NCBI RefSeq assembly: GCF_004526235.1
Contig: NZ_CP038159.1
Coordinates: 3,162,001-3,226,000 of the forward strand
Length of the DNA stretch: 64,000 nt
Direction: 5' to 3'
Origin: Sphingobacterium sp. CZ-2
Lineage (GTDB): Bacteria > Bacteroidota > Bacteroidia > Sphingobacteriales > Sphingobacteriaceae
The notes beneath the pieces are model-generated. The model was not told where the DNA came from, searched no databases, and worked only from the letters and a program-made list of their open reading frames with translations. Both the position numbers and the translations under genes were made by a program. The stretch's first letter is position 1; every line of letters begins with the position of its first letter. This document shows, piece after piece, positions 1-64,000 of the stretch.

Positions 1-480
1 GGACAGCTGTTCTTCATCAAATATTGGCTCACCATTTTCTGTCCAACCCTTAACGATCTTTGACTTTTCTAAAAATTGGTAAATTTCTTTGTTGGAGGCG
101 TTGGGTATGGGCAGGTAATGAGCGCCCAGTGGATGTTTACTGTAGGAATTTGACCCTGATTTGGAGTTGCCACCCACTTCATCTTCCATTTCCAATAAGA
201 GAAAGTCCTGGAAGCCCTTTTCATGGAATTGATATGCAGCAGATAAGCCTGCGATACCACCTCCAAGAATCAATACAGGGATTTCAATCTTTTCAGAAAC
301 AGGGGGGAAGTCGGGTAGCCATAAGCGATGCCCTAAGATGTGGTTGGTGCCGGTAAGTTTTAATAAGATATGGTTTGCCTTTCTTTTACAGGCTTGCAGG
401 AAAGTAGTGCCAAGACCCAATAAAAGGCTTGCTTTCAGGAAATGACGCCTGTTCCACTTATATCTTGCTCCACTCTTCAT
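1..480 (-). CDS. FAD-dependent oxidoreductase, lipoprotein or Tat-type leader (3' part off the left edge)
   Basis: The first 160 residues are present; the gene continues left of the window. The N-terminus has a twin-arginine stretch (RRHFLKA, residues 11-17), a hydrophobic segment and a Cys at 31 in FLQAC, so a Tat signal, lipoprotein signal, or both are possible. A Rossmann dinucleotide motif GGGIAG at 73-78, followed by an acidic strand end (LLLEMEDEVGG), is typical of the FAD-binding amine-oxidase and phytoene-desaturase-like family. The ATG at 478-480 overlaps the 3' end of the upstream spermidine synthase-like gene by 23 bases, so the two are probably translationally coupled. A flavin oxidoreductase here could act on a polyamine or its product in the envelope; that is inference. 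Substrate unknown. Confidence 0.72.
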   Translation of the reverse strand, partial: MKSGARYKWNRRHFLKASLLLGLGTTFLQACKRKANHILLKLTGTNHILGHRLWLPDFPPVSEKIEIPVLILGGGIAGLSAAYQFHEKGFQDFLLLEMEDEVGGNSKSGSNSYSKHPLGAHYLPIPNASNKEIYQFLEKSKIVKGWTENGEPIFDEEQLS

Positions 481-1972
481 CAAAATACCGCACTAAAATC
501 TGATTGTCCAAACGATTGATCTCCACCGGTATTTTTTGCATATCTGTTGCAAAGTCCGTGAGTTTGGAGAAATTGTAGTCATAGAAACGCAGGTTGTCCA
601 CCTTATGGTTCACCTGTTGGAAATCTACGTTTTTATCTGGGGAGAATAAACAGAAGCCCCATTCGCCGAAGGAAGGCACATAAGCATGGTAAGCCTGTGG
701 GTTCGGAAAAATAGAAGCAATGGTTTCATGAATGCACCAATAGGCTTTTGGCGCATAATAGGGTGATGTGGTTTGCACGGCAATAATGCTTTGCTCATGC
801 ATCAGAAACCGTAAGCGCTTGTAAAAAGCATTGGTGTACAATTTGCCTAAGCTGTAGTTGGAAGGATCCGGAAAATCGATGATGATGACATCATATTGCT
901 CCTGATGGTCCTTTATCCAGATAAATGCATCTTCATTTACGACCCTTACCTTAGGGCTGTTCAATGCATCCTGATTATGCTGACGAAGAATTTCATTAGT
1001 CTGAAACAGTTTGGTCATCCCTTCGTCCAGGTCGACCAAGGTAATATGTTCTACCATAGGGTATTTCAGGATTTCCCTGGCGGCCAAACCATCGCCACCC
1101 CCTAAGATAAGCACACGTTTCGGTGTTTTGGCAACCGACATGGCGGGATGCACCAGGCATTCATGGTACCTATACTCATCCTTGGTGTTGAACTGAAGGT
1201 TGTTGTTCAGAAACAGCTGGTAATTTCCTTTGGAGGAGGTCAGTACAATACGCTGATAGGTCGTCGAATGCTTGTAGATGACGTTGTTTCCATATAGCTG
1301 GTTCTCCGAATAGGCTAGGAGCCGATCGGAGTAATAGAAGACAACTACAAGGAATACCAAACATAGTATAGCCTTAATCTTTATCCAGGTAGGCCTTTTC
1401 AGGAACTTGCTCAGGTAAAAGGCAAGGAAAACCCCTACACAGATATTGATGATTCCGAACAAGAGGGAAGTACCCATTACCCCTAATTTTGGGATCAGCA
1501 GGATCGGGAATAAAACCGAAGCGATCAATGCACCGATGTAATCAAAAGCGAAAACATTGGAGACCAAATCCTTGAATTGCACCCTGTCCTTGAGGATGTT
1601 CATCAACAAAGGGATTTCCATTCCACAGAGGCAACCTGTTAGAAATACAATAAAGTATAAAATAAACTGGAAATGTTCAACCTGTTGAAATAGAAGGAAT
1701 AAAAGGACGGAACTTGTGCCGCCAATGATACCTATCAAGAGTTCGATCTCGATGAATCGATCGAACAGGTTCTTATGGATAAATTTGGCGAGATAGGAAC
1801 CAACCCCCATTGAAAAGAGGTAAGTACCGATGATGAAAGAGAATTGCTTTACCGAATCTCCCAATAGATAACTGGCCAATGCACCAGCCACCAACTCGTA
1901 GACCAATCCACAAATGGCGATGATGAATACAGCTAATAAAAGGAAGATGGAAAGATTTTTCTTTCTATCCAT
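458..1972 (-). CDS. Membrane-fused spermidine synthase-like aminopropyltransferase
   Basis: This 504-residue protein has about seven hydrophobic helices in its first 210 residues followed by a soluble spermidine synthase fold. The soluble part shows the decarboxylated-SAM binding motif GGGDG near residue 290, an acidic loop (LVDLDEG) and the active-site strand IIIDFPDPS. Family knowledge: these enzymes move an aminopropyl group from decarboxylated SAM to an amine such as putrescine; the membrane-fused version suggests an amine handled at the membrane. The decarboxylase that makes the donor is three genes upstream in the same operon. The start overlaps the DUF350 gene by 8 bases and the end overlaps the FAD oxidoreductase, indicating tight coupling. 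The exact acceptor is unknown. Confidence 0.85.
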   Translation of the reverse strand: MDRKKNLSIFLLLAVFIIAICGLVYELVAGALASYLLGDSVKQFSFIIGTYLFSMGVGSYLAKFIHKNLFDRFIEIELLIGIIGGTSSVLLFLLFQQVEHFQFILYFIVFLTGCLCGMEIPLLMNILKDRVQFKDLVSNVFAFDYIGALIASVLFPILLIPKLGVMGTSLLFGIINICVGVFLAFYLSKFLKRPTWIKIKAILCLVFLVVVFYYSDRLLAYSENQLYGNNVIYKHSTTYQRIVLTSSKGNYQLFLNNNLQFNTKDEYRYHECLVHPAMSVAKTPKRVLILGGGDGLAAREILKYPMVEHITLVDLDEGMTKLFQTNEILRQHNQDALNSPKVRVVNEDAFIWIKDHQEQYDVIIIDFPDPSNYSLGKLYTNAFYKRLRFLMHEQSIIAVQTTSPYYAPKAYWCIHETIASIFPNPQAYHAYVPSFGEWGFCLFSPDKNVDFQQVNHKVDNLRFYDYNFSKLTDFATDMQKIPVEINRLDNQILVRYFDEEWSKI

Positions 1973-2183
1973 GAATTGAGGCTGCGATAATAATGGAGAT
2001 GCCTAAAATAAAGCTGGCAAAAACGATTGCCAAGGCTACATTATGGTTTTTGACAATCTCCTGCCAGGACTTTTCCGGCGTCAATTTCTCGATCAATAGA
2101 TAAGCCAATAACAGGATCACTATTCCGATAAGGGAATAAATAACCGAGGCAGCAATACCTTTGAAAAAATAATCGTAATTCAT
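1965..2183 (-). CDS. DUF350 small membrane protein
   Basis: A 72-residue protein with two strongly hydrophobic helices, the first around 7-32 and the second at the C-terminus (AIVFASFILGISIIIAAS). Size, charge pattern and the conserved-looking LTPEKSWQEI loop fit half of a DUF350 (YjfL/UPF0719-like) protein, a family of integral membrane proteins of unknown function. I chose the ATG at 2181-2183 (MNYDYFFKG) over an upstream in-frame codon because that one would overlap the DUF4178 gene. The 3' end overlaps the spermidine synthase-like gene by 8 bases. DUF350 proteins recur beside DUF4178 and aminopropyltransferase genes in bacterial genomes, so a joint membrane role is likely but not defined. 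Confidence 0.75.
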   Translation of the reverse strand: MNYDYFFKGIAASVIYSLIGIVILLLAYLLIEKLTPEKSWQEIVKNHNVALAIVFASFILGISIIIAASIHG

Positions 2184-2193
2184 ATGCTTTTGC

Positions 2194-3588
2194 TTATTTA
2201 TGACTACCACTCACCAGTGGCGATCTAGTGTATATTATTCTGTTTCCTGTACGGGTATGGTCAACCTGTGCTTGCACTTCTAAATCTGCACTACAGCTTT
2301 TCATGTTGTCCTCATAGTATTTATAGGCAGGTAGAGCCAGACAAACAAAGAAAAACAGGATCAATAATCCATCTTGTTTGATCATGTACCAACCTGAAAA
2401 ATCTCCTCGTTTACTTAGTTCCGCAATTTTATCCGGTTGGTTAAAATTGATGAAAAAGAAAATAAAGATCATCACCGTGGCTGCATAGGTAAATATCAAA
2501 GGCGTATAACTGACCCCACCATATTTCAGTTTGATCTGTTCCTCTAATTTAACCGCTTGATTAGGCGATCCGGTCATTGAGGTTTCAAATACCAAATGGT
2601 ATTGTCCCGGTTCCACCCTACAAAAATCAATATTCAAGGCATTAGCCTGATTCGAAGGATTGAATTTATGCACGTATGGTCTAACTTGGCTGACCTGATT
2701 GGTCTTTTTGTTCACTAAGTTGACCTGGATCACCAAATTCGGTACCGAAGAGATGGAGAATCCGTCCATAACCAACTGTTTTTTGGTATTTCCTTTCAAT
2801 TCAAATGGCGTGGAAACAAAGCTGTTTGCCAGGTTTTCACTGGTAAAGGTTTCATTGAAAGTTAAGGTCTGTTTACTGAGCTGATTATAATATAAAAAAT
2901 AAAATAATATGCCTGGAATAAGTAGAAATGGTAATAAAGCCCCTAAGAGCTTGGAATTGATGTGTTTCTTTTTCTCTTCGAACTCCCTGTACTTCTCAAA
3001 CATGGAGTAATATTTAGGACCGTCTAGGTACTTTCCAGCATAATATTCCCTCTTCCCTTGGAATATTTCTTCCGAAATAAACTTGTCCTCATTCAAGGTA
3101 TGCGCATAGGTAATGTAAGAGGAGGTGGCATCGAGATCTTCAAAAACAAAACCTTCCGCATAGATCACATTTTGCGTTCCGCCTTCTTCCCGATTATAAT
3201 TGCCATCGTATTTAATGCGTTTTTCAGATTTTCGGTCGATTTTATCCTCGGAAATCGGCTCCAGAAAACAGGCATACTCATCTCCATCGGCCAGGTACAG
3301 TTCCTCATCATCCGTAGATAATCCGACATATTCGTTGGATTTTCCTAAAACACCGGCACGGCGGATTTTGGTGATGATCTGATAATGATTGCCTTGGAAA
3401 TTAATGAATTCCCCAAGTATTGGCCATAGCACATCCTTTCCAGGATTCAGTTTTTTTTGAAAAACCCACTTATCCGGATCGGTACCTTTAAAATAGGCAT
3501 GGCAATTCGGGCAGACGTAACCCTGAAATTCGGACACTTCTACCTTAAAATTCTGTTTATGTTGGCATTTGGAACAGCTGATCTGCAT
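2194..3588 (-). CDS. DUF4178 zinc-ribbon membrane protein
   Basis: A 464-residue protein starting with a zinc ribbon (C5-x2-C8 and C26-x2-C29), followed by a beta-rich region (GNHYQIITKI to YLADGDEYACF) that fits a DUF4178 module. Three hydrophobic segments follow near 215-235, 365-385 and 405-428, so the ribbon and DUF4178 part probably face the cytoplasm while the loop after the first helix holds an extracytoplasmic beta domain. It begins 3 bases after the decarboxylase stop and ends 10 bases before the DUF350 start. DUF4178 has no established activity; its company with AdoMet decarboxylase and aminopropyltransferase suggests it anchors or regulates a polyamine-linked membrane complex (inference). 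Confidence 0.75.
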   Translation of the reverse strand: MQISCSKCQHKQNFKVEVSEFQGYVCPNCHAYFKGTDPDKWVFQKKLNPGKDVLWPILGEFINFQGNHYQIITKIRRAGVLGKSNEYVGLSTDDEELYLADGDEYACFLEPISEDKIDRKSEKRIKYDGNYNREEGGTQNVIYAEGFVFEDLDATSSYITYAHTLNEDKFISEEIFQGKREYYAGKYLDGPKYYSMFEKYREFEEKKKHINSKLLGALLPFLLIPGILFYFLYYNQLSKQTLTFNETFTSENLANSFVSTPFELKGNTKKQLVMDGFSISSVPNLVIQVNLVNKKTNQVSQVRPYVHKFNPSNQANALNIDFCRVEPGQYHLVFETSMTGSPNQAVKLEEQIKLKYGGVSYTPLIFTYAATVMIFIFFFINFNQPDKIAELSKRGDFSGWYMIKQDGLLILFFFVCLALPAYKYYEDNMKSCSADLEVQAQVDHTRTGNRIIYTRSPLVSGSHK

Positions 3589-3591
3589 AGC

Positions 3592-3951
3592 TTAGCGATT
3601 TACCAAAGTTTCGTTCAAAACCGTAGCCTCAAAATATGCTTTATATTTTTCTCCAATGGCTATTACCTTTTGTGAATTGTCTTTCAGGTAATTACATAGG
3701 TAAATATCAAGGGTTAATTGATGGAATTCCGGCCAAGTGTGTACACAGATGTGGGATTCCATCAAACAAATGGCCGCCGTAAATCCGTTCCCATCAAACA
3801 CATGAGAGGATAAACCTACTACCTGTAGATCTTCTTCAATCAATAAGGATTGGCTGAAGGATTGGAACTGCTCCAAAGAAGTCAGTAATTCCAGATTAGA
3901 AACCTGTAGGGTAAGTAATAGATGTTTTCCGGGCCTGTATTCGTTAAGCAT
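3592..3951 (-). CDS. speD: S-adenosylmethionine decarboxylase proenzyme (SpeD/SpeH type)
   Basis: At 119 residues it has the length of the short bacterial AdoMet decarboxylases. The motif MESHICVHTWPE at 64-75 contains the E65-S66 bond where these proenzymes self-cleave to make the pyruvoyl cofactor, with the conserved His67 and the HTWPE stretch. It removes CO2 from S-adenosylmethionine to give the aminopropyl donor used by spermidine synthase, whose relative is encoded in the same operon. It starts with ATG 50 bases after the FemAB-like gene and ends 3 bases before the DUF4178 gene. Confidence in the family is high; that it serves a dedicated envelope pathway rather than bulk spermidine is inference. 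Confidence 0.92.
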   Translation of the reverse strand: MLNEYRPGKHLLLTLQVSNLELLTSLEQFQSFSQSLLIEEDLQVVGLSSHVFDGNGFTAAICLMESHICVHTWPEFHQLTLDIYLCNYLKDNSQKVIAIGEKYKAYFEATVLNETLVNR

Positions 3952-4001
3952 TAATTTTGGCTAATAATTAGGCTCGAATATACACAATTTTTAAGGATTC
4001 C

Positions 4002-5126
4002 CTAACTTAAATGATAGCTTTGGTTCTTAAATTCCATGGAAGCATAATAGCTGTACTTCTCTTTATCGAGGGGATAGTCCCAACAGCCCATGCGGTGATA
4101 GATCTGTCCGCCGAAACCGCTTTTAAAGCGGAATAATCCATACATGGGATGCGAAGGATCGGCCTGTGGCGAAATCCCGAAGAAATCGTATTCTGTACAG
4201 CCTTTTTCCTTGGCCAACTGCATGGCTTTCCATTGCAGGGCGTAGGTTGCCATGTAATTTCTGTTTTCGGTAGCTGAAGCACCGTAAAGGTAGGTTCCCC
4301 GATTCTTGGATACGACGAGAAACATCGCAGCCAAAGGAAGTTCATCCACCTCGGCCAATAAAAGATACACATCGGCAGGGGATTGCGTATCATTAGCCCG
4401 GGCAGATAGTACTATGCGGAAATAATTGATATCATGGAGGAAGAAATTATTCCTTTTGGCGGTTTGTCGGTATAGTTCATACCAGATATCCAAGCTTTCC
4501 AGTCCTAGGGATTTTACTTTTACTCCTTTACGGCCAGAAAGGTTGATGTTGTATCGGGTTTTTGGCTTCATCATTCCCAATAAATGATCCTCATCCTGAT
4601 TGAGATCCATAAAGATCGTATTGGATGGCAGGATATCGGTATTGGCTTTTCGGAGGTTCCAATGTTCGGTATTGAAGTTGAAACGAAGTTCTTGGATCCT
4701 TTTTTCGGGAACACCGATCCAATTGCCATGAATATCATAGCAGTCTTCTTCTTTCGCCCATAGTGACTCCCAAGATAGGTCGTAGCGGATCATGATGCAG
4801 TTTTTGGGAAGGAAATGCCTCAGTGTTTCGGATAATTGTTCCAGAAAGTATCCTTGGTTTTCTTCGGAAGGTTCTATTTCCGGACCGTAAGGCACATAAG
4901 CAATACAATGCTCCTGATCAACAGCCTGCAAGATGATCAATAGATCGCCGATGAAATAGGCATCATCCTCGGAGCCAGCGAAAAGTTCCGAATTCTTCAC
5001 CTTGAAATTAAAGGCCATAGAATTGACCCCCTGAAGTCTTTTGACCTCCGACCAATAAGCTGTCTGTTGGATAATAGACGTATTATAGATTTCCTTAATC
5101 GCCTTGTCTTCTAAATCTGCAATCAT
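4002..5126 (-). CDS. FemAB/FemX-like peptidyl or aminoacyl transferase (GNAT fold)
   Basis: The 374-residue protein resembles the FemABX family, which has two GNAT domains and adds amino acids from aminoacyl-tRNA or similar donors to peptidoglycan stem peptides or other amines. Visible hallmarks are the PKTRYNINLSGRKGVKV segment, the AAMFLVVSKNRGTYLYGAS strand-loop and the ALQWKAMQLAKEKGCTEYDF region, a C-terminal GNAT acceptor signature in this family. I set the start at the ATG at 5124-5126; a TTG 12 bases upstream is in frame but lies inside a likely -7 box (TATGTTTG, 5143-5136), so it would not be transcribed. It heads the polyamine operon, suggesting it transfers a polyamine or amino acid to a cell-wall or lipid target (inference). 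Confidence 0.75.
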   Translation of the reverse strand: MIADLEDKAIKEIYNTSIIQQTAYWSEVKRLQGVNSMAFNFKVKNSELFAGSEDDAYFIGDLLIILQAVDQEHCIAYVPYGPEIEPSEENQGYFLEQLSETLRHFLPKNCIMIRYDLSWESLWAKEEDCYDIHGNWIGVPEKRIQELRFNFNTEHWNLRKANTDILPSNTIFMDLNQDEDHLLGMMKPKTRYNINLSGRKGVKVKSLGLESLDIWYELYRQTAKRNNFFLHDINYFRIVLSARANDTQSPADVYLLLAEVDELPLAAMFLVVSKNRGTYLYGASATENRNYMATYALQWKAMQLAKEKGCTEYDFFGISPQADPSHPMYGLFRFKSGFGGQIYHRMGCWDYPLDKEKYSYYASMEFKNQSYHLS

Positions 5127-5135
5127 GATTGCGGG

Positions 5136-5143
5136 CAAACATA
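5136..5143 (-). promoter_or_regulatory. Putative Bacteroidota -7 promoter box for the polyamine operon
   Basis: On the minus strand the octamer TATGTTTG matches the Bacteroidota -7 consensus TAnnTTTG and is followed by C. It lies 10 bases before the FemAB-like ATG, so the transcript would be nearly leaderless. No good -33 TTG was seen at the expected distance, which lowers confidence. Confidence 0.35.
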
Positions 5144-5329
5144 GCCATAAACTTTAAATAAAGGGTTTTTATTTGTCATAATTGGGTTAAAAGAAAATAG
5201 ATGTAATCACAATTAATAAAATTACAGGTTAGATGATAGTAAAAAAAAAGAATACTAAAATTAAGGAATGTTCGTTTAAAGATTATATTTCAAATTTGTT
5301 ATGACATATATAGGCTAATTTGTAGCTTT

Positions 5330-5520
5330 AGCACCACAAAACAAGCTAATAAAAGCTGGAGGTATTAAGAATAACTCAATTTTTTATTTAGCTTTGAGTG
5401 CTAGTTATTAATTCGCTGTATTAATATTTATTTAATTGAAACTTTCGCGAATATCGTTCGTTAAAGAATTATAAAAGTTGACATTTGTTGGGTGAGAAGA
5501 TGGCTCCATCTTCTTTTAAC
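5330..5520 (+). ncRNA. Candidate structured small RNA, about 190 nt (6S-like layout)
   Basis: No gene covers this stretch. A TTTG at 5295-5298 and TAATTTG at 5316-5322 could form a promoter, and a hairpin with a T run (5495-5517) closes the unit. In between, the sequence can fold as a long rod: the ends GCACCACAA and TTGTTGGGTG pair partly, and an internal hairpin joins AATAACTCAA (around 5370) with TTGAG and GTTATT (5394-5410). A rod of this size with a closing stem is the layout of 6S RNA, but I cannot confirm the conserved central bubble. It could instead be the leader of the histidine kinase gene. Confidence 0.27.
5495..5517 (+). terminator. Hairpin with T run
   Basis: The arms AGAAGATGG and CCATCTTCT are complementary around a very small loop and are followed by TTT. 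It sits at the end of the candidate small RNA and 100 bases before the histidine kinase start. Confidence 0.5.
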
Positions 5521-5543
5521 TTGTGTATATAATAGTGTGATCT

Positions 5544-5573
5544 AAGGCCTGAACTCCAGTTCAGGCCTTTATT
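5544..5573 (+). terminator. Strong GC-rich hairpin with T-rich tail
   Basis: AAGGCCTGAAC at 5544-5554 pairs perfectly with GTTCAGGCCTT at 5559-5569 around the loop TCCA, followed by TATTATT. It is an 11-bp stem and fits a rho-independent terminator, reading equally well on either strand. Two terminators in tandem argue that a transcript ends before the kinase gene. Confidence 0.6.
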
Positions 5574-5616
5574 ATTAGAAAAAATTGTCTATTTTGCTCT
5601 GCAAATACCAAACCCT

Positions 5617-7332
5617 GTGAAATTACACTGCCTATTATTGATCTCGTGCATTTTTTGTGCATGTACATCTGCGCATAAGACGAAACCCGAAAGGGAAAAA
5701 GTAAAGGATCCGTATAATACGATGGCCTATAAGTTTCTGGATGATCAGCAACCGGATAGTGCCTTTTATTATTTCGATAAAGCGAAGACGTTTTATATGA
5801 AACGGAACGATAGTTTAGGTATTGCTGCTGCCTATATCAATATGGCGATCACGCAGTTTGAGTATAACGATTTTTACAGTTCGCAGGAATCATCCATCGA
5901 GGCCATCCCATACCTGGATACAATTGATCAAACTAGTAGATCATATCTCTCCATGAATTATAATACCCTTGGAAATAGCAGTGATGAGATCAATTTGCCC
6001 GAGAAAGCAATCTATTATTACCAGCAAGCTATTCGATTTGCATCAGATTCTTCGCAAATAGCTGTATATCAGAATAATTTGGCATTGAGTTATCGGAAAA
6101 TCGGGAAAAAAGAAGAGGCCTTGGAACTGTTCAAATCAAGCCTTGCAAAAAGTGAATATGGATCGCTGGATTATGCTCGCACCTTATCCAATATGGCCAA
6201 TACGCGAAGATTATTGGGGGATACGACCAATGTGCTGAAGGATTTACATCGGGCACTGCAAATCCGTAAGAAAGAAAATCATCTCATTGGGATGAATTCC
6301 AGTTATGCCTTACTTAGCGATTATTATGTTGGAAAGAACAGCGATTCAGCGATGTACTATGCGCAGAAGCGATATGAAATGGCGAAACAACTGAAGGTTC
6401 CCACAGATCAGATGAAGGGTTTGAAACAGCTCATTGCTCTCCAACCTAATCAGAATAACAGCGATTATTTTAAAGCTTACATCCGGATTCAGGACTCCGT
6501 GAGTACCGTTCAGACCATAACCCGAAACCAATTCGCGTTGATCAGGTTTGAGGCGGAAAAATCAAAAGCTGAAAACCTTCAATTGCAGAAGGATAAGGCT
6601 TTGGCCGAAAAAAGCCTGGTTTGGCAAAAGGCCGGAACTGCTTTTTTGCTCCTAACGGGTCTTTATGCGGTGCTGTGGTTTATCAGGCATCGAAAGAGAC
6701 AGGCCTTGCTCATGGAGAACAAAATTCAGGAAAATAAATTGAAGACCTCCAAAAAGGTGCATGATGTGGTGGCCAATGGGATCTACCGGGTGATGATCGA
6801 AATCGAACATCAAGATCAGTTGGAAAAAGAACATGTGTTGGATCAATTGGAAGATATGTACCATAAATCGCGCGACATCTCCCATGAGCGGGATATGGAA
6901 TCGGAGGAGGGTGTTCATGACCAGCGGGCCTATCATGAACAAGTAGGTGATCTGATTAAATCATTTGCGAATGAACATTGCAAAGTGCTATTGGTCGGGA
7001 ATGAGCCGGAGACTTGGAAGGGGATTTCCAAGAAAAATAAACAGGAACTGTTGAATGGATTTCAGGAGCTGATGGTGAATATGAGTAAGCACAGCATGGC
7101 CAGTACAGTTCTTTTTAAGTTTGAAAGAATGAACGGATTCTTGTTGATCCAGTATTCGGATAATGGAATTGGTGTTAAAAATGGGCTTGAAGGAATGGAT
7201 GCTAGGGCCTATTATGGAAAAGGTCTTAAAAATACGGTTTCCCGTATGGAAAGCTTGAACGGGCAGATTAATTTTGAAAGTAGGGAAGGAGAAGGATTCA
7301 AATGTAGGATCGAGATTCCAGTGAAGGATTGA
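5617..7332 (+). CDS. TPR-containing sensor histidine kinase, lipoprotein-like signal
   Basis: A 571-residue kinase of the kind common in Bacteroidota. It starts with GTG; the hydrophobic leader MKLHCLLLISCIFCAC looks like a lipoprotein signal and there is no upstream ATG in frame. Residues 35-290 are TPR-like repeats (e.g. PEKAIYYYQQAIRFA, EEALELFKSSLAK), then a coiled-coil and one membrane helix near 337-357. The cytoplasmic part has a HisKA_3-type dimerisation helix with His382 in KKVHDVVANGI and an HATPase domain with an N box (FQELMVNMSKHS), DNGIGV, and GKGLKNTVSRM near the C-terminus. It should phosphorylate the response regulator 47 bases downstream. The signal sensed by the periplasmic TPR domain is unknown. 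Confidence 0.88.
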   Translation: MKLHCLLLISCIFCACTSAHKTKPEREKVKDPYNTMAYKFLDDQQPDSAFYYFDKAKTFYMKRNDSLGIAAAYINMAITQFEYNDFYSSQESSIEAIPYLDTIDQTSRSYLSMNYNTLGNSSDEINLPEKAIYYYQQAIRFASDSSQIAVYQNNLALSYRKIGKKEEALELFKSSLAKSEYGSLDYARTLSNMANTRRLLGDTTNVLKDLHRALQIRKKENHLIGMNSSYALLSDYYVGKNSDSAMYYAQKRYEMAKQLKVPTDQMKGLKQLIALQPNQNNSDYFKAYIRIQDSVSTVQTITRNQFALIRFEAEKSKAENLQLQKDKALAEKSLVWQKAGTAFLLLTGLYAVLWFIRHRKRQALLMENKIQENKLKTSKKVHDVVANGIYRVMIEIEHQDQLEKEHVLDQLEDMYHKSRDISHERDMESEEGVHDQRAYHEQVGDLIKSFANEHCKVLLVGNEPETWKGISKKNKQELLNGFQELMVNMSKHSMASTVLFKFERMNGFLLIQYSDNGIGVKNGLEGMDARAYYGKGLKNTVSRMESLNGQINFESREGEGFKCRIEIPVKD

Positions 7333-7379
7333 TGGTTCATCCATAAAGAATAGCAGCCTCTTCCATTAAGAATTGAATT

Positions 7380-8045
7380 ATGTTTAAAAAAGTACTCATT
7401 GCTGAGGATCATGAGATTGCGAATATCTCGGTTCAGAAAACGTTGCATGAATTTGGAATTCCAGATGCTAAATATGTTTTCTATTGCGACCATGCGCTGA
7501 CCTGGATCAAAAAAGCGGTCGCACAGGGGGAGCCATATGATCTTCTGTTAACGGATATTGAATTTGAGGATGATGATAATCAGCAGGAGTTGCTGAATGG
7601 TTTGGACCTGATCCGTGCGGTAAAGACTGTTCAGCCGGATATCAAGGTGATCATTCTTTCGGCTTTGGATCGGACAGCTGAAATTGATGGCCTGTTCAAA
7701 CAAGGTTTGGTAGATGCATATGTTCGAAAAGCACGGAAGGATGCGCAGCACTTGAAGGAAGCTTTGCAGGCTATAGCCATGAACAAAACCTATAAATCGC
7801 CAGATTTAAAGAAGGTAACGCAGGAGAAGAATTCGCATGAATTTTCGAGTTTGGATATGCATATCGTGCGGTTTTTGTATGAAGGTATTCCTCAGAAGGA
7901 AATGCCTAAATACCTGCAGGAAAGAAATATAAAGCCATCCAGTTTGAGTTCTATCGAGAAACGGTTGAACTTGATGAAGGATGTGCTGGATTTTAATAAG
8001 AATGAACAGTTGGTTGGTTATTGTAAGGAGATAGGATTGATTTAA
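7380..8045 (+). CDS. Two-component response regulator
   Basis: The 221-residue protein has an N-terminal receiver domain with the acidic pair E9-D10, the phospho-acceptor Asp59 in LLLTDIE, a Ser in the IILSALD strand and a Lys in YVRKARKD. The C-terminal 75 residues carry a helix-turn-helix-like segment (LDMHIVRFLYEGIPQKEM to SLSSIEKRLNLMKD) resembling LuxR/sigma-4 type output domains but divergent. It lies directly after the TPR histidine kinase on the same strand, so the two form a pair. A strong terminator overlaps its stop codon. Target genes cannot be told from the sequence. Confidence 0.85.
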   Translation: MFKKVLIAEDHEIANISVQKTLHEFGIPDAKYVFYCDHALTWIKKAVAQGEPYDLLLTDIEFEDDDNQQELLNGLDLIRAVKTVQPDIKVIILSALDRTAEIDGLFKQGLVDAYVRKARKDAQHLKEALQAIAMNKTYKSPDLKKVTQEKNSHEFSSLDMHIVRFLYEGIPQKEMPKYLQERNIKPSSLSSIEKRLNLMKDVLDFNKNEQLVGYCKEIGLI

Positions 8046-8078
8046 TTATCAATCCTATGCTCTTTATTCTCTTTTTTT
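8031..8078 (+). terminator. Rho-independent terminator overlapping the regulator stop codon
   Basis: ATAGGATTGAT at 8031-8041 pairs perfectly with ATCAATCCTAT at 8048-8058 around a loop of TTAATT, followed by a T-rich tail ending in T7. It lies between convergent genes and could stop transcription of the response regulator operon. Confidence 0.7.
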
Positions 8079-8086
8079 AATACCTC

Positions 8087-9148
8087 TTATGAACTGGTCT
8101 TCAAAGAAGCCATATCAATCACAAATCGATATTTAATATCCCCTTTCAGCAATCTTTCGTATGCCTCATTGATATCCTGGATATTAATCACCTCCACGTC
8201 GGCAGTAATACCATTTTCTCCGCAGAAGTCCAACATTTCCTGGGTTTCTTGAATACTTCCGATCGTTGATCCGGCAAAGTTCTTTCTGGCTGGAATCAGA
8301 CTAAAAGCCGCAATGGGTAGTGGATGTTCCGGTGCACCGACAAGGGCCAATGTCCCATCTACCTTTAACAGTTTCAGGTAGGCATTCACATCATGCTCCG
8401 CAGAAACACAATCCAACACAAAATGTAAGGTATTGGCATTGGCTGCCATCTGTTCTGGATCGGTAGAAAGAATGACCTCATCTGCCCCCAAACGTTTTGC
8501 ATCCTCGATTTTGGATGTTGAAGTTGTAATGACCACGACATAGGCACCCATGGCTTTCGCCAATTTAACCCCCATATGGCCAAGACCTCCGATTCCAACA
8601 ATACCAACTTTCATCCCTTGACCGATATTCCAATGCTTCAACGGCGACCAGGTCGTCACTCCGGCACATAATAATGGGGCAGTCGCAGCAAGATCCAGAT
8701 TATCCGGCACGCGTAATACAAAGTCTTCATCTACCACCAGCTTCTCCGAATATCCCCCGAAGGTCTGTTTGTTCAAATGCTTATCCGGGGAGTTGTAGGT
8801 TTGAATATTCCCTTTTTCACAATACTGCTCACTTCCTTTTTGACATTGTTCACATTCGCGACAGGAATCGACCATACAGCCTACGGCGGCTAGGTCGCCC
8901 ACCTTAAATTTACGGACTGCCTCACCAACCCTCGTGATCCGACCTACGATTTCATGTCCCGGTACATTCGGATATACCGTTCCATGCCATTCATTGCGTG
9001 CAGTATGCAGATCGGAATGGCATACCCCACAAAAGAGGATGTCGATCTCCACGTCTTTGCTAGTAGGTTCCCGGCGGTCGATTTGCATTTCTTTCAATGC
9101 CGCTTCTGGAGCATCGGTTCCAAAAGCCTTAACGGATTGTGTATTCAT
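8087..9148 (-). CDS. Zinc-dependent NAD(P) alcohol dehydrogenase (YahK/cinnamyl-alcohol type)
   Basis: A 353-residue medium-chain dehydrogenase. The catalytic zinc site is Cys40 in CGVCHSD with His65-Glu66 in PGHEIVG; the structural zinc is held by Cys96, Cys99, Cys102 and Cys110. The Rossmann motif GIGGLGHMGVKLAKAMGA follows near residue 175. Order and length match the YahK/Adh class that reduces aldehydes with NADPH. It starts at ATG 9146-9148 and stands alone, convergent with the two-component genes. The usual role is aldehyde detoxification; the physiological substrate is not visible. Confidence 0.9.
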   Translation of the reverse strand: MNTQSVKAFGTDAPEAALKEMQIDRREPTSKDVEIDILFCGVCHSDLHTARNEWHGTVYPNVPGHEIVGRITRVGEAVRKFKVGDLAAVGCMVDSCRECEQCQKGSEQYCEKGNIQTYNSPDKHLNKQTFGGYSEKLVVDEDFVLRVPDNLDLAATAPLLCAGVTTWSPLKHWNIGQGMKVGIVGIGGLGHMGVKLAKAMGAYVVVITTSTSKIEDAKRLGADEVILSTDPEQMAANANTLHFVLDCVSAEHDVNAYLKLLKVDGTLALVGAPEHPLPIAAFSLIPARKNFAGSTIGSIQETQEMLDFCGENGITADVEVINIQDINEAYERLLKGDIKYRFVIDMASLKTSS

Positions 9149-9259
9149 GGTTGTGTTTTTCTAGATATATGCTACAATATACATAATTGCTGATTTCTTT
9201 GGTAGCTTTGTTATTGCAATATTTTGATTATTACCGTTTAAATTTAAAAGGAGATACAG

Positions 9260-10666
9260 ATGGCAAGTACAGGAATGAACAGAAAAAACTTTATTAAGAA
9301 ATCGGTGTTGGGAATATCAGGTTTCAGTATGTTAAGCAGTTTCGGAGAATCGAAAGATTTCAGGGATGAAAAGCATGGTGGGACAGTCTTACAGGAAAAC
9401 CAAAATATATCAGCTATGGATACTTTACTATTTAAGAATGTTCGTCTGGAAACAGGTTTTGTATCTCAGGGAGAGGAGGTCATTGGAACTAAGACCGATT
9501 TATTTCAGGTGGAGGTGGTTAATGGGAAGATCAGTAAGATAACGGCCCAGCATGGTGGAGCTGTTGGTGGGCCTGTTTCTGGAGCAGGAAAGGTCATCGA
9601 TGCGAAAGGAAAATTAATGCTTCCGGCATTTAAGGATATGCATATTCATTTGGATAAGACCTTTTACGGTGAAAAGTGGCAAGCTGTACGTCGGGGTTCT
9701 GGAGGGGTGAAGGGGATGATCGCGCTGGAGCAGAAGACCATGCCGGAGATTTTAAAGAATGCAACCGCCAAAGCGGAAAAGCTGATCGAACTGTTGCAAT
9801 CTAAGGGGTCAACCTTTGCAAGAAGCCATGTGAATGTGGAGCCGACCTCAAAATTGGAGGCCTTAAAGAAATTGCAGCTGGCTTTGGATAATAAAAAGGA
9901 TTCATTTTCTGCAGAATTGGTTGCTTTTCCTCAGCATGGTTTGTTTTATACGGACTCTGTCCCTTATATGAAGGATGCCGCACAGGCTGGAATTGATTTT
10001 ATTGGAGGGGTGGATCCGTTTAGTTTGGATGGAAGTATTGAGAAGCCGATCGATTTCACGGTGCAGCTGGCTTTGGATCATGGGAAGGGGATTGATATAC
10101 ATCTGCATGAGGGCGGTGAATCGGGGGTGAAGACGGTGGAGTATTTGCTGGATAAGGTGTTGGAGAATCCTGGGTTAAAAGGAAAGACCTATCTGAGCCA
10201 TTGTTTTGTATTGGGAAGAGTGGAGAGACAGAAGCAGGAGGAATTGGCGGTTAGGTTGGCGGAGGCTGAGGTGGGGATTATATCGACGATTCCGTTTGGG
10301 GGTTTGCAGATGCCTATCCCAATGTTGTTGAAGCATGGGGTTAAGGTGATGACGGGAAATGATAGTATAGTGGATCATTGGAATACGTTTGGAACAGGGT
10401 CGGTATTGGAGAAGGCTAATTTAGCGGCGCAGTTGTATGGGTATGTGTCTGAGTTTGATCTTTCCAGGGCGCTTAAACTGGCAAATGTGGAGGTTTTGCC
10501 GTTGGATGATAAGGGGAATATGAAATGGCCAAAGGTTGGAGATGTGGCGGATTTTGTGTTGATGGAAGCGAGTTGTTCTGCGGAGGCGGTTTCGAGGGTT
10601 TCGGATGTGAATATGGTGGTGAAGAATGGGAAGGTGATTAAGGATTTGAAGATTTTTGAGGTGTAG
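9260..10666 (+). CDS. CodA/AtzC-like amidohydrolase with signal-type leader
   Basis: A 468-residue metal-dependent amidohydrolase of the cytosine deaminase-like branch. It shows the metal site HIHLDKTFYG near 130, a second histidine motif HLHEGGE near 280, LSHCFVLG near 313, and a conserved Asp region (TGNDSIVDHW) near 375. The N-terminus (MNRKNFIKKSVLGISGFSML) looks like a secretion leader, possibly Tat-related with only one Arg-Lys pair, so the enzyme may act in the periplasm. An AAGGAG sits 8 bases before the ATG, unusually clear for this phylum. Probable reaction is hydrolytic deamination or deamidation of a ring compound; the substrate is unknown. A copy of the genome-wide palindromic repeat follows its stop. 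Confidence 0.8.
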   Translation: MASTGMNRKNFIKKSVLGISGFSMLSSFGESKDFRDEKHGGTVLQENQNISAMDTLLFKNVRLETGFVSQGEEVIGTKTDLFQVEVVNGKISKITAQHGGAVGGPVSGAGKVIDAKGKLMLPAFKDMHIHLDKTFYGEKWQAVRRGSGGVKGMIALEQKTMPEILKNATAKAEKLIELLQSKGSTFARSHVNVEPTSKLEALKKLQLALDNKKDSFSAELVAFPQHGLFYTDSVPYMKDAAQAGIDFIGGVDPFSLDGSIEKPIDFTVQLALDHGKGIDIHLHEGGESGVKTVEYLLDKVLENPGLKGKTYLSHCFVLGRVERQKQEELAVRLAEAEVGIISTIPFGGLQMPIPMLLKHGVKVMTGNDSIVDHWNTFGTGSVLEKANLAAQLYGYVSEFDLSRALKLANVEVLPLDDKGNMKWPKVGDVADFVLMEASCSAEAVSRVSDVNMVVKNGKVIKDLKIFEV

Positions 10667-10674
10667 AACTGTAT

Positions 10675-10897
10675 CGTCATTGCGAGGAACGAAGCAATCT
10701 TCCCGCATGTCATGCTGAGCGTAGTCGAAGCATCTGATCATTATTAACCCTACAGATCCTTCGACTACGCTCAGGATGACAAATTCAAAAGATTGCTTCG
10801 TCGTGCCTCCTCGCAATGACGGGGAGAAGATTGCTTCGTCGTGCTTCCTCGCAATGACGGGGAGAAGATTGCTTCGTCGTGCCTCCTCGCAATGACG
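10675..10897. repeat. Nested palindromic intergenic repeat, copy 1
   Basis: An outer arm CGTCATTGCGAGGAACGAAG, an inner arm GTCATGCTGAGCG followed by TAGTCGAAGCATCT, the inner partner CCTTCGACTACGCTCAGG, then three successive outer partner arms (GCTTCGTCGTGCCTCCTCGC type). It fills the gap between two convergent stop codons and ends one base before the PNPOx-like stop. Confidence 0.9.
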
Positions 10898-11404
10898 TTA
10901 AAGATTCAAATCGCCTTCTTTGCCTAAATCATTCTTCTCCCCAGTAATAGCATTTTTAAGCATTTCAAACAAGGTTACAATTTTACTTGATCCCGTATCC
11001 CAATAATGAGCATCTTCCGGGCTCACCTTCAATACCCTGATATTCGGATCTTCTTTTCCTTTTTGGAACCATCCCTCCATCATTTTGTTCCAATATTTAT
11101 CAATGCGTTCCTGATCCCTGCTCATGGATGCTTTCCCATTAATACTCAAAAACGTATAGTTCTTCGGATCGGCATAGAACAATGAAACCCGATTATCCTT
11201 TTCCAGATTCTGGAAAGTCTCACTCTCTGCGGAACATAAATAATAGATATTTCCAGATTCATCCACTTCCTGACGGCTCATCGGAACCCCATGTGGATAA
11301 TTTGAACCCGATGGAAAGGAACAAACCGTACCTACATCAATATCATCCACAATTGTCTTTAATTTCTTGATTGCCTCTTCGTTGTTTTTATTTCTAATAG
11401 CCAT
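10898..11404 (-). CDS. PNPOx-fold general stress protein (GSP26-like)
   Basis: A 168-residue protein of the pyridoxamine 5'-phosphate oxidase-like split-barrel family. The strands GTVCSFPSGSNYPHGVPM, NIYYLCSAESETFQNLEKD and RVSLFYADPKNYTFLSINGKA follow the order of Bacillus general stress protein 26 and related flavin-binding proteins. I start it at ATG 11402-11404 rather than the TTG three codons upstream. It is convergent with the CodA-like gene and divergent from the radical SAM gene. Flavin binding is likely; enzymatic role unknown. Confidence 0.8.
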   Translation of the reverse strand: MAIRNKNNEEAIKKLKTIVDDIDVGTVCSFPSGSNYPHGVPMSRQEVDESGNIYYLCSAESETFQNLEKDNRVSLFYADPKNYTFLSINGKASMSRDQERIDKYWNKMMEGWFQKGKEDPNIRVLKVSPEDAHYWDTGSSKIVTLFEMLKNAITGEKNDLGKEGDLNL

Positions 11405-11475
11405 GATTTTCAAATTTTGATTACCTATTCAACACCTACATCAACATAAAAGTTTTAGGAAATAAAATTAAAAAT

Positions 11476-11490
11476 ACTAAAAAATTTAGT
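11476..11490. promoter_or_regulatory. Inverted repeat ACTAAA-N3-TTTAGT, candidate operator
   Basis: A perfect 6+6 palindrome with an AAA spacer, 27 bases before the radical SAM start and 72 bases from the PNPOx-like start. It is the right size for a dimeric repressor. As the downstream pair is DNA-repair related, an SOS-type repressor is a reasonable guess. Confidence 0.4.
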
Positions 11491-11517
11491 AAATTTACCC
11501 TGATCATAGGAGGGAAT

Positions 11518-12795
11518 ATGTTTGATTTTGGTGATAAGCTACAGATATTGGCCGATGCTGCGAAATACGATGTAAGTTGCAGCTCGAGCGGAGGGAAAAG
11601 GAAAAACATAGGAGGTATAGGAGATTCTTCAAGCAGCGGTATTTGCCATACCTATACCGAAGATGGCCGCTGCGTATCCTTATTAAAGATTCTGATGACC
11701 AATTACTGCATTTTCGATTGCGCATTTTGTGTGAGTCGGAAGAGCAATGATGTTCAACGGGCAGCATTCTCGGTGAAAGAAGTGGTGGAACTGACGATGA
11801 ATTTCTATCGACGGAATTATATCGAGGGATTATTCCTGAGTTCTGGAATCTTCAAATCGGCAGATTACACGATGGAACGCTTGATGCTGGTGGTCAAAAA
11901 GCTCCGAACGGAGGAGAAGTTCCATGGCTATATCCATTTGAAGGCTATTCCAGGCGCCAGTGAAGCATTGCTGAAGGAGGCGGGTTTGTATGTAGATCGG
12001 ATGAGTGTTAACCTGGAGATCCCTACGGAAGAAGGGCTGAAATTGGTAGCTCCCGAAAAGGATCATCAATCCGTTCGTGAACCTTTGCAGACCATCAAGA
12101 CCGAGATCATGGCCTTAAAGGAAGAGAAGAAGACGATCAAGAAAGTGCCGCTTTTTGTACCTGCAGGACAAAGTACGCAAATGGTGATCGGAGCGACGGG
12201 AGAGAGCGATCTGGATATCATGGGCACCGCCAATGAATTCTACAAAACCTATAATTTGAAAAGAGTGTATTATTCGGGCTATATCCCCATCAATCCGAAG
12301 GATTCCTTACTGCCTCAGGTAGGGACAGCACCGCCATTGCAACGGGAAAACAGGCTTTACCAAACCGATTGGTTATTACGGTTCTATGGTTTTTCGCTCC
12401 ATGAGATCTTGAATACGAAGCATCAGAATCTGGAATTGGATATGGATCCGAAATTAGCCTGGGCGATTCGTAATCCGCAGTTCTTTCCGATAGATATCAA
12501 TACGGCCTCCTATCAATGGATTATACGGATTCCGGGGGTTGGCAGGCAATCAGCGAATAAGATTGTACAGGCGAGGAATTTTGGGAAATTGCGGGAGGAT
12601 CAGGTGAAGAAAATGGGGATTGCTTTTAATCGGGCGAAATATTTTATGAGTTGTGCGGATTCGGTTTTTGGATTGGGATTCCTATATCCAGAGCAGGTAA
12701 AGAAGGCTTTGGTCAAGCAACCCTTAATCGGAGAGGCTTCAAATTCATCCCGATTAATTTCTGAGGTTGATTCTTATCAGCTGACCTTATTTTAA
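11518..12795 (+). CDS. Putative DNA modification/repair radical SAM protein
   Basis: A 425-residue radical SAM enzyme with the Fe-S cluster motif C64-x3-C68-x2-C71 (NYCIFDCAFC). Conserved blocks such as KLQILADAAKYDVSC and SSGIFKSADYTMERLM match the family annotated as putative DNA modification/repair radical SAM proteins. A helix-hairpin-helix (IPGVGRQSANKIVQARNFG) near 340 should bind DNA. A clear AGGAGG lies just upstream of the ATG. The next gene is its usual partner; such pairs are thought to act together on DNA, but the reaction is not established to my knowledge. Function is taken from the family only. Confidence 0.85.
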   Translation: MFDFGDKLQILADAAKYDVSCSSSGGKRKNIGGIGDSSSSGICHTYTEDGRCVSLLKILMTNYCIFDCAFCVSRKSNDVQRAAFSVKEVVELTMNFYRRNYIEGLFLSSGIFKSADYTMERLMLVVKKLRTEEKFHGYIHLKAIPGASEALLKEAGLYVDRMSVNLEIPTEEGLKLVAPEKDHQSVREPLQTIKTEIMALKEEKKTIKKVPLFVPAGQSTQMVIGATGESDLDIMGTANEFYKTYNLKRVYYSGYIPINPKDSLLPQVGTAPPLQRENRLYQTDWLLRFYGFSLHEILNTKHQNLELDMDPKLAWAIRNPQFFPIDINTASYQWIIRIPGVGRQSANKIVQARNFGKLREDQVKKMGIAFNRAKYFMSCADSVFGLGFLYPEQVKKALVKQPLIGEASNSSRLISEVDSYQLTLF

Positions 12796-12829
12796 ATTGA
12801 GAATCATTCATGTAAATTAAGAATCAACC

Positions 12830-13588
12830 ATGTATTATATATTCGATGGCACCTACGCCGGTTATATCTGTTGTGTTTTCGAGGCTTTTTCGCGGAAGGA
12901 AATCGATGCGCGGCCTACGCGGTTGGATCTGATCCAAACCACCCTGTTTTTCGAAAGTCGGTCGATTGAAACCCATCCGGAGAGATTTCAGCGGGTATTC
13001 CAGGCCATGGAAAAGAAAATTGGCCATGCCGGCATGAAACTTTTCTACCAGAACTTCCTGGCCGATGAGGAAAAGGCCTGGCTGAATGGATTCCAATTAT
13101 TGATCAAGCTTTTCCAATCCGAAACTTTGGATCTGAAGAACTATGGAGATCCGCAGATCCTGCAGTTTCATCAGACCATTAAGAAAGTCAATCGCGAGCG
13201 GCATCGGATGAAGGCTTTTGTTCGCTTTATGAAGGATGCCAATGAGTTATATACAGCTATTATTGAACCTGATTTCAATGTGCTTCCTTTGATCATTGAT
13301 TTTTTTAGGAACCGTTATGCCGATCAGCCGTGGCTGATCTATGATATCCGTAGGCAATACGGCTACCATTATAATCTGAAGGAAATGCAGGAGGTGTTCA
13401 GCACGGCCGAAATGCTGACGGATGAAAGCCAGAGTCTGCAGGTGAGTCTGGACTTGAAAGAGGAGGAATACCAGATTCTTTGGAAGAAATATTTCAAGAG
13501 TACCAATATCGAGCAGCGCAAAAACCTGAAGCTGCATATCCGTCATGTTCCGCAGCGCTATTGGAAATATTTGACAGAAAAGACCTAA
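12830..13588 (+). CDS. TIGR03915-type putative DNA repair protein (radical SAM partner)
   Basis: A 252-residue protein starting MYYIFDGTYAGYICCVFEAF, the signature of the family found directly after the radical SAM repair gene. The LYTAIIEPDFNVLPLIIDFF and WLIYDIRRQYGYHYNL blocks are also typical of this DUF4130-like family, related by name to DNA glycosylase-type repair proteins. It begins 34 bases after the radical SAM stop. The start region is duplicated: TAAATTGAGAATCATTCATG at 12793-12812 is followed by a similar 20-mer ending in the ATG used. The first ATG is followed at once by a stop, so the second is the start. Activity is unproven. Confidence 0.8.
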   Translation: MYYIFDGTYAGYICCVFEAFSRKEIDARPTRLDLIQTTLFFESRSIETHPERFQRVFQAMEKKIGHAGMKLFYQNFLADEEKAWLNGFQLLIKLFQSETLDLKNYGDPQILQFHQTIKKVNRERHRMKAFVRFMKDANELYTAIIEPDFNVLPLIIDFFRNRYADQPWLIYDIRRQYGYHYNLKEMQEVFSTAEMLTDESQSLQVSLDLKEEEYQILWKKYFKSTNIEQRKNLKLHIRHVPQRYWKYLTEKT

Positions 13589-13650
13589 ACAATTTTTGCC
13601 CTTTCATGTTCAATAGGTAACCATAATTTTTAGACGTTATACCATTTATC

Positions 13651-15846
13651 ATGAAAAGCAAAAAAAATCCAAAGACTGAACAATTGGACAAGCATGTTGT
13701 GGACAACATGGACCGAATGATGACCAGTAACGATGGAGTGCCCATCCATGACAACAACAATACCTTGAAGGCCGGTAATCGCGGACCTTCCCTGCAACAG
13801 GATCATCTCTTTTTTGACAAACTCATGCATTTCGATCGCGAACGGATTCCGGAACGTGTGGTGCATGCTAGAGGATCTGGCGCACATGGTGTATTTGAAG
13901 CCAAGGAGGACCTTTCGGATATTACGGTGGCTGATTTCTTGAAGAAAGGAACAGTAAGTCCGGTGTTTGTCCGTTTTTCTACCGTTGCCGGATTTAAAGG
14001 ATCTACGGACCTTGCGCGCGATGTGCGTGGGTTCTCCGTGAAATTCTATACCCAAGAGGGAAATTATGATTTGGTAGGAAATAACATTCCGGTATTCTTT
14101 ATCCAGGACGCGATGAACTTTCCGGATGTGATCCATGCGGTTAAACCGGAGCCTAATAAGGAGATCCCGCAGGCGGCATCGGCACATGATACCTTTTGGG
14201 ATTTTATCTCCCTAATGCCGGAATCTGCTCATATGTCTTTATGGGCAATGTCGGATCGTGCAATCCCGCGTAGCTTGCGGATGATCGAGGGATTTTCCGT
14301 GCATACGTTCAAGTTTGTGAATGCAGAAGGGAAAACGACTTTTGTGAAATTCCATTGGAAACCAAGATTGGGTGTACATGGGGTGGCTTGGAATGAGGCA
14401 CAGAAGATTTCCGGATTTGATGCGGATTTTCATCGTCGTGATCTTTGGGATGCGATTGAACAAGGGAATTTCCCACAATGGGATTTGGGTGTGCAGTTGA
14501 TCCCGGAGGAGGATGAGATGAAGTTTTCTTTTGATATTTTGGATCCAACGAAGATCATTCCGGAGGAATTGGTACCCGTGAAGATCATTGGAACAATGAC
14601 CTTGAATAGGAATCCAGAGAATTTCTTTGCGGAGACGGAGCAAGCGGCTTTCGATCCGGGAAGATTGGTGCCTGGAATTGATTTTTCAGATGATCCGTTA
14701 TTGCAGGGAAGGATTTTCTCGTATATGGATACCCAGAATTACCGTTTGGGTGGACCGAATTTTCATGAATTACCGATCAATAGGCCGGTGAATGGAAAAT
14801 ATAATAATCAGAAGGATGGATTTGGAAGGATGGATGTGCTAAAGGGGAATACCAGTTATTTTCCGAATAGCCAAGGGAATGGATGTCCATATCATGCAAT
14901 GTTGAACGGGGAGATGGGAGGTTCTGATGGAAAAGGGGGATCTTCTGATGGAAAAGGGGGGATGCATGCTGCTCAGGCAGGCCTGAAGGGAACCCAGGGC
15001 TATCAAACCGGAAAGCAGGAAGTGCAGGGTTTGAAAGTTCGCGAGCGTTCAAATTCTTTTGCGGATCATTTTACGCAGGCCAGATTGTTCTTTAATTCCT
15101 TGAGCGAAGAGGAGCAGACGCATATGATCAATGCGTTTAGCTTTGAGCTTTCGAAAGTGAACTCGGAGGATATCCGGAAACGGGAGTTGGCGATCTTGTA
15201 TCAGGTGGAGCCTACATTGGCAAATGCTATTGGGAAGAACCTGGGATTGACGCCATCGAAGACCTTGGATGAATTGACCTTGAAATTTGCGAGGAATAAT
15301 CATCCGGATTATCCGATCAAACCGAATAAGCCGGAAGTGGAGAAATCTGCGTTTTTGAGTATGAAAGTGAAGGATGGAGAGGGAAGTATTGAGACGCGTC
15401 AGGTTGCTTTTTTAGTGGATGATGGGGTTAGCTTTGAGAGTGTGGATAAGGCGAGGAAGGCTTTGGAGAAAGCAGGAGCGAAGGCGGTGTTGATTTCTTC
15501 GAAAGTGGGTCAGTTGAAGTATAAGGGTGGAGAGACAGAGGAGATCCAACATACTTATTTAACGGATGCATCGGTTTGTTTTGATGCTTTTTATACGCCA
15601 GGCGGTGATTCGGTTGCGAAATTGGCGGAGAACCCGGATTATCTGCAGTTTATTAATGAGGGGTATAGGCATTGTAAGGTCTTGGCCTTTGCAAAGGATG
15701 CGGAAGGATTGGTGGAAAGGTCTTTTATTAGTAAGGATGAAGGGGTTGTTTTTGAATCGGAGAACGATTGGATAGCGAATTTTATTTCGCAGATGAAGAA
15801 ACATAGGATCTGGGCTAGGGAGATGGCTAGAAAGGTTCCTTCCTAG
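13651..15846 (+). CDS. katE: Large-subunit catalase (clade 2, HPII-like)
   Basis: At 731 residues it is a large-subunit heme catalase that breaks hydrogen peroxide into water and oxygen. The catalytic His79 lies in ARGSGAHGVFE, the distal Asn in VGNNIPVFFIQDAMNF, and the heme-ligand Tyr in RIFSYMDTQNYRLG. Residues 575-731 form the extra C-terminal flavodoxin/DJ-1-like domain (FLVDDGVSFESV to FYTPGGDSVAKLA) that separates this clade from small catalases. A Gly-rich duplication, GSDGKGG then SSDGKGG, sits near residue 425 between the barrel and the helical domain. It stands alone; a copy of the palindromic repeat follows 10 bases after the stop. Confidence 0.95.
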   Translation: MKSKKNPKTEQLDKHVVDNMDRMMTSNDGVPIHDNNNTLKAGNRGPSLQQDHLFFDKLMHFDRERIPERVVHARGSGAHGVFEAKEDLSDITVADFLKKGTVSPVFVRFSTVAGFKGSTDLARDVRGFSVKFYTQEGNYDLVGNNIPVFFIQDAMNFPDVIHAVKPEPNKEIPQAASAHDTFWDFISLMPESAHMSLWAMSDRAIPRSLRMIEGFSVHTFKFVNAEGKTTFVKFHWKPRLGVHGVAWNEAQKISGFDADFHRRDLWDAIEQGNFPQWDLGVQLIPEEDEMKFSFDILDPTKIIPEELVPVKIIGTMTLNRNPENFFAETEQAAFDPGRLVPGIDFSDDPLLQGRIFSYMDTQNYRLGGPNFHELPINRPVNGKYNNQKDGFGRMDVLKGNTSYFPNSQGNGCPYHAMLNGEMGGSDGKGGSSDGKGGMHAAQAGLKGTQGYQTGKQEVQGLKVRERSNSFADHFTQARLFFNSLSEEEQTHMINAFSFELSKVNSEDIRKRELAILYQVEPTLANAIGKNLGLTPSKTLDELTLKFARNNHPDYPIKPNKPEVEKSAFLSMKVKDGEGSIETRQVAFLVDDGVSFESVDKARKALEKAGAKAVLISSKVGQLKYKGGETEEIQHTYLTDASVCFDAFYTPGGDSVAKLAENPDYLQFINEGYRHCKVLAFAKDAEGLVERSFISKDEGVVFESENDWIANFISQMKKHRIWAREMARKVPS

Positions 15847-15856
15847 GAAGGGGGAG

Positions 15857-15928
15857 CGTCATTGCGTGGAACGAAGCAATCTTTACACTTATCGAAAGAT
15901 TGCTTCGTCGTACCTCCTCGCAATGACG
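15857..15928. repeat. Nested palindromic intergenic repeat, copy 2 (outer arms only)
   Basis: A short form with CGTCATTGCGTGGAACGAAG and the partner GATTGCTTCGTCGTACCTCC but no inner arm. The two outer arms face each other across about 15 bases and could form a long hairpin at the catalase 3' end. Confidence 0.85.
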
Positions 15929-15999
15929 AATAGTTCCTCGCATTTACGGATACTTGTTCCGTTCTTATTGTAAGCACATTGTATACAAAGTATAAGCAT

Positions 16000-16061
16000 G
16001 GTGTAAGTGTCTTTTAGCACTTACACCTCACTTACATCTCACTTACAACTCACTTGCAGTA
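16000..16061. repeat. Four 11-bp tandem units after a hairpin
   Basis: Units starting CACTTACACCT, CACTTACATCT, CACTTACAACT and CACTTGCAGTA run head to tail from 16018. Just before them GGTGTAAGTG (16000-16009) pairs with the first unit. The rest of this 380-base gap, up to mnmE, is C-rich low-complexity sequence (ATCCCCAAA-like words) with no convincing gene. Confidence 0.6.
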
Positions 16062-16216
16062 AGAACCAAAACTTGTACAAACCTTGCAATAACCTTGTAC
16101 CAACTTTCTCCTCAAAATTATCAAAATCCCCATCCCCAAACCCAATCCCATCCCATCCCCAAATCCACCAAACCCCTCCTTCCAATCCACCCACTTCACC
16201 ATGACGTAATTTTCAT

Positions 16217-16224
16217 TAACTTTG
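16217..16224 (+). promoter_or_regulatory. Putative -7 promoter box of mnmE
   Basis: TAACTTTG matches TAnnTTTG and lies five bases before the mnmE ATG, which would give a leaderless or nearly leaderless message. A -33 element is not obvious. Confidence 0.35.
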
Positions 16225-16228
16225 CCTC

Positions 16229-17608
16229 ATGTCTACATCATCATTGATTTCCCAAGATACCATCATCGCTTTAGCGACCTCCCCAGGTGCTAATGGAGCC
16301 ATTGCTGTCATCCGATTATCCGGTTCGGAAGCCATTTCTTTAGTCAATCAAGTTTTCAAAGGAAAAGATCTTTCCAAGCAAGCCTCCCATACCGTTCATT
16401 TTGGTACCATCCGCGATGGCGAACAAATCATTGATGAAGTATTGATCACATTATTTGTAGGTCCAAATTCCTATACCAAGGAAAATGTGGTAGAGATTTC
16501 AACCCACAACTCCAAATACATCATCGAACGAATTATCGGTCTTTTGATCAAAAAAGGTGCTCGTGCGGCTAAGGCTGGGGAGTTTACCTTACGTGCTTTC
16601 TTGAACGGCGGAATGGATCTTTCCCAAGCGGAAGCTGTGGCGGATCTGATTGCTTCCAACTCGGCGGCATCCCATCAGATTGCCATGCAACAGATGCGAG
16701 GTGGATTTTCCAACCAGTTGCAGAAGTTGCGGGAGGACCTGGTGCATTTTGCTTCCTTGATCGAATTGGAATTGGATTTTGCGGAGGAGGATGTGGAGTT
16801 TGCCAATCGGGAGCAGTTGCGATCTTTGATCCAGGAGATCCATCAGGTTATTTCCAAGTTGATCCGCTCTTTTGAGCAGGGAAATGTTTTGAAGAATGGA
16901 GTTCCTGTGGTGATTGCTGGTAAGCCGAATGTTGGGAAATCAACCTTGTTGAATGCTTTGTTGAATGAGGAGAGGGCGATAGTTTCGGATATTGCTGGAA
17001 CGACCAGGGATACCATTGAGGATGAGATCAATATTCATGGGGTTACTTTTCGGTTTATTGATACGGCGGGGATCCGGGATACGGAGGATGTGATTGAGGC
17101 GAAAGGTGTGGAGCGGACTCGGGAGAAAATGAAACAGGCGAGGTTGATTATCTATCTTTTTGATCCTACCCAGGATAATATAGCTGCGGTGCAGTCGCAG
17201 ATTGAGGAGGTGAGGTCTTTGAATATTCCTTTTGTGACGATTATTAATAAATCGGATTTGTTGTCGGAAGGGGAGAGAGGGGATTATGCTGTTCTGAACC
17301 CAATTTATATATCTGCGAAGCAGGGATTGGGGATTGAGGAATTGAAGGATGAGTTGTTGAACCAGGTTAATCTTTCGAATATTAATACGGAGGATGTGAT
17401 GGTGACTAATATTCGTCATGTGGAAGCTTTGCAACATACGCAGGAAGCTCTGGAAAAGGTGTTGTATGGGATTGATAATCCGATTACATCGGATTTTTTG
17501 GCGATGGATATTCGGCAGGCTCTGCAGTATTTGGGAGAGATAACTGGAACGGTTACTACGGATGATTTGCTGGAGAATATTTTTAGTAAGTTTTGTATCG
17601 GGAAGTAA
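16229..17608 (+). CDS. mnmE: tRNA uridine-5-carboxymethylaminomethyl(34) synthesis GTPase MnmE
   Basis: A 459-residue GTPase that, with MnmG, modifies the wobble uridine of several tRNAs. The N-terminal folate-binding domain starts with DTIIALATSPGANGAIAVIRLSG. The G domain has G1 GKPNVGKS at 231-238, G2 GTTRD, G3 DTAG and G4 NKSD, and the protein ends in FCIGK with the family's C-terminal Cys. Length and order are normal, so the gene is intact. Its last six codons, ending in the stop, are repeated 14 kb downstream. The 3' end of mnmE is a known integration site for genomic islands such as SGI1, and here it has evidently been used that way. Confidence 0.97.
   Translation: MSTSSLISQDTIIALATSPGANGAIAVIRLSGSEAISLVNQVFKGKDLSKQASHTVHFGTIRDGEQIIDEVLITLFVGPNSYTKENVVEISTHNSKYIIERIIGLLIKKGARAAKAGEFTLRAFLNGGMDLSQAEAVADLIASNSAASHQIAMQQMRGGFSNQLQKLREDLVHFASLIELELDFAEEDVEFANREQLRSLIQEIHQVISKLIRSFEQGNVLKNGVPVVIAGKPNVGKSTLLNALLNEERAIVSDIAGTTRDTIEDEINIHGVTFRFIDTAGIRDTEDVIEAKGVERTREKMKQARLIIYLFDPTQDNIAAVQSQIEEVRSLNIPFVTIINKSDLLSEGERGDYAVLNPIYISAKQGLGIEELKDELLNQVNLSNINTEDVMVTNIRHVEALQHTQEALEKVLYGIDNPITSDFLAMDIRQALQYLGEITGTVTTDDLLENIFSKFCIGK
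17591..17608 (+). other. Left attachment site (18-bp direct repeat, mnmE side)
   Basis: TTTTGTATCGGGAAGTAA is the last six codons of mnmE (Phe-Cys-Ile-Gly-Lys-stop). The identical 18 bases recur at 31547-31564 and the match stops exactly at these edges. Because the repeat restores the end of mnmE, the gene stays functional. Confidence 0.85.
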
Positions 17609-17711
17609 GGGAGTACCTAAAATTTTTATATTTAGAATATATTAATATATATTGAAAATAACCTTTTATTTCTTTAACCTTTCATCGATTTATAATTTAA
17701 TATCAATTCAT

Positions 17712-17727
17712 TTACGGTTTTCCGTAA
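17712..17727. promoter_or_regulatory. Palindrome TTACGG-N4-CCGTAA upstream of the hsd operon
   Basis: A perfect 6+6 inverted repeat, 67 bases before the hsdM start. The same arms and spacer length occur at 58830-58845 before the second defence locus. It fits the binding site of a dimeric regulator. A -7-like TAACTTTA lies at 17784-17791, just before the hsdM ATG. Confidence 0.55.
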
Positions 17728-17793
17728 GGAAAATTCTTTTTTAACTATTTAATTGCAGGTAAATCTGCGAAAAAAATATCACATAACTTTAAA

Positions 17794-20133
17794 ATGAACC
17801 ATTTATCTCATAATAAATTAGTTAGCTTTATCTGGTCTATTGCAGACGATTGCCTACGCGATGTCTATGTACGCGGTAAATACCGTGATATTATTTTGCC
17901 TTTTGTGGTTTTACGTCGTATAGACTCTTTATTGGAACCTACGAAAGATGCCGTATTGGAAGAAGTACGTTTTCAGAAAGAAGAATTAAATGCTGTCGAA
18001 GTAGACAGCAAAGGTTTACAAGATGCCTCGGAATATGTATTTTATAATACCTCTTCCTGGACAATGGAGAAGCTAAAAGGTACAGCTACGAACTCCCAAC
18101 AAAAATTAGTTGCCAACTTTGAAGAGTATTTGAATGGATTTTCTGCCAATGTGAAAGAGATTATTGAGAAATTCAATCTATCGGCACAAATCCGTCATAT
18201 GACATCCAAAGACGTTTTATTGGATGTTTTAGAAAAATTCACATCGCCATATATTAACCTGACTCCAGTGGAGAAAAATGACCCTGAGGGAAGACCATTG
18301 CCCGCACTTTCTAATTTAGGGATGGGCTATGTGTTCGAAGAACTGATTCGTAAATTCAACGAGGAGAATAATGAGGAAGCAGGGGAGCACTTCACACCAC
18401 GGGAGGTGATTCAGTTGATGACAACGTTGGTTTTTGAGCCGATTAAAGATCAATTACCTAATATTATTACCATCTATGACCCTGCGTGTGGTTCGGGTGG
18501 GATGTTGACCGAAAGTGAGAACTACCTTATCGAAGATGATAGTATTGCTTATAAAGGTGATGTCTATCTCTATGGTAAAGAGATAAACGACGAGACCTAT
18601 GCGATCTGTAAGTCGGATATGATGATTAAAGGTAAAGACCCCGAGAATATCCGTGTAGGTTCGACCTTGTCTACCAATGAGTTTTCGAGTATGAAATTTG
18701 ACTTTATGATGTCAAATCCGCCATATGGTAAATCCTGGGCATCGGAACAGAAATATATCAAAGACGGTAAGGATGTGATTGACAATCGATTCCAAATTAA
18801 ACTGAAAGACTATTGGGGCAATTGGGAAACCGTAGATGCAACACCGCGCTCTTCGGATGGACAATTGTTGTTCTTGATGGAAATGGTCGATAAAATGAAA
18901 GCTCCAACAGCCAACCGTGTCGGTTCGCGTATTGCATCGGTACATAATGGTTCGTCCTTATTTACGGGGGATGCAGGTTCGGGAGAAAGCAATATCCGTC
19001 GCTATATTATCGAAAATGATTTATTGGATGCAATTGTACAATTGCCTAATAACTTATTCTACAATACGGGGATTACGACCTATATCTGGTTGCTGAATAA
19101 CAATAAGCCCAAAGAAAGAGCAGGCAAAGTACAATTGTTGGATGCTAATAACTTGTACCGTAAACTGCGCAAGAATCTAGGAAACAAAAACTCCGAATTC
19201 TCTCCAGAGCAAATTGCACAGATAGCGCAAGCTTATTTGGAAGATTGGGAAACGAATCCTACGGATTCAGAACTAAAGGTCAAACAATTCCGAAATGCTG
19301 ATTTTGGGTATTACAAAGTCAATATCGAACGTCCAAAACGACTAAAAGCACAGTTTACTAAAGAAGCTTTGGACACACTTCGCTACGATAAGAGCTTGGC
19401 TACGACGATGCAAGCACTGTATGAGACCTATGGTGACTTGGTGTATGCTGGATTGGAATCTCATGCAGAAGAAATCACGAAACGTGCAGAAAAAGAAGAT
19501 TGGGGATTGAATAAAAAGCAAATAGCTAAGCTGCTGGAAAAAGCATCTTGGCAAAAGCCAAAAGCCTTATATGATGCTGCCTTAATCCTGTGGCAACATA
19601 TAGGAGATGATATCTTTATAGACTTTAATGCATTTAGCACCTTGGTGGATGAGCAAATCAAAAAGCATAAACTGGGTTTAGGTGCAGCAGAGAAAAAAGC
19701 TATACTACAGGCTATTAGCAGCTACGATGCAGAAGCCGAAAAAGTCATCAAAAAAATAGAAAAGCTGCAAGGTGATAAATTGCATCAATTACTGAATCAC
19801 TTAGGCTGTACCGAAGAGCAGTTGCCTTTATTTGGTTATTTCCCTACAGGAAAATCGGGCGAATACATCGTTTATGAAACGGAATCCGACCTACGTGATG
19901 CCGAGCAAATCCCATTAAATGAAACCATTGTAAACTATTTTGTACGTGAAGTGCAGCCTCATGTACCTGAAGCTTGGATTAACTTGGATTCTGTGAAGAT
20001 TGGCTATGAAATCTCGTTCAACAAGTATTTCTACCAGCATACGCCACTGCGATGTATCGCTGACATCAAAGTCGAATTGCTCCACTTAGAGCAACAAGCA
20101 GATGGTTTATTAGCAGATATCTTAAATTTCTAA
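17794..20133 (+). CDS. hsdM: Type I restriction-modification system methyltransferase subunit HsdM
   Basis: The N-terminal helical domain (LVSFIWSIADDCLRD onwards) is followed by the SAM-binding motif I DPACGSGGM at 229-237 and catalytic motif IV NPPYG at 308-312, the signature of N6-adenine methyltransferases. With two copies it joins HsdS to methylate host DNA and with HsdR to cut unmodified DNA. At 779 residues it is longer than the classic 500-530: about 250 extra residues, rich in charged helices, follow the methylase domain. Its stop and the hsdS start share TAATG, so translation is coupled. Base composition is closer to the chromosome than that of the genes inserted further down the operon. 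Confidence 0.95.
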   Translation: MNHLSHNKLVSFIWSIADDCLRDVYVRGKYRDIILPFVVLRRIDSLLEPTKDAVLEEVRFQKEELNAVEVDSKGLQDASEYVFYNTSSWTMEKLKGTATNSQQKLVANFEEYLNGFSANVKEIIEKFNLSAQIRHMTSKDVLLDVLEKFTSPYINLTPVEKNDPEGRPLPALSNLGMGYVFEELIRKFNEENNEEAGEHFTPREVIQLMTTLVFEPIKDQLPNIITIYDPACGSGGMLTESENYLIEDDSIAYKGDVYLYGKEINDETYAICKSDMMIKGKDPENIRVGSTLSTNEFSSMKFDFMMSNPPYGKSWASEQKYIKDGKDVIDNRFQIKLKDYWGNWETVDATPRSSDGQLLFLMEMVDKMKAPTANRVGSRIASVHNGSSLFTGDAGSGESNIRRYIIENDLLDAIVQLPNNLFYNTGITTYIWLLNNNKPKERAGKVQLLDANNLYRKLRKNLGNKNSEFSPEQIAQIAQAYLEDWETNPTDSELKVKQFRNADFGYYKVNIERPKRLKAQFTKEALDTLRYDKSLATTMQALYETYGDLVYAGLESHAEEITKRAEKEDWGLNKKQIAKLLEKASWQKPKALYDAALILWQHIGDDIFIDFNAFSTLVDEQIKKHKLGLGAAEKKAILQAISSYDAEAEKVIKKIEKLQGDKLHQLLNHLGCTEEQLPLFGYFPTGKSGEYIVYETESDLRDAEQIPLNETIVNYFVREVQPHVPEAWINLDSVKIGYEISFNKYFYQHTPLRCIADIKVELLHLEQQADGLLADILNF

Positions 20134-21431
20134 TGGCCATGAATATATACGAAGCATATAAAGATTCTGGTATTGATTGGTTGGGTGAAATTCCTAGCCA
20201 TTGGGAGGTGAAACCAGGTTTTACGGTTTTGAAAGAAAGGAAAGAGAAAAATAAAGGAATGATTTCTAGTAATGTTTTGTCTCTATCATATGGTAAAATA
20301 ATTGAAAAGCCTGTCGAAAAATTAACAGGATTAGTGCCTGAAAATTTTGAAACATACCAGCTTGTTTATGAAGGTGATATAATTTTTAGACCTACTGACT
20401 TACAAAATGATAAAGTAAGTTTAAGGACAGGATTATCCGGATTTAAGGGAATAATCACGAGTGCTTATATAAACTTACAGCCTATAAATAATTCTGTTTC
20501 AAAATTCATTCATTATTATTTACATACTACAGATACAAATAAAGTGATTTATGGTTTAGGATCAGGGTTGAGACAAAATATATCTTTTCTTGATTTTAAA
20601 AGATTTGCATTTGCACTTCCTCCCCTCCATGAACAAGAAGCAATAGCGCAGTTTTTGGATGAGAAATGTGCGAAAATAGATGATTTGGTAGCGATTAAAA
20701 ATCAACAAATTGAAAAACTTAAAGAACTGCGTCAAGTGAAAATACACCAAGCCGTAACCAAAGGTTTGGACACATCTGTGGAACTAAAAGATTCGGGTAT
20801 TGACTGGATTGGCGAAATTCCAAAGCATTGGGAGGTTACAAATTTCAAAAGAATATTGATTGGTATAAAAGATGGTACTCATGGTACACATCAAAGGGTC
20901 TCTAATGGAAACTTATTATTAAGTGCAAAAAATATTCATAATAATGGTATAAGAATATCAGGTGATGAAAGTATGATTCCTGATAAAGATTTTATTGAAA
21001 TAACGAAAAATGGTTATCCTAAGAAAAATGATTTATTAATAACCTGTGTAGGAACAATTGGACGTACTTATGTTTATGATTTGGATTATCCTATAGCATT
21101 TCAAAGAAGTGTAGCGTTTTTAAGGTTTAATTCAATAAAAGGTATTCCTAATTATTTTAAGTTTTATATAGAATCTCCTTATTATCAATTTATTTTATCC
21201 CAATTAACAAAAACAAGTGCTCAAGGTGGTGTTTATATGGGGGATATATTGAAAAGTACAATTATTCTTCCCCCTCTTTCCGAACAAGAAGAAATAGTTT
21301 CTTATTTAGAGCGAGAAACATTCAAAATAGATCAAGCTATTGCACAGCGTCAGGAGCAAATAGAAATGCTTAAAGCCTATAAGCAGAGCCTAATTAATGA
21401 GGTGGTAACAGGCAAGCTGAAAGTAGCGTAG
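20133..21431 (+). CDS. hsdS: Type I restriction-modification system specificity subunit HsdS
   Basis: A 432-residue protein built as two similar halves. Each begins with a DSGIDWLGEIPSHWEV-like motif (residues 9 and 218 onward), continues with a variable target-recognition domain and ends in a conserved helix (LPPLHEQEAIAQFLDEK and LPPLSEQEEIVSYLERE) with a coiled coil. The two recognition domains read the two halves of a split DNA target. The start overlaps hsdM by one base. No inverted copy or recombinase is present nearby, so phase variation of this subunit is not indicated. Confidence 0.95.
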   Translation: MAMNIYEAYKDSGIDWLGEIPSHWEVKPGFTVLKERKEKNKGMISSNVLSLSYGKIIEKPVEKLTGLVPENFETYQLVYEGDIIFRPTDLQNDKVSLRTGLSGFKGIITSAYINLQPINNSVSKFIHYYLHTTDTNKVIYGLGSGLRQNISFLDFKRFAFALPPLHEQEAIAQFLDEKCAKIDDLVAIKNQQIEKLKELRQVKIHQAVTKGLDTSVELKDSGIDWIGEIPKHWEVTNFKRILIGIKDGTHGTHQRVSNGNLLLSAKNIHNNGIRISGDESMIPDKDFIEITKNGYPKKNDLLITCVGTIGRTYVYDLDYPIAFQRSVAFLRFNSIKGIPNYFKFYIESPYYQFILSQLTKTSAQGGVYMGDILKSTIILPPLSEQEEIVSYLERETFKIDQAIAQRQEQIEMLKAYKQSLINEVVTGKLKVA

Positions 21432-21462
21432 GTAAGGGAGGCTATTAATTTATTAACCAATT

Positions 21463-22095
21463 ATGAACCTAAACCATTATAAAGCTTTAATACAAGCCAT
21501 GCCGGTATTAGATCAGGCCTTTGGAGTCAAAGCTATCAACTGGGAAAAGCAATTGCTACCCGAACATTTTAGTGCTATTTTCAAAGGAGAGGCTGAGGTT
21601 ATGCTCAGTCGTGAAGATATATTTTTAACCAATCGAATTGATCTATTTATTCTTAAAACCATATTATGGGGTTATCCCTCTGGTATGCGTGGAAATAATT
21701 TCTTATCTATTTATAGTCGATTAGAGGAAATAAGTTCAATATTAAATCTTCCAAATCGTATGCATTTAAATTTTGAAGATCTTCACACCTTACAAATTTC
21801 CTTACGATCATTTAAGGGATTAGGTTTATCCACCTATACTAAGCTATTACAATTAAGAGGTTTTCGTTTTAATGATATTTCAGCTTTGATTTTAGACGAA
21901 CGTATTATACGGGTATTCCAAAATAATATTTTCGAAGATTTTGAATGTCTGGCTAAAATTAGAGATTATAATAAGGAAAGATTTTATCCGGAATATTTGA
22001 AATGTATGCATGCTTGTGCTCAAGCATTAGAGACAAGTCCCGAACATCTGGAACTGTTTTTATTCACGTTTGGAAATAATTTGAAAAGTACCTAA
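21463..22095 (+). CDS. OGG-fold-like hypothetical protein inside the hsd operon
   Basis: A 210-residue protein without signal peptide or membrane segment. The stretch LILKTILWGYPSGMRGNN, followed by LGLSTYTKLLQLRGFRF and ALILDERIIRVF, resembles the helix-hairpin-helix region of bacterial 8-oxoguanine DNA glycosylase OGG-fold proteins, with a possible catalytic Lys in TYTKLL. I recognise this by pattern only. Such proteins are found in restriction and defence loci, so it may recognise modified or damaged bases in phage DNA (inference). It lies 31 bases after hsdS and 51 before the GHKL gene. Confidence 0.5.
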   Translation: MNLNHYKALIQAMPVLDQAFGVKAINWEKQLLPEHFSAIFKGEAEVMLSREDIFLTNRIDLFILKTILWGYPSGMRGNNFLSIYSRLEEISSILNLPNRMHLNFEDLHTLQISLRSFKGLGLSTYTKLLQLRGFRFNDISALILDERIIRVFQNNIFEDFECLAKIRDYNKERFYPEYLKCMHACAQALETSPEHLELFLFTFGNNLKST

Positions 22096-22146
22096 TCATA
22101 GAGCAATAAAATATTTATACTAAAAAAACTAATCAATTATTAAAAT

Positions 22147-25100
22147 ATGGAAATATTAGATTTAAATAGAAAAGCATTAATAGAAAGGACAGAAAGAGAA
22201 GATGAACGTTCGGATTTGAAGCAACACGCTGATAAAATGTTACGTGATTTTGAGAAATTTAACGATTTTTCTTCTAATCGTGCTATTTGGGAATTAGTTC
22301 AAAATGCTTGTGATTTAAGTCTTGAAGCAGATATTACTTTTGATTATAGAGATAATAAAATAGCCTTTTCTCATCATGGTAAACCTTTTGATACTAAATC
22401 ATTAATATCACTCATAAAACAAGTAAGTGGTAAATATGGCGAAAGTGAAGATATTCCTGAAGTTGGAAAATATGGTACTGGTTTTTTAACTACACATACT
22501 TTTGGTCGTAAATTTTTAATAAATTCTACACTTAAAGAAGGTGATTATTTTTTCAAAATTGAAAATTTCGAAATAGACAGGAGTCCTAAAACATGGCAAG
22601 ATTTAAGTGATAATATTTTTGATCAGAAAAAGGAAGTTTATAAATTACTTGAAAAAGGAGAAATCTTAACAGAAACAGATCTAGTTACAACATTTACATA
22701 CATACCCAATACGCCCAAAGAATTTGAGTATATAAACAAATCCTCTGAAGATTTAGATGCATATATACCTTATGTATTTACGATCAATGAGCGATTATAT
22801 AAAGTAACTATTATTGATAGGAATGGAAATTCTACATCCTATCAAAAAGTTAGTAAAACTGCTATTGATAATGATTGTGATATTAAATTGTTTAAAACGA
22901 CCATTCGTTCTAATAGTCAAGATCATATAATCTATAGTATTGTTGATGATGAATACGATATTGAGATAATACTTCCAATTGATGAAGAAAATAGAGTATA
23001 TAAAATTTCTGAGCGCATTACAAAGTTATTTTTATACTATCCATTAATTGGTTCTGAAAAATTTGGAATAAACTTTATAATTAATTCAAAACAATTTCTT
23101 CCCACCGAACCAAGAGATGGTATTCATTTGAAAAGCGATAAAGACCAAATTCAAGAACAAGAGGAAAATAATAGAAAAATTATTGAGAAGGCTACTTCCT
23201 TAGTTTTTGAATTTTTAAATAGTTCCATAATAGAAGTCGATAATCCTTTATTATATGCCGCAGTAAAGTTTGTAACTAATTCTGATAATCAATTGCAAAA
23301 TGAATATTTTGAAAATCTGCAATCCGAATGGAATTATGAGTTAAAGAAGCTACCTTTTGTAAAGACAAAAAATGGTTTCAAAGATATTGATGAAGTGAAA
23401 TATTTATCATCAGATTTTATAACGGATGATGAAGATTTATTTAAGGTTTTTTATGATTTATTGGACAAATTTTTCGGTGACGAATTACCTGTTATAGAAG
23501 ATATTAAAACATGGAGTGAAAATGCGCAAGATTGGAATGACGATTCTATCGAATTTATCAATCATGCTATTTTATTGGAAGAAATTCAAAATTATAAACT
23601 AGATGATTTTGATATAAATAATTTAATTACTTACTATAAATATCTTATTGAGAATGGTAAATCCAATGTGTTTAACGAGTATACATTAATACCAAATTTG
23701 GATGGAGAATTTAATAAAATAGGACATCTTCTCGTAGCGGATAATCTTACTAATGATCTTATTTCTTTAGGACGAATTTTGATTAATTCTCAGATGAAAA
23801 AGATTATTGACAGTCGATTTATTTTTGATTTTGATTTAGATAAGTTCAATAGAAGAGATTTTACTAATGAAATCAAGAATGAGATAGATAATCTTGATTT
23901 AGAAGATAAGGTGTTTTTTAATTCTGCAATTAACTTGAACAATACTCATCAAAACTTATTTAATAGGTCTGAAGAAATTGATGAAGAATATTATGTAGCC
24001 TTAATTGAGGTTTGTAAATACACAAGTAATGTAAATTCTTCAAGTAAACCTAATAAGATGGTAAAGGAAATCTGTATATTTTATGGATTAGATTCAGAAT
24101 TGAAGAATATTAATACATTAGATGTAGAAAATGAGAATTTAGATTTAAGAATAATTCGTAAAACTGTAATTAGAGTTTTCTTTAATACAATATCATTACA
24201 TAAAGAAAATTGGGTGCAAGAGAACTTAAATTTAGTAGGAGTTATTTTAAATTTGTGGGAGGATAGTTATAAAGAATTATATAATGATTGTAAGATTTAT
24301 CCAAATCAATTATTTGAATTATGTAAAGCTGAAAGTTTAAAAAGAGATGAAGATATTTTAGAAAATATAAAAACTTATTATAATGAAATAACGAATGAGC
24401 AGATTGAAGCGAAGCTAATTATTAAAGATTTTAATGATCTTCTACCAAAAGAGGAATTTATAAATAGTCAATATCTTGCAAACAAAATTCAAGAATTAAT
24501 TTTTAATGACGACTTCACTGATTACGAAAATCATCCTCATAAAGAGTTAATTTTAAAAATAATTCCTCTTCTGAATGATAAGGTTTATCAGATTTTGTTT
24601 CAAACTCTTGATAGTAAAAAGGCTAGTATTATGATCAACCTTATTACTAATGAGGAAAAAAAAGAAGATATATTTTCCATTGTTTCCCTACATGAAGATA
24701 AACTTAAAAAAATAGGAAAACTTATTAAGAAAGATAATTTTGAACAAATTCTAAATATAGCTGAATCTCTTGCTATAGAGGAGCAGAATCAGAAAGCAAA
24801 TTTTGAACATAAATATAAAATTGGAACATATATAGAGGATAAAATTAGACAGAAGTTAAATGATGAATTAAAATCTCATATAACTATTGATACTATCGAG
24901 GCAGAAAATGTTCAGGGAGGACAAGATATTGTTGTTAAACTAAATGATATACCTATTCATTATATAGAAGTGAAATCAAGATGGGCTAGCAATTCTTCTG
25001 TAATGATGAGTAAATTACAACTAGAAAGAGCCGCATTAAATAAGGATATATATACACTTTGCTCAGTAGATGTAACGAATTATAATGGAGGCAACGATAA

Positions 25101-25332
25101 GTATGAACTACTTATTGAAGAAATAATACCATTAACAAAATGTGTTAATAACATAGGTGAAAATATTGAACCACTTGTAAAAAGGAATTTAGATGCAGAA
25201 AAGAGAATTGATGATGATATTCATTTAATAGAATACAAAGGTATTGTTCCTCAAAATATCATAAAATCTGGTGAATCATTGGATGATTGTATAAATAAAC
25301 TTGTGAGTAAAATTCAAGAATTAGACAAATAA
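22147..25332 (+). CDS. GHKL ATPase (sacsin-type N-terminus) with C-terminal DUF3883 nuclease-like domain
   Basis: A 1061-residue protein. The N-terminus is an Hsp90/sacsin-like ATPase: N box ELVQNACD at 49-56, HHGKPFD as the G1 region and GKYGTGFLTTH as the G2 loop. A long helical middle follows. The C-terminus has DIVVKLND then HYIEVKSRW, the D...ExK core of a PD-(D/E)xK-like DUF3883 domain. This suggests an ATP-driven sensor tied to a DNA or RNA nuclease; mechanism unknown. The stop overlaps the hsdR start in TAATG, so it is built into the restriction operon. It is visibly more AT-rich (mostly AAT, ATT, GAA codons) than hsdM and hsdR, suggesting a separate origin and insertion between hsdS and hsdR. 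Confidence 0.8.
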   Translation: MEILDLNRKALIERTEREDERSDLKQHADKMLRDFEKFNDFSSNRAIWELVQNACDLSLEADITFDYRDNKIAFSHHGKPFDTKSLISLIKQVSGKYGESEDIPEVGKYGTGFLTTHTFGRKFLINSTLKEGDYFFKIENFEIDRSPKTWQDLSDNIFDQKKEVYKLLEKGEILTETDLVTTFTYIPNTPKEFEYINKSSEDLDAYIPYVFTINERLYKVTIIDRNGNSTSYQKVSKTAIDNDCDIKLFKTTIRSNSQDHIIYSIVDDEYDIEIILPIDEENRVYKISERITKLFLYYPLIGSEKFGINFIINSKQFLPTEPRDGIHLKSDKDQIQEQEENNRKIIEKATSLVFEFLNSSIIEVDNPLLYAAVKFVTNSDNQLQNEYFENLQSEWNYELKKLPFVKTKNGFKDIDEVKYLSSDFITDDEDLFKVFYDLLDKFFGDELPVIEDIKTWSENAQDWNDDSIEFINHAILLEEIQNYKLDDFDINNLITYYKYLIENGKSNVFNEYTLIPNLDGEFNKIGHLLVADNLTNDLISLGRILINSQMKKIIDSRFIFDFDLDKFNRRDFTNEIKNEIDNLDLEDKVFFNSAINLNNTHQNLFNRSEEIDEEYYVALIEVCKYTSNVNSSSKPNKMVKEICIFYGLDSELKNINTLDVENENLDLRIIRKTVIRVFFNTISLHKENWVQENLNLVGVILNLWEDSYKELYNDCKIYPNQLFELCKAESLKRDEDILENIKTYYNEITNEQIEAKLIIKDFNDLLPKEEFINSQYLANKIQELIFNDDFTDYENHPHKELILKIIPLLNDKVYQILFQTLDSKKASIMINLITNEEKKEDIFSIVSLHEDKLKKIGKLIKKDNFEQILNIAESLAIEEQNQKANFEHKYKIGTYIEDKIRQKLNDELKSHITIDTIEAENVQGGQDIVVKLNDIPIHYIEVKSRWASNSSVMMSKLQLERAALNKDIYTLCSVDVTNYNGGNDKYELLIEEIIPLTKCVNNIGENIEPLVKRNLDAEKRIDDDIHLIEYKGIVPQNIIKSGESLDDCINKLVSKIQELDK

Positions 25333-28300
25333 TGACCACAAAATATAACGAACAAGCTTTAGAATCATTGATTGAAAAGCATTTAACAGGATATTCCATT
25401 GAAGAACTTAATGATAAATCATTGTCAGTGGGCTCCTTTTATGAGTCGGAAGACAGTTACCTAAGTGGCAAAGGTTATTTTATTGGCTCGCCATTGGATT
25501 TCGATAAACGCTATGCTTTAGATACTAAAAGATTTTGGGATTTTTTAGAAAAAACACAAGCCAAAGAATTAGCCAAACTACAAGTAAGCTCTGACTGGAA
25601 GTTAAAGATTCTAGAGAGGTTTGATCGTAAGGTCAAAAAAGATGGTATTCTTAAGCTTTTGAAAAAAGGTTTAGAGGTAGATAATGCTTACTTTACCCTA
25701 TTTTATGAGGCTCCAAGTGCGAGTTCAGCACAGTCTATTCGCGACAACTTTGAAGCAAATCAGTTTTCAATCACCAGACAAGTTCGTTATTCTTTAGTTA
25801 ATACTGGGGAAGAGATTGATATGGTTTTATTTGTCAATGGTATTCCTTTAGCTACAATTGAATTAAAAAATCCCTGGACAGGACAAACAGCTGCTGTACA
25901 GGGAATAAAGCAATACAAGTATACTCGTGATGCTTCACAATCTCTATTGCAGTTTGGTCGTTGCCTCGTACACTTTGCTGTAGATACAGACGAGATATAT
26001 ATGACGACTAAATTACAAGGCAAGGATACTTTCTTTTTACCTTTTAACAAGGGAGATAATTTTGGAAAAGGTAATCCTATCAATCCAAATGGTCATAAGA
26101 CAGCTTATCTATGGGAGGATATTTTTAAAAAGGAGAAGCTAGCTCAAATTATTCAACACTATATGTTGTTGGAAGGCAAGGATAAAGAACCTCTGAGTAA
26201 GAAGTTTTATATTTTCCCTAGATATCATCAATTGGATGTGGTTAGCAAATTGATAAGTGATGTACAGGAAAAAGGAGTAGGTGAAACCTATTTGATACAG
26301 CACTCAGCTGGCTCTGGAAAATCTAATTCTATTACTTGGACAGCTTTTCAATTGATTGAAGTAGAAGATAGTGTAGGAAACCCCATGTTTGATTCGGTCA
26401 TCGTGGTGACAGACAGAAGAATCTTAGACCGACAATTACGCGAGAATATTAAGTCATTTTCGGATGTAAAGAATATTGTAGCTCCCGCTTATTCTTCTGC
26501 CGATTTAAAGCAATCTTTGGAGTCAGGTAAACGTATTATCGTAACTACGATTCAGAAGTTTCCACATATATTGGACGGAATTGATTCCATGGTGGATAAG
26601 CGATTTGGTATAATTATCGATGAAGCGCATTCGAGTCAAGGAGGTTCTGCTGCTGATAAGATGAACCAAGTTTTGGGGGCATTAGAGTCAAACGAAGAAG
26701 GTGATGTGGATGCGCAAGACCTAATTATTCGTGCTATGCAGGCACGTAAAATGCGTAAGAATGCTTCTTATTTTGCCTTTACAGCTACACCAAAGAATTC
26801 TACTTTGGAGCGTTTTGGCAGTAAGCAGGAGGATGGTAGCTATAAACCATTCCATTTGTATTCTATGAAGCAAGCTATTGAGGAAGGTTTTATTTTAGAC
26901 GTTATATCAAATTATACTACTTATAAAAGTTATTACCAGCTACACAAGTCTATTGAAGATAATCCTGAATTTAATACCAAGAAAGCTCAGCGAAAATTAA
27001 AAGGATTTGTTGAAAAAGATCCTCGCACAATCCGAGCTAAAGCGCAAATTATGCTTGAACATTTTATGGAACAGGTTTTTTACAAGAAAACTGTTCTGAA
27101 TAATAAAGCTAAGGCAATGGTGGTAACACAAAGTATCGAATCCGCTATACGATACTATAAAACACTAAATGAGTTACTCGCTGAAAAGGGTTTTCCCTTT
27201 AAAAGCATTATTGCATTCTCGGGAGCTAAAACGGTAGATGGTATTGAATATACTGAAGCGACTATGAATGGTTTTCCAGATTCGGATACTAAGGATGAAT
27301 TTGATAAGGACGAATATCGTATGCTGGTAGTCGCGAATAAATACTTAACTGGATTTGACCAGCCCAAGCTAACCACTATGTATGTGGATAAGAAATTGCA
27401 AGGTGTATTGTGTGTACAAGCTTTGTCACGACTTAATCGTTCAGCACCAAAGTTGGGTAAAAAGACAGAGAATTTATTTGTATTGGATTTCTTTAATGAT
27501 AGTGCCGATATTAAGGCCTCCTTTGATCCATTCTATACTTCGACGACACTCAGTACAGAAACTGATGTAAACGTATTACACGATTTAAAAGACGCTTTGG
27601 ATGATAAAGGTATTTATGAATGGGGAGAAGTGGAAGATTTTAACACGAAGTTCTTTAAGGGTGTTTCAGCAGAGGATTTAAGTCCAATCATTGATACTGC
27701 TGCACAACGTTTTAATAGTGATTTGGATTTTAACGAAGAAGAAAAGGCTGATATTAAGATCAAGGCTAAACACTTCGTGAAAGTATATGGTCAATTGGCA
27801 GCTATTATCTCTTTCGAAAATATGAATTGGGAGAAGCTATTTTGGTTTCTAAAATTCCTTATCCCCAAAATGAAAGTCAAACAGCGAGAAGAAGATTTGT
27901 TGGATGAACTCCTAGAGTCAGTTGATTTATCAACTTATGGTATCGAACGTGTACGTTTGAATGAAAAATTGAGTTTGGATGATAGTGAATCTGAATTAGA
28001 TCCAAATAATGCGAATCCACGAGGTGCACATGATCCAGGAGAAAAAGCAGAATTGGATAGTATCATTCGTGAATTTAATGAACGTTGGTTTGCCAATTGG
28101 GATGCTACACCAGATGATAAACGTTTATTCTTTCAAACTTTCGTAGAGAAGATACAACAACATCCTGACTATGAATCTAAATACTTAAATAATCACGATC
28201 ATTATACTCGTGATATAGCTTACAATAAGATCTTAGATCAAGTAGCTCTTCAAATGCGTAAAGTGCAATTGGACTTTGCTAAGCAATGGCTAGATGAGCA

Positions 28301-28349
28301 TTTCAAACAGGATTTTAAATCGAGTACACAACGAGCATTGGGGAGGTAA
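25332..28349 (+). CDS. hsdR: Type I restriction endonuclease subunit HsdR
   Basis: At 1005 residues it has the normal HsdR layout. The nuclease core shows EIDMVLFVNG with Glu177-Leu-Lys179 (IELKNPW). The translocase has Walker A HSAGSGKS at 324-331, DEAH at 430-433 and the motif III FTATP, followed by the helicase C half (ALSRLNRSAP as motif VI). It moves DNA through the complex using ATP and cuts far from the unmodified recognition site. The ATG overlaps the upstream GHKL/DUF3883 stop. Six bases separate it from the next gene, an AAA ATPase. Confidence 0.96.
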   Translation: MTTKYNEQALESLIEKHLTGYSIEELNDKSLSVGSFYESEDSYLSGKGYFIGSPLDFDKRYALDTKRFWDFLEKTQAKELAKLQVSSDWKLKILERFDRKVKKDGILKLLKKGLEVDNAYFTLFYEAPSASSAQSIRDNFEANQFSITRQVRYSLVNTGEEIDMVLFVNGIPLATIELKNPWTGQTAAVQGIKQYKYTRDASQSLLQFGRCLVHFAVDTDEIYMTTKLQGKDTFFLPFNKGDNFGKGNPINPNGHKTAYLWEDIFKKEKLAQIIQHYMLLEGKDKEPLSKKFYIFPRYHQLDVVSKLISDVQEKGVGETYLIQHSAGSGKSNSITWTAFQLIEVEDSVGNPMFDSVIVVTDRRILDRQLRENIKSFSDVKNIVAPAYSSADLKQSLESGKRIIVTTIQKFPHILDGIDSMVDKRFGIIIDEAHSSQGGSAADKMNQVLGALESNEEGDVDAQDLIIRAMQARKMRKNASYFAFTATPKNSTLERFGSKQEDGSYKPFHLYSMKQAIEEGFILDVISNYTTYKSYYQLHKSIEDNPEFNTKKAQRKLKGFVEKDPRTIRAKAQIMLEHFMEQVFYKKTVLNNKAKAMVVTQSIESAIRYYKTLNELLAEKGFPFKSIIAFSGAKTVDGIEYTEATMNGFPDSDTKDEFDKDEYRMLVVANKYLTGFDQPKLTTMYVDKKLQGVLCVQALSRLNRSAPKLGKKTENLFVLDFFNDSADIKASFDPFYTSTTLSTETDVNVLHDLKDALDDKGIYEWGEVEDFNTKFFKGVSAEDLSPIIDTAAQRFNSDLDFNEEEKADIKIKAKHFVKVYGQLAAIISFENMNWEKLFWFLKFLIPKMKVKQREEDLLDELLESVDLSTYGIERVRLNEKLSLDDSESELDPNNANPRGAHDPGEKAELDSIIREFNERWFANWDATPDDKRLFFQTFVEKIQQHPDYESKYLNNHDHYTRDIAYNKILDQVALQMRKVQLDFAKQWLDEHFKQDFKSSTQRALGR

Positions 28350-28355
28350 GGGGAA

Positions 28356-30224
28356 ATGTTAGCTGCAATTATCATTTATAGAAATAGTTATCCGTATTTA
28401 TTTGGTGAAGATCATGAGGATATAACAATTAATTTTGGCGGAAAATATCTTTATGATGGCCGTTATAATGTTCAATCACATAAGCCAGAAGTTACAAAAG
28501 TTTTAAATCAGTCATATATAGAACCAATAATTAGTAAGTTTGATCAAAGTAAAAGTAATCTATCGGCAATTTCCTGCATCGTAGGAAATAATGGAACAGG
28601 TAAATCTACACTTCTAAAGGATATATTACTTGATTGGAGATTTTTTTTCATCTTAGAAGATGGGGATGATTATGAAATTTTAGATTTGTCAGAACAATCA
28701 AATTATTATGATAAAAAAGTAATATTTCCTTACCATAGAGTTTATTACTCTCCTATAATGAATTATGAGAAACAAGATGGGCTTGGTAAAAATTCAGTTG
28801 ATTGGTCAGTATCAATGCAATTTGTAAATGATAACCATGGAGATTCTGAGCAATTAGAATATTTCATAGATAGATATCAATCTGAAAAGTTTAAGAGATG
28901 GATTTTATTTAATAAATTCTATAATGAATTAAAAATTGATATAGTATCATTCCCTTTTTTTTCAAAAGTCAAAGTTGATTTAGGACGTTTTGAATATACA
29001 AGTTTTAAAACCAATTATCATAATACACCTTATCAATTTAGAGAGGTTTTCGATTTACTTTTTCAGAAAATTAAAATTGAAGAAAAAAGTATTTATACTA
29101 CATATCGTGAAAAAGGAAAAAATATGTCTGATATAGATAATAATAGGGTTAAATTTGAATATCATTTTTATGAGGATATTTTAGGAAAAATTATCACATG
29201 CCTTGAATATATAGGTAATAGATTTTTAAATGAAGGATTTGTTCCTAATGACGTTGTACAAAGCATAAAGGAAAAAAAGTTTACGGATGCGCTTTTCTTT
29301 TTTCTTGAAAAGTCTTATTTATATGAAGGGAATGAAAAATATTACTTCGATGATTTAAATAATAATTTAAGAGAGTTGTTAAATTATTTTGTTCCATTGA
29401 TTAAGAGAGGTGATATATCAAAGGATGATTGTACTGAAATGTATCTAACATATGATGAAGCTTATAAGTTAATTGAATATTATGAAATATTTAATAATTC
29501 TTTTTTAAAGCAACCATTTGAATATAATAGTAATCCTCTGTTCATTTTTTCACCCAATATAAATTTAAGTACAGGGGAACAAGGGATTCTTAACTTATTT
29601 AGTACGCTCTATCATCATGCCTACTGTTTGAAAAATAAAATAAATTCTTATGATTTTCATTCTTCTGAACCTTTTAAATATGTGAACAATAAGATATTAT
29701 TACTGTTGGACGAGGGAGATATGGGATTTCATCCATTATGGAAAAAGAAATATGTGTTATTTCTTAGGATAATGGCTCCAATTATTTATAAAGGATATGA
29801 AGTCCAGATAATTTTATCTACACATGATCCAATAATTTTATCGGATTTTCCTAAGAATAATGTTGTGTATTTAACAAAGAGAAATAATAATACTGTATTA
29901 ATTAATTCCAATGATAAAAAGTCATTTGCTGCCAATGTAAGCGATTTGTTATCAGATTCTTTTTTTATTGACAATGGACTAATAGGAGACTGGGCAAATT
30001 TTTCAATAACTAAATTTATTGATATACTGAAAGAAAAGCAATTGAATTCTATTGACATCACTGATGATGAAGTTATAATGTTCTTAAAAGCAATTGATGA
30101 GCCCATAGTAAAATTTAAACTAGCTGAAATGTATTCCAATTATTCAAAGATTAAGAATGTTGAATTGCAATTAATTGATCACGAAATTCAACAATTGGTA
30201 GCTAGAAGAAAGGAGCTTGAATAA
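28356..30224 (+). CDS. Septu-like (PtuA-type) ABC/SMC-family ATPase
   Basis: A 622-residue ATPase. Walker A GNNGTGKST lies at 77-85; then comes a long helical insertion; the ABC-type signature NLSTGEQGIL near 405; Walker B LLLLDEGDMGFHP with Asp452-Glu453; and an H-loop His490 (LSTHDP). This order is shared by PtuA of the Septu system, retron-linked ATPases and RloC-like proteins. The next gene, beginning directly after the stop, is an HNH nuclease, the usual Septu partner. It is AT-rich like the GHKL gene. I call it Septu-like by architecture; a different ATPase/HNH defence family is possible. Confidence 0.65.
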   Translation: MLAAIIIYRNSYPYLFGEDHEDITINFGGKYLYDGRYNVQSHKPEVTKVLNQSYIEPIISKFDQSKSNLSAISCIVGNNGTGKSTLLKDILLDWRFFFILEDGDDYEILDLSEQSNYYDKKVIFPYHRVYYSPIMNYEKQDGLGKNSVDWSVSMQFVNDNHGDSEQLEYFIDRYQSEKFKRWILFNKFYNELKIDIVSFPFFSKVKVDLGRFEYTSFKTNYHNTPYQFREVFDLLFQKIKIEEKSIYTTYREKGKNMSDIDNNRVKFEYHFYEDILGKIITCLEYIGNRFLNEGFVPNDVVQSIKEKKFTDALFFFLEKSYLYEGNEKYYFDDLNNNLRELLNYFVPLIKRGDISKDDCTEMYLTYDEAYKLIEYYEIFNNSFLKQPFEYNSNPLFIFSPNINLSTGEQGILNLFSTLYHHAYCLKNKINSYDFHSSEPFKYVNNKILLLLDEGDMGFHPLWKKKYVLFLRIMAPIIYKGYEVQIILSTHDPIILSDFPKNNVVYLTKRNNNTVLINSNDKKSFAANVSDLLSDSFFIDNGLIGDWANFSITKFIDILKEKQLNSIDITDDEVIMFLKAIDEPIVKFKLAEMYSNYSKIKNVELQLIDHEIQQLVARRKELE

Positions 30225-31238
30225 ATGTTTTATTTAGATATAAATAGTCCTAGAATTCAGCATGCACTTAATGAACATTATATTCATTGTCGGTACGTGA
30301 TAAAAAGAAGGTTATTAGGTGATGCTTTTAAAGAAAATCCTCCTTTTTTACAAAAGTCAGCAGTTAACAAAATAAGTATTAATAAGAGTGTTTTTAATTT
30401 TTTTAATGATGATAAAAACATAAGGTTGGTATTAACCGGGAAACCAATAGAATTAGATAAAATTAAGTCTAAATTTTATAAAAATAAGAATGATTTGGAT
30501 CGACTTTTAAATTATACTTATTTCAATGTTAAAGGAAAATATGATACAAAAAATATTTCTAAAGAATTTGTTGATAGATATAGTTCATTTCATCTGACTA
30601 ATAATTTAGGTATTAAAACATGCATTTATTGTAATAGAAATTATACGGATACCATTACAAGCGGTGTTAGAATAAACAAATTTAAAAATAAGAAAATTCC
30701 TACTCGCTTATTAATATCAAGACCAACATTAGATCATTGGTTTCCTAAATCTGAGTATCCAATTTTAGCCATTTCGTTTTTTAATTTAATTCCGACATGC
30801 TCAACTTGTAATAGTTCGGTTAAAGGAAAATCGTCTTTAAATTTAGTTAATCATTTTCATCCATATTTTAAAAATCCTAATGTAGATAGACAGCTGAATT
30901 ATCAGTTTAATTTTAATTTAGATGATCCAAATAAGGCAAATATAATAATTGATTCCAAGAATGACTTCACTAGGTCATCAATAAGAGAATATTCAATAGA
31001 TAAATTGTATTCAAATCATAACGATGAATTGCAAAGTTTGATGAAATTGAAGAAACACTTTGGAAGATCATACTTAAATAATTTGTCTAATATTTTGGAG
31101 GATACAGATATTACAGCCAATGAAATGCAAAGAATTATATTTGGATATTCAACAGATAACACTGAAGATATTTTAAAAAGACCATTAAGTAAATTTAGAA
31201 GTGATATTTTGAAAAAATTAGGAATATTTACAAAATAA
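30225..31238 (+). CDS. Septu-like (PtuB-type) HNH endonuclease
   Basis: A 337-residue protein with a zinc-bound HNH core: C133-x2-C136 (CIYCNRNYTD), the catalytic LDHWFPKSEYP with Asp170-His171, then NLIPTCSTCNSS with C192-x2-C195. The N- and C-terminal parts are basic and AT-rich in coding. It begins immediately after the ATPase stop (TAA-ATG) with no gap. In Septu the ATPase controls the HNH subunit, which degrades DNA after phage sensing; that role is assigned by analogy. It is the last gene before the right attachment repeat. Confidence 0.7.
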   Translation: MFYLDINSPRIQHALNEHYIHCRYVIKRRLLGDAFKENPPFLQKSAVNKISINKSVFNFFNDDKNIRLVLTGKPIELDKIKSKFYKNKNDLDRLLNYTYFNVKGKYDTKNISKEFVDRYSSFHLTNNLGIKTCIYCNRNYTDTITSGVRINKFKNKKIPTRLLISRPTLDHWFPKSEYPILAISFFNLIPTCSTCNSSVKGKSSLNLVNHFHPYFKNPNVDRQLNYQFNFNLDDPNKANIIIDSKNDFTRSSIREYSIDKLYSNHNDELQSLMKLKKHFGRSYLNNLSNILEDTDITANEMQRIIFGYSTDNTEDILKRPLSKFRSDILKKLGIFTK

Positions 31239-31546
31239 ATATTATGAATAATTTAAAACGTTATTATTAATCAATCTGAGGTAAATACTTTAGTAGGATT
31301 ATATAAATAAATTAAGAAGATGTTTTATGAATATACTCTACATTAACCAAATTTCAGCTGTGTTATAGATGTTCAAGTAAATATCAAATTTTCATCAAAT
31401 GATGTTGCTGTGCGATAGCTTAGTATTTAGATTTATTGTAATAGGGCATAATATAAGAAACGACTTATCAGACAATAAAATGTTACAATATTAATTTTAT
31501 TTGTATTTATTTTAAAATAAAATACTGGTAATCAAATAGTAGTACT
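31239..31546. other. Non-coding right end of the island
   Basis: AT-rich sequence with no open frame of convincing quality. A near-palindrome GTATTTATTTT with AAAATAAAATAC at 31503-31525 lies 22 bases inside the right repeat. No integrase remnant could be read in any frame. Confidence 0.5.
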
Positions 31547-31564
31547 TTTTGTATCGGGAAGTAA
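31547..31564 (+). other. Right attachment site (18-bp direct repeat)
   Basis: TTTTGTATCGGGAAGTAA, identical to the mnmE end at 17591-17608. The preceding bases differ (T instead of G) and so do the following bases (C instead of G), so the identity is exactly 18 bases. Confidence 0.85.
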
Positions 31565-31705
31565 CTGCGTGAACTAGAATTAACAAAACTGTACATACTT
31601 TTTACGAAATCACATGAGAATTCCTGTCGCATGATTTTTAGGGCATCATACAAGGTATTATAACAGGTCTTGACGGAATCGTCATGTTCTTCCAAAAATC
31701 TTTAA

Positions 31706-31948
31706 ACGAAAGCGAAATTTGAAGTCGCGGAACTAATCGTAAAAGATAGGTATATTGATGTTACTCTGGTAAATGTTCCTATTGAATTTATTATGTTTAT
31801 AAAATCTAATTATATAGAACAAAACAAAAACTTATTTATAATAAAGACAATTGATTCAACTTATCTTCCAAAACCATAATTTGCAAATAACAGGCTAAAG
31901 AAAGATTTCATTAAAAAGTTCAAAGAAGAATATGAATTTTTCAATTAG
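31706..31948 (+). pseudogene. Decayed gene fragment with an in-frame stop
   Basis: This frame reads like a protein (ELIVKDRYIDVTLVNVPIE, then FIIKTIDSTYLPKP), meets TAA at 31877, and continues in the same frame with FANNRLKKDFIKKFKEEYEF to a TAG at 31946. There is a stop just upstream and no start codon. I take it as the remnant 3' part of an inactivated gene. Family not recognised. Confidence 0.45.
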
Positions 31949-32096
31949 GCTGTAAATTGGAATCACGCTTGTTTCTACCAGGAGTGTTCCTGATCGGGTA
32001 TTTGTGTAACCCTCCCTATTTTCGGACTGGCATCCAGGCGAGTTTTCAAATTTAAAAATAGTTGTTATCAATAGGTCAATCTTTTTTAAAGTTGAC

Positions 32097-33187
32097 CTAT
32101 TGATAACATGCCGCCGGCAGGGCATCGTATTCCATTGGTGTCTTTCCTCCCAATGACTCATGTGGTCTTTTGTAGTTGTAATCCTGAATCCATTCTTCTG
32201 CAAGTATCTGTACTTGCTGTGTATCTTCAAAGAGGTAGGCATCCAGGATACTTTCCCGAAATGTGCGGTTGAAACGTTCAATGTAACCGTTTTGCATCGG
32301 CCTGCCTGGTTGAATGTACTGTATCTCTATTTCTTTGCCAGCACACCAATCTCGAAATTCCCTACTGATAAATTCAGGGCCGTTATCCGTACGGAAACGT
32401 GAAGGTTTTCCCTGCGCTTTTATGATGCGATCCAATAGATAGGTTACGTTGTTTGCTGGAATACTGTGTGTAACTTCAATAGCGATGGCCCGCCTGTTAA
32501 AGTCATCAATGATGTTCAGGGTCCTGAACTTGCGCTTATTGGTCAGTACGTCGCTCATAAAGTCCAGAGACCATGTTTTAAGCGGCCTTTCTGGAATCGA
32601 TAACGGTTGCTTTACCCGGGCTGGAAGTCGTCTCCTGGTCTTTCTGCGACGGTTCATCCCCAAGAGTTGATACACCCTGCGGATTCGTTTGTAGTTCCAC
32701 TTCAGTCCCTCATGTCGAATACGTGAATAGTAAAGGTCCTGTCCTTCGGTTGGATACCGATCGGCCAGCTCTCGGAGCTTCGCTATCGTTTCGCTGTCGT
32801 CCTTCCTGTTCCTGTAATAATACATCGACTTCGGCAGGTTGACAACCTTGCAGGCCCTGCTGATGCTGATCTGGTGCATAGAAATAACATAAGCAGCCAT
32901 ATCCTTGCGCTGGCAGGGCCTTAGAACTTTTTTGATAGTACGTCCTTGAGGATCTTGTGGTCCAGGGCGAGGTCCGCATACATCTGCTTGAGACGGCGGT
33001 TCTCTTCCTCCAGTTCCTTCATACGGCGCAGCTCTTGGCTGTCCATCCCGGAATACTTCTTCTTCCAAGTGTAAAAGGTTGCTTGGTGGACACCCAACTC
33101 CCTGCAGATGTCCGAAGTGCTTTTACCCGATTCATGTTGCTTGATCGCAGAAACAATCTGGCTCTCGCTGATTCTTGTCTTTTTCAT
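32097..33187 (-). CDS. IS3-family transposase OrfAB (by -1 frameshift)
   Basis: The full transposase is made when ribosomes slip back one base at AAAAAAG (minus strand, 32933-32927), joining orfA to orfB. The orfB part has an HTH_21-like region (YYYRNRKDDSETIAKLREL) and an rve/DDE integrase core with the acidic residues in WSLDFMSD, RFRTDNGPEF and GYIERFNRTF. The product cuts and joins IS ends. The orfB frame stays open to 32097, so the element looks intact and possibly active. An internal ATG at 32900 could give OrfB alone. Confidence 0.9.
32921..33187 (-). CDS. IS3-family transposase OrfA (HTH protein)
   Basis: An 88-residue protein with a helix-turn-helix (QIVSAIKQHESGKSTSDICR to ATFYTWKKKY) and a C-terminal leucine-zipper-like helix (LEEENRRLKQMYADLALD). 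It binds IS ends and regulates transposition in this family. Its last codons, SKKF then stop, lie on the slippery site used to make OrfAB. Confidence 0.9.
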   Translation of the reverse strand: MKKTRISESQIVSAIKQHESGKSTSDICRELGVHQATFYTWKKKYSGMDSQELRRMKELEEENRRLKQMYADLALDHKILKDVLSKKF

Positions 33188-33252
33188 TGTACTGTTCTAA
33201 GTTACGAATTTTCGCGTTTCAGACAGTCCGAATTTTCGGGAGGGTTACATAT

Positions 33253-33354
33253 GAAATCACGTTGGAGCCAACTAAAACCAGTGCTAAAGCGGAAGATGCT
33301 AAAACAGCTGAATCCAAAACCGAAAGTCCTGCAAGGGATAATTCTTCAAAATAA
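33253..33354 (+). pseudogene. 3' remnant of a chromosomal gene next to the IS
   Basis: Immediately right of the IS a 33-codon frame reads EITLEPTKTSAKAEDAKTAE and so on, ending in DNSSK and a stop. The Lys/Ala/Thr/Glu-rich composition is typical of a protein tail. It has no start and does not continue on the left side of the IS, so most of the gene has been lost, possibly by an IS-linked deletion. The terminator about 90 bases downstream may have belonged to it. Confidence 0.35.
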
Positions 33355-33445
33355 GATTCTTATCCAGGATTCATTAAAAGAGTCCATTGAAAGAATAATC
33401 TCGAGATAAGGATTTTAAAACCACACTGAATTTACCACCATTATT

Positions 33446-33476
33446 AACCGCTTAAATCGAGATTAGGCGGTTTTTT
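33446..33476 (+). terminator. Rho-independent terminator
   Basis: AACCGCTTAA at 33446-33455 pairs with TTAGGCGGTT at 33463-33472 (one G-T pair), followed by TTTT. It sits downstream of the truncated gene remnant. Confidence 0.65.
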
Positions 33477-33575
33477 CGTTTATTTAACAAGCTTCCTGAT
33501 TTAATTATTATTTGACTATGCAAATGGATTCTACGCACTAATTAATAGGTTAGAAGAGCTTTAAATTGCTTCTAT

Positions 33576-34442
33576 TTAATTTACTGTTACAGCCTGCCAA
33601 TCTTGATCACTTGCAACACTTACAGGAACTCGAATACTGCCAGCATCTTTTAAAAACTCCAACTCTTTACCAAGAGATGATCTTTTAACCTTAAAGGCAA
33701 AGAATCCAGCATTATTTGTCCTGGCGACTTCTTTCCCGTCCATGACTACAGCAATATTTGTTATACTTCCGTCATCCGCTTGCGGTTTTTTAAGGAGATG
33801 CCCAAACAGCGCCACCTCATCATCATTCAAAAATAGAGGTGCATATTCATTTTTAAAATCGGCTTGTTCCTTCTCGAAATTCTCAACTAGACCTAACTCC
33901 TTGGAAAGTGCTTTCGCATTAGCTTTTAAAGGATATGGATATGTCCCTGGAACGGATGCATTTTGATATGCCTGTGTCAAATAAACCTGTGCTTTATTCT
34001 TTTTGATCAGTAACCTGTCCGCAAAACGAGCATATTCCACGGTATTGATAACCTTTGTTTTGAACAGTTTCTCTACAAAAGGCGTGTATTTCTCTTGTTG
34101 ATCGATTTCTGCATGCTGTATGATGTAATAAGCTCCATTTAAAGCATCTGGACTTATGGTTATAGCTCCGTCAATATATTGGTCAATTAAGGGGAAAACC
34201 AACTGCTGGTTCTGAAAATCCTGTTTTTTCAGGGCCATCATCTTCATCACTAGGCTATCCTTCGGATAATCACCTTTGTTCATCAATTTGATCAAATCCT
34301 GCCTAATGGTTTGATCTTCCTTGTAAGCTTTTAAAATAAGGCTATCAGCGTTCGATTTTGCTTCAATACCTGACGATTGGGCGTTAGCAACGGATATAGC
34401 TAAAATTGTGAATAGTAATGGAATAGCAATCTTCTTTATCAT
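33576..34442 (-). CDS. Secreted DUF6624-like hypothetical protein
   Basis: About 288 residues with a clear signal peptide (IKKIAIPLLFTILAISVANA, cleavage after ANA). The central part, YYIIQHAEIDQQEKYTPFVE followed by ARFADRLLIKKNKAQVYLTQ, resembles DUF6624, a family of unknown function seen in Bacteroidota. The C-terminus has a beta-rich module (NIAVVMDGKEVARTNNAGFF). Two ATGs (34451 and 34442) are possible; the second gives the tighter signal peptide. It faces away from the small gene at 34651, with a shared regulatory region between them. Confidence 0.6.
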   Translation of the reverse strand: MIKKIAIPLLFTILAISVANAQSSGIEAKSNADSLILKAYKEDQTIRQDLIKLMNKGDYPKDSLVMKMMALKKQDFQNQQLVFPLIDQYIDGAITISPDALNGAYYIIQHAEIDQQEKYTPFVEKLFKTKVINTVEYARFADRLLIKKNKAQVYLTQAYQNASVPGTYPYPLKANAKALSKELGLVENFEKEQADFKNEYAPLFLNDDEVALFGHLLKKPQADDGSITNIAVVMDGKEVARTNNAGFFAFKVKRSSLGKELEFLKDAGSIRVPVSVASDQDWQAVTVN

Positions 34443-34514
34443 AGTTACCATGGTTTAATGGTTAAAATTGTGGAAATAAATGTACTGAATTTTCTTGTTG
34501 GTGTTTTTTTTAAT

Positions 34515-34584
34515 TCGGTAAACTACAGCTGGTTATCGGTAAAACCAGTCAAACTGTCGGTAAAACAAATGACTTTAGTAAAAC
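34515..34584. promoter_or_regulatory. Direct repeats TCGGTAAA spaced 21 bp
   Basis: TCGGTAAA occurs at 34515, 34536 and 34557, exactly two helical turns apart, and a weaker TTAGTAAAAC follows 18 bases later. The array lies between two divergent genes. Evenly phased direct repeats are typical of regulators that bind one DNA face in tandem, such as LytTR or response regulators. The binding protein is unknown. Confidence 0.5.
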
Positions 34585-34650
34585 AAAATATTAACTTCCA
34601 GCGTTCTACCTTTACAGCAGAAAACTATTGCTAAGGAAGGAGAAAATAAC

Positions 34651-34845
34651 ATGACAAGGGAACGAGTACAAGACCTGATCTGCCAAGGCTATGACGTATT
34701 GATGAAAGGCAGCCCAGAGAAGGTAAAAGGCGATCTGAATTACCTTTTAGCAAATGTCGATGAAGAGGATACTGGCCTTCTTGTTTTAGAAGATCTACTG
34801 TATCTCGATGAACAAGACTTACTGTGGATTAAGGAAAGATCCTAA
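34651..34845 (+). CDS. Small acidic hypothetical protein (64 aa)
   Basis: A short open frame with a good ribosome site (AAGGAAGGAG, ending 10 bases before ATG). The product, MTRERVQDLICQGYDVLMKG followed by an acidic second half with EEDTGLLVLEDLLYLDEQD, is predicted helical and soluble. No family recognised. The phased direct repeats upstream suggest it is regulated. The following 440 bases contain no gene. Confidence 0.6.
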   Translation: MTRERVQDLICQGYDVLMKGSPEKVKGDLNYLLANVDEEDTGLLVLEDLLYLDEQDLLWIKERS

Positions 34846-34882
34846 TTCGTATTAGATCGATAAATTTCCTTTATTATAATCT

Positions 34883-35059
34883 TTACATTCAGAATGATAG
34901 GCACAATCAGTATTCAGAATGAAGACACATTCAGTATTCAGTATGATAAGGATATTTAATATCTAGAATGATAAGCATATTCAAATTCCAGAATGAAAAG
35001 CCCTTTAATATTCAAAATTAAATGCATAATCAATATTTAGAATGATATACACATTCTTT
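34883..35059. repeat. Degenerate 25-bp tandem array (about seven units)
   Basis: Units follow the consensus TATTCAGAATGATAAGC plus a variable eight bases, e.g. the words TCAGAATGA, TCAGTATGA, CTAGAATGA and TTAGAATGA recur about every 23-28 bases. No open frame covers it. Confidence 0.6.
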
Positions 35060-35094
35060 ATAATCAGGTATGGTTAAACAAATTCACGCTACGA

Positions 35095-35290
35095 CCATCT
35101 AAGGTATCTTAAGCACTCTACGAAACTCTAAAATACTCTACCCGCTCGAAGCAACCTGCACATTTTACGAAACTCCTCTGCAACTTTCTATAACTCTACG
35201 ATGCTCTAGATACTCCACGCACTCTACAACATCAACATTTTAACACACTCTACGCACTCCAAGCCATCTACAACACTCCAAGCCCTCTAA
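35095..35290. repeat. Degenerate ACTCTACGCA-like array (period about 10 bp)
   Basis: The words CTCTAC, CTCTAA, CTCCAC, CTCCAAG and TCTACAA recur at roughly 9-12 base steps about 17 times, running into the stop of the LuxR-type gene. It is a loosely periodic region, not a gene. Confidence 0.5.
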
Positions 35291-36516
35291 GATGCCTTCA
35301 GATCCGAGCGTTTATCAATATCCAAAATCTCAAAAATCTTCTTGAGATGATACTTCACGGTATTCTCCGAAATAAACAACATCGCACTAATTTCCTTATT
35401 GGATTTATTTTCCTTTACCAATTGGATGATTTCCAACTGTCTTTCCGTTAGCTTATACCGATTCAGGTCAATAGACTTACCCATTTGAGCAGCATCCTGC
35501 AATGAATTCACCAAAAGCGATTGCAGTTTATCCCGCATAGCCTGATTCTCCTTTTCCATATAATCCTTCTGCCTGTTATTGGCTCGGAACAAAAGATACA
35601 TTACAATTAGCAAGGCAAATAAGGTCATCATTATCGCTATCAAAAAGTACTTGATCATGCGGTCGTATTTGATTTCCATATCCGCATTTTCCTGATCCAA
35701 TTTCTTTTCCAGCAGCACCAGGTTACCACTCACTTCTCGATCATTGTACTTCAACCTCATTTCCGATAATTTTCGCTGGGTGAAATAGGCATTCTTGTAA
35801 TCCTCATTTTCGATGTAATAATAGAGCAGGGTCTCATCCATGACGATCTTATACAGGTCCACATCGTATTTTTCGGCATAATAGACGCCTTTTTCATAAG
35901 CCTCCATCGCCAAATCCTTCTTTCCCATACGGTTGTACAGGTTCATTATAACCTTATAAATATTTGGGAGATGCCTTGGGCTTTCCTTTTCCAGTAACAG
36001 GATGCAATAATCAAAATATTTTTCTGCCGCTTCATAATTCCCTTTTTCCATTTCAAGATGACCAAGGATAGATTCGTAGAAGACCCTTGTTTCACCTTTT
36101 ATATACTGAAGCTTTTCAGCTGTAAACCAGGGAAGCAACTTTTGGAATTCCTGCTTCTGCTTGAGGTCAAAATGGATGAACAGTTTTTCCATCAAAACCT
36201 GACTTTCAACCTCAGCAGCTTTATTGGATTTTTTCCCTTCCAACATAGCCCTATCAAGGTTATTCAGCGCTTCGGTATGATTATATAAGCGTTTATATGT
36301 CCTTGCCTTTAACAAATAGGCGTAGTACTTATCATAGGTGGATTGCTTAGGATCACGGGTTATTTTATCTAACAGAATAATGGATTCATCAGGCTTTTTG
36401 ACATCATTCAAGCTGTCTATCTTTTTCAAAAGATGGCCTTGATCAATAGGATTACCAAAAGAAAGTAAACTGCAGCAAAAGCTAAGTAAAAAGCCTATAA
36501 GAATACGCAAATACAT
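35287..36516 (-). CDS. TPR-containing LuxR-type transcriptional regulator with membrane anchor
   Basis: About 409 residues. A signal peptide (MYLRILIGFLLSFCCSLLSFG) precedes TPR-like repeats from 30 to 270, then one membrane helix (MIKYFLIAIMMTLFALLIVMYLL is cut here to its core FLIAIMMTLFALLIV) near 285-305, a coiled coil, and a C-terminal LuxR HTH (LTERQLEIIQLVKENKSNKE, then ISENTVKYHL). This single-protein sensor-regulator design is common in Bacteroidota. I use the ATG at 36514-36516; the longer frame adds nine residues from a TTG before the signal peptide. The signal and targets are unknown. It stands alone. Confidence 0.75.
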   Translation of the reverse strand: MYLRILIGFLLSFCCSLLSFGNPIDQGHLLKKIDSLNDVKKPDESIILLDKITRDPKQSTYDKYYAYLLKARTYKRLYNHTEALNNLDRAMLEGKKSNKAAEVESQVLMEKLFIHFDLKQKQEFQKLLPWFTAEKLQYIKGETRVFYESILGHLEMEKGNYEAAEKYFDYCILLLEKESPRHLPNIYKVIMNLYNRMGKKDLAMEAYEKGVYYAEKYDVDLYKIVMDETLLYYYIENEDYKNAYFTQRKLSEMRLKYNDREVSGNLVLLEKKLDQENADMEIKYDRMIKYFLIAIMMTLFALLIVMYLLFRANNRQKDYMEKENQAMRDKLQSLLVNSLQDAAQMGKSIDLNRYKLTERQLEIIQLVKENKSNKEISAMLFISENTVKYHLKKIFEILDIDKRSDLKAS

Positions 36517-36743
36517 GTTAACAATGGTTGGTCGAAAATTCAATGAAAGGCAAAATTACGTAATCGCCTTGGTTATTTTATTGCAATTCAATAAAATTAT
36601 TTCTTTAATTTCTTCAGATTGTAGATCGTTGAATTTCTTGCCCTAGGATAAGTTTATTCTGTGGCTTAGCCTGTAATTTAGATTGATAATTTTTTACCGA
36701 AGGTCTGGGATATATTTACTTTATAGTGCAAAATACTGATAGT

Positions 36744-36855
36744 TAATATATCCTAATGTTAATACTTCCTGAGGTTAGAACAGCTTGAGGCTGGAACATC
36801 CTGTGGCAAAAATATCCTGAGAATAAAACATCATGAGGTTTAAACTTCCTCAGGC
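36744..36855. repeat. Degenerate 16-bp tandem array, seven units
   Basis: Seven units of exactly 16 bases: TAATATATCCTAATGT, TAATACTTCCTGAGGT, TAGAACAGCTTGAGGC, TGGAACATCCTGTGGC, AAAAATATCCTGAGAA, TAAAACATCATGAGGT, TTAAACTTCCTCAGGC. Consensus TAAAACATCCTGAGGT. It ends 45 bases before the DHFR-like gene. The remainder of this 384-base gap shows nothing I can name. Confidence 0.65.
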
Positions 36856-36900
36856 AGAAAAACGCTCTAACTAAAAATTCTTCATTTTAAAATAATAACG

Positions 36901-37476
36901 ATGAGAAAGTTAATCTTCTTTATGCATACAAGCCTAGACGGCTACATTTCTACACCAAATGGCGACCTAAGCTGGGCGAAGCTCGATGAGGGGATATCCA
37001 ACTGGGTCTATGAGATGACACAACGGTCAGACATGGCCATGTATGGGCGAGTAACCTATGAAATGATGCAAGCCTATTGGCCAGATGCCGGCAAAAAGCC
37101 CGATGCTTCCGGGCATGATAAACAACATAGTGCATGGTATAACCAAGTGGACAAGGTGGTTATTTCAAGGACGCTAGATGGCACTGACCTTTCTCATACC
37201 ACCGTTATGGGGCACAATCTAAAACAAGAGATCAATGAATTAAAAGAAGCAGGAGGGAAGGATATCCTGATTTTCGGAAGCCCTGGAGCATCCTTGAGCC
37301 TCTTGGAATTGGGACTGATCGATGAGTTTTACCTCCTGGTCAACCCCATTATACTAGGACATGGCATTCCGTTCCTACAAAAACTTCCAAAAACGGTGAG
37401 TCTGCATCTTCTAGAATCCCAGATTTTCCCTTCAGAAGTTGTTCTTCTACATTATGCGGTCAAAAAGCAAGCTTAA
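36901..37476 (+). CDS. Dihydrofolate reductase-like (RibD C-terminal) family protein
   Basis: A 191-residue protein beginning MRKLIFFMHTSLDGYISTPN, the standard start of the RibD_C/DHFR-like family; GRVTYEMMQAYWP and IFGSPGASLSLLELGLIDEF give the NADPH-binding and C-terminal blocks. These proteins are predicted NADPH-dependent reductases; the substrate is not known for this subgroup. Its stop overlaps the convergent sulfatase stop by a few bases. Confidence 0.85.
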   Translation: MRKLIFFMHTSLDGYISTPNGDLSWAKLDEGISNWVYEMTQRSDMAMYGRVTYEMMQAYWPDAGKKPDASGHDKQHSAWYNQVDKVVISRTLDGTDLSHTTVMGHNLKQEINELKEAGGKDILIFGSPGASLSLLELGLIDEFYLLVNPIILGHGIPFLQKLPKTVSLHLLESQIFPSEVVLLHYAVKKQA

Positions 37477-38987
37477 TTCTTTTTCAAAGCCGGAGCTTCC
37501 GCATTAACTTCGGCTTTCCAGGCATCCAATTCAGCCTTTAATTTGCTGGTAATTTTTGGTTGCTTCTCCGACAGGTTGTTTGTCTCTGAAGGATCCTTTT
37601 TGAGGTCATACAACTCGATCCTATTATCCTTATAGAACTCCAATAACTTATAATCCCCAGCTCGTACAGCCGATGCAAGGTTATTTTGCAACTTTGCTGT
37701 CTCTGAAGGATAATGCCAATATAGATTCCTGTCTTTAAGCTTTTTACTGGTTAATAAGGGAACTAAAGATACACCATCTAATGGTTGTTTTTTAGGCTGA
37801 TTTCTTACCAATTGTTTTCTGGTTTCAGTTGTGCCTTTTGTTTTACCCCTCAAGGCCTTGTCTCCATAACTTCCTGTAGCCACATCCAAAAAGGTTGGAT
37901 AGAAATCATAAGAACTGACCGGGGTTTGCACTACCGATCCAGCCTGAATTACCTTTGGCCATCGCATGATCAAAGGAACTCGGATTCCGCCTTCATACAA
38001 CCACATCTTACTTCCTCTTAAATCGCCATTATTTGCACCTTTCCCAGCACCGCCATTATCCGAAAAGAATACAAGCAGGGTGTTCTCGGCCAAACCCTGT
38101 TCTTCCAGTGTTTCCATAATCCTTCCGATACCCGAATCGATGCTCTCCAACATCGCCGCCAAATAGGGATTGTCTTTATGCGGACCATTATGATTCTGCC
38201 CGAACAATTCCTCACTCTTTCCTTCGCCATATTTTGCGTCGTATTTTGCTCTGTATTTTTTCACTAGATCTTCAGGTGCTTCCATCGCGGTATGAACGCT
38301 GTAATAGCTGAGGTAAAGAAAAAAAGGCTTATTCTTGTTCCGTTCGATGAATTTGATAGCTTCGGTATTCTGCCTGTCTGTTAGGTACTCATTTTCTGCT
38401 CCTGTGGTATAAGAAGCTACTTTATCGTACGGAAAAAAGTAATCGCCATTAGCTATATAGGAAGTTTCTGAACCGATAACCTCATCAAATCCATGGGCTT
38501 CAGGCCCTCCTTTGGAATTCTTGAAATGGGTTTCCAAGTGCCATTTGCCAATCAATCCCGTATGATAACCCAATTCCGATAAGGCTTCATTCAAGGTAAC
38601 ATGATCTTCCGGTTTCAAATACTTTTTGGTTTTTGGTCCTTCAGGAAGAAAATCCGTGATTCCTACTCGCGCGGGGTATTGCCCGGTCATTAAGCTTGCA
38701 CGCGTTGGCGAGCAATTGGGAGCTGCAGCATATGCCTGCTGAAACTGCATACCTTGGGAAGCTAAGCGGTTCAGGTTTGGAGTTTCGTTGAAGGTGCTGT
38801 TGTAGGTGTTCAGTTCGCCCCAGCCGAGGTCATCGGCCATGATGAAGATGATGTTTGGTTGCTGTTGTTGAGCGATAGTTTGTGGGCTAATAAGACAATA
38901 TAGGGTAGTTAGAAATATAGAAATGGAGAGATATGATTTATGGTGAGTGAAAGAAAGGAAATAGGGTAGTTGTTTAGTTAGGTTCAT
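37473..38987 (-). CDS. Sulfatase (arylsulfatase A family), secreted
   Basis: A 504-residue type I sulfatase with signal peptide (SISIFLTTLYCLISPQTIA). Metal-binding IMADDLGWGE lies near 49-58. The motif CSPTR at 92-96 within CSPTRASLMTGQYPARVG carries the Cys that is converted to formylglycine. Further marks are GKWHLE, FFLYLSYYSVHTAMEAP and LLVFFSDNGGAGKG with the DN metal ligands. It removes sulfate esters from sugars or small molecules in the periplasm or outside. The SusC/SusD locus 0.5 kb away suggests a glycan-use context, but no glycoside hydrolase is nearby. Confidence 0.9.
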   Translation of the reverse strand: MNLTKQLPYFLSFTHHKSYLSISIFLTTLYCLISPQTIAQQQQPNIIFIMADDLGWGELNTYNSTFNETPNLNRLASQGMQFQQAYAAAPNCSPTRASLMTGQYPARVGITDFLPEGPKTKKYLKPEDHVTLNEALSELGYHTGLIGKWHLETHFKNSKGGPEAHGFDEVIGSETSYIANGDYFFPYDKVASYTTGAENEYLTDRQNTEAIKFIERNKNKPFFLYLSYYSVHTAMEAPEDLVKKYRAKYDAKYGEGKSEELFGQNHNGPHKDNPYLAAMLESIDSGIGRIMETLEEQGLAENTLLVFFSDNGGAGKGANNGDLRGSKMWLYEGGIRVPLIMRWPKVIQAGSVVQTPVSSYDFYPTFLDVATGSYGDKALRGKTKGTTETRKQLVRNQPKKQPLDGVSLVPLLTSKKLKDRNLYWHYPSETAKLQNNLASAVRAGDYKLLEFYKDNRIELYDLKKDPSETNNLSEKQPKITSKLKAELDAWKAEVNAEAPALKKN

Positions 38988-39030
38988 AGGGGTAGGATTG
39001 AGGTTTAAGTTTTATATGGTTGTCATTCAA

Positions 39031-39109
39031 CAAGTATGTTAAATGATAATCTTAAACAAATGTGTTGAATAAATATTTTAAACAAATATATTAATCAGAT
39101 GAATTAAAA
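39031..39109. repeat. Degenerate 26-bp tandem array, three units
   Basis: Three units begin CAAGTATGTTAAATG, CAAATGTGTTGAATA and CAAATATATTAATCA and each ends in a TTAAA-type word. They lie upstream of the sulfatase start. Similar short-period decayed arrays occur in other gaps of this window. Confidence 0.5.
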
Positions 39110-39161
39110 CCTAACCTTTTATTTGTGATAATCTTTGCCCGTTATCGAAAGGAGAGTATCT

Positions 39162-39417
39162 CGTCATTGTTAGGAAACTTATCCCTACATTGCTAGGAAC
39201 TTAACCGTCGTTGCTAGGAAACTTTACCGTCATTGCGAGGAGGCACGACGAAGCAATCTTCCCGCATGTCATGCTGAGCGAAGTCGAAGCATCTACATTT
39301 TGGCAAACTTACAGTTCCTTCAGCCAGATCCTTCGACCTTGCTCAGGATGACATGGCCTGAAAGATTGCTTCGTTCCTCGCAATGACGCGAAGATTGCTT
39401 CGTACCTCGCAATGACG
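39162..39417. repeat. Nested palindromic intergenic repeat, copy 3 (with degenerate leading half-units)
   Basis: A full core starts at 39228 (CGTCATTGCGAGGAGGCACG, inner arms GTCATGCTGAGCGAAGTCGA and CCTTCGACCTTGCTCAGG, two outer partners). Before it stand three decayed outer arms (CGTCATTGTTAGG, CATTGCTAGG, CGTCGTTGCTAGG). It lies between the sulfatase start and the 3' end of the EEP lipoprotein gene. Confidence 0.85.
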
Positions 39418-39554
39418 GGGGGAAGCCCATCAAAACCCTTCAAAAACCCTACTAAAAAACCTACAAAAAACCTACAACATACCATTAATCTAAATATTCA
39501 AAAAACAAGGGCTGAATAAACTATCCAGCCCCATTCTTAATACTGATAATTCTC

Positions 39555-40436
39555 TTAATACTGATAAATCCCGATCACCGGCAAATGATCCGAGGCATAC
39601 TGCCCGTTTATGGCTACTGCCGTCAATAAAGGGAGAGCTTTGTTCGCCAATCCGTTGGAAGCCAACAGATCGATCGCTTTTCTCGGCCTTCTCACCGGAA
39701 AAGATAGTGGACAACCATTTTTACAAGAAAGCACAAATTCCTCTTGCAGTTTCCGCATCTCCACCGAAGCACTTTCCGCATTATAATCACCACCTATGAT
39801 CAAAGGCTTTTTCAATCGTCTGCTCAGCTGGTTCAGATAATTAGCCTGCGCCGTTCGATTGGGTACATTCAGGTCAAAATGCGTAGCTCCAAACTCCAGC
39901 TTCTTATTGCCAGGAAGATTCACCGTAGCCAGTGCCACAGCCCTTGGTTCGCCTTTGCTCGGAGAAGGCATAAAAAACCGTCTTTTATTTGTCAACGGAT
40001 ACTTACTTAAGATTCCAATACCATACTCCCCACCGCGATAATCAATCGTCTTCACGAAATAGTAATGCATATTCAGCATCTTGCCCAACTCCCGAGCCTG
40101 GTGCTTACGCCCCGACCTTGCCACATTCACATCCAGTTCCTGCAAAGCCACCACTTCGGCCTTAGACTGCCGGATCACGGCTGCAATATTATTCAGATTC
40201 ACCGTATTCGAAACATCCGGAGCAGGAGCGCCATGATGAATATTATAAGTCATCAAGATCAACTTGTTCTTTCCGGCAGGTTTTTCAGTCTGATCCTCTT
40301 TATCCTTTATTTCCGGATTTGGCAATGCCACGCCATCCTTACAGGCTCCCAAAACGAAAACCAACAGAATGGAACAACCCATCAGCAACAAGCTATCCAG
40401 CAGCAAAATCCCTAACTTATTTTTACTTCTTTTCAT
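39555..40436 (-). CDS. Endonuclease/exonuclease/phosphatase family lipoprotein (intact active site)
   Basis: A 293-residue protein with a hydrophobic leader and lipobox (VLGAC near 31). The EEP fold residues are all present: Asn in TYNIHHG, Glu in VALQELD, His in GATHFDL, Asp/Asn in GGDYNAES, Asp in RKAIDLLAS, and SDHLPV near the end. The family hydrolyses phosphodiesters or phosphomonoesters in nucleic acids, lipids or signalling molecules. It is the last gene of the SusC-SusD-EEP-EEP run, overlapping the preceding one by 14 bases. Substrate likely a phosphate-ester compound imported or processed at the outer membrane (inference). Confidence 0.8.
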   Translation of the reverse strand: MKRSKNKLGILLLDSLLLMGCSILLVFVLGACKDGVALPNPEIKDKEDQTEKPAGKNKLILMTYNIHHGAPAPDVSNTVNLNNIAAVIRQSKAEVVALQELDVNVARSGRKHQARELGKMLNMHYYFVKTIDYRGGEYGIGILSKYPLTNKRRFFMPSPSKGEPRAVALATVNLPGNKKLEFGATHFDLNVPNRTAQANYLNQLSRRLKKPLIIGGDYNAESASVEMRKLQEEFVLSCKNGCPLSFPVRRPRKAIDLLASNGLANKALPLLTAVAINGQYASDHLPVIGIYQY

Positions 40437-41400
40437 TTTTTAAATCCAATTTAAACTCCGCCACCATCGGCAAAAACGTATTCTCCGATTTAGGGAAAGT
40501 ACCATAGCTCACTAAACTCAAATTCCTGCTCTTATCCTTGAACATGATGTAATCATAGACTCCGTTAGGTTTTGCTTTAGGGGCATTCCAAATACAACCT
40601 TCCCCAAGACAACCAAAAGAAAAGGACCTTTTAAGCGCCTCCAGAACTGGTCCTTTAGCGGCTTCTTGCTCATTCAAGTTTCCAACAAAAACAAGGGGCA
40701 TATCTATACCATCCGTGATCGCTGTGATGTCAGCCACCTGCAGCTTCCGGTCTTCTACCTTTGAAGGGTCCAGTTCTGTTCCTGCAAAGTAGACTTCCTT
40801 TCCAGGTTCCACTTCCACTTTTAGCATCACAAAACTCCTTCTTTCCGCAGCTTCGCTCGGCGTCCTGTTCAACAACTTAGAAAACTCCGATTTGATCGGG
40901 AATTTGGAGAAAACAGCATTTCCAAAACCACCCGTCTGGTAATCCATATTATTCTTGAAAAATCCCTTCATGCCCAAGGCTTTGGCTATTTCACCTGGGC
41001 GATCGATTTTATTCGATCGGGTAGTGGCACTATCCACTTGACGCAGAAAAACAAAATCCGGATCATATTCTTTGATATAATTCTTCATCGCTTCAAATCC
41101 CGCTACATTATTCCTAAGATTCATATTGATGGACATCACCTTAAAATTACGGCTCGCCTTTTCAATCACTTCTTTCGGTTTGGGTTCCGGTTTATAAGGG
41201 GTTACAGTCCAATTTCCCGGATCCACCGACTTCCCACATCCTCCTGCCAGCATCAAAAGACAAAGGCTAAAAAAGACAGGAGTAATACATTTTATTGCTC
41301 TCTTATTTAAATCGTTAAAGTACAGTCGATTATTTAAAGCCTTTAAATACAATCGCTTAATTACAGCATCTAAATACATTCGCTTCTTCATAAAATTCAT
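40423..41400 (-). CDS. Degenerate endonuclease/exonuclease/phosphatase-fold lipoprotein (predicted inactive)
   Basis: The 325-residue protein follows the EEP fold but its catalytic positions are changed: VFLRQVD instead of LQELD, GTELD instead of GTHFD, GNLNEQE instead of GDYN, and TFLPMV instead of SDHLPV. A binding rather than cleaving role is likely. The signal/lipobox (LLMLAGGC) is only reached near residue 55, after a basic N-region built of three 9-residue repeats (RMYLDAVIK, RLYLKALNN, RLYFNDLNK) encoded by 27-bp tandem DNA units. No internal Met gives a shorter signal peptide. It sits between susD and the intact EEP gene. Confidence 0.7.
   Translation of the reverse strand: MNFMKKRMYLDAVIKRLYLKALNNRLYFNDLNKRAIKCITPVFFSLCLLMLAGGCGKSVDPGNWTVTPYKPEPKPKEVIEKASRNFKVMSINMNLRNNVAGFEAMKNYIKEYDPDFVFLRQVDSATTRSNKIDRPGEIAKALGMKGFFKNNMDYQTGGFGNAVFSKFPIKSEFSKLLNRTPSEAAERRSFVMLKVEVEPGKEVYFAGTELDPSKVEDRKLQVADITAITDGIDMPLVFVGNLNEQEAAKGPVLEALKRSFSFGCLGEGCIWNAPKAKPNGVYDYIMFKDKSRNLSLVSYGTFPKSENTFLPMVAEFKLDLKNEKK
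41294..41390. repeat. 27-bp tandem units within the lipoprotein leader coding region
   Basis: On the plus strand TACAGTCGATTATTTAAAGC at 41321 and TACAATCGCTTAATTACAGC at 41348 start consecutive 27-base units, with decayed units on both sides. They keep the reading frame and encode nine-residue repeats. Confidence 0.6.
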
Positions 41401-41420
41401 TATTTATCACTTATCAAAAA

Positions 41421-43010
41421 TTAATAATTCGGGTTTTGTACCATATTCGGATTCGCAATCATTTCCCGTTCCGGAATAGGCCATAATAATTCCCTGTTCT
41501 CGCGGTAGGTCCTCGCCTGTACCTGCACCAATTCTCCGGTCTGCGGATTTGTAGCTCCATAAACCATCCCGTTCATCTTCTCTGCAGCAATTCCCCAGCG
41601 GCGCAGGTCGAAGAAACGGCCTCCTTCCAAAGCCAGTTCCGCTTGTCTTTCCCGACGGACAAATTCGCGCATTTTGGCCTGAGAGTTATAGATAGCCGTG
41701 TTTAAGGCCGGCATGCTCGCGCGATCCCTGATTTGATTGATGAATTGGATGACCTCCGGATCATTAAATTGGTTCAGCTCGATCTTGGCTTCCGCAAAGT
41801 TCAACAGGATTTCCGCATAGCGGATGATCATGAAATCCAAGCTTCCGTTCTTGGCCTGTCGGTCCCTTGCATCCACATACTTCTTGATCCAAAAACCGGT
41901 GGCTGTCGATTTGGTCTCCCCAATCTTGTCGCTAGGGTTGTTAAAAGGATCCAGTTTATAATTTCCAGGGAATATTTCATTTGGAATAAAAACCGAAGCC
42001 GTCATCCGAGGATCGCGATTATTATTGTGGTTGGGATTCTTTTGGTAAATCTTCAAAGAATCCTGACCTAGCTCCTGGATGGTTTTTCCCTGTTTGGTTT
42101 CAAAATTATCCACTACCGTATTGGTCGGCGATAGGTAAGTTTCGCCGCCCACTCCAAAAGGCGCAAAGCTCGTCCAGGTATTAGAACAACCACTTTGTTT
42201 CGTAAAGATGCGTTCATTGTTCAGCTGGCCCACATAGGAAAACAATTCGTTGAAACTCTCCGCCTTATTGGTCTTACTGGTCCATAAACGATAAACCTTC
42301 GAGTCGATGATCTTTTTGGAGGCAGTTACCACCAAATCATAATCCTTTTCGTATAGCGCCAAGCGGGAGATCAATGCCCAACATACGCCTGAAGTAATCC
42401 GGAACCGATCTCGATCCACATAGCTGCTCGGCAATTCTTCTGCACATGCCTTCAATTCATCCACCACAAATTTGTACACCTCGGCCTTTGGCGTTCGCTT
42501 GGCCTGGTTCTCATTTGGTGTCAAGGATTTGGTAAGCAAAGGGATATCGCCAAACAGCATTAACATTTCCATATGGTAATACGCCCTCAAGGCGCGGGCT
42601 TCCAGCTTCATGCGCTCCTTTAAAGCAGCATCAAAGAAAGCCTTGTCCACATTTTCCAAAAAACGATTGGCACGGCGAATTGCGATGTAATCATCCTCCC
42701 AAACCATATTGGAAATCCCCCAACGGCTTGAAGCCAGACCACGGGTAAAAGAGTCATATTCCCCTTTCCAATCCCCGCGATGAACCGCTTCGTCGGATAA
42801 TCCGGAGTAATACATGATGTTTCGGCCACGGCTACCACCAGGTGTGCCGACATACACGGTGCCCAAGGCATTCATCGCATCGGTTTCCGTTTTCCACCAT
42901 TGGGCGTCGGTAATCCCCGAAGGGCTATCGTTTGTCAGGAATTTCTCGCAAGAACTGTTTCCAAGTCCTAAGGCGAGGAAAGTATATAGTAATAATCTAT
43001 TTTTCATCAT
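41421..43010 (-). CDS. susD: SusD/RagB family outer-membrane nutrient-binding lipoprotein
   Basis: A 529-residue SusD-like protein with a leader ending at Cys21 (LGNSSC). Typical blocks are DAQWWKTETDAMNALGTVYV, RANRFLENVDKAF, EARALRAYYHMEMLMLFGDI, FMIIRYAEILLNFAEAKIEL and RRERQAELALEGGRFFDLRR, ending in a C-terminal WPIPEREMIANPNM. It binds the substrate at the cell surface and caps the SusC pore. It begins 8 bases after susC. Gene name by family; the substrate is not starch-specific and is unknown. Confidence 0.95.
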   Translation of the reverse strand: MMKNRLLLYTFLALGLGNSSCEKFLTNDSPSGITDAQWWKTETDAMNALGTVYVGTPGGSRGRNIMYYSGLSDEAVHRGDWKGEYDSFTRGLASSRWGISNMVWEDDYIAIRRANRFLENVDKAFFDAALKERMKLEARALRAYYHMEMLMLFGDIPLLTKSLTPNENQAKRTPKAEVYKFVVDELKACAEELPSSYVDRDRFRITSGVCWALISRLALYEKDYDLVVTASKKIIDSKVYRLWTSKTNKAESFNELFSYVGQLNNERIFTKQSGCSNTWTSFAPFGVGGETYLSPTNTVVDNFETKQGKTIQELGQDSLKIYQKNPNHNNNRDPRMTASVFIPNEIFPGNYKLDPFNNPSDKIGETKSTATGFWIKKYVDARDRQAKNGSLDFMIIRYAEILLNFAEAKIELNQFNDPEVIQFINQIRDRASMPALNTAIYNSQAKMREFVRRERQAELALEGGRFFDLRRWGIAAEKMNGMVYGATNPQTGELVQVQARTYRENRELLWPIPEREMIANPNMVQNPNY

Positions 43011-43018
43011 TAAAGCAT

Positions 43019-46000
43019 TTAAAAATTAGCAGAAACACCTAGGGTAAACACGCGCATGATGCCGTAGGTCCAGGACCCTCCCTGCGATTCCGGATCCGCC
43101 ATTTTTACCTTGGTAAATAGGAAAGGATTCTGCGCATTGGCATACAGACGGGCATTTTTGATACCCACCTTGCGGGTCATGTTGGATTGGAAAGTATATC
43201 CCGCCTGGATGAATTTTACACGTAGATAGCGGGCATCAAACAACCAGAAATCACTCACTAATATATTATTGGCCGGCAGGGACAGCAATCTCGGATAGAT
43301 TGCATCCTGATTGTTCTCGCGCCAAGAATTGGCTGCCCTGAATTTTGTAGGAATACCTCCAGAAGCACTCTGGTTCAAAGGGTGCCACAAATATCCACTG
43401 GATTTACCACCCAGATTGGCCGAATAATCGTGCTTTCCGGTTCCCTGCAACAGGAACTCCAAATCGAACTGTTTGAACCTGAAGTTGAAGTTTGCGAAAT
43501 AATTGATCCTTGGTGTCGGATCTCCGATCACTTGCTGATCCTTATCATCGATGATCCCATCGTTGTTCAGATCCACGTATTTGATGTCGCCAGGTCCTTG
43601 TTTCGGGCGGATAGGCACTTTTGCCGTTAACTTATCATTCTCAAAATCCGAGAACTGCAGGATCCCGTTGGACACATAGCCGTAAAAACTGCTGATGGCA
43701 TGTCCTTTTTGGTTGATGTGGTTGCCGCTACGATAGGGGCCACCCACCAAGGAAGTGATCTCGTTTCGGTTATGGCTGATCCCTGGACGGATCCCAAAAG
43801 AGAAATCCTTTCCGATGCGATCCTTATAATCCAGGGCAATCTCCAGCCCCTTGTTGCTTACACTTCCAGCATTCAAAGGCGCCGAACCTATTGCTCCAGA
43901 TAAGGCTACGGATGGCTTCAACAATACATCGTTGGTCTTTTTGTCGTAATAATCGAATATCACCGAGAATTTATTGTTGAATAAACCGAGGTCAAAACCG
44001 ATATCCAGGATGCTCACTTTCTCCCAGGAGATGTTCGGATTTCCCCAAACATTTTCTACCCCGTTCTTCGTGTCTATCAGGTTCTGGTACAGGTAAAGTC
44101 CGATGTTTTCATTTCCTAACTGCCCGTAGGAAGCCCTGATCTTAAAATTATTGACCGCCTTGATGTTGAAGAAGTTTTCCTTGTGCACATTCCATCCCAA
44201 AGCGACGGAAGGGAAGTAGCCGAATTTATTTCCGGGGCCAAATTTGGAGGATCCATCCGCACGTAGGGACAATTCCGCCAAGTAACGGTCCTGATAGGAA
44301 TAGTTCAACTTCGCGAAGCTGGAAACCAAGGTCGATACATTCCAATAGCCGTTATGGAATTTCTCCATCGAGAATCCACCCATGGCATATACTTGGTGCT
44401 CAGCAAAGGATTTGTTGTAATCCAAGGTTCCACCCAAATAAATGTAGGTATCGCGGACAGAGGCATGCGAATTCCGCTGCACATTCCAGGTCTGCACCAG
44501 CTCCTTGCTGTAATAATCAAAGAAATAATAATTGTCGCGCTGCTGCTTGTAAAGATCCGCATTCAAACGGTAACTGAACTGTCCCCGGAGGTTCAAGTTG
44601 TTCGTGATGCTCCATTTCGGTTGCAGGTTGATGGTCGCCTGGTCAAAAGTATAACCCAGGGTTCCGCCGACTTCCGCATAGGCAATAGGATTGACCAAAT
44701 CGGCATATCGGCCGTAGATGGTTGGCCAGCCTTCTTCCTTCGGGTATTTCGGAAGCACATTTGGCGGAAGACGATAAAGGTCATCCAGCATCCTGATCCC
44801 GCCGTTTCCAATGCTACGATTAGGATATTGTGTATTTCTCCGGATGCCCAATACATCGAGATTAACCAGGAATCTCTTAGAAAGGGAAACCGACGTATTT
44901 GCCCGGATATTAAAACGGCTCATGCCGTTCAAGGGGAGCATGCCTTTTTGGTTCATGTAATTCCCGGTAATGGCAAAACGCGCCACATCATTACCACCGC
45001 TGATGGATAGCGAGTGGGAGGTAAGGGGGCTGAACTCATCAATAAGCTCCTTGGTCCAATTGGTGTTGGGGTATTTGATCGGATCTTCGCCCGAAGCGGT
45101 CTTCTTGATCTGTTCTTCGGTGAACAAGGCCTGACTTCCAGAGGCTACCTGCGCATAATTGTACATCTGCATGAAGGTAGGTGCATCGACAAAATCAGGT
45201 AAGATGTTTGGCGTCTGATGGCCGTAATAACCATCATAGAGCACCTTGATCTCGCCTGCTTTCCCTCTTTTGGTGGTTACGAGAATAACACCATTGGCAG
45301 CTCTGGCACCATAAATCGCGGCCGCGGCTGCGTCTTTCAGGATCGTCACACTTTCAATGGTTACCGGATCGATATGGTTCATGTCCATCGGCGTACCATC
45401 CACCAAGACCAATGGATTGGCATTGTTCAAGGTAGAGATGCCTCGGATTTTGATGCTCGCTGCATCGCCTCCCGGCATACCGGAACCCTGCTGTACGTTG
45501 AGCCCCGTAACACCACCTTGTAAGGCTTGACTTAAATTGGTGATCGGTTTTCCTTCGATGTTGGACTTGATGTCGAGATTGGCGATGGAGCTGGCGATGT
45601 GCTTCCGTTGCATTTCGTTCATCCCGACAACCACCACTTCATCGACATCAGAAATGTCCTGTTCTAGGGAGATGGTCAAGTTGCTTTCGTTTTTATTGAC
45701 CAGGATTTCCCTTTTATGGTATCCTACGGCCGAAAATACAATTTTCTGGTCCTTCGGTACGCTGATGCTGTAATAACCCGCCTGATCCGTTTTGCCCAGC
45801 GGACTTCCGTCCTTGAGGCTAATGCTGACATCGGCAAGGGGAATAGGGGGCTCCTGGCTGTTGAATACCCGTCCTTTAATGGTTATTTTTTCCTGGGCTG
45901 CTGGGTGAGCAAGCAGATCCATGGGGGCAATGGCCAGACTGTTGTTGATCTGTGCTATTGAAGGTATTGACAGTTTGTTATTGATCTGTGCTATTGAAGG

Positions 46001-46126
46001 TATTGACAGTTTGTTATTGATCTGTGCAAATGCAGTCAATTGATAGCCAAGTAGGCAACTCGTTAAGAGCCACTTCGGTAATTGACTGGCGTTCTTGGAT
46101 GATTGACTGGCGTTCTTTTTTTTCAT
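43019..46126 (-). CDS. susC: SusC/RagA family TonB-dependent outer-membrane transporter
   Basis: A 1035-residue TonB-linked porin. After the signal (WLLTSCLLGYQLTAFAQ) come a carboxypeptidase-like domain (ITIKGRVFNSQEPPIPLADV), a plug with DEVVVVGM and the SusC signature NLSQALQGGVTGLNVQQGSG / PLVLVDGTPMD / YGARAANGVILVTTKRGK, then the beta barrel ending in FTLGVSANF. It imports a large ligand with SusD using TonB energy. The N-terminus is odd: residues 4-16 duplicate KNASQ and residues 35-58 repeat AQINNKLSIPSI twice and a third time in part, from a 36-bp DNA repeat. No sigma/anti-sigma genes are adjacent. Confidence 0.95.
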   Translation of the reverse strand: MKKKNASQSSKNASQLPKWLLTSCLLGYQLTAFAQINNKLSIPSIAQINNKLSIPSIAQINNSLAIAPMDLLAHPAAQEKITIKGRVFNSQEPPIPLADVSISLKDGSPLGKTDQAGYYSISVPKDQKIVFSAVGYHKREILVNKNESNLTISLEQDISDVDEVVVVGMNEMQRKHIASSIANLDIKSNIEGKPITNLSQALQGGVTGLNVQQGSGMPGGDAASIKIRGISTLNNANPLVLVDGTPMDMNHIDPVTIESVTILKDAAAAAIYGARAANGVILVTTKRGKAGEIKVLYDGYYGHQTPNILPDFVDAPTFMQMYNYAQVASGSQALFTEEQIKKTASGEDPIKYPNTNWTKELIDEFSPLTSHSLSISGGNDVARFAITGNYMNQKGMLPLNGMSRFNIRANTSVSLSKRFLVNLDVLGIRRNTQYPNRSIGNGGIRMLDDLYRLPPNVLPKYPKEEGWPTIYGRYADLVNPIAYAEVGGTLGYTFDQATINLQPKWSITNNLNLRGQFSYRLNADLYKQQRDNYYFFDYYSKELVQTWNVQRNSHASVRDTYIYLGGTLDYNKSFAEHQVYAMGGFSMEKFHNGYWNVSTLVSSFAKLNYSYQDRYLAELSLRADGSSKFGPGNKFGYFPSVALGWNVHKENFFNIKAVNNFKIRASYGQLGNENIGLYLYQNLIDTKNGVENVWGNPNISWEKVSILDIGFDLGLFNNKFSVIFDYYDKKTNDVLLKPSVALSGAIGSAPLNAGSVSNKGLEIALDYKDRIGKDFSFGIRPGISHNRNEITSLVGGPYRSGNHINQKGHAISSFYGYVSNGILQFSDFENDKLTAKVPIRPKQGPGDIKYVDLNNDGIIDDKDQQVIGDPTPRINYFANFNFRFKQFDLEFLLQGTGKHDYSANLGGKSSGYLWHPLNQSASGGIPTKFRAANSWRENNQDAIYPRLLSLPANNILVSDFWLFDARYLRVKFIQAGYTFQSNMTRKVGIKNARLYANAQNPFLFTKVKMADPESQGGSWTYGIMRVFTLGVSANF
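45945..46117. repeat. Tandem duplications at the susC 5' end (36-bp and 21-bp units)
   Basis: A 36-base unit beginning TTGATCTGTGCTATTGAAGG occurs at 45945-45980 and 45981-46016, with a partial third. A second duplication, ATTGACTGGCGTTCTT, occurs at 46081 and 46102. Copies are nearly identical, so the events look recent. Confidence 0.85.
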
Positions 46127-46172
46127 AATTTTGAACTAATAAAAAATTGTGTATTCGATTTTTTTAAAATGG

Positions 46173-46201
46173 AATAAGGAGGAGCGCAATTCCTCTTTAT
46201 T
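46173..46201. promoter_or_regulatory. Hairpin in the susC leader region
   Basis: AATAAGGAGGA pairs with TCCTCTTTATT (one G-T) around GCGCAAT; on the plus strand it is followed by a T run. It lies 47 bases before the susC start, so it could be a leader structure or a terminator read on the opposite strand. The remaining 270 bases up to the hydrolase gene are AT-rich without a gene. Confidence 0.4.
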
Positions 46202-46480
46202 CTTTTTTTTATGGTCAGTTTAACGCATATTTTCCTCCTTTTTATTGTTTATAACTTTAGGGTAAATATTAGTGTTTATTAGCTAATATTTCGGCTCTAA
46301 AATTAGGTTGATTGCTTAATAATTTAATAAAGCTCAAAAATATCATCGTTTTGTTAATTGAACATTAATTAATATTTAAAATTGGTTAAATATTAATTTA
46401 TTGTGTTGGTTTTCTACGGCTTAGTTTTTGTTGTGTTTAAGAGGAAAAAAATCATTGTAGACTCGTTTAAACAGATTATC

Positions 46481-47497
46481 ATGAAAAACTCGATTTTATT
46501 ATTTGCTATTGCTTTTTGGTCCTTTATATTCCACTCGACTTCTTTATCCGCACAGGAGAACCGACCGGTGTTGGATATCATGCTGAACAATTATAAATAC
46601 CCCTATGAGGTGAAGTATTTTTCCTTCAACAGTCAGGGGGAGGATCTGAAAATGGGCTATATGGATGTGGCGGCTACTGATAATCCGAATGGGGAAGTGG
46701 TGGTTTTATTGCATGGAAAGAATTTCAATGGGGCGTATTGGCGGGAGCTGATCGCTGCTTTAAATAAAGATGGTTATCGGGTTATTGTTCCGGATCAGGT
46801 GGGCTTTGGAAAGTCTTCCAAACCAGTTGGTTATCAGTTCAGTTTTCAACAGCTTGCTTTGAATACCAAAATGCTTTTGGAGGAGCTGAACGTGGAGAAG
46901 ATAAACCTGTTGGGGCATTCGATGGGTGGCATGTTGGCGACTAGATTTGCGCTGATGTATCCGGAGATGTGCAAGAAATTGATATTGGAGAATCCGATCG
47001 GTTTAGAGGATTGGAAGACAGTAGCGAGTTATACTTCGATTGATCAGCATTATCAGAATGAGCTGAAAGCGACATATGAAAGTACGCGTGAATATCAGAA
47101 TACTTTTTACTACGATAAGAAATGGAAGGAAAATTATGATGAGTGGGTTTATCTGTTGACGGGTTGGGTGAAATCGCCGGATTATCCCCAAGTGGCGATG
47201 GTGAATGCGAAGACCGCGGATATGATATTTACGCAGCCTGTGGTTTATGAGTTTAAGGATTTGAATGTTCCAACTTTGTTGATTATTGGTACGAGGGATA
47301 GAACGGCTATTGGAAAGAATACGGTGAAGGATCCGGTGGTTAGGGAGTCGATGGGGCAGTATCAATTGCTGGGTAAGAAAACCCAGAAATTGATTAAAGG
47401 TTCGGAATTGGTAGAGCTGGATGATGTTGGTCATTTACCTCATATTGAAACTTTTGATCGATTTATTGTACCGTTGAAAGCTTTTTTGAAGAAATAA
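46481..47497 (+). CDS. Alpha/beta hydrolase, secreted
   Basis: About 338 residues with a signal peptide (MKNSILLFAIAFWSFIFHS to SLSAQ). The fold shows the oxyanion region LLHGKNFNGAYW, the nucleophile elbow GHSMGG with Ser147, Asp in IIGTRDRTAIG and His in GHLPHIE. I start at the ATG at 46481; a longer frame from TTG at 46403 would put 26 odd residues before the signal peptide. Closest style is epoxide hydrolase/haloalkane dehalogenase-like esterases. Substrate unknown. It is transcribed away from susC and followed directly by repeat copy 4. Confidence 0.88.
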   Translation: MKNSILLFAIAFWSFIFHSTSLSAQENRPVLDIMLNNYKYPYEVKYFSFNSQGEDLKMGYMDVAATDNPNGEVVVLLHGKNFNGAYWRELIAALNKDGYRVIVPDQVGFGKSSKPVGYQFSFQQLALNTKMLLEELNVEKINLLGHSMGGMLATRFALMYPEMCKKLILENPIGLEDWKTVASYTSIDQHYQNELKATYESTREYQNTFYYDKKWKENYDEWVYLLTGWVKSPDYPQVAMVNAKTADMIFTQPVVYEFKDLNVPTLLIIGTRDRTAIGKNTVKDPVVRESMGQYQLLGKKTQKLIKGSELVELDDVGHLPHIETFDRFIVPLKAFLKK

Positions 47498-47501
47498 CCC
47501 T

Positions 47502-47724
47502 CGTCATTGCGAGGAGGCACGACGAAGCAATCTTCCCACATGTCATGCTGAGCGAAGTCGAAGCATCTACATTTGGCCAACATACAGATCCTTCGACTTT
47601 GCTCAGGATGACACGAAAGAAAAGATTGCTTCGTTCCTCCCACCACGAAAGAAAAGATTGCTTCGTGCCTCGCAATGACGGCAGAAGTTCCTCGCAATGA
47701 CGGCTGAAGTCCCTCGCAATGACG
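47502..47724. repeat. Nested palindromic intergenic repeat, copy 4
   Basis: Full form: CGTCATTGCGAGGAGGCACG, inner arms GTCATGCTGAGCGAAGTCGA and CCTTCGACTTTGCTCAGG, then outer partner arms repeated with decay (CTCGCAATGACGGC twice). It follows the hydrolase stop by four bases. Confidence 0.9.
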
Positions 47725-47896
47725 GTTAAATCCCCTCCATCATAGTTGTTCCAACACCTTTGTGGTTAGCAAACTACAACCGCAAAAAACCATAAAAATT
47801 ATCCGTAAAAACATTCTTTTTCCACCTACTTTTGCTTCCGAATTAATAGAAATCATTAATCATTCCAACATTAATGATTCACACACTAACATCAAA

Positions 47897-48088
47897 ATGA
47901 AAAACAATACGATAATGGGCAGCGGGGAAAAAGCGGCTTATATAAGCCCTAAAATTACATTGCATTTAATAGAATTAGAGAACGGAATTGCTGTTGGGTC
48001 TGCGGAAGTTCGCACCACCAATTCCAAAGGGATTATTGAGGATGAATGGGAGACAGGTAGTGATATCAATGGTACTTACGGCTGGTAA
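47897..48088 (+). CDS. Small protein of the fimbrillin-locus type (63 aa)
   Basis: The likely product starts MKNNTIMGSGEKAAYISPKI, contains LHLIELENGIAVGSAEVRTT and ends DEWETGSDINGTYGW. This pattern (YISPKI...IELENGIA.GSA...EDEWE...W) recurs just upstream of fimbrillin-like lipoproteins in Sphingobacteriaceae. Reading from 47762 would add 45 unlikely residues. Seventy bases separate it from the next gene. It has no signal peptide; function unknown, perhaps a surface or export companion. Confidence 0.65.
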   Translation: MKNNTIMGSGEKAAYISPKITLHLIELENGIAVGSAEVRTTNSKGIIEDEWETGSDINGTYGW

Positions 48089-48157
48089 TCCATATCCATC
48101 CCATCCATTTATTACAAATACTTCCCAACTAATTATTAAAGATTCAACATCAACAAC

Positions 48158-49897
48158 ATGAAAAAAGGATTACATCTCCCTATATATTTCACCCTTATCA
48201 GTTTCACGTTTTTAACTTTTACCTTCATCTCCTGCGACAAAAACTCAGGAAGTGGGGAAGGTGCTGGAGAGCCTGTTCTGGTAACTGTAAATATCGATGC
48301 CAACAGCAATTACGAGGATGGTGGCGATATTGGAAACAACAACGATCAGGAAGCTAAAACTATGGCATCCATTGGTCTACCTATTGAAAGCCATACCATT
48401 GAACTAAACGATAAATTTTTGTTGAAGGCCGAATTGATCCCTACAGGCCAATTCTCGCCCAATATCGCTAGAAAAATAAAGGCTTCAACAAGCCAAAATG
48501 CATCGGCTGATCTGAAGGCAGAAAAGAATCCTTTATCGCCTAATGTACGTTATAAATTAGTGGTGTTCAAAGCCAATGGCGATTACCTGCGGGAAGTAGA
48601 TTATGTATATACGCAAGAGGCCAGTGCAGCAAAGCTGATGCTCGATGGAACGGTGTCCTATATCTTCGTCGCCTATTCTGTAAATTCTACTTCGGTTTTG
48701 CCTGCCATTACCTTCAGCAATCCGGCCAACAAAACCCTTAATACTGCTAGCGTAGTTGCACCGGCAGGAAACATGGACCTGATGTATTTCAGAAGAGACC
48801 TGACTTTGCCACAGAATACAGCGACCAATCTGGATGTGGTTTTGAAACATAAATTAACACAGATAACGACTACCATCGATGCTTCCCAAACGGAATACGA
48901 TATCGATGCTCTATCGGGAGTTACCTTGAATAATCATTTACCAATTTCAACTTTGAATTTAAGTACAGGTAATATTACCCCGTCTGGTACTGCTACGACT
49001 GTTCCTTTGGTATTTCCTGCAGGAAATAGTATGATAAAGACGGCGGCACCAGCGATCATCAATGCAAGTCCTGCGGGAACAACATTGACGATAGGTAACT
49101 TAAGAATCACCCATGTCACGGCACCTGCTAATATCACACCTATAGGTCCTGTTACGGTAGTAGCTGGGTTTAAATACAATATGAAGTTGACAATAGTGCC
49201 TAATGATGAATTCCTTACTTATGAAAATCAAAAGGCGGTTAGGATCAATGGAAAGGTATGGATGCGATTGAATGTGGGAGCAACAGCTGGAGATCCTGAT
49301 GCGAATCCAACGACTTATCTACATCAGGGGAATTATTACCAATGGGGGAGAAAATTTGTGGTTGGTTCTGGGACGTCAAATTTATCGAGTGCACCTTCAG
49401 GATGGGTTAGCTCCAATTTTAATTCACCTACTGCGTGGAATACAGGTACGGAGGCCGCTCCCAAAAAGAACATCACGAATGATCCTTGCCCTACAGGTTT
49501 TAGGGTTCCTACTAAACCAGAGATGGATGATTTATTATCTAGCACGATCATAACCAGGAATTCAGGTAATTTTACAACGAGTTCTACTAATTATAATTCG
49601 GCATTTGTTTTCACGAGTAAAAGGAAGAAATCGGTTAAATTAACCATGCCTTTGCAAGGTTATTATACGATTTTGGGGTATACTTCAAATGATCAAAATT
49701 ATTCATTCGCTCCCTTCATCAGTTACCGAGGAACATATGGATTATATTTCAATAGTTATTTCCTAGCGCCCAGAGTCAATTCCAGATTAACCTTGATTGC
49801 CAATACAAGTTCCAATACAGCTAGTGTGGTTATTCAACAACCGCATAGCGGAAATACCGTAGAAAGTACGCCTATCCGTTGTATTGCTGGGAATTAG
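48158..49897 (+). CDS. Fimbrillin-like lipoprotein with C-terminal FISUMP-type domain
   Basis: A 579-residue lipoprotein (leader to FISC at residue 26). Residues 30-350 resemble Bacteroidota fimbrillin/Mfa-like proteins (VTVNIDANS, YKLVVFKANGDYLREVDYVY, GTVSYIFVAYSVNSTS). From about 370, GKVWMRLNVGATAGDPD, YYQWGRKF and NDPCPTGFRVPTKPEMDDLL mark the Fibrobacter-succinogenes-major-paralog domain found in surface proteins. The role is probably adhesion or a surface fibre. The small gene upstream is its usual neighbour. Confidence 0.78.
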   Translation: MKKGLHLPIYFTLISFTFLTFTFISCDKNSGSGEGAGEPVLVTVNIDANSNYEDGGDIGNNNDQEAKTMASIGLPIESHTIELNDKFLLKAELIPTGQFSPNIARKIKASTSQNASADLKAEKNPLSPNVRYKLVVFKANGDYLREVDYVYTQEASAAKLMLDGTVSYIFVAYSVNSTSVLPAITFSNPANKTLNTASVVAPAGNMDLMYFRRDLTLPQNTATNLDVVLKHKLTQITTTIDASQTEYDIDALSGVTLNNHLPISTLNLSTGNITPSGTATTVPLVFPAGNSMIKTAAPAIINASPAGTTLTIGNLRITHVTAPANITPIGPVTVVAGFKYNMKLTIVPNDEFLTYENQKAVRINGKVWMRLNVGATAGDPDANPTTYLHQGNYYQWGRKFVVGSGTSNLSSAPSGWVSSNFNSPTAWNTGTEAAPKKNITNDPCPTGFRVPTKPEMDDLLSSTIITRNSGNFTTSSTNYNSAFVFTSKRKKSVKLTMPLQGYYTILGYTSNDQNYSFAPFISYRGTYGLYFNSYFLAPRVNSRLTLIANTSSNTASVVIQQPHSGNTVESTPIRCIAGN

Positions 49898-49922
49898 GCG
49901 GAGAAACGTGAGGGGTTTTGTC

Positions 49923-50180
49923 CGTCATCGCTAGTAAAAGCGTCATTGTGAGGAAATGCGTCATGGGAGGCACTTTGTCCGTCATTGCGAGGAGGCACGA
50001 CGAAGCAATCTTCCCACATGTCATGCTGAGCGAAGTCGAAGCATCTACATTTGGCCAACATACAGATCCTTCGACGTTGCTCAGGATGACACGAAAGAAA
50101 AGATTGCTTCGTTCCTCGCAATGACGCAGGAAAGATTGCTTCATACCTCGCAATGACGGGAAGAGTACCTCGCAATGACG
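49923..50180. repeat. Nested palindromic intergenic repeat, copy 5
   Basis: A full core from 49982 is preceded by decayed outer arms (CGTCATCGCTAG, CGTCATTGTGAGG). Inner arms GTCATGCTGAGCGAAGTCGA and CCTTCGACGTTGCTCAGG. It fills the gap between two convergent genes. Confidence 0.9.
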
Positions 50181-50218
50181 GTTCTAACGTCTAATATCTA
50201 TCATCTATAATCTAAACC

Positions 50219-51508
50219 CTACCTTCTCTTATTCGCTTTGCTCATTTTCGCCTTTACGCCGCTGCCATAATTATAAGTCTTGCTATTGCTTTCCTTCTTT
50301 TTGTGGAAGGCGCCACCTCTAGTTTCATCCTCTTCTTCCTTTTGCTTTCCGCTATCATTGGATGGGGAATAGATCAATAAATCCTCCGGCAGATCCATCA
50401 CCGGAATCTTCTTGCCCAATGCCTGTTCGATCTTCCTTAATTCCGGCAATTCAATGTCCGTCGAAAAGGTAATGGCGATTGCCTCATCCTGGCCGTTATC
50501 CGAGCCGGATTTCAATACATGCTTCACAAAAACATCCTTATCCTCCGGAATATCGATGTGGAAAATAAATGGGATGCCCGACAGATTCAGTTCATGGCCA
50601 TCCTCGTTGGCGACCAATAAGATCCGATAATCGGAATTCTGTTTGAATATTTCGATATCATCGATCCGATGGTTATCCTCATCGTACAATTGATAAAGAA
50701 CGGCTGAACCTTTCTTCACCTGCAGTCTTTCTTTCAGTTTCTGTGCTGTCTGACGGGAATTGGCAAATACTACAACCTTCTCAAACACTTCCTCATCCGC
50801 CATCAGGTTGTTCAGCAAGTTGATCTTGGTCGTGAAATTAGGAACCTGATAGAGCATCAGGTCGTGCGTATCGATCTCATCTGCGGATAATTCATCCACT
50901 TCCACCAAAGTAGGGAAAGGCATGAACTCATCGATCATCAGGTGCAGTTTATCATGGTCCACCGTACTGAAACAAAGGTATTGCACATTGCCACAGCTCT
51001 GTGCCAATTCGCGTACATTGGTGGCCATGCCCTGTTTAACCATCTCTTCCGCATCATCCAGGATGAAGGTCTGGATCCGGTTCAGGTTAAGCCCCAATTT
51101 CAGGTATACCGCGCGGGCACGATTTGGTGTTGCCACCACGATATCCACTCCACGCACCAATCCTTCAATTTCTTCCTCCATGCTTCCAGAAGGTTTTAGG
51201 CCCATGATATGGAGATCTTTATTCTTGCTGATGGCATAGAACTGTTCGATGATCTCAGCGATTTTCTCCTCATTCGGTGTCAGGATCAAAACCTTAGGCG
51301 CTTCATCCTGGGTATATTTCAAACGCGAAAGTACCCCCAATATGTAGGTGGTTGTCTTACCGGTTCCTTCAGGTGCAATTCCGAGGATACTATGTCCGCC
51401 AATGATGCGGGACAAGGTTCTCAATTGGAATTCCTTGGCGGTAAAATAGCCCAATTCGCTCATATTGGCGTGAAGTCTTTTGCTAAGCTTTAATTTATCT
51501 AATGACAC
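50219..51508 (-). CDS. DEAD-box-like RNA helicase with degenerate motifs
   Basis: About 429 residues, starting at GTG 51506-51508 (VSLDKLKLSKRLHANMSELG), the usual DEAD-box beginning. Walker A is APEGTGKTTT; motif Ib-like VATPNRAR is present. Motif II is DDAEE instead of DEAD, motif III reads FSTVD instead of SAT, and the expected HRxGRxGR motif VI is absent (KHVLKSGSDNGQDEAIAI stands there). A basic tail (KKKESNSKTYNYGSGVKAKM) may bind RNA. Catalysis is therefore doubtful; it may work as an RNA-binding or regulatory helicase-fold protein. Confidence 0.75.
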   Translation of the reverse strand: MSLDKLKLSKRLHANMSELGYFTAKEFQLRTLSRIIGGHSILGIAPEGTGKTTTYILGVLSRLKYTQDEAPKVLILTPNEEKIAEIIEQFYAISKNKDLHIMGLKPSGSMEEEIEGLVRGVDIVVATPNRARAVYLKLGLNLNRIQTFILDDAEEMVKQGMATNVRELAQSCGNVQYLCFSTVDHDKLHLMIDEFMPFPTLVEVDELSADEIDTHDLMLYQVPNFTTKINLLNNLMADEEVFEKVVVFANSRQTAQKLKERLQVKKGSAVLYQLYDEDNHRIDDIEIFKQNSDYRILLVANEDGHELNLSGIPFIFHIDIPEDKDVFVKHVLKSGSDNGQDEAIAITFSTDIELPELRKIEQALGKKIPVMDLPEDLLIYSPSNDSGKQKEEEDETRGGAFHKKKESNSKTYNYGSGVKAKMSKANKRR

Positions 51509-51632
51509 AGCAGATGGATTATATATAATGTGAAACCGCAAAGTTACGAAATTTATTGGCAAGGAAATTGCGCTTCAAGGACAATCACACAATTTCATTT
51601 ATTAATAAAATATTGACCTTAAAATCTAACAC

Positions 51633-52034
51633 ATGAGAACGAAAAACAAATTATTCTGCTTGGCATTTATAGCGTTGACTTCCTTTGGCTTTTCCGGTTG
51701 TAGTAAAGATGATGATGTTTCCAATAGCGATGTGGAAGGCACATATACTGGAGAGATGACGGTTTACCCGGCTACCGGAATTAAGATCTTTGATAATACG
51801 ACTTTGACGATTACCTCGGCAGGCGAGGGGAAGGTGAAGGTTACACCGGCAGCAAATACGGGTGGTGTAGCGGAGATCTTTGATGTATTTCCGGAGGATG
51901 GGTATATCGTGAATCCTGAAAATGATCCAAAAGGGACGTTTCTGTTCTATGGAAAGGATAATTCTTTAACGGTTTCTACCTTGGGAGATGTAAAAAAAGC
52001 TGGACAGTTTAGGTTTAAAGGCATTAAGCAGTAA
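51633..52034 (+). CDS. Small lipoprotein of unknown function
   Basis: A 133-residue protein with a lipoprotein leader (LTSFGFSGC, Cys23) followed by an acidic spacer (SKDDDVSNSDVEG) and beta-rich sequence (GTYTGEMTVYPATG, TLTITSAGEGKVKV). It resembles small lipocalin-like or META-like lipoproteins of Bacteroidota but I do not recognise a specific family. It is divergent from the helicase gene and followed 7 bases later by repeat copy 6. Confidence 0.7.
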   Translation: MRTKNKLFCLAFIALTSFGFSGCSKDDDVSNSDVEGTYTGEMTVYPATGIKIFDNTTLTITSAGEGKVKVTPAANTGGVAEIFDVFPEDGYIVNPENDPKGTFLFYGKDNSLTVSTLGDVKKAGQFRFKGIKQ

Positions 52035-52040
52035 GAAGAA

Positions 52041-52280
52041 CGTCATTGCGAGGAACGAAGCAATCTTTCCTCTTGTCATGCTGAGCGAAGTCGAAGCATC
52101 TAAACATGGTACACGTACAGATCCTTCGACGCTGCTCAGGATGACAAAGTCTAAAGATTGCTTCGTCGTGCCTCCTCGCAATGACGTTCAGATTGCTTCG
52201 TTGTGCCTCCTCGCAATGACGTTCAGATTTCTTCGTCGTGCCTCCTCGCAATGACGCGCATGTGCCTCCTCGCAATGACG
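52041..52280. repeat. Nested palindromic intergenic repeat, copy 6
   Basis: Outer CGTCATTGCGAGGAACGAAG, inner GTCATGCTGAGCGAAGTCGA and CCTTCGACGCTGCTCAGG, then four successive outer partners (GTGCCTCCTCGCAATGACG). Lies between convergent genes. Confidence 0.9.
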
Positions 52281-52309
52281 CGGTTTTAACTTCTCCTCAA
52301 TCTCGAAAA

Positions 52310-53188
52310 TTACGACTGCGCCCATACAAATTCACAGTTCACGAAATTCAGGTTTTTTAAATCTTCTTTCGGAATAAGTACGCTAAAAACACCCTCATCA
52401 TTAAAACCATTTTCACCAACCTGTAAGAGTACCAGTTTATCTGAAAATGTAATTTCCTCAATCTCTTCTTCTTGTAATTGGCAGTTGGTATAAATTCCAA
52501 ATATCTTTGATCTTTCAGCACCTGCAAAATAATTCCACTCTAATTCATCTTCTTCATCCAATTCATCTTCATCATCCAATTCCTCTTCATCATCAAATTC
52601 ATCTTCATCCAATTCTTCCTCATCCAAATCTTCCTCATCCAATTCTTCCTCATCGTCTAAATCATCTTCAAAGTCGTCGTCATCATCTTCAAAGTCGTCG
52701 TCATCATCTTCAAAGTCGTCATCATCATAATCATCTTCTTCTTCACCATAGCGTTCTTCAAGCGTTTCAGTATCAGCAAAAATTTGGTCTATTAATACCC
52801 CAGAGAAAAAATCTTCCTCGTGTTCCTTGGTTACTCTGATTAATTCCTCGTTAGGAATATCGGCATAAATCACTTTACCTATGTCATTCCTTATATCAGC
52901 AAAGAAAATAAGTTGTCCTTTTTTTGGTAAAAGTCCTGTTTTGTCGAAAGGGGAGAATGCAGCCAAATCCAATTGTGCTGCAAATCGCAGACCTTCCGGA
53001 TATTCTATTCCAATAGGTAAATCTACTACCGGCCCACCATAACGCGATTGTCCTAATGCGATTTCAATTTCCGTGTGTTTTACATTCTTGTCTGACATCC
53101 AATTCTGACGTCCCATAGAGGCAGGATAATATTCTCTTTCGTCTGCCGTAAAACTAATGATGTCAAATTTTTGCGTTCTTTTGTCCAT
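52310..53188 (-). CDS. DUF1963 (YwqG-like) protein with a long Asp/Glu tract
   Basis: A 292-residue soluble protein. GLRFAAQLDLAAFSPFDKTG to GQLIFFADIRND and the C-terminal LLQVGENGFNDEGVFSVLIP / EDLKNLNF fit DUF1963/YwqG, a family of unknown function. Between them, residues about 148-222 are almost only Asp and Glu, made of DDDDFED-type then DEEELDEED-type repeats, with Phe and Leu at intervals. The tract is encoded by near-repetitive GAT/GAA sequence and probably expanded by slippage. It may mimic nucleic acid or bind metal or basic proteins (inference). Confidence 0.7.
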   Translation of the reverse strand: MDKRTQKFDIISFTADEREYYPASMGRQNWMSDKNVKHTEIEIALGQSRYGGPVVDLPIGIEYPEGLRFAAQLDLAAFSPFDKTGLLPKKGQLIFFADIRNDIGKVIYADIPNEELIRVTKEHEEDFFSGVLIDQIFADTETLEERYGEEEDDYDDDDFEDDDDDFEDDDDDFEDDLDDEEELDEEDLDEEELDEDEFDDEEELDDEDELDEEDELEWNYFAGAERSKIFGIYTNCQLQEEEIEEITFSDKLVLLQVGENGFNDEGVFSVLIPKEDLKNLNFVNCEFVWAQS

Positions 53189-53403
53189 AACAATACTTTC
53201 TTAGCCTTTTACACTCAAATTTAACCATTTAGGCTCTTAAAAAGATATGTATAAAATATTTGTTGATAGCTTAATATTTTATTTACAAACCCAGTAAAAG
53301 ATCAAATTCATTTTCAAAGGACACCGATAAAACTGCCATATAGATTTCTTATTTTTTTAAAAGATTTTCTAAAATCAATGAGTGAAGCAATGTTTCTTTC
53401 CAT

Positions 53404-53655
53404 GTCATTACGAGGTCTTTCCGCGTCATTGCGAGGTTTTTCCGCGTCATTGCGAGGAACGAAGCAATCTTTATCCATGTCATACTGAGCGAAGTCGAAG
53501 TATCTACATTTGGTACTCGTACAGATCCTTCGAAGCTGCTCAGGATGACAAAGGAAGAAAGATTGCTTCGTCGTACCTCCTCGCAATGACGCGGTTGTTC
53601 CTTCTCGCAATGACGTGGTAGGAAGATTGCTTCGTCGTACCTCCTCGCAATGACG
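53404..53655. repeat. Nested palindromic intergenic repeat, copy 7
   Basis: Three outer arms in series (TCATTACGAGG, GTCATTGCGAGG, GTCATTGCGAGGAACGAAGC), inner GTCATACTGAGCGAAGTCGA and CCTTCGAAGCTGCTCAGG, then outer partners. It lies between the DUF1963 start and a lipoprotein 3' end; the 215 bases before it up to 53189 show no gene. Confidence 0.9.
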
Positions 53656-53666
53656 CTTGCACTTAT

Positions 53667-54029
53667 TTATTCACAAACCATGGTTGTAAACTCTAGTTGA
53701 AGTTGGGATTCGCCTTTGTCATTTACCGTTTGCCATTGATAACTTTTAAGAGAATAAGCATTTCCACCATCAAGCCTTACCCACTCATCAATACCTCTTG
53801 CTCCATTTCTCAAATCTCCAATACGTGTCAAACCAACTGGAGCTAGGTATTTCCTGTTTTCTACAAGAACTCTGCAATTTGAGGTTTTAACAGCTTCCGC
53901 TGCATCGATACTGGAATAAAAGGTTGCTTTAGTTAAACTAGGTAAGGTGTTGCTGATTTCCGTAGGCGACATGTATGTTGCGCAGGAAGTCATTAGTAAA
54001 AATATTCCCGTTATTTTTAAGAGTTTCAT
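53667..54029 (-). CDS. Small lipoprotein of unknown function
   Basis: About 120 residues; leader MKLLKITGIFLLMTSC with a lipobox Cys16. The mature part has two Cys (SNCRVL and the C-terminal MVCE) that could form a disulfide, and a beta-rich pattern (NAYSLKSYQWQTVND). Two ATGs two codons apart are possible; I chose the second. No family recognised. Confidence 0.6.
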   Translation of the reverse strand: MKLLKITGIFLLMTSCATYMSPTEISNTLPSLTKATFYSSIDAAEAVKTSNCRVLVENRKYLAPVGLTRIGDLRNGARGIDEWVRLDGGNAYSLKSYQWQTVNDKGESQLQLEFTTMVCE

Positions 54030-54145
54030 AATCAATGTGAAATGGTATTTCCTAAAGATACATTTTTTTTATAGAAAAAATCGTCAAGATCTATCTGCAA
54101 GAAACTATTATGCAATTTCTTTCGGCGTTATTGTGAAGCCTTACT

Positions 54146-54259
54146 CGTCATTGCGAGGCTCTTCGTCATTGCGAGGAACGAAGCAATCTTCTCGCATATC
54201 GAAAGATTGCTTCGTCGTGCCTCCTCGCAATGACGCGACCGTGCCTCCTCGCAATGACG
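54146..54259. repeat. Nested palindromic intergenic repeat, copy 8 (outer arms only)
   Basis: Two outer arms (CGTCATTGCGAGGCTCTT, CGTCATTGCGAGGAACGAAG) face outer partners (GCTTCGTCGTGCCTCCTCGC) without the inner palindrome. This is the only copy between divergent genes. Confidence 0.85.
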
Positions 54260-54332
54260 CGGAGATTATCTCCTAACCACGTATAAAACAATCACGTAAA
54301 TCCCACGTTTTAAAGGTATAAAACTCTACCTC

Positions 54333-55223
54333 ATGAAAAGACATCTTCCATTTTTAGCCATGTTACCTATTCTTCTTTTAGGATCCTGCCAGTTTGAAAA
54401 AAGCGTTAAAAAGAATTTCAGGAATTATTCCGAAACCATTTCAGAGGGGATCGGAGTAGATCACATAAAGATAATCCAGAACGGAAAGGAAACACCCCAT
54501 AACCTGTTTGAATTTGCTGATGATATCCGCTTTGTCTTTAACGATGTAACCGGTCTGAAAGAAAAGGAGGGTAGGGTTTATCCAAAGATGTCCATGAAGG
54601 TAGTTTCCAGTAAAAAGGAGACGGTATTCCATGAGCCGGACCTGCTCGCACAGAACCTCAAAGATGGAACTGACCTGAAGCCCTTGCAGTTGACAGCCAG
54701 TTTGGTTCCTGCCTTCTCCACGAAGGATAGTCCTTATGATATCTACCTGGAGATTACAGATGAGAATGGGAAAGGGAAACTTGATTACCACATGCGATTC
54801 GACCTTATAGACGGTAGATTGCTCTTTTTTGGCAAGGAAGGCTTGGATTATGAACATATTTATTTATATAACGAAAATAAAAATACCATAGTTAGGGATG
54901 GGAAAGTGGATGCGAAAGATGAATATACCCTGATGTTTGAGGGGATTTCTGGCCTTCAGACAAAGGATGGCATGGTCTATCCGGCATTGATGGTAGATAT
55001 AACCGATAGCCTAGGGAAAAAAGTGTTGCATAATCCCAATGTCCTGCAGCAACTTACTGAAACCGGTATGAAAGAGTCTGAATTCCTGGAGAGCAAATTT
55101 CCGGTCACGATCCGTTTCAAACCTTATGAGTTGGTCAATCCTTGTGCGTTAAAGGCGGTTTTTGAGGATAAAATATCTGGGAAAAAGATCCGTGCAGGCG
55201 GCTTGATCCATATTGAATATTAA
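54333..55223 (+). CDS. Lipoprotein with an internally duplicated domain
   Basis: A 296-residue lipoprotein (LPILLLGSC, Cys19). The mature protein is two related domains: residues about 65-170 (FVFNDVTGLKEKEGRVYPKM, then HEPDLLAQNLKDG) and 195-296 (LMFEGISGLQTKDGMVYPAL, then HNPNVLQQLTETG), sharing the order GL-xK-G-VYP and H-P-LLxQ. No known family comes to mind. It is followed by repeat copy 9. Confidence 0.7.
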   Translation: MKRHLPFLAMLPILLLGSCQFEKSVKKNFRNYSETISEGIGVDHIKIIQNGKETPHNLFEFADDIRFVFNDVTGLKEKEGRVYPKMSMKVVSSKKETVFHEPDLLAQNLKDGTDLKPLQLTASLVPAFSTKDSPYDIYLEITDENGKGKLDYHMRFDLIDGRLLFFGKEGLDYEHIYLYNENKNTIVRDGKVDAKDEYTLMFEGISGLQTKDGMVYPALMVDITDSLGKKVLHNPNVLQQLTETGMKESEFLESKFPVTIRFKPYELVNPCALKAVFEDKISGKKIRAGGLIHIEY

Positions 55224-55250
55224 GATTTATATGAAGGAAAAATTTGAATG

Positions 55251-55510
55251 AAAGATTGCTTCGTCGTGCGTCATTGCGAGGCTCTTCGTCATTGCGAGGC
55301 TCTTCGTCATTGCGAGGCTCTTCGTCATTGCGAGGAACGAAGCAATCTTTAGCCATGTCATACTGAGCGAAGTCGAAGTATCTACATTTGGTAAACGTAC
55401 AGATCCTTCGACGCTGCTCAGGATGACAAAGTGGAAAGATTGCTTCGTCGTGCCTCCTCGCAATGACGTGACTGTGCCTACTCGCGATGACGCAGAACCT
55501 CGCAATGACG
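55251..55510. repeat. Nested palindromic intergenic repeat, copy 9 (three extra outer arms)
   Basis: The 5' side has an outer arm iterated three times with an 18-base period (CTCTTCGTCATTGCGAGG), then the full core with inner arms GTCATACTGAGCGAAGTCGA and CCTTCGACGCTGCTCAGG. It lies between the duplicated lipoprotein and vsr, whose stop is 6 bases away. Confidence 0.9.
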
Positions 55511-55516
55511 CGACCA

Positions 55517-56002
55517 TTAAGAGGAATACAACTTCCTCGTCTCCACATAGAGATCGATCTGGTTCAATACCTGCTCCAGGTTCTGCAGCACCTCCTTGCT
55601 CCAGAACCTGAATACCACATAGCCCATGTTCCGAAGGGCCTGATTGACCCGTTCATCCTTCTGCATGTTCCTTTCGATCTTCGGGATCCAAAAATCGCGG
55701 TTCGATTTGATCCTTTCCCGGTTTACCTTCCAATCCTGCCCATGCCAGAATTCCCCATCGATAAAAATGGCCAATCGGTATTTTTTGATCAGGATGTCCG
55801 GCCTTCCTGGCATTCTGCTGTCATGGATCCGGAAGCGGTAGTTCTTTGCCCATAAAGCCTTCCGCAACATAACCTCCGGTTTGGAGTTCTTTCCCCTGAT
55901 CTTGGACATGGTCTTGCTGCGCTGGGGCGTGGTATAAAACCCAGCGGATTCCTCAAATCGAGGAACCTTTATCCGATCCTGTTCATCATCATAGGAGTGC
56001 AT
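55517..56002 (-). CDS. vsr: Very short patch repair endonuclease (Vsr)
   Basis: A 161-residue Vsr-type nuclease. MSKIRGKNSKPEVMLRKAL is the standard start of the domain; Asp69 (PGRPDILIKK), DGEFWHG with His87 and the C-terminal GYVVFRFWSKEV complete it. It nicks DNA next to T-G mismatches that arise when 5-methylcytosine deaminates. No cytosine methyltransferase lies in the window, so either a partner is elsewhere or this is a lone copy. A pseudo-free 20-residue extension precedes the domain. Confidence 0.92.
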   Translation of the reverse strand: MHSYDDEQDRIKVPRFEESAGFYTTPQRSKTMSKIRGKNSKPEVMLRKALWAKNYRFRIHDSRMPGRPDILIKKYRLAIFIDGEFWHGQDWKVNRERIKSNRDFWIPKIERNMQKDERVNQALRNMGYVVFRFWSKEVLQNLEQVLNQIDLYVETRKLYSS

Positions 56003-56231
56003 TTCTCAAAATTAAGAATTTTTGCTTGCTTAATCGTTAACCCTCTCTGTTAAGCACAATTTTATCGAATTTCAATACTCGCCCTACCTAAGGGCTAATT
56101 TATTGTAGATGGATTTCTATAATTATTAGAATAATATCCTAATAAGATATAAATATGTATGTATTCACACTAAATTCACGTTAAATTCATTTTATTTTAA
56201 CAAATGGGATATAATTTGCATAAAAGTAAAT

Positions 56232-56275
56232 AATCCAAAGTTTGGATTAGGCGCTTGATTAGGATTTGCGTCCTA
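56232..56275. promoter_or_regulatory. Two palindromes upstream of the tail-anchored protein gene
   Basis: AATCCAAA-G-TTTGGATT at 56232-56248 and TAGGA-N6-TCCTA at 56260-56275 lie 42-85 bases before the next start, in a 314-base gap otherwise AT-rich. The first is a perfect 8+8 inverted repeat and could be an operator. Confidence 0.4.
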
Positions 56276-56316
56276 CCTATGTAAACTATCTTAAAACAGT
56301 ATAATATTTTATTTAC

Positions 56317-57651
56317 ATGCTATTTATCAATCCTTTAGAGATCCTGAATTTAACGGGATCTTCCGTTCAGTTGCCCATCGACCAAGAAACCATCCGAGAA
56401 GCCAAGCAGAAGCTTTTTGCGGAGATGGATCAGGAATCAGGTGGATACCTCCGTTATTATGGGCTGGAGTTGAATAAGACCGAGTGTGAGCAGGCGATCA
56501 GGAAGTTGTCCCAAGCGGAACATATTCCATTCTACCAACTGGTTGCGGAACACAGGGACCTGAACGAGTTTCTGGTGAATGGAAATGATAGGCTATTCCG
56601 AGAACATGTTTTGCCCCTGGAGTTCCGTACCTACGACTTCATCTCGTTCATCAGTCCGTATTTCTCGGTGAAATTTGATCAAGCCTTATTGAAGGCCTAT
56701 GAGAAGGCAGATCCGGTACGCTTAAAGGTCTTGGTCAATTACCTGATATTGATCGCTCCTGGTGATCTTCCTTTTGCCTATAAGAGTGTGTTTAATCTGT
56801 TGAAGGAGCGGGTGAAGCGGCTCTCGGATGTGATCTTGGAGATCCGGAAGGAGGACCATGCCTACGATGAGGAGTATATCGATGGATTGGTGGACTTGGT
56901 GAAGGAGTATTTTTCGGTGGAGGCCATCAATGGCTTGCCGGCCTGTTTCCATAATCAGGTGATGCAGGTGGCGGATGAGATCAATTACCTGAGCGTGGTG
57001 ATCTGGTCGAACTTTGACAATAGCCATATTGCCTTCGAGCTGTTGGAACATGTGCTGAAGTTCAATATCTGCGGATCGAATACCCCCACGTTTCTGAAGA
57101 ACTATGAACTGGTGAAGAAGAAATACCTGGAAAGGAAGAAGGAGGACAAGAGCATGGAGCCGATCAAGCGCTGTTCGGAATTCATCAAACAGTGTAAGGA
57201 CAAGATCATTCTGATGGAGAACCGTACGCTGACGCTGAATCTTTTTTACCGTTGGATGAACACAGCGATCTCGATCAGGGAGCTCAACAAGCTGCCGAAG
57301 TCTTTTGATGGGATCAAGAACCAGGTGGGGATGTGCTTTGCGGAGATGGCGGTTACTGTGTGGAATTCCTATGGGAATATGGAGCTGGCGCAGAACCTGG
57401 TGAACAAGGCTTTCCGGATCCAGGGGCTGGACAGTAAATCGCATGATGTGGTAACCGGAACCCTGAACCAATTGAACAAGATTAAGGTGCAGTTGGAAGT
57501 GGAAAGATTGGCGGTGGCTAAGCCGGTGAAGAAGACTTGGTTTGAGAAGCATTCGGTGTTTCTGATCTCGGCGATCTGGTTCTTGATCGCAGGGATTTTG
57601 TATGTTATTTATCTGGCTTCCAATGGGTATATTGCGATGTTGATGTATTGA
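56317..57651 (+). CDS. Tail-anchored hypothetical protein
   Basis: A 444-residue mostly helical protein with a single C-terminal membrane helix (FLISAIWFLIAGILYVIYLA) and a short tail. The N-terminus NPLEILNLTGSS to YYGLELNKTECEQAIRKL resembles the start of J-domain-like or tetratricopeptide-type scaffold proteins, but the HPD motif is missing. The GC content and codon use match the chromosome. It stands alone. Function unknown; a membrane-anchored scaffold is the most that can be said. Confidence 0.6.
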   Translation: MLFINPLEILNLTGSSVQLPIDQETIREAKQKLFAEMDQESGGYLRYYGLELNKTECEQAIRKLSQAEHIPFYQLVAEHRDLNEFLVNGNDRLFREHVLPLEFRTYDFISFISPYFSVKFDQALLKAYEKADPVRLKVLVNYLILIAPGDLPFAYKSVFNLLKERVKRLSDVILEIRKEDHAYDEEYIDGLVDLVKEYFSVEAINGLPACFHNQVMQVADEINYLSVVIWSNFDNSHIAFELLEHVLKFNICGSNTPTFLKNYELVKKKYLERKKEDKSMEPIKRCSEFIKQCKDKIILMENRTLTLNLFYRWMNTAISIRELNKLPKSFDGIKNQVGMCFAEMAVTVWNSYGNMELAQNLVNKAFRIQGLDSKSHDVVTGTLNQLNKIKVQLEVERLAVAKPVKKTWFEKHSVFLISAIWFLIAGILYVIYLASNGYIAMLMY

Positions 57652-57919
57652 ATGGAAGGGCTTTTTCGGTAGATCATTTTCTTAACGGGTATTATCCATT
57701 TTCTGCAGGTGGTTTAGGACTTGAAGGTTCAATATATGTTTGAATTTGGGGTGAAATCGCTGTTTAAGTATGTTTAAACCGAGGTGAAAGTAGGTAAAAA
57801 GTATGCAAAGCATAGGTTTTACATATTTTTACATTACTTTCAGTATGGTTTGGCGGCGAAGGCAACTTGGACTTATAGAAGGGAAGACAACCCATAATTA
57901 TAATGATGTATTCTTGAAA

Positions 57920-58714
57920 TCAATCCCAACTAATACAATGCAACAAACCACCTTCTTTGGCAAGATCATTACAATCTATTGGACAAATTTCCTTATTTGG
58001 AAAGACTTTTTCAAGCTTTTTCATGGCCATTTCGTCTTCAGGTAATTTAAAAATAGGCAATAAAATCTTTGAATCTGTTTCTATAAAATTAATATAAATA
58101 CCTCTTGCAGATTGGTAAGTTTTGTTTTGACAAGGATTATAGGGGAGGAACTCAATGGTAAATCCTAGATCTTTTAATCTGACTTTTAGGTTTTCTGTAT
58201 ACTCATCTTGACCATCATTTATCAATATCCTGTTATCATCTATGATGTATAATACCCCATCTAGATGACCGGTAAAGTCTTTCTCCATGGCAGGAAGAAA
58301 ATGCAGGTTTTCAGTTGCTAATTTTTCCTTCAGGATTTCAGTAATCTTTTCTTTTGAAAGTTTTGGATTGTCTGTAAATACACGTTCGGAAACAAAATAT
58401 AAATCATTTTTGTAAACCACGGAACCTCCATCCATGATGATATCCACGTATTCATATTCTATTCCTAAATCCTTACATATGGTTTGGTTATCAGAAATCA
58501 AATGATGGAATTTAGGGTTCTGGAGATACTTTGGAAAATATTTGAATAAAATCCATTTTCCTTTTGAATTTCTGATCGGCATAAAATCCCTTACCCAAAT
58601 ATCTTTTGTGTTTGGAATTTCCTGAATACAGATTTGCTTTTTAATTTCTTGAAAAAGAATTTGATAACGGTTGTTAAAATATGAAGAAATACTAATCATG
58701 AAATGGTAATACAT
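57920..58714 (-). CDS. Agmatine deiminase / peptidylarginine deiminase family protein
   Basis: A 264-residue member of the agmatine deiminase fold. The family residues appear as WVRDFMPI, DGGSVVY, TGHLDGVL with the catalytic His, and the terminal GGLLHCISW carrying the nucleophilic Cys. It converts agmatine to N-carbamoylputrescine in known members. At 264 residues it is clearly shorter than the usual 340-370, lacking N-terminal sequence, and base use is AT-rich, suggesting transfer. It is divergent from the PLD/helicase locus with a 306-base shared control region. Whether it serves polyamine synthesis or the neighbouring locus is unknown. Confidence 0.78.
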   Translation of the reverse strand: MYYHFMISISSYFNNRYQILFQEIKKQICIQEIPNTKDIWVRDFMPIRNSKGKWILFKYFPKYLQNPKFHHLISDNQTICKDLGIEYEYVDIIMDGGSVVYKNDLYFVSERVFTDNPKLSKEKITEILKEKLATENLHFLPAMEKDFTGHLDGVLYIIDDNRILINDGQDEYTENLKVRLKDLGFTIEFLPYNPCQNKTYQSARGIYINFIETDSKILLPIFKLPEDEMAMKKLEKVFPNKEICPIDCNDLAKEGGLLHCISWD

Positions 58715-58829
58715 TATAAATCAAAATATGCAAAAAAACCTTTATTCTTACAAGAACTGTATGATAGGACCTTTAGATAGTTTGATATTCAAGTTTTGAA
58801 TCAAATTAGAATATAAAATCTAAATCTTA

Positions 58830-58845
58830 TTACGGTAATCCGTAA
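58830..58845. promoter_or_regulatory. Palindrome TTACGG-N4-CCGTAA upstream of the second defence locus
   Basis: Perfect 6+6 inverted repeat with the same arms and spacer length as at 17712-17727. A -7-like TATCTTCG lies at 58866-58873, so the palindrome covers the -33 region, fitting a repressor or activator site. Downstream, a 20-codon frame at 58894-58956 (MNFTYTLIPLLIFFVDLKCL) could be a leader peptide, with low certainty. Confidence 0.55.
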
Positions 58846-59020
58846 AGCTTTTTTATTCCTTTTATTATCTTCGCACATTAAGTGAATGTTAACATGAATT
58901 TCACTTACACACTAATACCATTATTAATATTCTTTGTTGATTTAAAATGCCTGTAGGTAGGAGTTTTCAAGAGAAAAGTTCTTTACTGTATTCGGCCAAG
59001 TCAATGATTTAACTAGTTTT

Positions 59021-60160
59021 ATGTATTTTATTACCAAACAAGACCCCAATTATATCATAAAAGGTTCAAGAGATCCTTTGGGCTTTCAAGTTATCTGGCA
59101 AAGCGTTGCGAGGAAATTGATTCCCAATTTATCAACAGTTTCCAATAGTGTAATTGATTTTCAAATAATGAGTATGGCTCATTATACCAAAGAATCCAAA
59201 GGATTGGATGAAGCGACTTATAGGAAGTTTTTCAGTAGAATGGAAAAATTATTCGGATATGTCAGGTATTATCAAAATCCTAAATTTGGATTTAATGGGG
59301 TAGATAAGATCCGTAAGCTTTCGAATAGTTTTGAAGGAAAGGTCTACAGTATTTCAGACCAAGTGGAAATATTATCGAACCAGAGAGCCTATGGAATTTG
59401 GGGTAAATATAACCGACCTTTCCAAGATTGTGGAATCACTAATGATTCTTCGTTCCATATGTTGATGAAAGAAAAAATAGATTCCAATACTACTCTTAAT
59501 CATCTACTTAATAGATTGTTGGATCCTAATCCAAGGAATACGGAAGTAACCAAGGATGAAATTCAAAATCTAGCTCACCTCATCCATAAACCATCTAATA
59601 AGGAAAAAGAAATTTATACTGATCATTTACTTTGTGATAACATTGGAAATCATTTATTAACTGAATTCAAAAACAATCCTGAGTTACAGTTTCAAAATCC
59701 ATTAGAAATTTTGAATATAATCCATGAAAAAACCGAGAATGAAATCCTCAAAAACTCGGTAGATAAAATAATTAGAACGGAAAAAATTCTATGTCCATTA
59801 AATAGAGTTTTTCGCCATTTGCAATCGAAACCTTCCTGGTCTAGAAAAGAAATTGAAGATGATAATTTGATTGCCTCTATTCCTAAACATGTAAATCCGG
59901 AAAATTTGGATGAAAAATTATCCCCTTTATACCAGATATTACAAAGGGATAATTTGGGATTGGTGGAAGGGCTGCTAAATCAAAACAGAACGGTATGTGA
60001 AGCTAGAAAGTCATCACCTTGGATGGAATTTTCTGATGACCGACTCGATGTAAATATGAGTGATGGAGGGTATCCATTAAAAGGGTTAGATACTACAAAG
60101 GATTTTGATAATACCTGTTTCCTGGATAGTTATAGTTTTTTATATAGACAATTGAATTAG
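59021..60160 (+). CDS. Unknown protein, first gene of the PLD/helicase locus
   Basis: A 379-residue soluble protein starting MYFITKQDPNYIIKGSRDPL. Readable blocks are LGFQVIWQSVARKLIPNLST, the RAYGIWGKYNRPFQDCGI segment and WMEFSDDRLDVNMSDGGYPL near the end. I do not recognise a family with confidence. It precedes a PLD nuclease by 8 bases and a helicase, so it is probably the recognition or adaptor subunit of that system (inference). It is AT-rich compared with the chromosome upstream. Confidence 0.65.
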   Translation: MYFITKQDPNYIIKGSRDPLGFQVIWQSVARKLIPNLSTVSNSVIDFQIMSMAHYTKESKGLDEATYRKFFSRMEKLFGYVRYYQNPKFGFNGVDKIRKLSNSFEGKVYSISDQVEILSNQRAYGIWGKYNRPFQDCGITNDSSFHMLMKEKIDSNTTLNHLLNRLLDPNPRNTEVTKDEIQNLAHLIHKPSNKEKEIYTDHLLCDNIGNHLLTEFKNNPELQFQNPLEILNIIHEKTENEILKNSVDKIIRTEKILCPLNRVFRHLQSKPSWSRKEIEDDNLIASIPKHVNPENLDEKLSPLYQILQRDNLGLVEGLLNQNRTVCEARKSSPWMEFSDDRLDVNMSDGGYPLKGLDTTKDFDNTCFLDSYSFLYRQLN

Positions 60161-60168
60161 GATTTTAT

Positions 60169-62259
60169 ATGAAAGAAAATAGTGTCCCTCAGTTCATTCT
60201 AAAGGAAAAATTAGAGGAGCTTATCGATGGTCAAAAGGTTCATGCCGTGTTATTTTACAGTTTTAATTTTGATCCTATCTTTTTTGAAAATTACGTGATG
60301 CCTTTGTTTGTGCAAGAGGCTAATTTTTCAGACCTAATGATTTATAATAAAATCCTTTGGCGAAAGTATCAGAAAGAGGGCAAAATTCCAGCTATAACGG
60401 TGTATTGTGATTATTATGCAAAAGCAACAGAATCAGCTCCATCCTTAGGCTATGATATTAATTGTATCCAAGTGCCTAACCAAAAAAACTATATCTGTAA
60501 CTTTCACCCCAAGCATATCTTTATTTTAGTTGATGTAAAAGGAGCCAAAGCTTCACATTCTGAGAAAAGGAAAAAATTAATTATGGTTACAGGCTCTGGG
60601 AATATTACACCTTCTGGTTGGTGCGATAATTTTGAGTGTTTCTCTATTCAAGAAATTTTCCCTAACAAAGTTTATCCAAATTATGTGAAAAGAAATACCA
60701 TTCAAAAGCTTATTTTCCAAACGAAAAGCCTAACTATTAGTAAGGACAATGGAAATACTCAAGAAATTATTTCCGAAGATGATTTAGAAGGGGCAGAAAG
60801 AAAAATTAATGATTTTTTGAAATTTGTAGACATTGATGAAGATTTAGTTCAAAATAAAATGGACAAAAATAAAGCATTTTATTACCATAATAGTTTATTC
60901 CAGGATTTTAGTGAGTTTATAAATAGCCATATTCCTGAAAAGGAAACCATCCATACAATAGAAATTGTCTCACCATATTTCAGTTCGGATATTTCTTTGC
61001 TCTCCTTACTTAATAAGGAATTGAGTGATCCAAGGATTCACATTTTAGTTCCTCGTTTAAAATCCAATCAAATCAATTTATTGGAAGAGAATTTTAATAA
61101 GATGAAAGTTCATGGCGTTCATTGGTGTAATTGGGCAAATCCGGATTTGAATAAGGAAGTAAGGGATTTACATGCTAAAATGTATCGATTTCATGGAGAT
61201 AAAAAGGTTTATACAGTTATTGGATCTGTTAATTTCACTAATCCTGCATGGAAAAAATTCAGCAAGATGGATAATCAATCGAATATCGAATCTGCTGAAT
61301 TATTTATTGAATCATATGAAAAGGTATATAATCTTTTATCACCCTTATCAGAATCCGAGATAGAAAAGCTTGAGTTTGTTCCTGTAATAAAAGAGGATCT
61401 TGAATTTCTAGAAGAAAATACGCTTGATCGCAATGCACCTCATCTTGAATTTACGCTGGATTGGAAGGAAAAAACTTTATTCGTTCAATCAGAAAAAAAG
61501 CAGGTTATGAATGGATTTCATTACCACAATTTATTCGAAAATTGTAAAGTAAGGAACAACCAACTAATGAAGCTTTCTGATGTGGATATGAATGTGCTTA
61601 GTTCTAATTCGATCATAAAATTGGAAAAGGTTATAAACGATAGAAAGTGTATTTATTCCTACTATCCAAATCATAAGAATATAGAGGTAAAACCCTTTGA
61701 ATTTAAGTTATCCGCCTTACAAATCCTTCAATTGTGGCAAAAATTGAATCAAGAGGAAAGAGCGCAACAGGACTTATTGAACCTTATCCAACATGCAACT
61801 AATGAGTCGGGAGTTTTCAAGGATGAGCTTCTAATTCCGGTATCCATTTTAAATGAAATGGCGACTTATTTTAATGCATTAATAGATCTTGAAAAGTTCC
61901 TTTTTCCGCAAAAAGATCCTAAAAAGTTAGAGGAGCTAACTTATTACCTTTTTCATGAAAATATAGATACGATTCCTTTTTATTTGAAAACCTTAGAACA
62001 GGAAGTTGATCAAGGAAAACATAAAAATTTATATTGGATGGTTCTTCAGATTATCATCAACAATATCTATGATAAGGCAAAGGCATTGAAATTCAAAGCG
62101 GTAGATGAAGAGGTACGGGATTTTAAATTAAACGTAGCAACTCAGATGAAGAAATTAAAGAGGCATGCGGCTCACATTGCCCAGGAAATTCCGGGAATGG
62201 AAAGTAAGCAAGTTCAAGATTGGGTGATCAAAGAAATTAAAAGAAAAGAGTATGCCTAA
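60169..62259 (+). CDS. Phospholipase D-family nuclease-like protein
   Basis: A 696-residue protein with two half-sites of the PLD fold: HPKHIFI with His113-Lys115 followed by GSGNITPSGWCDN near 142, and HAKMYRF with His335-Lys337 followed by GSVNFTNPAWKK near 352. The two HxK motifs would form one active site, as in PLD-type nucleases used in restriction and DISARM-like systems. The C-terminal 230 residues are helical. The stop overlaps the next start by 8 bases. Likely substrate is DNA; lipid cleavage cannot be excluded. Confidence 0.8.
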   Translation: MKENSVPQFILKEKLEELIDGQKVHAVLFYSFNFDPIFFENYVMPLFVQEANFSDLMIYNKILWRKYQKEGKIPAITVYCDYYAKATESAPSLGYDINCIQVPNQKNYICNFHPKHIFILVDVKGAKASHSEKRKKLIMVTGSGNITPSGWCDNFECFSIQEIFPNKVYPNYVKRNTIQKLIFQTKSLTISKDNGNTQEIISEDDLEGAERKINDFLKFVDIDEDLVQNKMDKNKAFYYHNSLFQDFSEFINSHIPEKETIHTIEIVSPYFSSDISLLSLLNKELSDPRIHILVPRLKSNQINLLEENFNKMKVHGVHWCNWANPDLNKEVRDLHAKMYRFHGDKKVYTVIGSVNFTNPAWKKFSKMDNQSNIESAELFIESYEKVYNLLSPLSESEIEKLEFVPVIKEDLEFLEENTLDRNAPHLEFTLDWKEKTLFVQSEKKQVMNGFHYHNLFENCKVRNNQLMKLSDVDMNVLSSNSIIKLEKVINDRKCIYSYYPNHKNIEVKPFEFKLSALQILQLWQKLNQEERAQQDLLNLIQHATNESGVFKDELLIPVSILNEMATYFNALIDLEKFLFPQKDPKKLEELTYYLFHENIDTIPFYLKTLEQEVDQGKHKNLYWMVLQIIINNIYDKAKALKFKAVDEEVRDFKLNVATQMKKLKRHAAHIAQEIPGMESKQVQDWVIKEIKRKEYA

Positions 62260-64000
62260 AACCATCCAACAGATCCAAGAGATTTTGGATTTAAATCCTA
62301 ATAATGCGATATCGCCTGCAATTAGTAATCGGCAATTAGAAGTTATTCGGAAATCTTATAATTACCTGATCAAATCAGCTAAAAATAATATCATTTATAT
62401 AGCCGATGAAGTCGGTTTGGGTAAAACCTATATTGCCATGGGCATCATGGCTTTATTACGTCACCATTATAACAACCCATTGGAAAAGGATATGATCGTT
62501 GTACCTAAGGCTAACCTTCAGGATAAATGGGAGAGTGCGATAGGAGTTTTTTACCAATACAATCTACTGAAAAAATTCGATGACCAAGAACAAAATAAAG
62601 AACGTTATAACCCCATAAAATACCATAATATCCAGGGCATAAATGCCGATTCTTTATTTCATATATTTAGGATGAGCTCTTTTAGCAATATTGCTTTTGT
62701 TGCAGATGATGGGGATAGTGGAAATACATTTTACAGGAAGCTAATTGATGAATATTTCCATAAGGATGAATTTATTAAGGAGATCCTAGAACAAGCTAAC
62801 AAAAAGCATTATTTTAAACATAAGAACAACAGAAAGCTTGGTCATCTCTTGGCCTACCTTTTTAATATTAAAAGTTCTAAGATAGGTTGCTTGGTTATTG
62901 ATGAAGCCCATAATTATAAATATGGTCCAGGCAATGAGGACTGGTTTAGTTCCATAAGGAATAATGTGACCTCCCGTTTTTTGGGAGCCTATCGCGATCA
63001 ACAGATTTTAGAAGATTTCCCTACTTTGGAATCGAAGATAAAATTTCCTTTAGCTAACAAAATTGTTTGTTTGTCGGCTACCCCAAAAGATAGATGCTTA
63101 AATGAAATCAAGAACCAGTTCGACTGTTTTGTTGATAAACATATTTTGAGTGGTTGTCAATCGCCGGAAGAGATCAAAACACGTTTACCCAAGTTTTTGA
63201 TTCGAGGGAACATGGAATATCAATTGGATGCAGAAACCTATTCGCGGAACCAAAGTAGACACGAACATAGATCAGGAAATGTCAATAAATCAATTACTCC
63301 CGAAAAGTTGGAGATCAAAGATGATTTTGAAGGTACGTTTTGGCAATTGTTGCAGTACCAGTCCTTAAAGCATCTGAAATTAAAGAACGGTGTCTCCTTT
63401 GAAATGGGGATGCTTGCCGGATTTGAAAGCTATAAGGTGGATACGGATAAAAAATTGGCCAGTATTAAAGAATATGATGTAGAGCATAAAAAAGACAATC
63501 AGGAAAGCCAAGATATCAATGTGGTTAGAAGTATTATCGATTCATATAAACGAACCTTCAAACTATCTCTACCACCTCATCCTAAACAAAGTAAATTCGA
63601 GGCAGAGATCTTGAGCCAAATGCATCGGCAAGAGAAATCATTAACTTTTGTTAGACGGATAATGACGGTTAATGATCTTGAAAAACGCCTGTTGCACCTG
63701 TATGAAAAAGAAGTAGTGGTTGAGAACCAGCTTCGATTTAAAAGGCCATATACTGCTTTTGGTGAAAGCGATAAAATAAAAAGCATGTTGGATGATTGGA
63801 GTCAAAAAGATCATTTAAGGAAATTGCCTGTATTTATTGATGAACTCCTTAACTGTAAGGCCTGGAAGAAAACACTGAAGCGAATGTCTGAAGAAGAGTT
63901 GGATAAAGTACGGGAGTTTATTAAATCACTTTTAGGTAATGAAAGCAGTGATTTTAAATCAAGATTCATTGCATTTCAAAGTAAACCTTCTAAAATCGCT
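62252..64000 (+). CDS. SNF2/superfamily 2 helicase (3' end off the right edge)
   Basis: Reading from ATG 62252, 583 codons stay open to the window edge. Motif I is ADEVGLGKTYIAMG at 51-64, with Q-like QLEVIRKSYNYLI before it; motif Ia VVPKANLQDKWES; motif II DEAHNY at 217-222; motif III LSATPKD at 274-280. The later region lacks the second RecA half so far, which should follow beyond the edge. It overlaps the PLD gene by 8 bases, so PLD and helicase are coupled. This is a DNA translocase-type partner for the nuclease. Confidence 0.85.
   Translation, partial: MPKTIQQIQEILDLNPNNAISPAISNRQLEVIRKSYNYLIKSAKNNIIYIADEVGLGKTYIAMGIMALLRHHYNNPLEKDMIVVPKANLQDKWESAIGVFYQYNLLKKFDDQEQNKERYNPIKYHNIQGINADSLFHIFRMSSFSNIAFVADDGDSGNTFYRKLIDEYFHKDEFIKEILEQANKKHYFKHKNNRKLGHLLAYLFNIKSSKIGCLVIDEAHNYKYGPGNEDWFSSIRNNVTSRFLGAYRDQQILEDFPTLESKIKFPLANKIVCLSATPKDRCLNEIKNQFDCFVDKHILSGCQSPEEIKTRLPKFLIRGNMEYQLDAETYSRNQSRHEHRSGNVNKSITPEKLEIKDDFEGTFWQLLQYQSLKHLKLKNGVSFEMGMLAGFESYKVDTDKKLASIKEYDVEHKKDNQESQDINVVRSIIDSYKRTFKLSLPPHPKQSKFEAEILSQMHRQEKSLTFVRRIMTVNDLEKRLLHLYEKEVVVENQLRFKRPYTAFGESDKIKSMLDDWSQKDHLRKLPVFIDELLNCKAWKKTLKRMSEEELDKVREFIKSLLGNESSDFKSRFIAFQSKPSKIA

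Follow-up and report, generated by a model that had tools for sequence, protein, structure and literature searches.

A probable integrase-less defence cargo unit at the 3' end of mnmE in Sphingobacterium sp. CZ-2, a site used by Bacteroidota integrases

Introduction

How did an island of defence genes come to lie against the 3' end of mnmE, bounded by a perfect repeat of the last bases of this gene, when no gene for its own integration is recognisable in it? The question is raised by a window of Sphingobacterium sp. CZ-2 DNA (the whole analysed stretch of 64,000 nucleotides), taken from a genome, here G000, that consists of one contig of 3,925,976 bases. A preliminary description of the window had proposed a defence island inserted at the 3' end of mnmE with both attachment sites preserved, following the target logic of SGI1 and served by one integrase type that works across phyla. 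Here, we examine the repeat, the cargo, the corresponding loci in the genus and the integrases of the phylum.

Results

Repeat and cargo of the island

The terminus of mnmE, TTTTGTATCGGGAAGTAA, has a second exact copy downstream (Table 1). The bases adjoining the two copies differ on both sides, so the identity ends at 18, exactly as the preliminary description had placed it. Only these two sites are present in the window at up to three mismatches, compared with 0.13 expected, and two such sites were reached in one of 100 shuffles of the window. The degenerate form TTYTGYATCGGNAARTAA matches exactly at these two positions and nowhere else in the whole of G000, in agreement with the expectation that the 18-mer is not frequent elsewhere. 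A chance origin of the repeat was rejected because of the shuffles, the genome-wide uniqueness and the strand bias of second cores in the genus described below. The G+C content is 0.45–0.46 in the 3 kb before position 17000 and 0.25–0.41 inside the island. These data support an insertion at the 3' end of mnmE that preserved both cores. They also support the SGI1-like target logic, with the trmE (mnmE) 3' end and 18-base repeats both present here.

Table 1 Features of the mnmE locus in the window
Feature	Position	Strand	Remark
mnmE, tRNA modification GTPase; 3' end is the target site	16229..17608	+	ORF of 459 aa
Left core, attL copy, codes for F-C-I-G-K-stop	17591..17608	+	exact 18-mer
Left end, 185 bp, mnmE end to hsdM	17609..17793	.	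without integrase relic or known left arm
hsdM, type I methyltransferase	17794..20133	+	PADLOC, Pfam
hsdS, type I specificity subunit	20133..21431	+	PADLOC, Pfam
OGG-like DNA glycosylase family protein	21463..22095	+	PF21790; no PADLOC match
TmtA (PADLOC name)	22147..25332	+	PDLC03967, E = 1.3e-286
hsdR, type I restriction subunit	25332..28349	+	PADLOC, Pfam
AAA ATPase, candidate defence protein PDC-M62A, Septu-like	28356..30224	+	PADLOC 4.7e-61, Pfam
Candidate defence protein PDC-M62B, HNH-type partner	30225..31238	+	PADLOC E = 2.6e-41; no Pfam match
Right arm, AT-rich, overlapping inverted repeats	31459..31546	+	conserved in relatives, ends at core
Right core, attR copy	31547..31564	+	exact 18-mer
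Chromosomal flank right of island	31565..31700	.	aligns with flanks in G064 and G081

Seven ORFs were assigned with PADLOC and Pfam: HsdM, HsdS, an OGG-like protein, TmtA, which we take to be the Tiamat defence protein, HsdR, and a pair of an AAA and an HNH-type protein. That the island holds only defence-type genes was nearly right, as it applies to six of the seven ORFs, the exception being the OGG-like one. For the pair at 28356–31238 the Septu models are far behind in PADLOC (PtuA 2.3e-14, PtuB 1.9e-7) and the best models are PDC-M62A and PDC-M62B instead of PtuA and PtuB, therefore the pair is named only Septu-like; the second protein is called HNH-type because of its likeness to PtuB-type models.

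No recombinase or transfer gene was detected by PADLOC and Pfam among the seven ORFs. A tblastn search of the window with 13 mnmE-site integrases gave a best E-value of 0.13, outside the island, by which an integrase relic in the 185 bp of the left end was ruled out. This left end matches no left end of another element beyond 21 bases; its first 7 bases weakly resemble the left end in G081. Plasmid relatives of the island were not matched by megablast. About 0.5 kb to the right of the right core lies a two-ORF pair (32097–33187, minus strand) that is presumably a transposase with an IS3-family look. Further ORFs, by eye, presumably resemble a Vsr-type endonuclease (55517–56002, minus strand) and a phospholipase-D-like protein (60169–62259, plus strand), and a further defence cluster is possible at 55517–62259.

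Docking at mnmE in the genus Sphingobacterium

Relatives of mnmE are present in one copy in 92 of 93 Sphingobacterium genomes (G102 gave no match), and in these 92 the DNA 3' of the gene was read, over at least 20 kb in most and less at contig ends. Directly after mnmE, 15 of the 92 loci contain a near-full or full tyrosine integrase frame, in one case (G101) cut by its contig end. All 15 belong to one integrase family with 361–416 codons and start 62–831 bases after the first base of the mnmE tail; three tested members contain the Pfam domains Arm-DNA-bind_5 (in one just under the cut-off), Phage_int_SAM_5 and Phage_integrase. A frameshift interrupts the mnmE-site integrase of G053, that of G045 is divided between two contigs, and only part of it is present in G011. 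A 16-base core pattern was found in 13 second copies on the plus strand and in none on the reverse strand, with 0.03 expected per strand in the 1.93 Mb of the 92 loci.

Occupied and empty sites were compared at their joins. In G014 the flank after an island of 45.8 kb is identical in 279 of 293 positions to the sequence joined to mnmE in G085, and in G003, where 49.7 kb are occupied and an extra core copy lies at 31.9 kb, the flank beyond is the one directly after mnmE in G022, G041 and G071. The flank of the window aligns with the flank behind a 4.2 kb island in G064 (64/92, score 30.7, shuffled maximum 15.8) and with that in G081 (38/47). Its alignment to G061, which has a similar flank joined to mnmE, lies at the limit of chance (24/30, score 16, shuffled maximum 15.1), and the flanks of G064 and G061 align with a score of 24. 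The empty sites that had been predicted in relatives were thus found for G014 and G003, but for the window's own flank the candidate lies at the limit of chance. The same repeats enclosing other cargo, likewise predicted, were found in G064, G100 and others. Judged from these genome comparisons, the mnmE 3' end is a real docking site in Sphingobacterium.

Crossover within the 18 bases

Among 12 genomes tabulated with two core copies, the right copy begins with TTTTGTATC in nine and with TTTTGTATT in three, while the first 9 bases of the left copy are more variable than those of the right copy. The last 9 bases differ between left and right copies in nine of the 12. The clearest case is G014, in which the right copy has the tail GGCAAGTAA, the same as in the empty relative G085, and the left copy has the tail GGAAAATAA. 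The comparison shows an exchange of half-cores in these genomes, by which the element replaces the final codons and the stop of mnmE while the protein end stays the same. In the window, both halves of the two cores are identical and the crossover position is therefore not visible. In G003, G019 and G070 the second core possibly belongs to the left end of another element. At G014:C10:844629 (minus strand), CTAAG stands before the right core just as it does in the coding sequence of mnmE, as though the 45.8 kb island had taken along slightly more of the mnmE end.

The exchange resembles the split reported for SGI1, where, according to the accessible part of PMC9035990, the last 9 bases of attL come from the element and those of attR from the host; the 18-bp repeats of SGI1 are described in the accessible part of PMC12217951.

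A right arm common to islands with and without integrase

The approximately 90 bases before the right core of the window recur, ending at the core, in G063, G064, G067, G048, G050, G100 and G062. Over 99 bp, the arm shares 86% identity with its counterpart in G063, an integrase-bearing element of 26.7 kb with a Gabija pair and a type III methyltransferase as cargo. No integrase is present in the islands of G064 (4.2 kb, with a PDC-M62-type pair as its only two larger ORFs), G067 (6.5 kb; SIR2-HerA), G048 (18.5 kb; BrxC, PglX and PglZ), G050 (19.2 kb; type I R-M, Abi-type and HipA genes) and G100 (4.4 kb; AbiH). The cargo scan covered four of nine larger ORFs in G048, three of eight in G023 and none in G093, G072, G019 and G014.

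BLAST with the arm of the window against 93 genomes gave 22 matches at E ≤ 0.001. Nine of the 12 matches with E < 1e-7 lie 3' of mnmE on its contig, and the other three (G010, G047, G074) are on other contigs of draft genomes; the ten weaker matches are short and AT-rich, one at mnmE (G070) and nine not. The genus-wide arm search scored no more than nine candidates per genome, and weak arms were seen only by nhmmer. With gaps counted, the mean identity among eight arms is 73% (58–84), compared with 50% each for the 90 bases inside and the 90 bases outside; the 3' end of the mnmE coding sequence reaches 75%. The arm is more identical than its inner neighbour in 27 of 28 pairs, than its outer neighbour in 27 of 28 and than mnmE in 13 of 28. 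Due to the near equality with mnmE, the conservation seen in this comparison is claimed only as constraint or recent transfer. The mnmE tail is lost from the right core in G048, G050, G062 and G067, where the arm ends in TTTTTGTATCG and GAA-type sequence then replaces the tail.

An integrase of the mnmE family was not found genome-wide at E ≤ 1e-45 in 11 genomes with a second core or arm (G000, G014, G019, G023, G048, G050, G064, G067, G072, G093 and G100), a negative that concerns this integrase family only, as other recombinase types are possible in G014, G019, G023, G072 and G093. The lack of a cognate integrase in G000 and the ten others is what one would see if a deletion from just after mnmE had removed the integrase half and had left the right core and arm as functionless relics. 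The missing left arm of the window and the damaged integrases of G053, G045 and G011 also fit such decay. Relics of this kind sit poorly with an arm whose conservation equals that of the mnmE coding end, with the sequences on either side at the 50% baseline, and which recurs beside quite different cargo. We give this explanation somewhat less than an even chance.

A homologous hsd unit in tandem

G062 and G083 carry an R-M unit homologous to that of the window behind an integrase-bearing element. The identities to the window in G062 and G083, respectively, are 89 and 86% for HsdM, 91 and 89% for HsdR and only 36 and 37% for HsdS. A core copy precedes hsdM by 415 bp in G062 and by about 240 bp in G083; in the window the mnmE end precedes it by 185 bp. 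The hsd unit of G062 closes with the same right arm as the window, whereas no right arm was found in the 59.7 kb of G083. In its interior, G062 has RhuM, GmrSD and KAP-type genes compared with OGG, TmtA and the ATPase/HNH pair of the window. Any element that docks before older cargo should leave an internal core, and the tandem state seen in this comparison therefore does not by itself prove a left end of the hsd unit's own.

The front element of G062 (L048:537-17493) encodes two HTH_17 proteins, an AAA_25 ATPase, a DUF6371 protein, a weak RuvC match and an HK97-gp10-like protein. One of its ORFs matches a phage tail-component family and no relaxase was found among the ORFs scanned, so we call the element only integrase-bearing. 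Its classification as an integrative mobilisable element was rejected on the same grounds; a phage satellite is perhaps more likely than a conjugative element.

Genomes with a common mnmE and right arm but different cargo could also result from homologous recombination between these conserved flanks, swapping defence cassettes with no integrase involved for the unit of the window. Such swapping does not predict the half-exchange within 18 bases in other genomes, the internal cores in G062, G083 and G003 or the precise joins of empty and occupied sites, and we consider it improbable.

Integrases of Bacteroidota at the mnmE 3' end

The phylum was searched with an alignment of seven mnmE-site integrases, and the best 80 genome loci of a longer list were analysed. 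All of these 80 are Bacteroidota in the tree, with members across the phylum, and in 68 the mnmE end lies directly upstream on the same strand at a distance of 195–1157 bp. Among the other 12, L169 and L207 have less than 1 kb of upstream sequence, and L198, L200, L206, L208, L212 and L214 form a supported subclade without mnmE within 4 kb upstream, in which the target has perhaps changed. Nine of the 12 loci without mnmE were checked for tRNA genes: eight, including the six of the subclade, have none, and L213 has one tRNA-Tyr about 3.4 kb before the integrase. Loci from the viral collection include mnmE in 7 of 80. On these alignments, the integrases that serve the 3' end of mnmE in Bacteroidota form a separate clade.

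The 13 PF00589 matches elsewhere in G000 would allow a resident recombinase of another kind to move the island still. The match nearest to the mnmE-type integrases is only 26% identical and has an internal stop, and the 12 recombinases placed in the tree are all outside the mnmE-integrase clade (support 81/95), on long branches, which makes this explanation quite improbable. Tyrosine-type searches of the whole genome, leaving serine recombinases out, revealed no mnmE-type integrase in G000; a trans-acting integrase elsewhere in G000 was ruled out since none is close to the mnmE type.

An SGI1-type integrase common to several phyla would share with the island the target gene end, the 18-base repeat and the 9+9 split, as far as the accessible parts of PMC9035990 and PMC12217951 describe them. 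In our tree, which was built without the SGI1 integrase, the Bacteroidota integrases at mnmE form one clade, and SGI1 backbone genes matched none of the seven island ORFs; placement by such an enzyme is hardly credible. The earlier idea of one integrase type across phyla is not supported: no integrase is encoded in the island, and those of Bacteroidota at this site group in a clade of their own. We infer instead that the conserved F-C-I-G-K-stop codons may let unrelated integrases converge on the mnmE end.

Discussion

We propose, with a probability of roughly 0.7, that the island of the window is an integrase-less cargo unit at the mnmE docking site, comparable to a cis-mobilisable element. 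A Bacteroidota tyrosine integrase would recombine the core of an element with the last 18 bases of mnmE. The crossover would fall near the middle of the core, giving a left copy with the first half of the host and the last 9 bases and stop of the element, and a right copy with the first half of the element and the last half of the host. New elements would dock again at the mnmE core and shift older cargo downstream, and units lacking the integrase half would stay behind as defence cargo, flanked by two cores and retaining the right arm. The window would present such a unit alone beside mnmE; in G062 and G083 a homologous unit follows an element that carries an integrase. A newly arriving element of that type could insert ahead of the unit, and both could then excise together.

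This reading is based on the two cores being the only ones in G000, the strand bias, the integrase frames after mnmE and the empty/occupied pairs, together with the right arm on islands with and without integrase, the tandem core before hsdM and the lack of an integrase in the island and of an mnmE-type integrase in G000. Against it stand the chance-edge site in G061, the lost mnmE tails in G062, G067, G048 and G050, the missing right arm of G083 and the HsdS identity of only 36–37% to G062 and G083. Since the window has no recognisable left arm, the data agree equally with a deletion that began at mnmE and with a unit that has its own left end. The unit of the window was presumably once part of an integrase-bearing element and may be open to mobilisation. 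That mnmE is a phylum-wide dock of Bacteroidota with dedicated integrases, where defence genes would largely be integrase-less one-arm units carried in cis, is a broader hypothesis that we hold to be possible, but rather doubtful.

An 18-base core plus one arm would be a possible, modular route for the spread of defence genes without a mobility gene. The dock, mnmE, is present in nearly all bacteria, and its 3' end is used in Bacteroidota by a separate integrase clade. If cis-mobilisation is true, surveys that demand an integrase inside mobile defence islands overlook such units. Our literature search, with most subscription journals and all preprints outside its range, returned no report of the mnmE site in Bacteroidota, which is weak evidence of novelty; the two trmE entries in the accessible part of PMC5704250 are SGI1 and a Vibrio island.

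Among known systems, the closest are cis-mobilisable elements (CIMEs), whose definition and tandem accretion are given in the accessible part of PMC5704250. Like these, the island of the window has no integration or transfer genes, has a core at each end and is related to integrase-bearing elements at the same site (by the arm of G063 and the hsd unit of G062 and G083). The tandem of G062 and G083, in which the hsd unit follows an element with an integrase, corresponds to the arrangement described there. The island of the window differs in that no left arm is recognisable beside the two cores and the right arm; moreover, the front element of G062, without relaxase in the scanned ORFs, may be phage-like.

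The SGI1 family also resides at the 3' end of trmE (mnmE, thdF) with 18-base repeats, and other islands at this end contain restriction and methylase genes and tandems, as the accessible parts of PMC9035990 and PMC12217951 report; in contrast, the seven ORFs of the island in the window include no SGI1-type integrase or backbone genes. The islands and prophages at dusA resemble the present case in having an integrase family devoted to a tRNA-modification gene, and one island there carries a type I R-M system, but they use the 5' end of another gene and were studied in Acinetobacter and Pseudomonas (accessible part of PMC4482086; compare PMC8409611).

In conclusion, site-specific trmE islands, R-M cargo at this site, tandem arrays and CIMEs are already in print, while a Bacteroidota integrase clade of its own at mnmE and defence units that recur there without integrase and with one kept arm are unusual.
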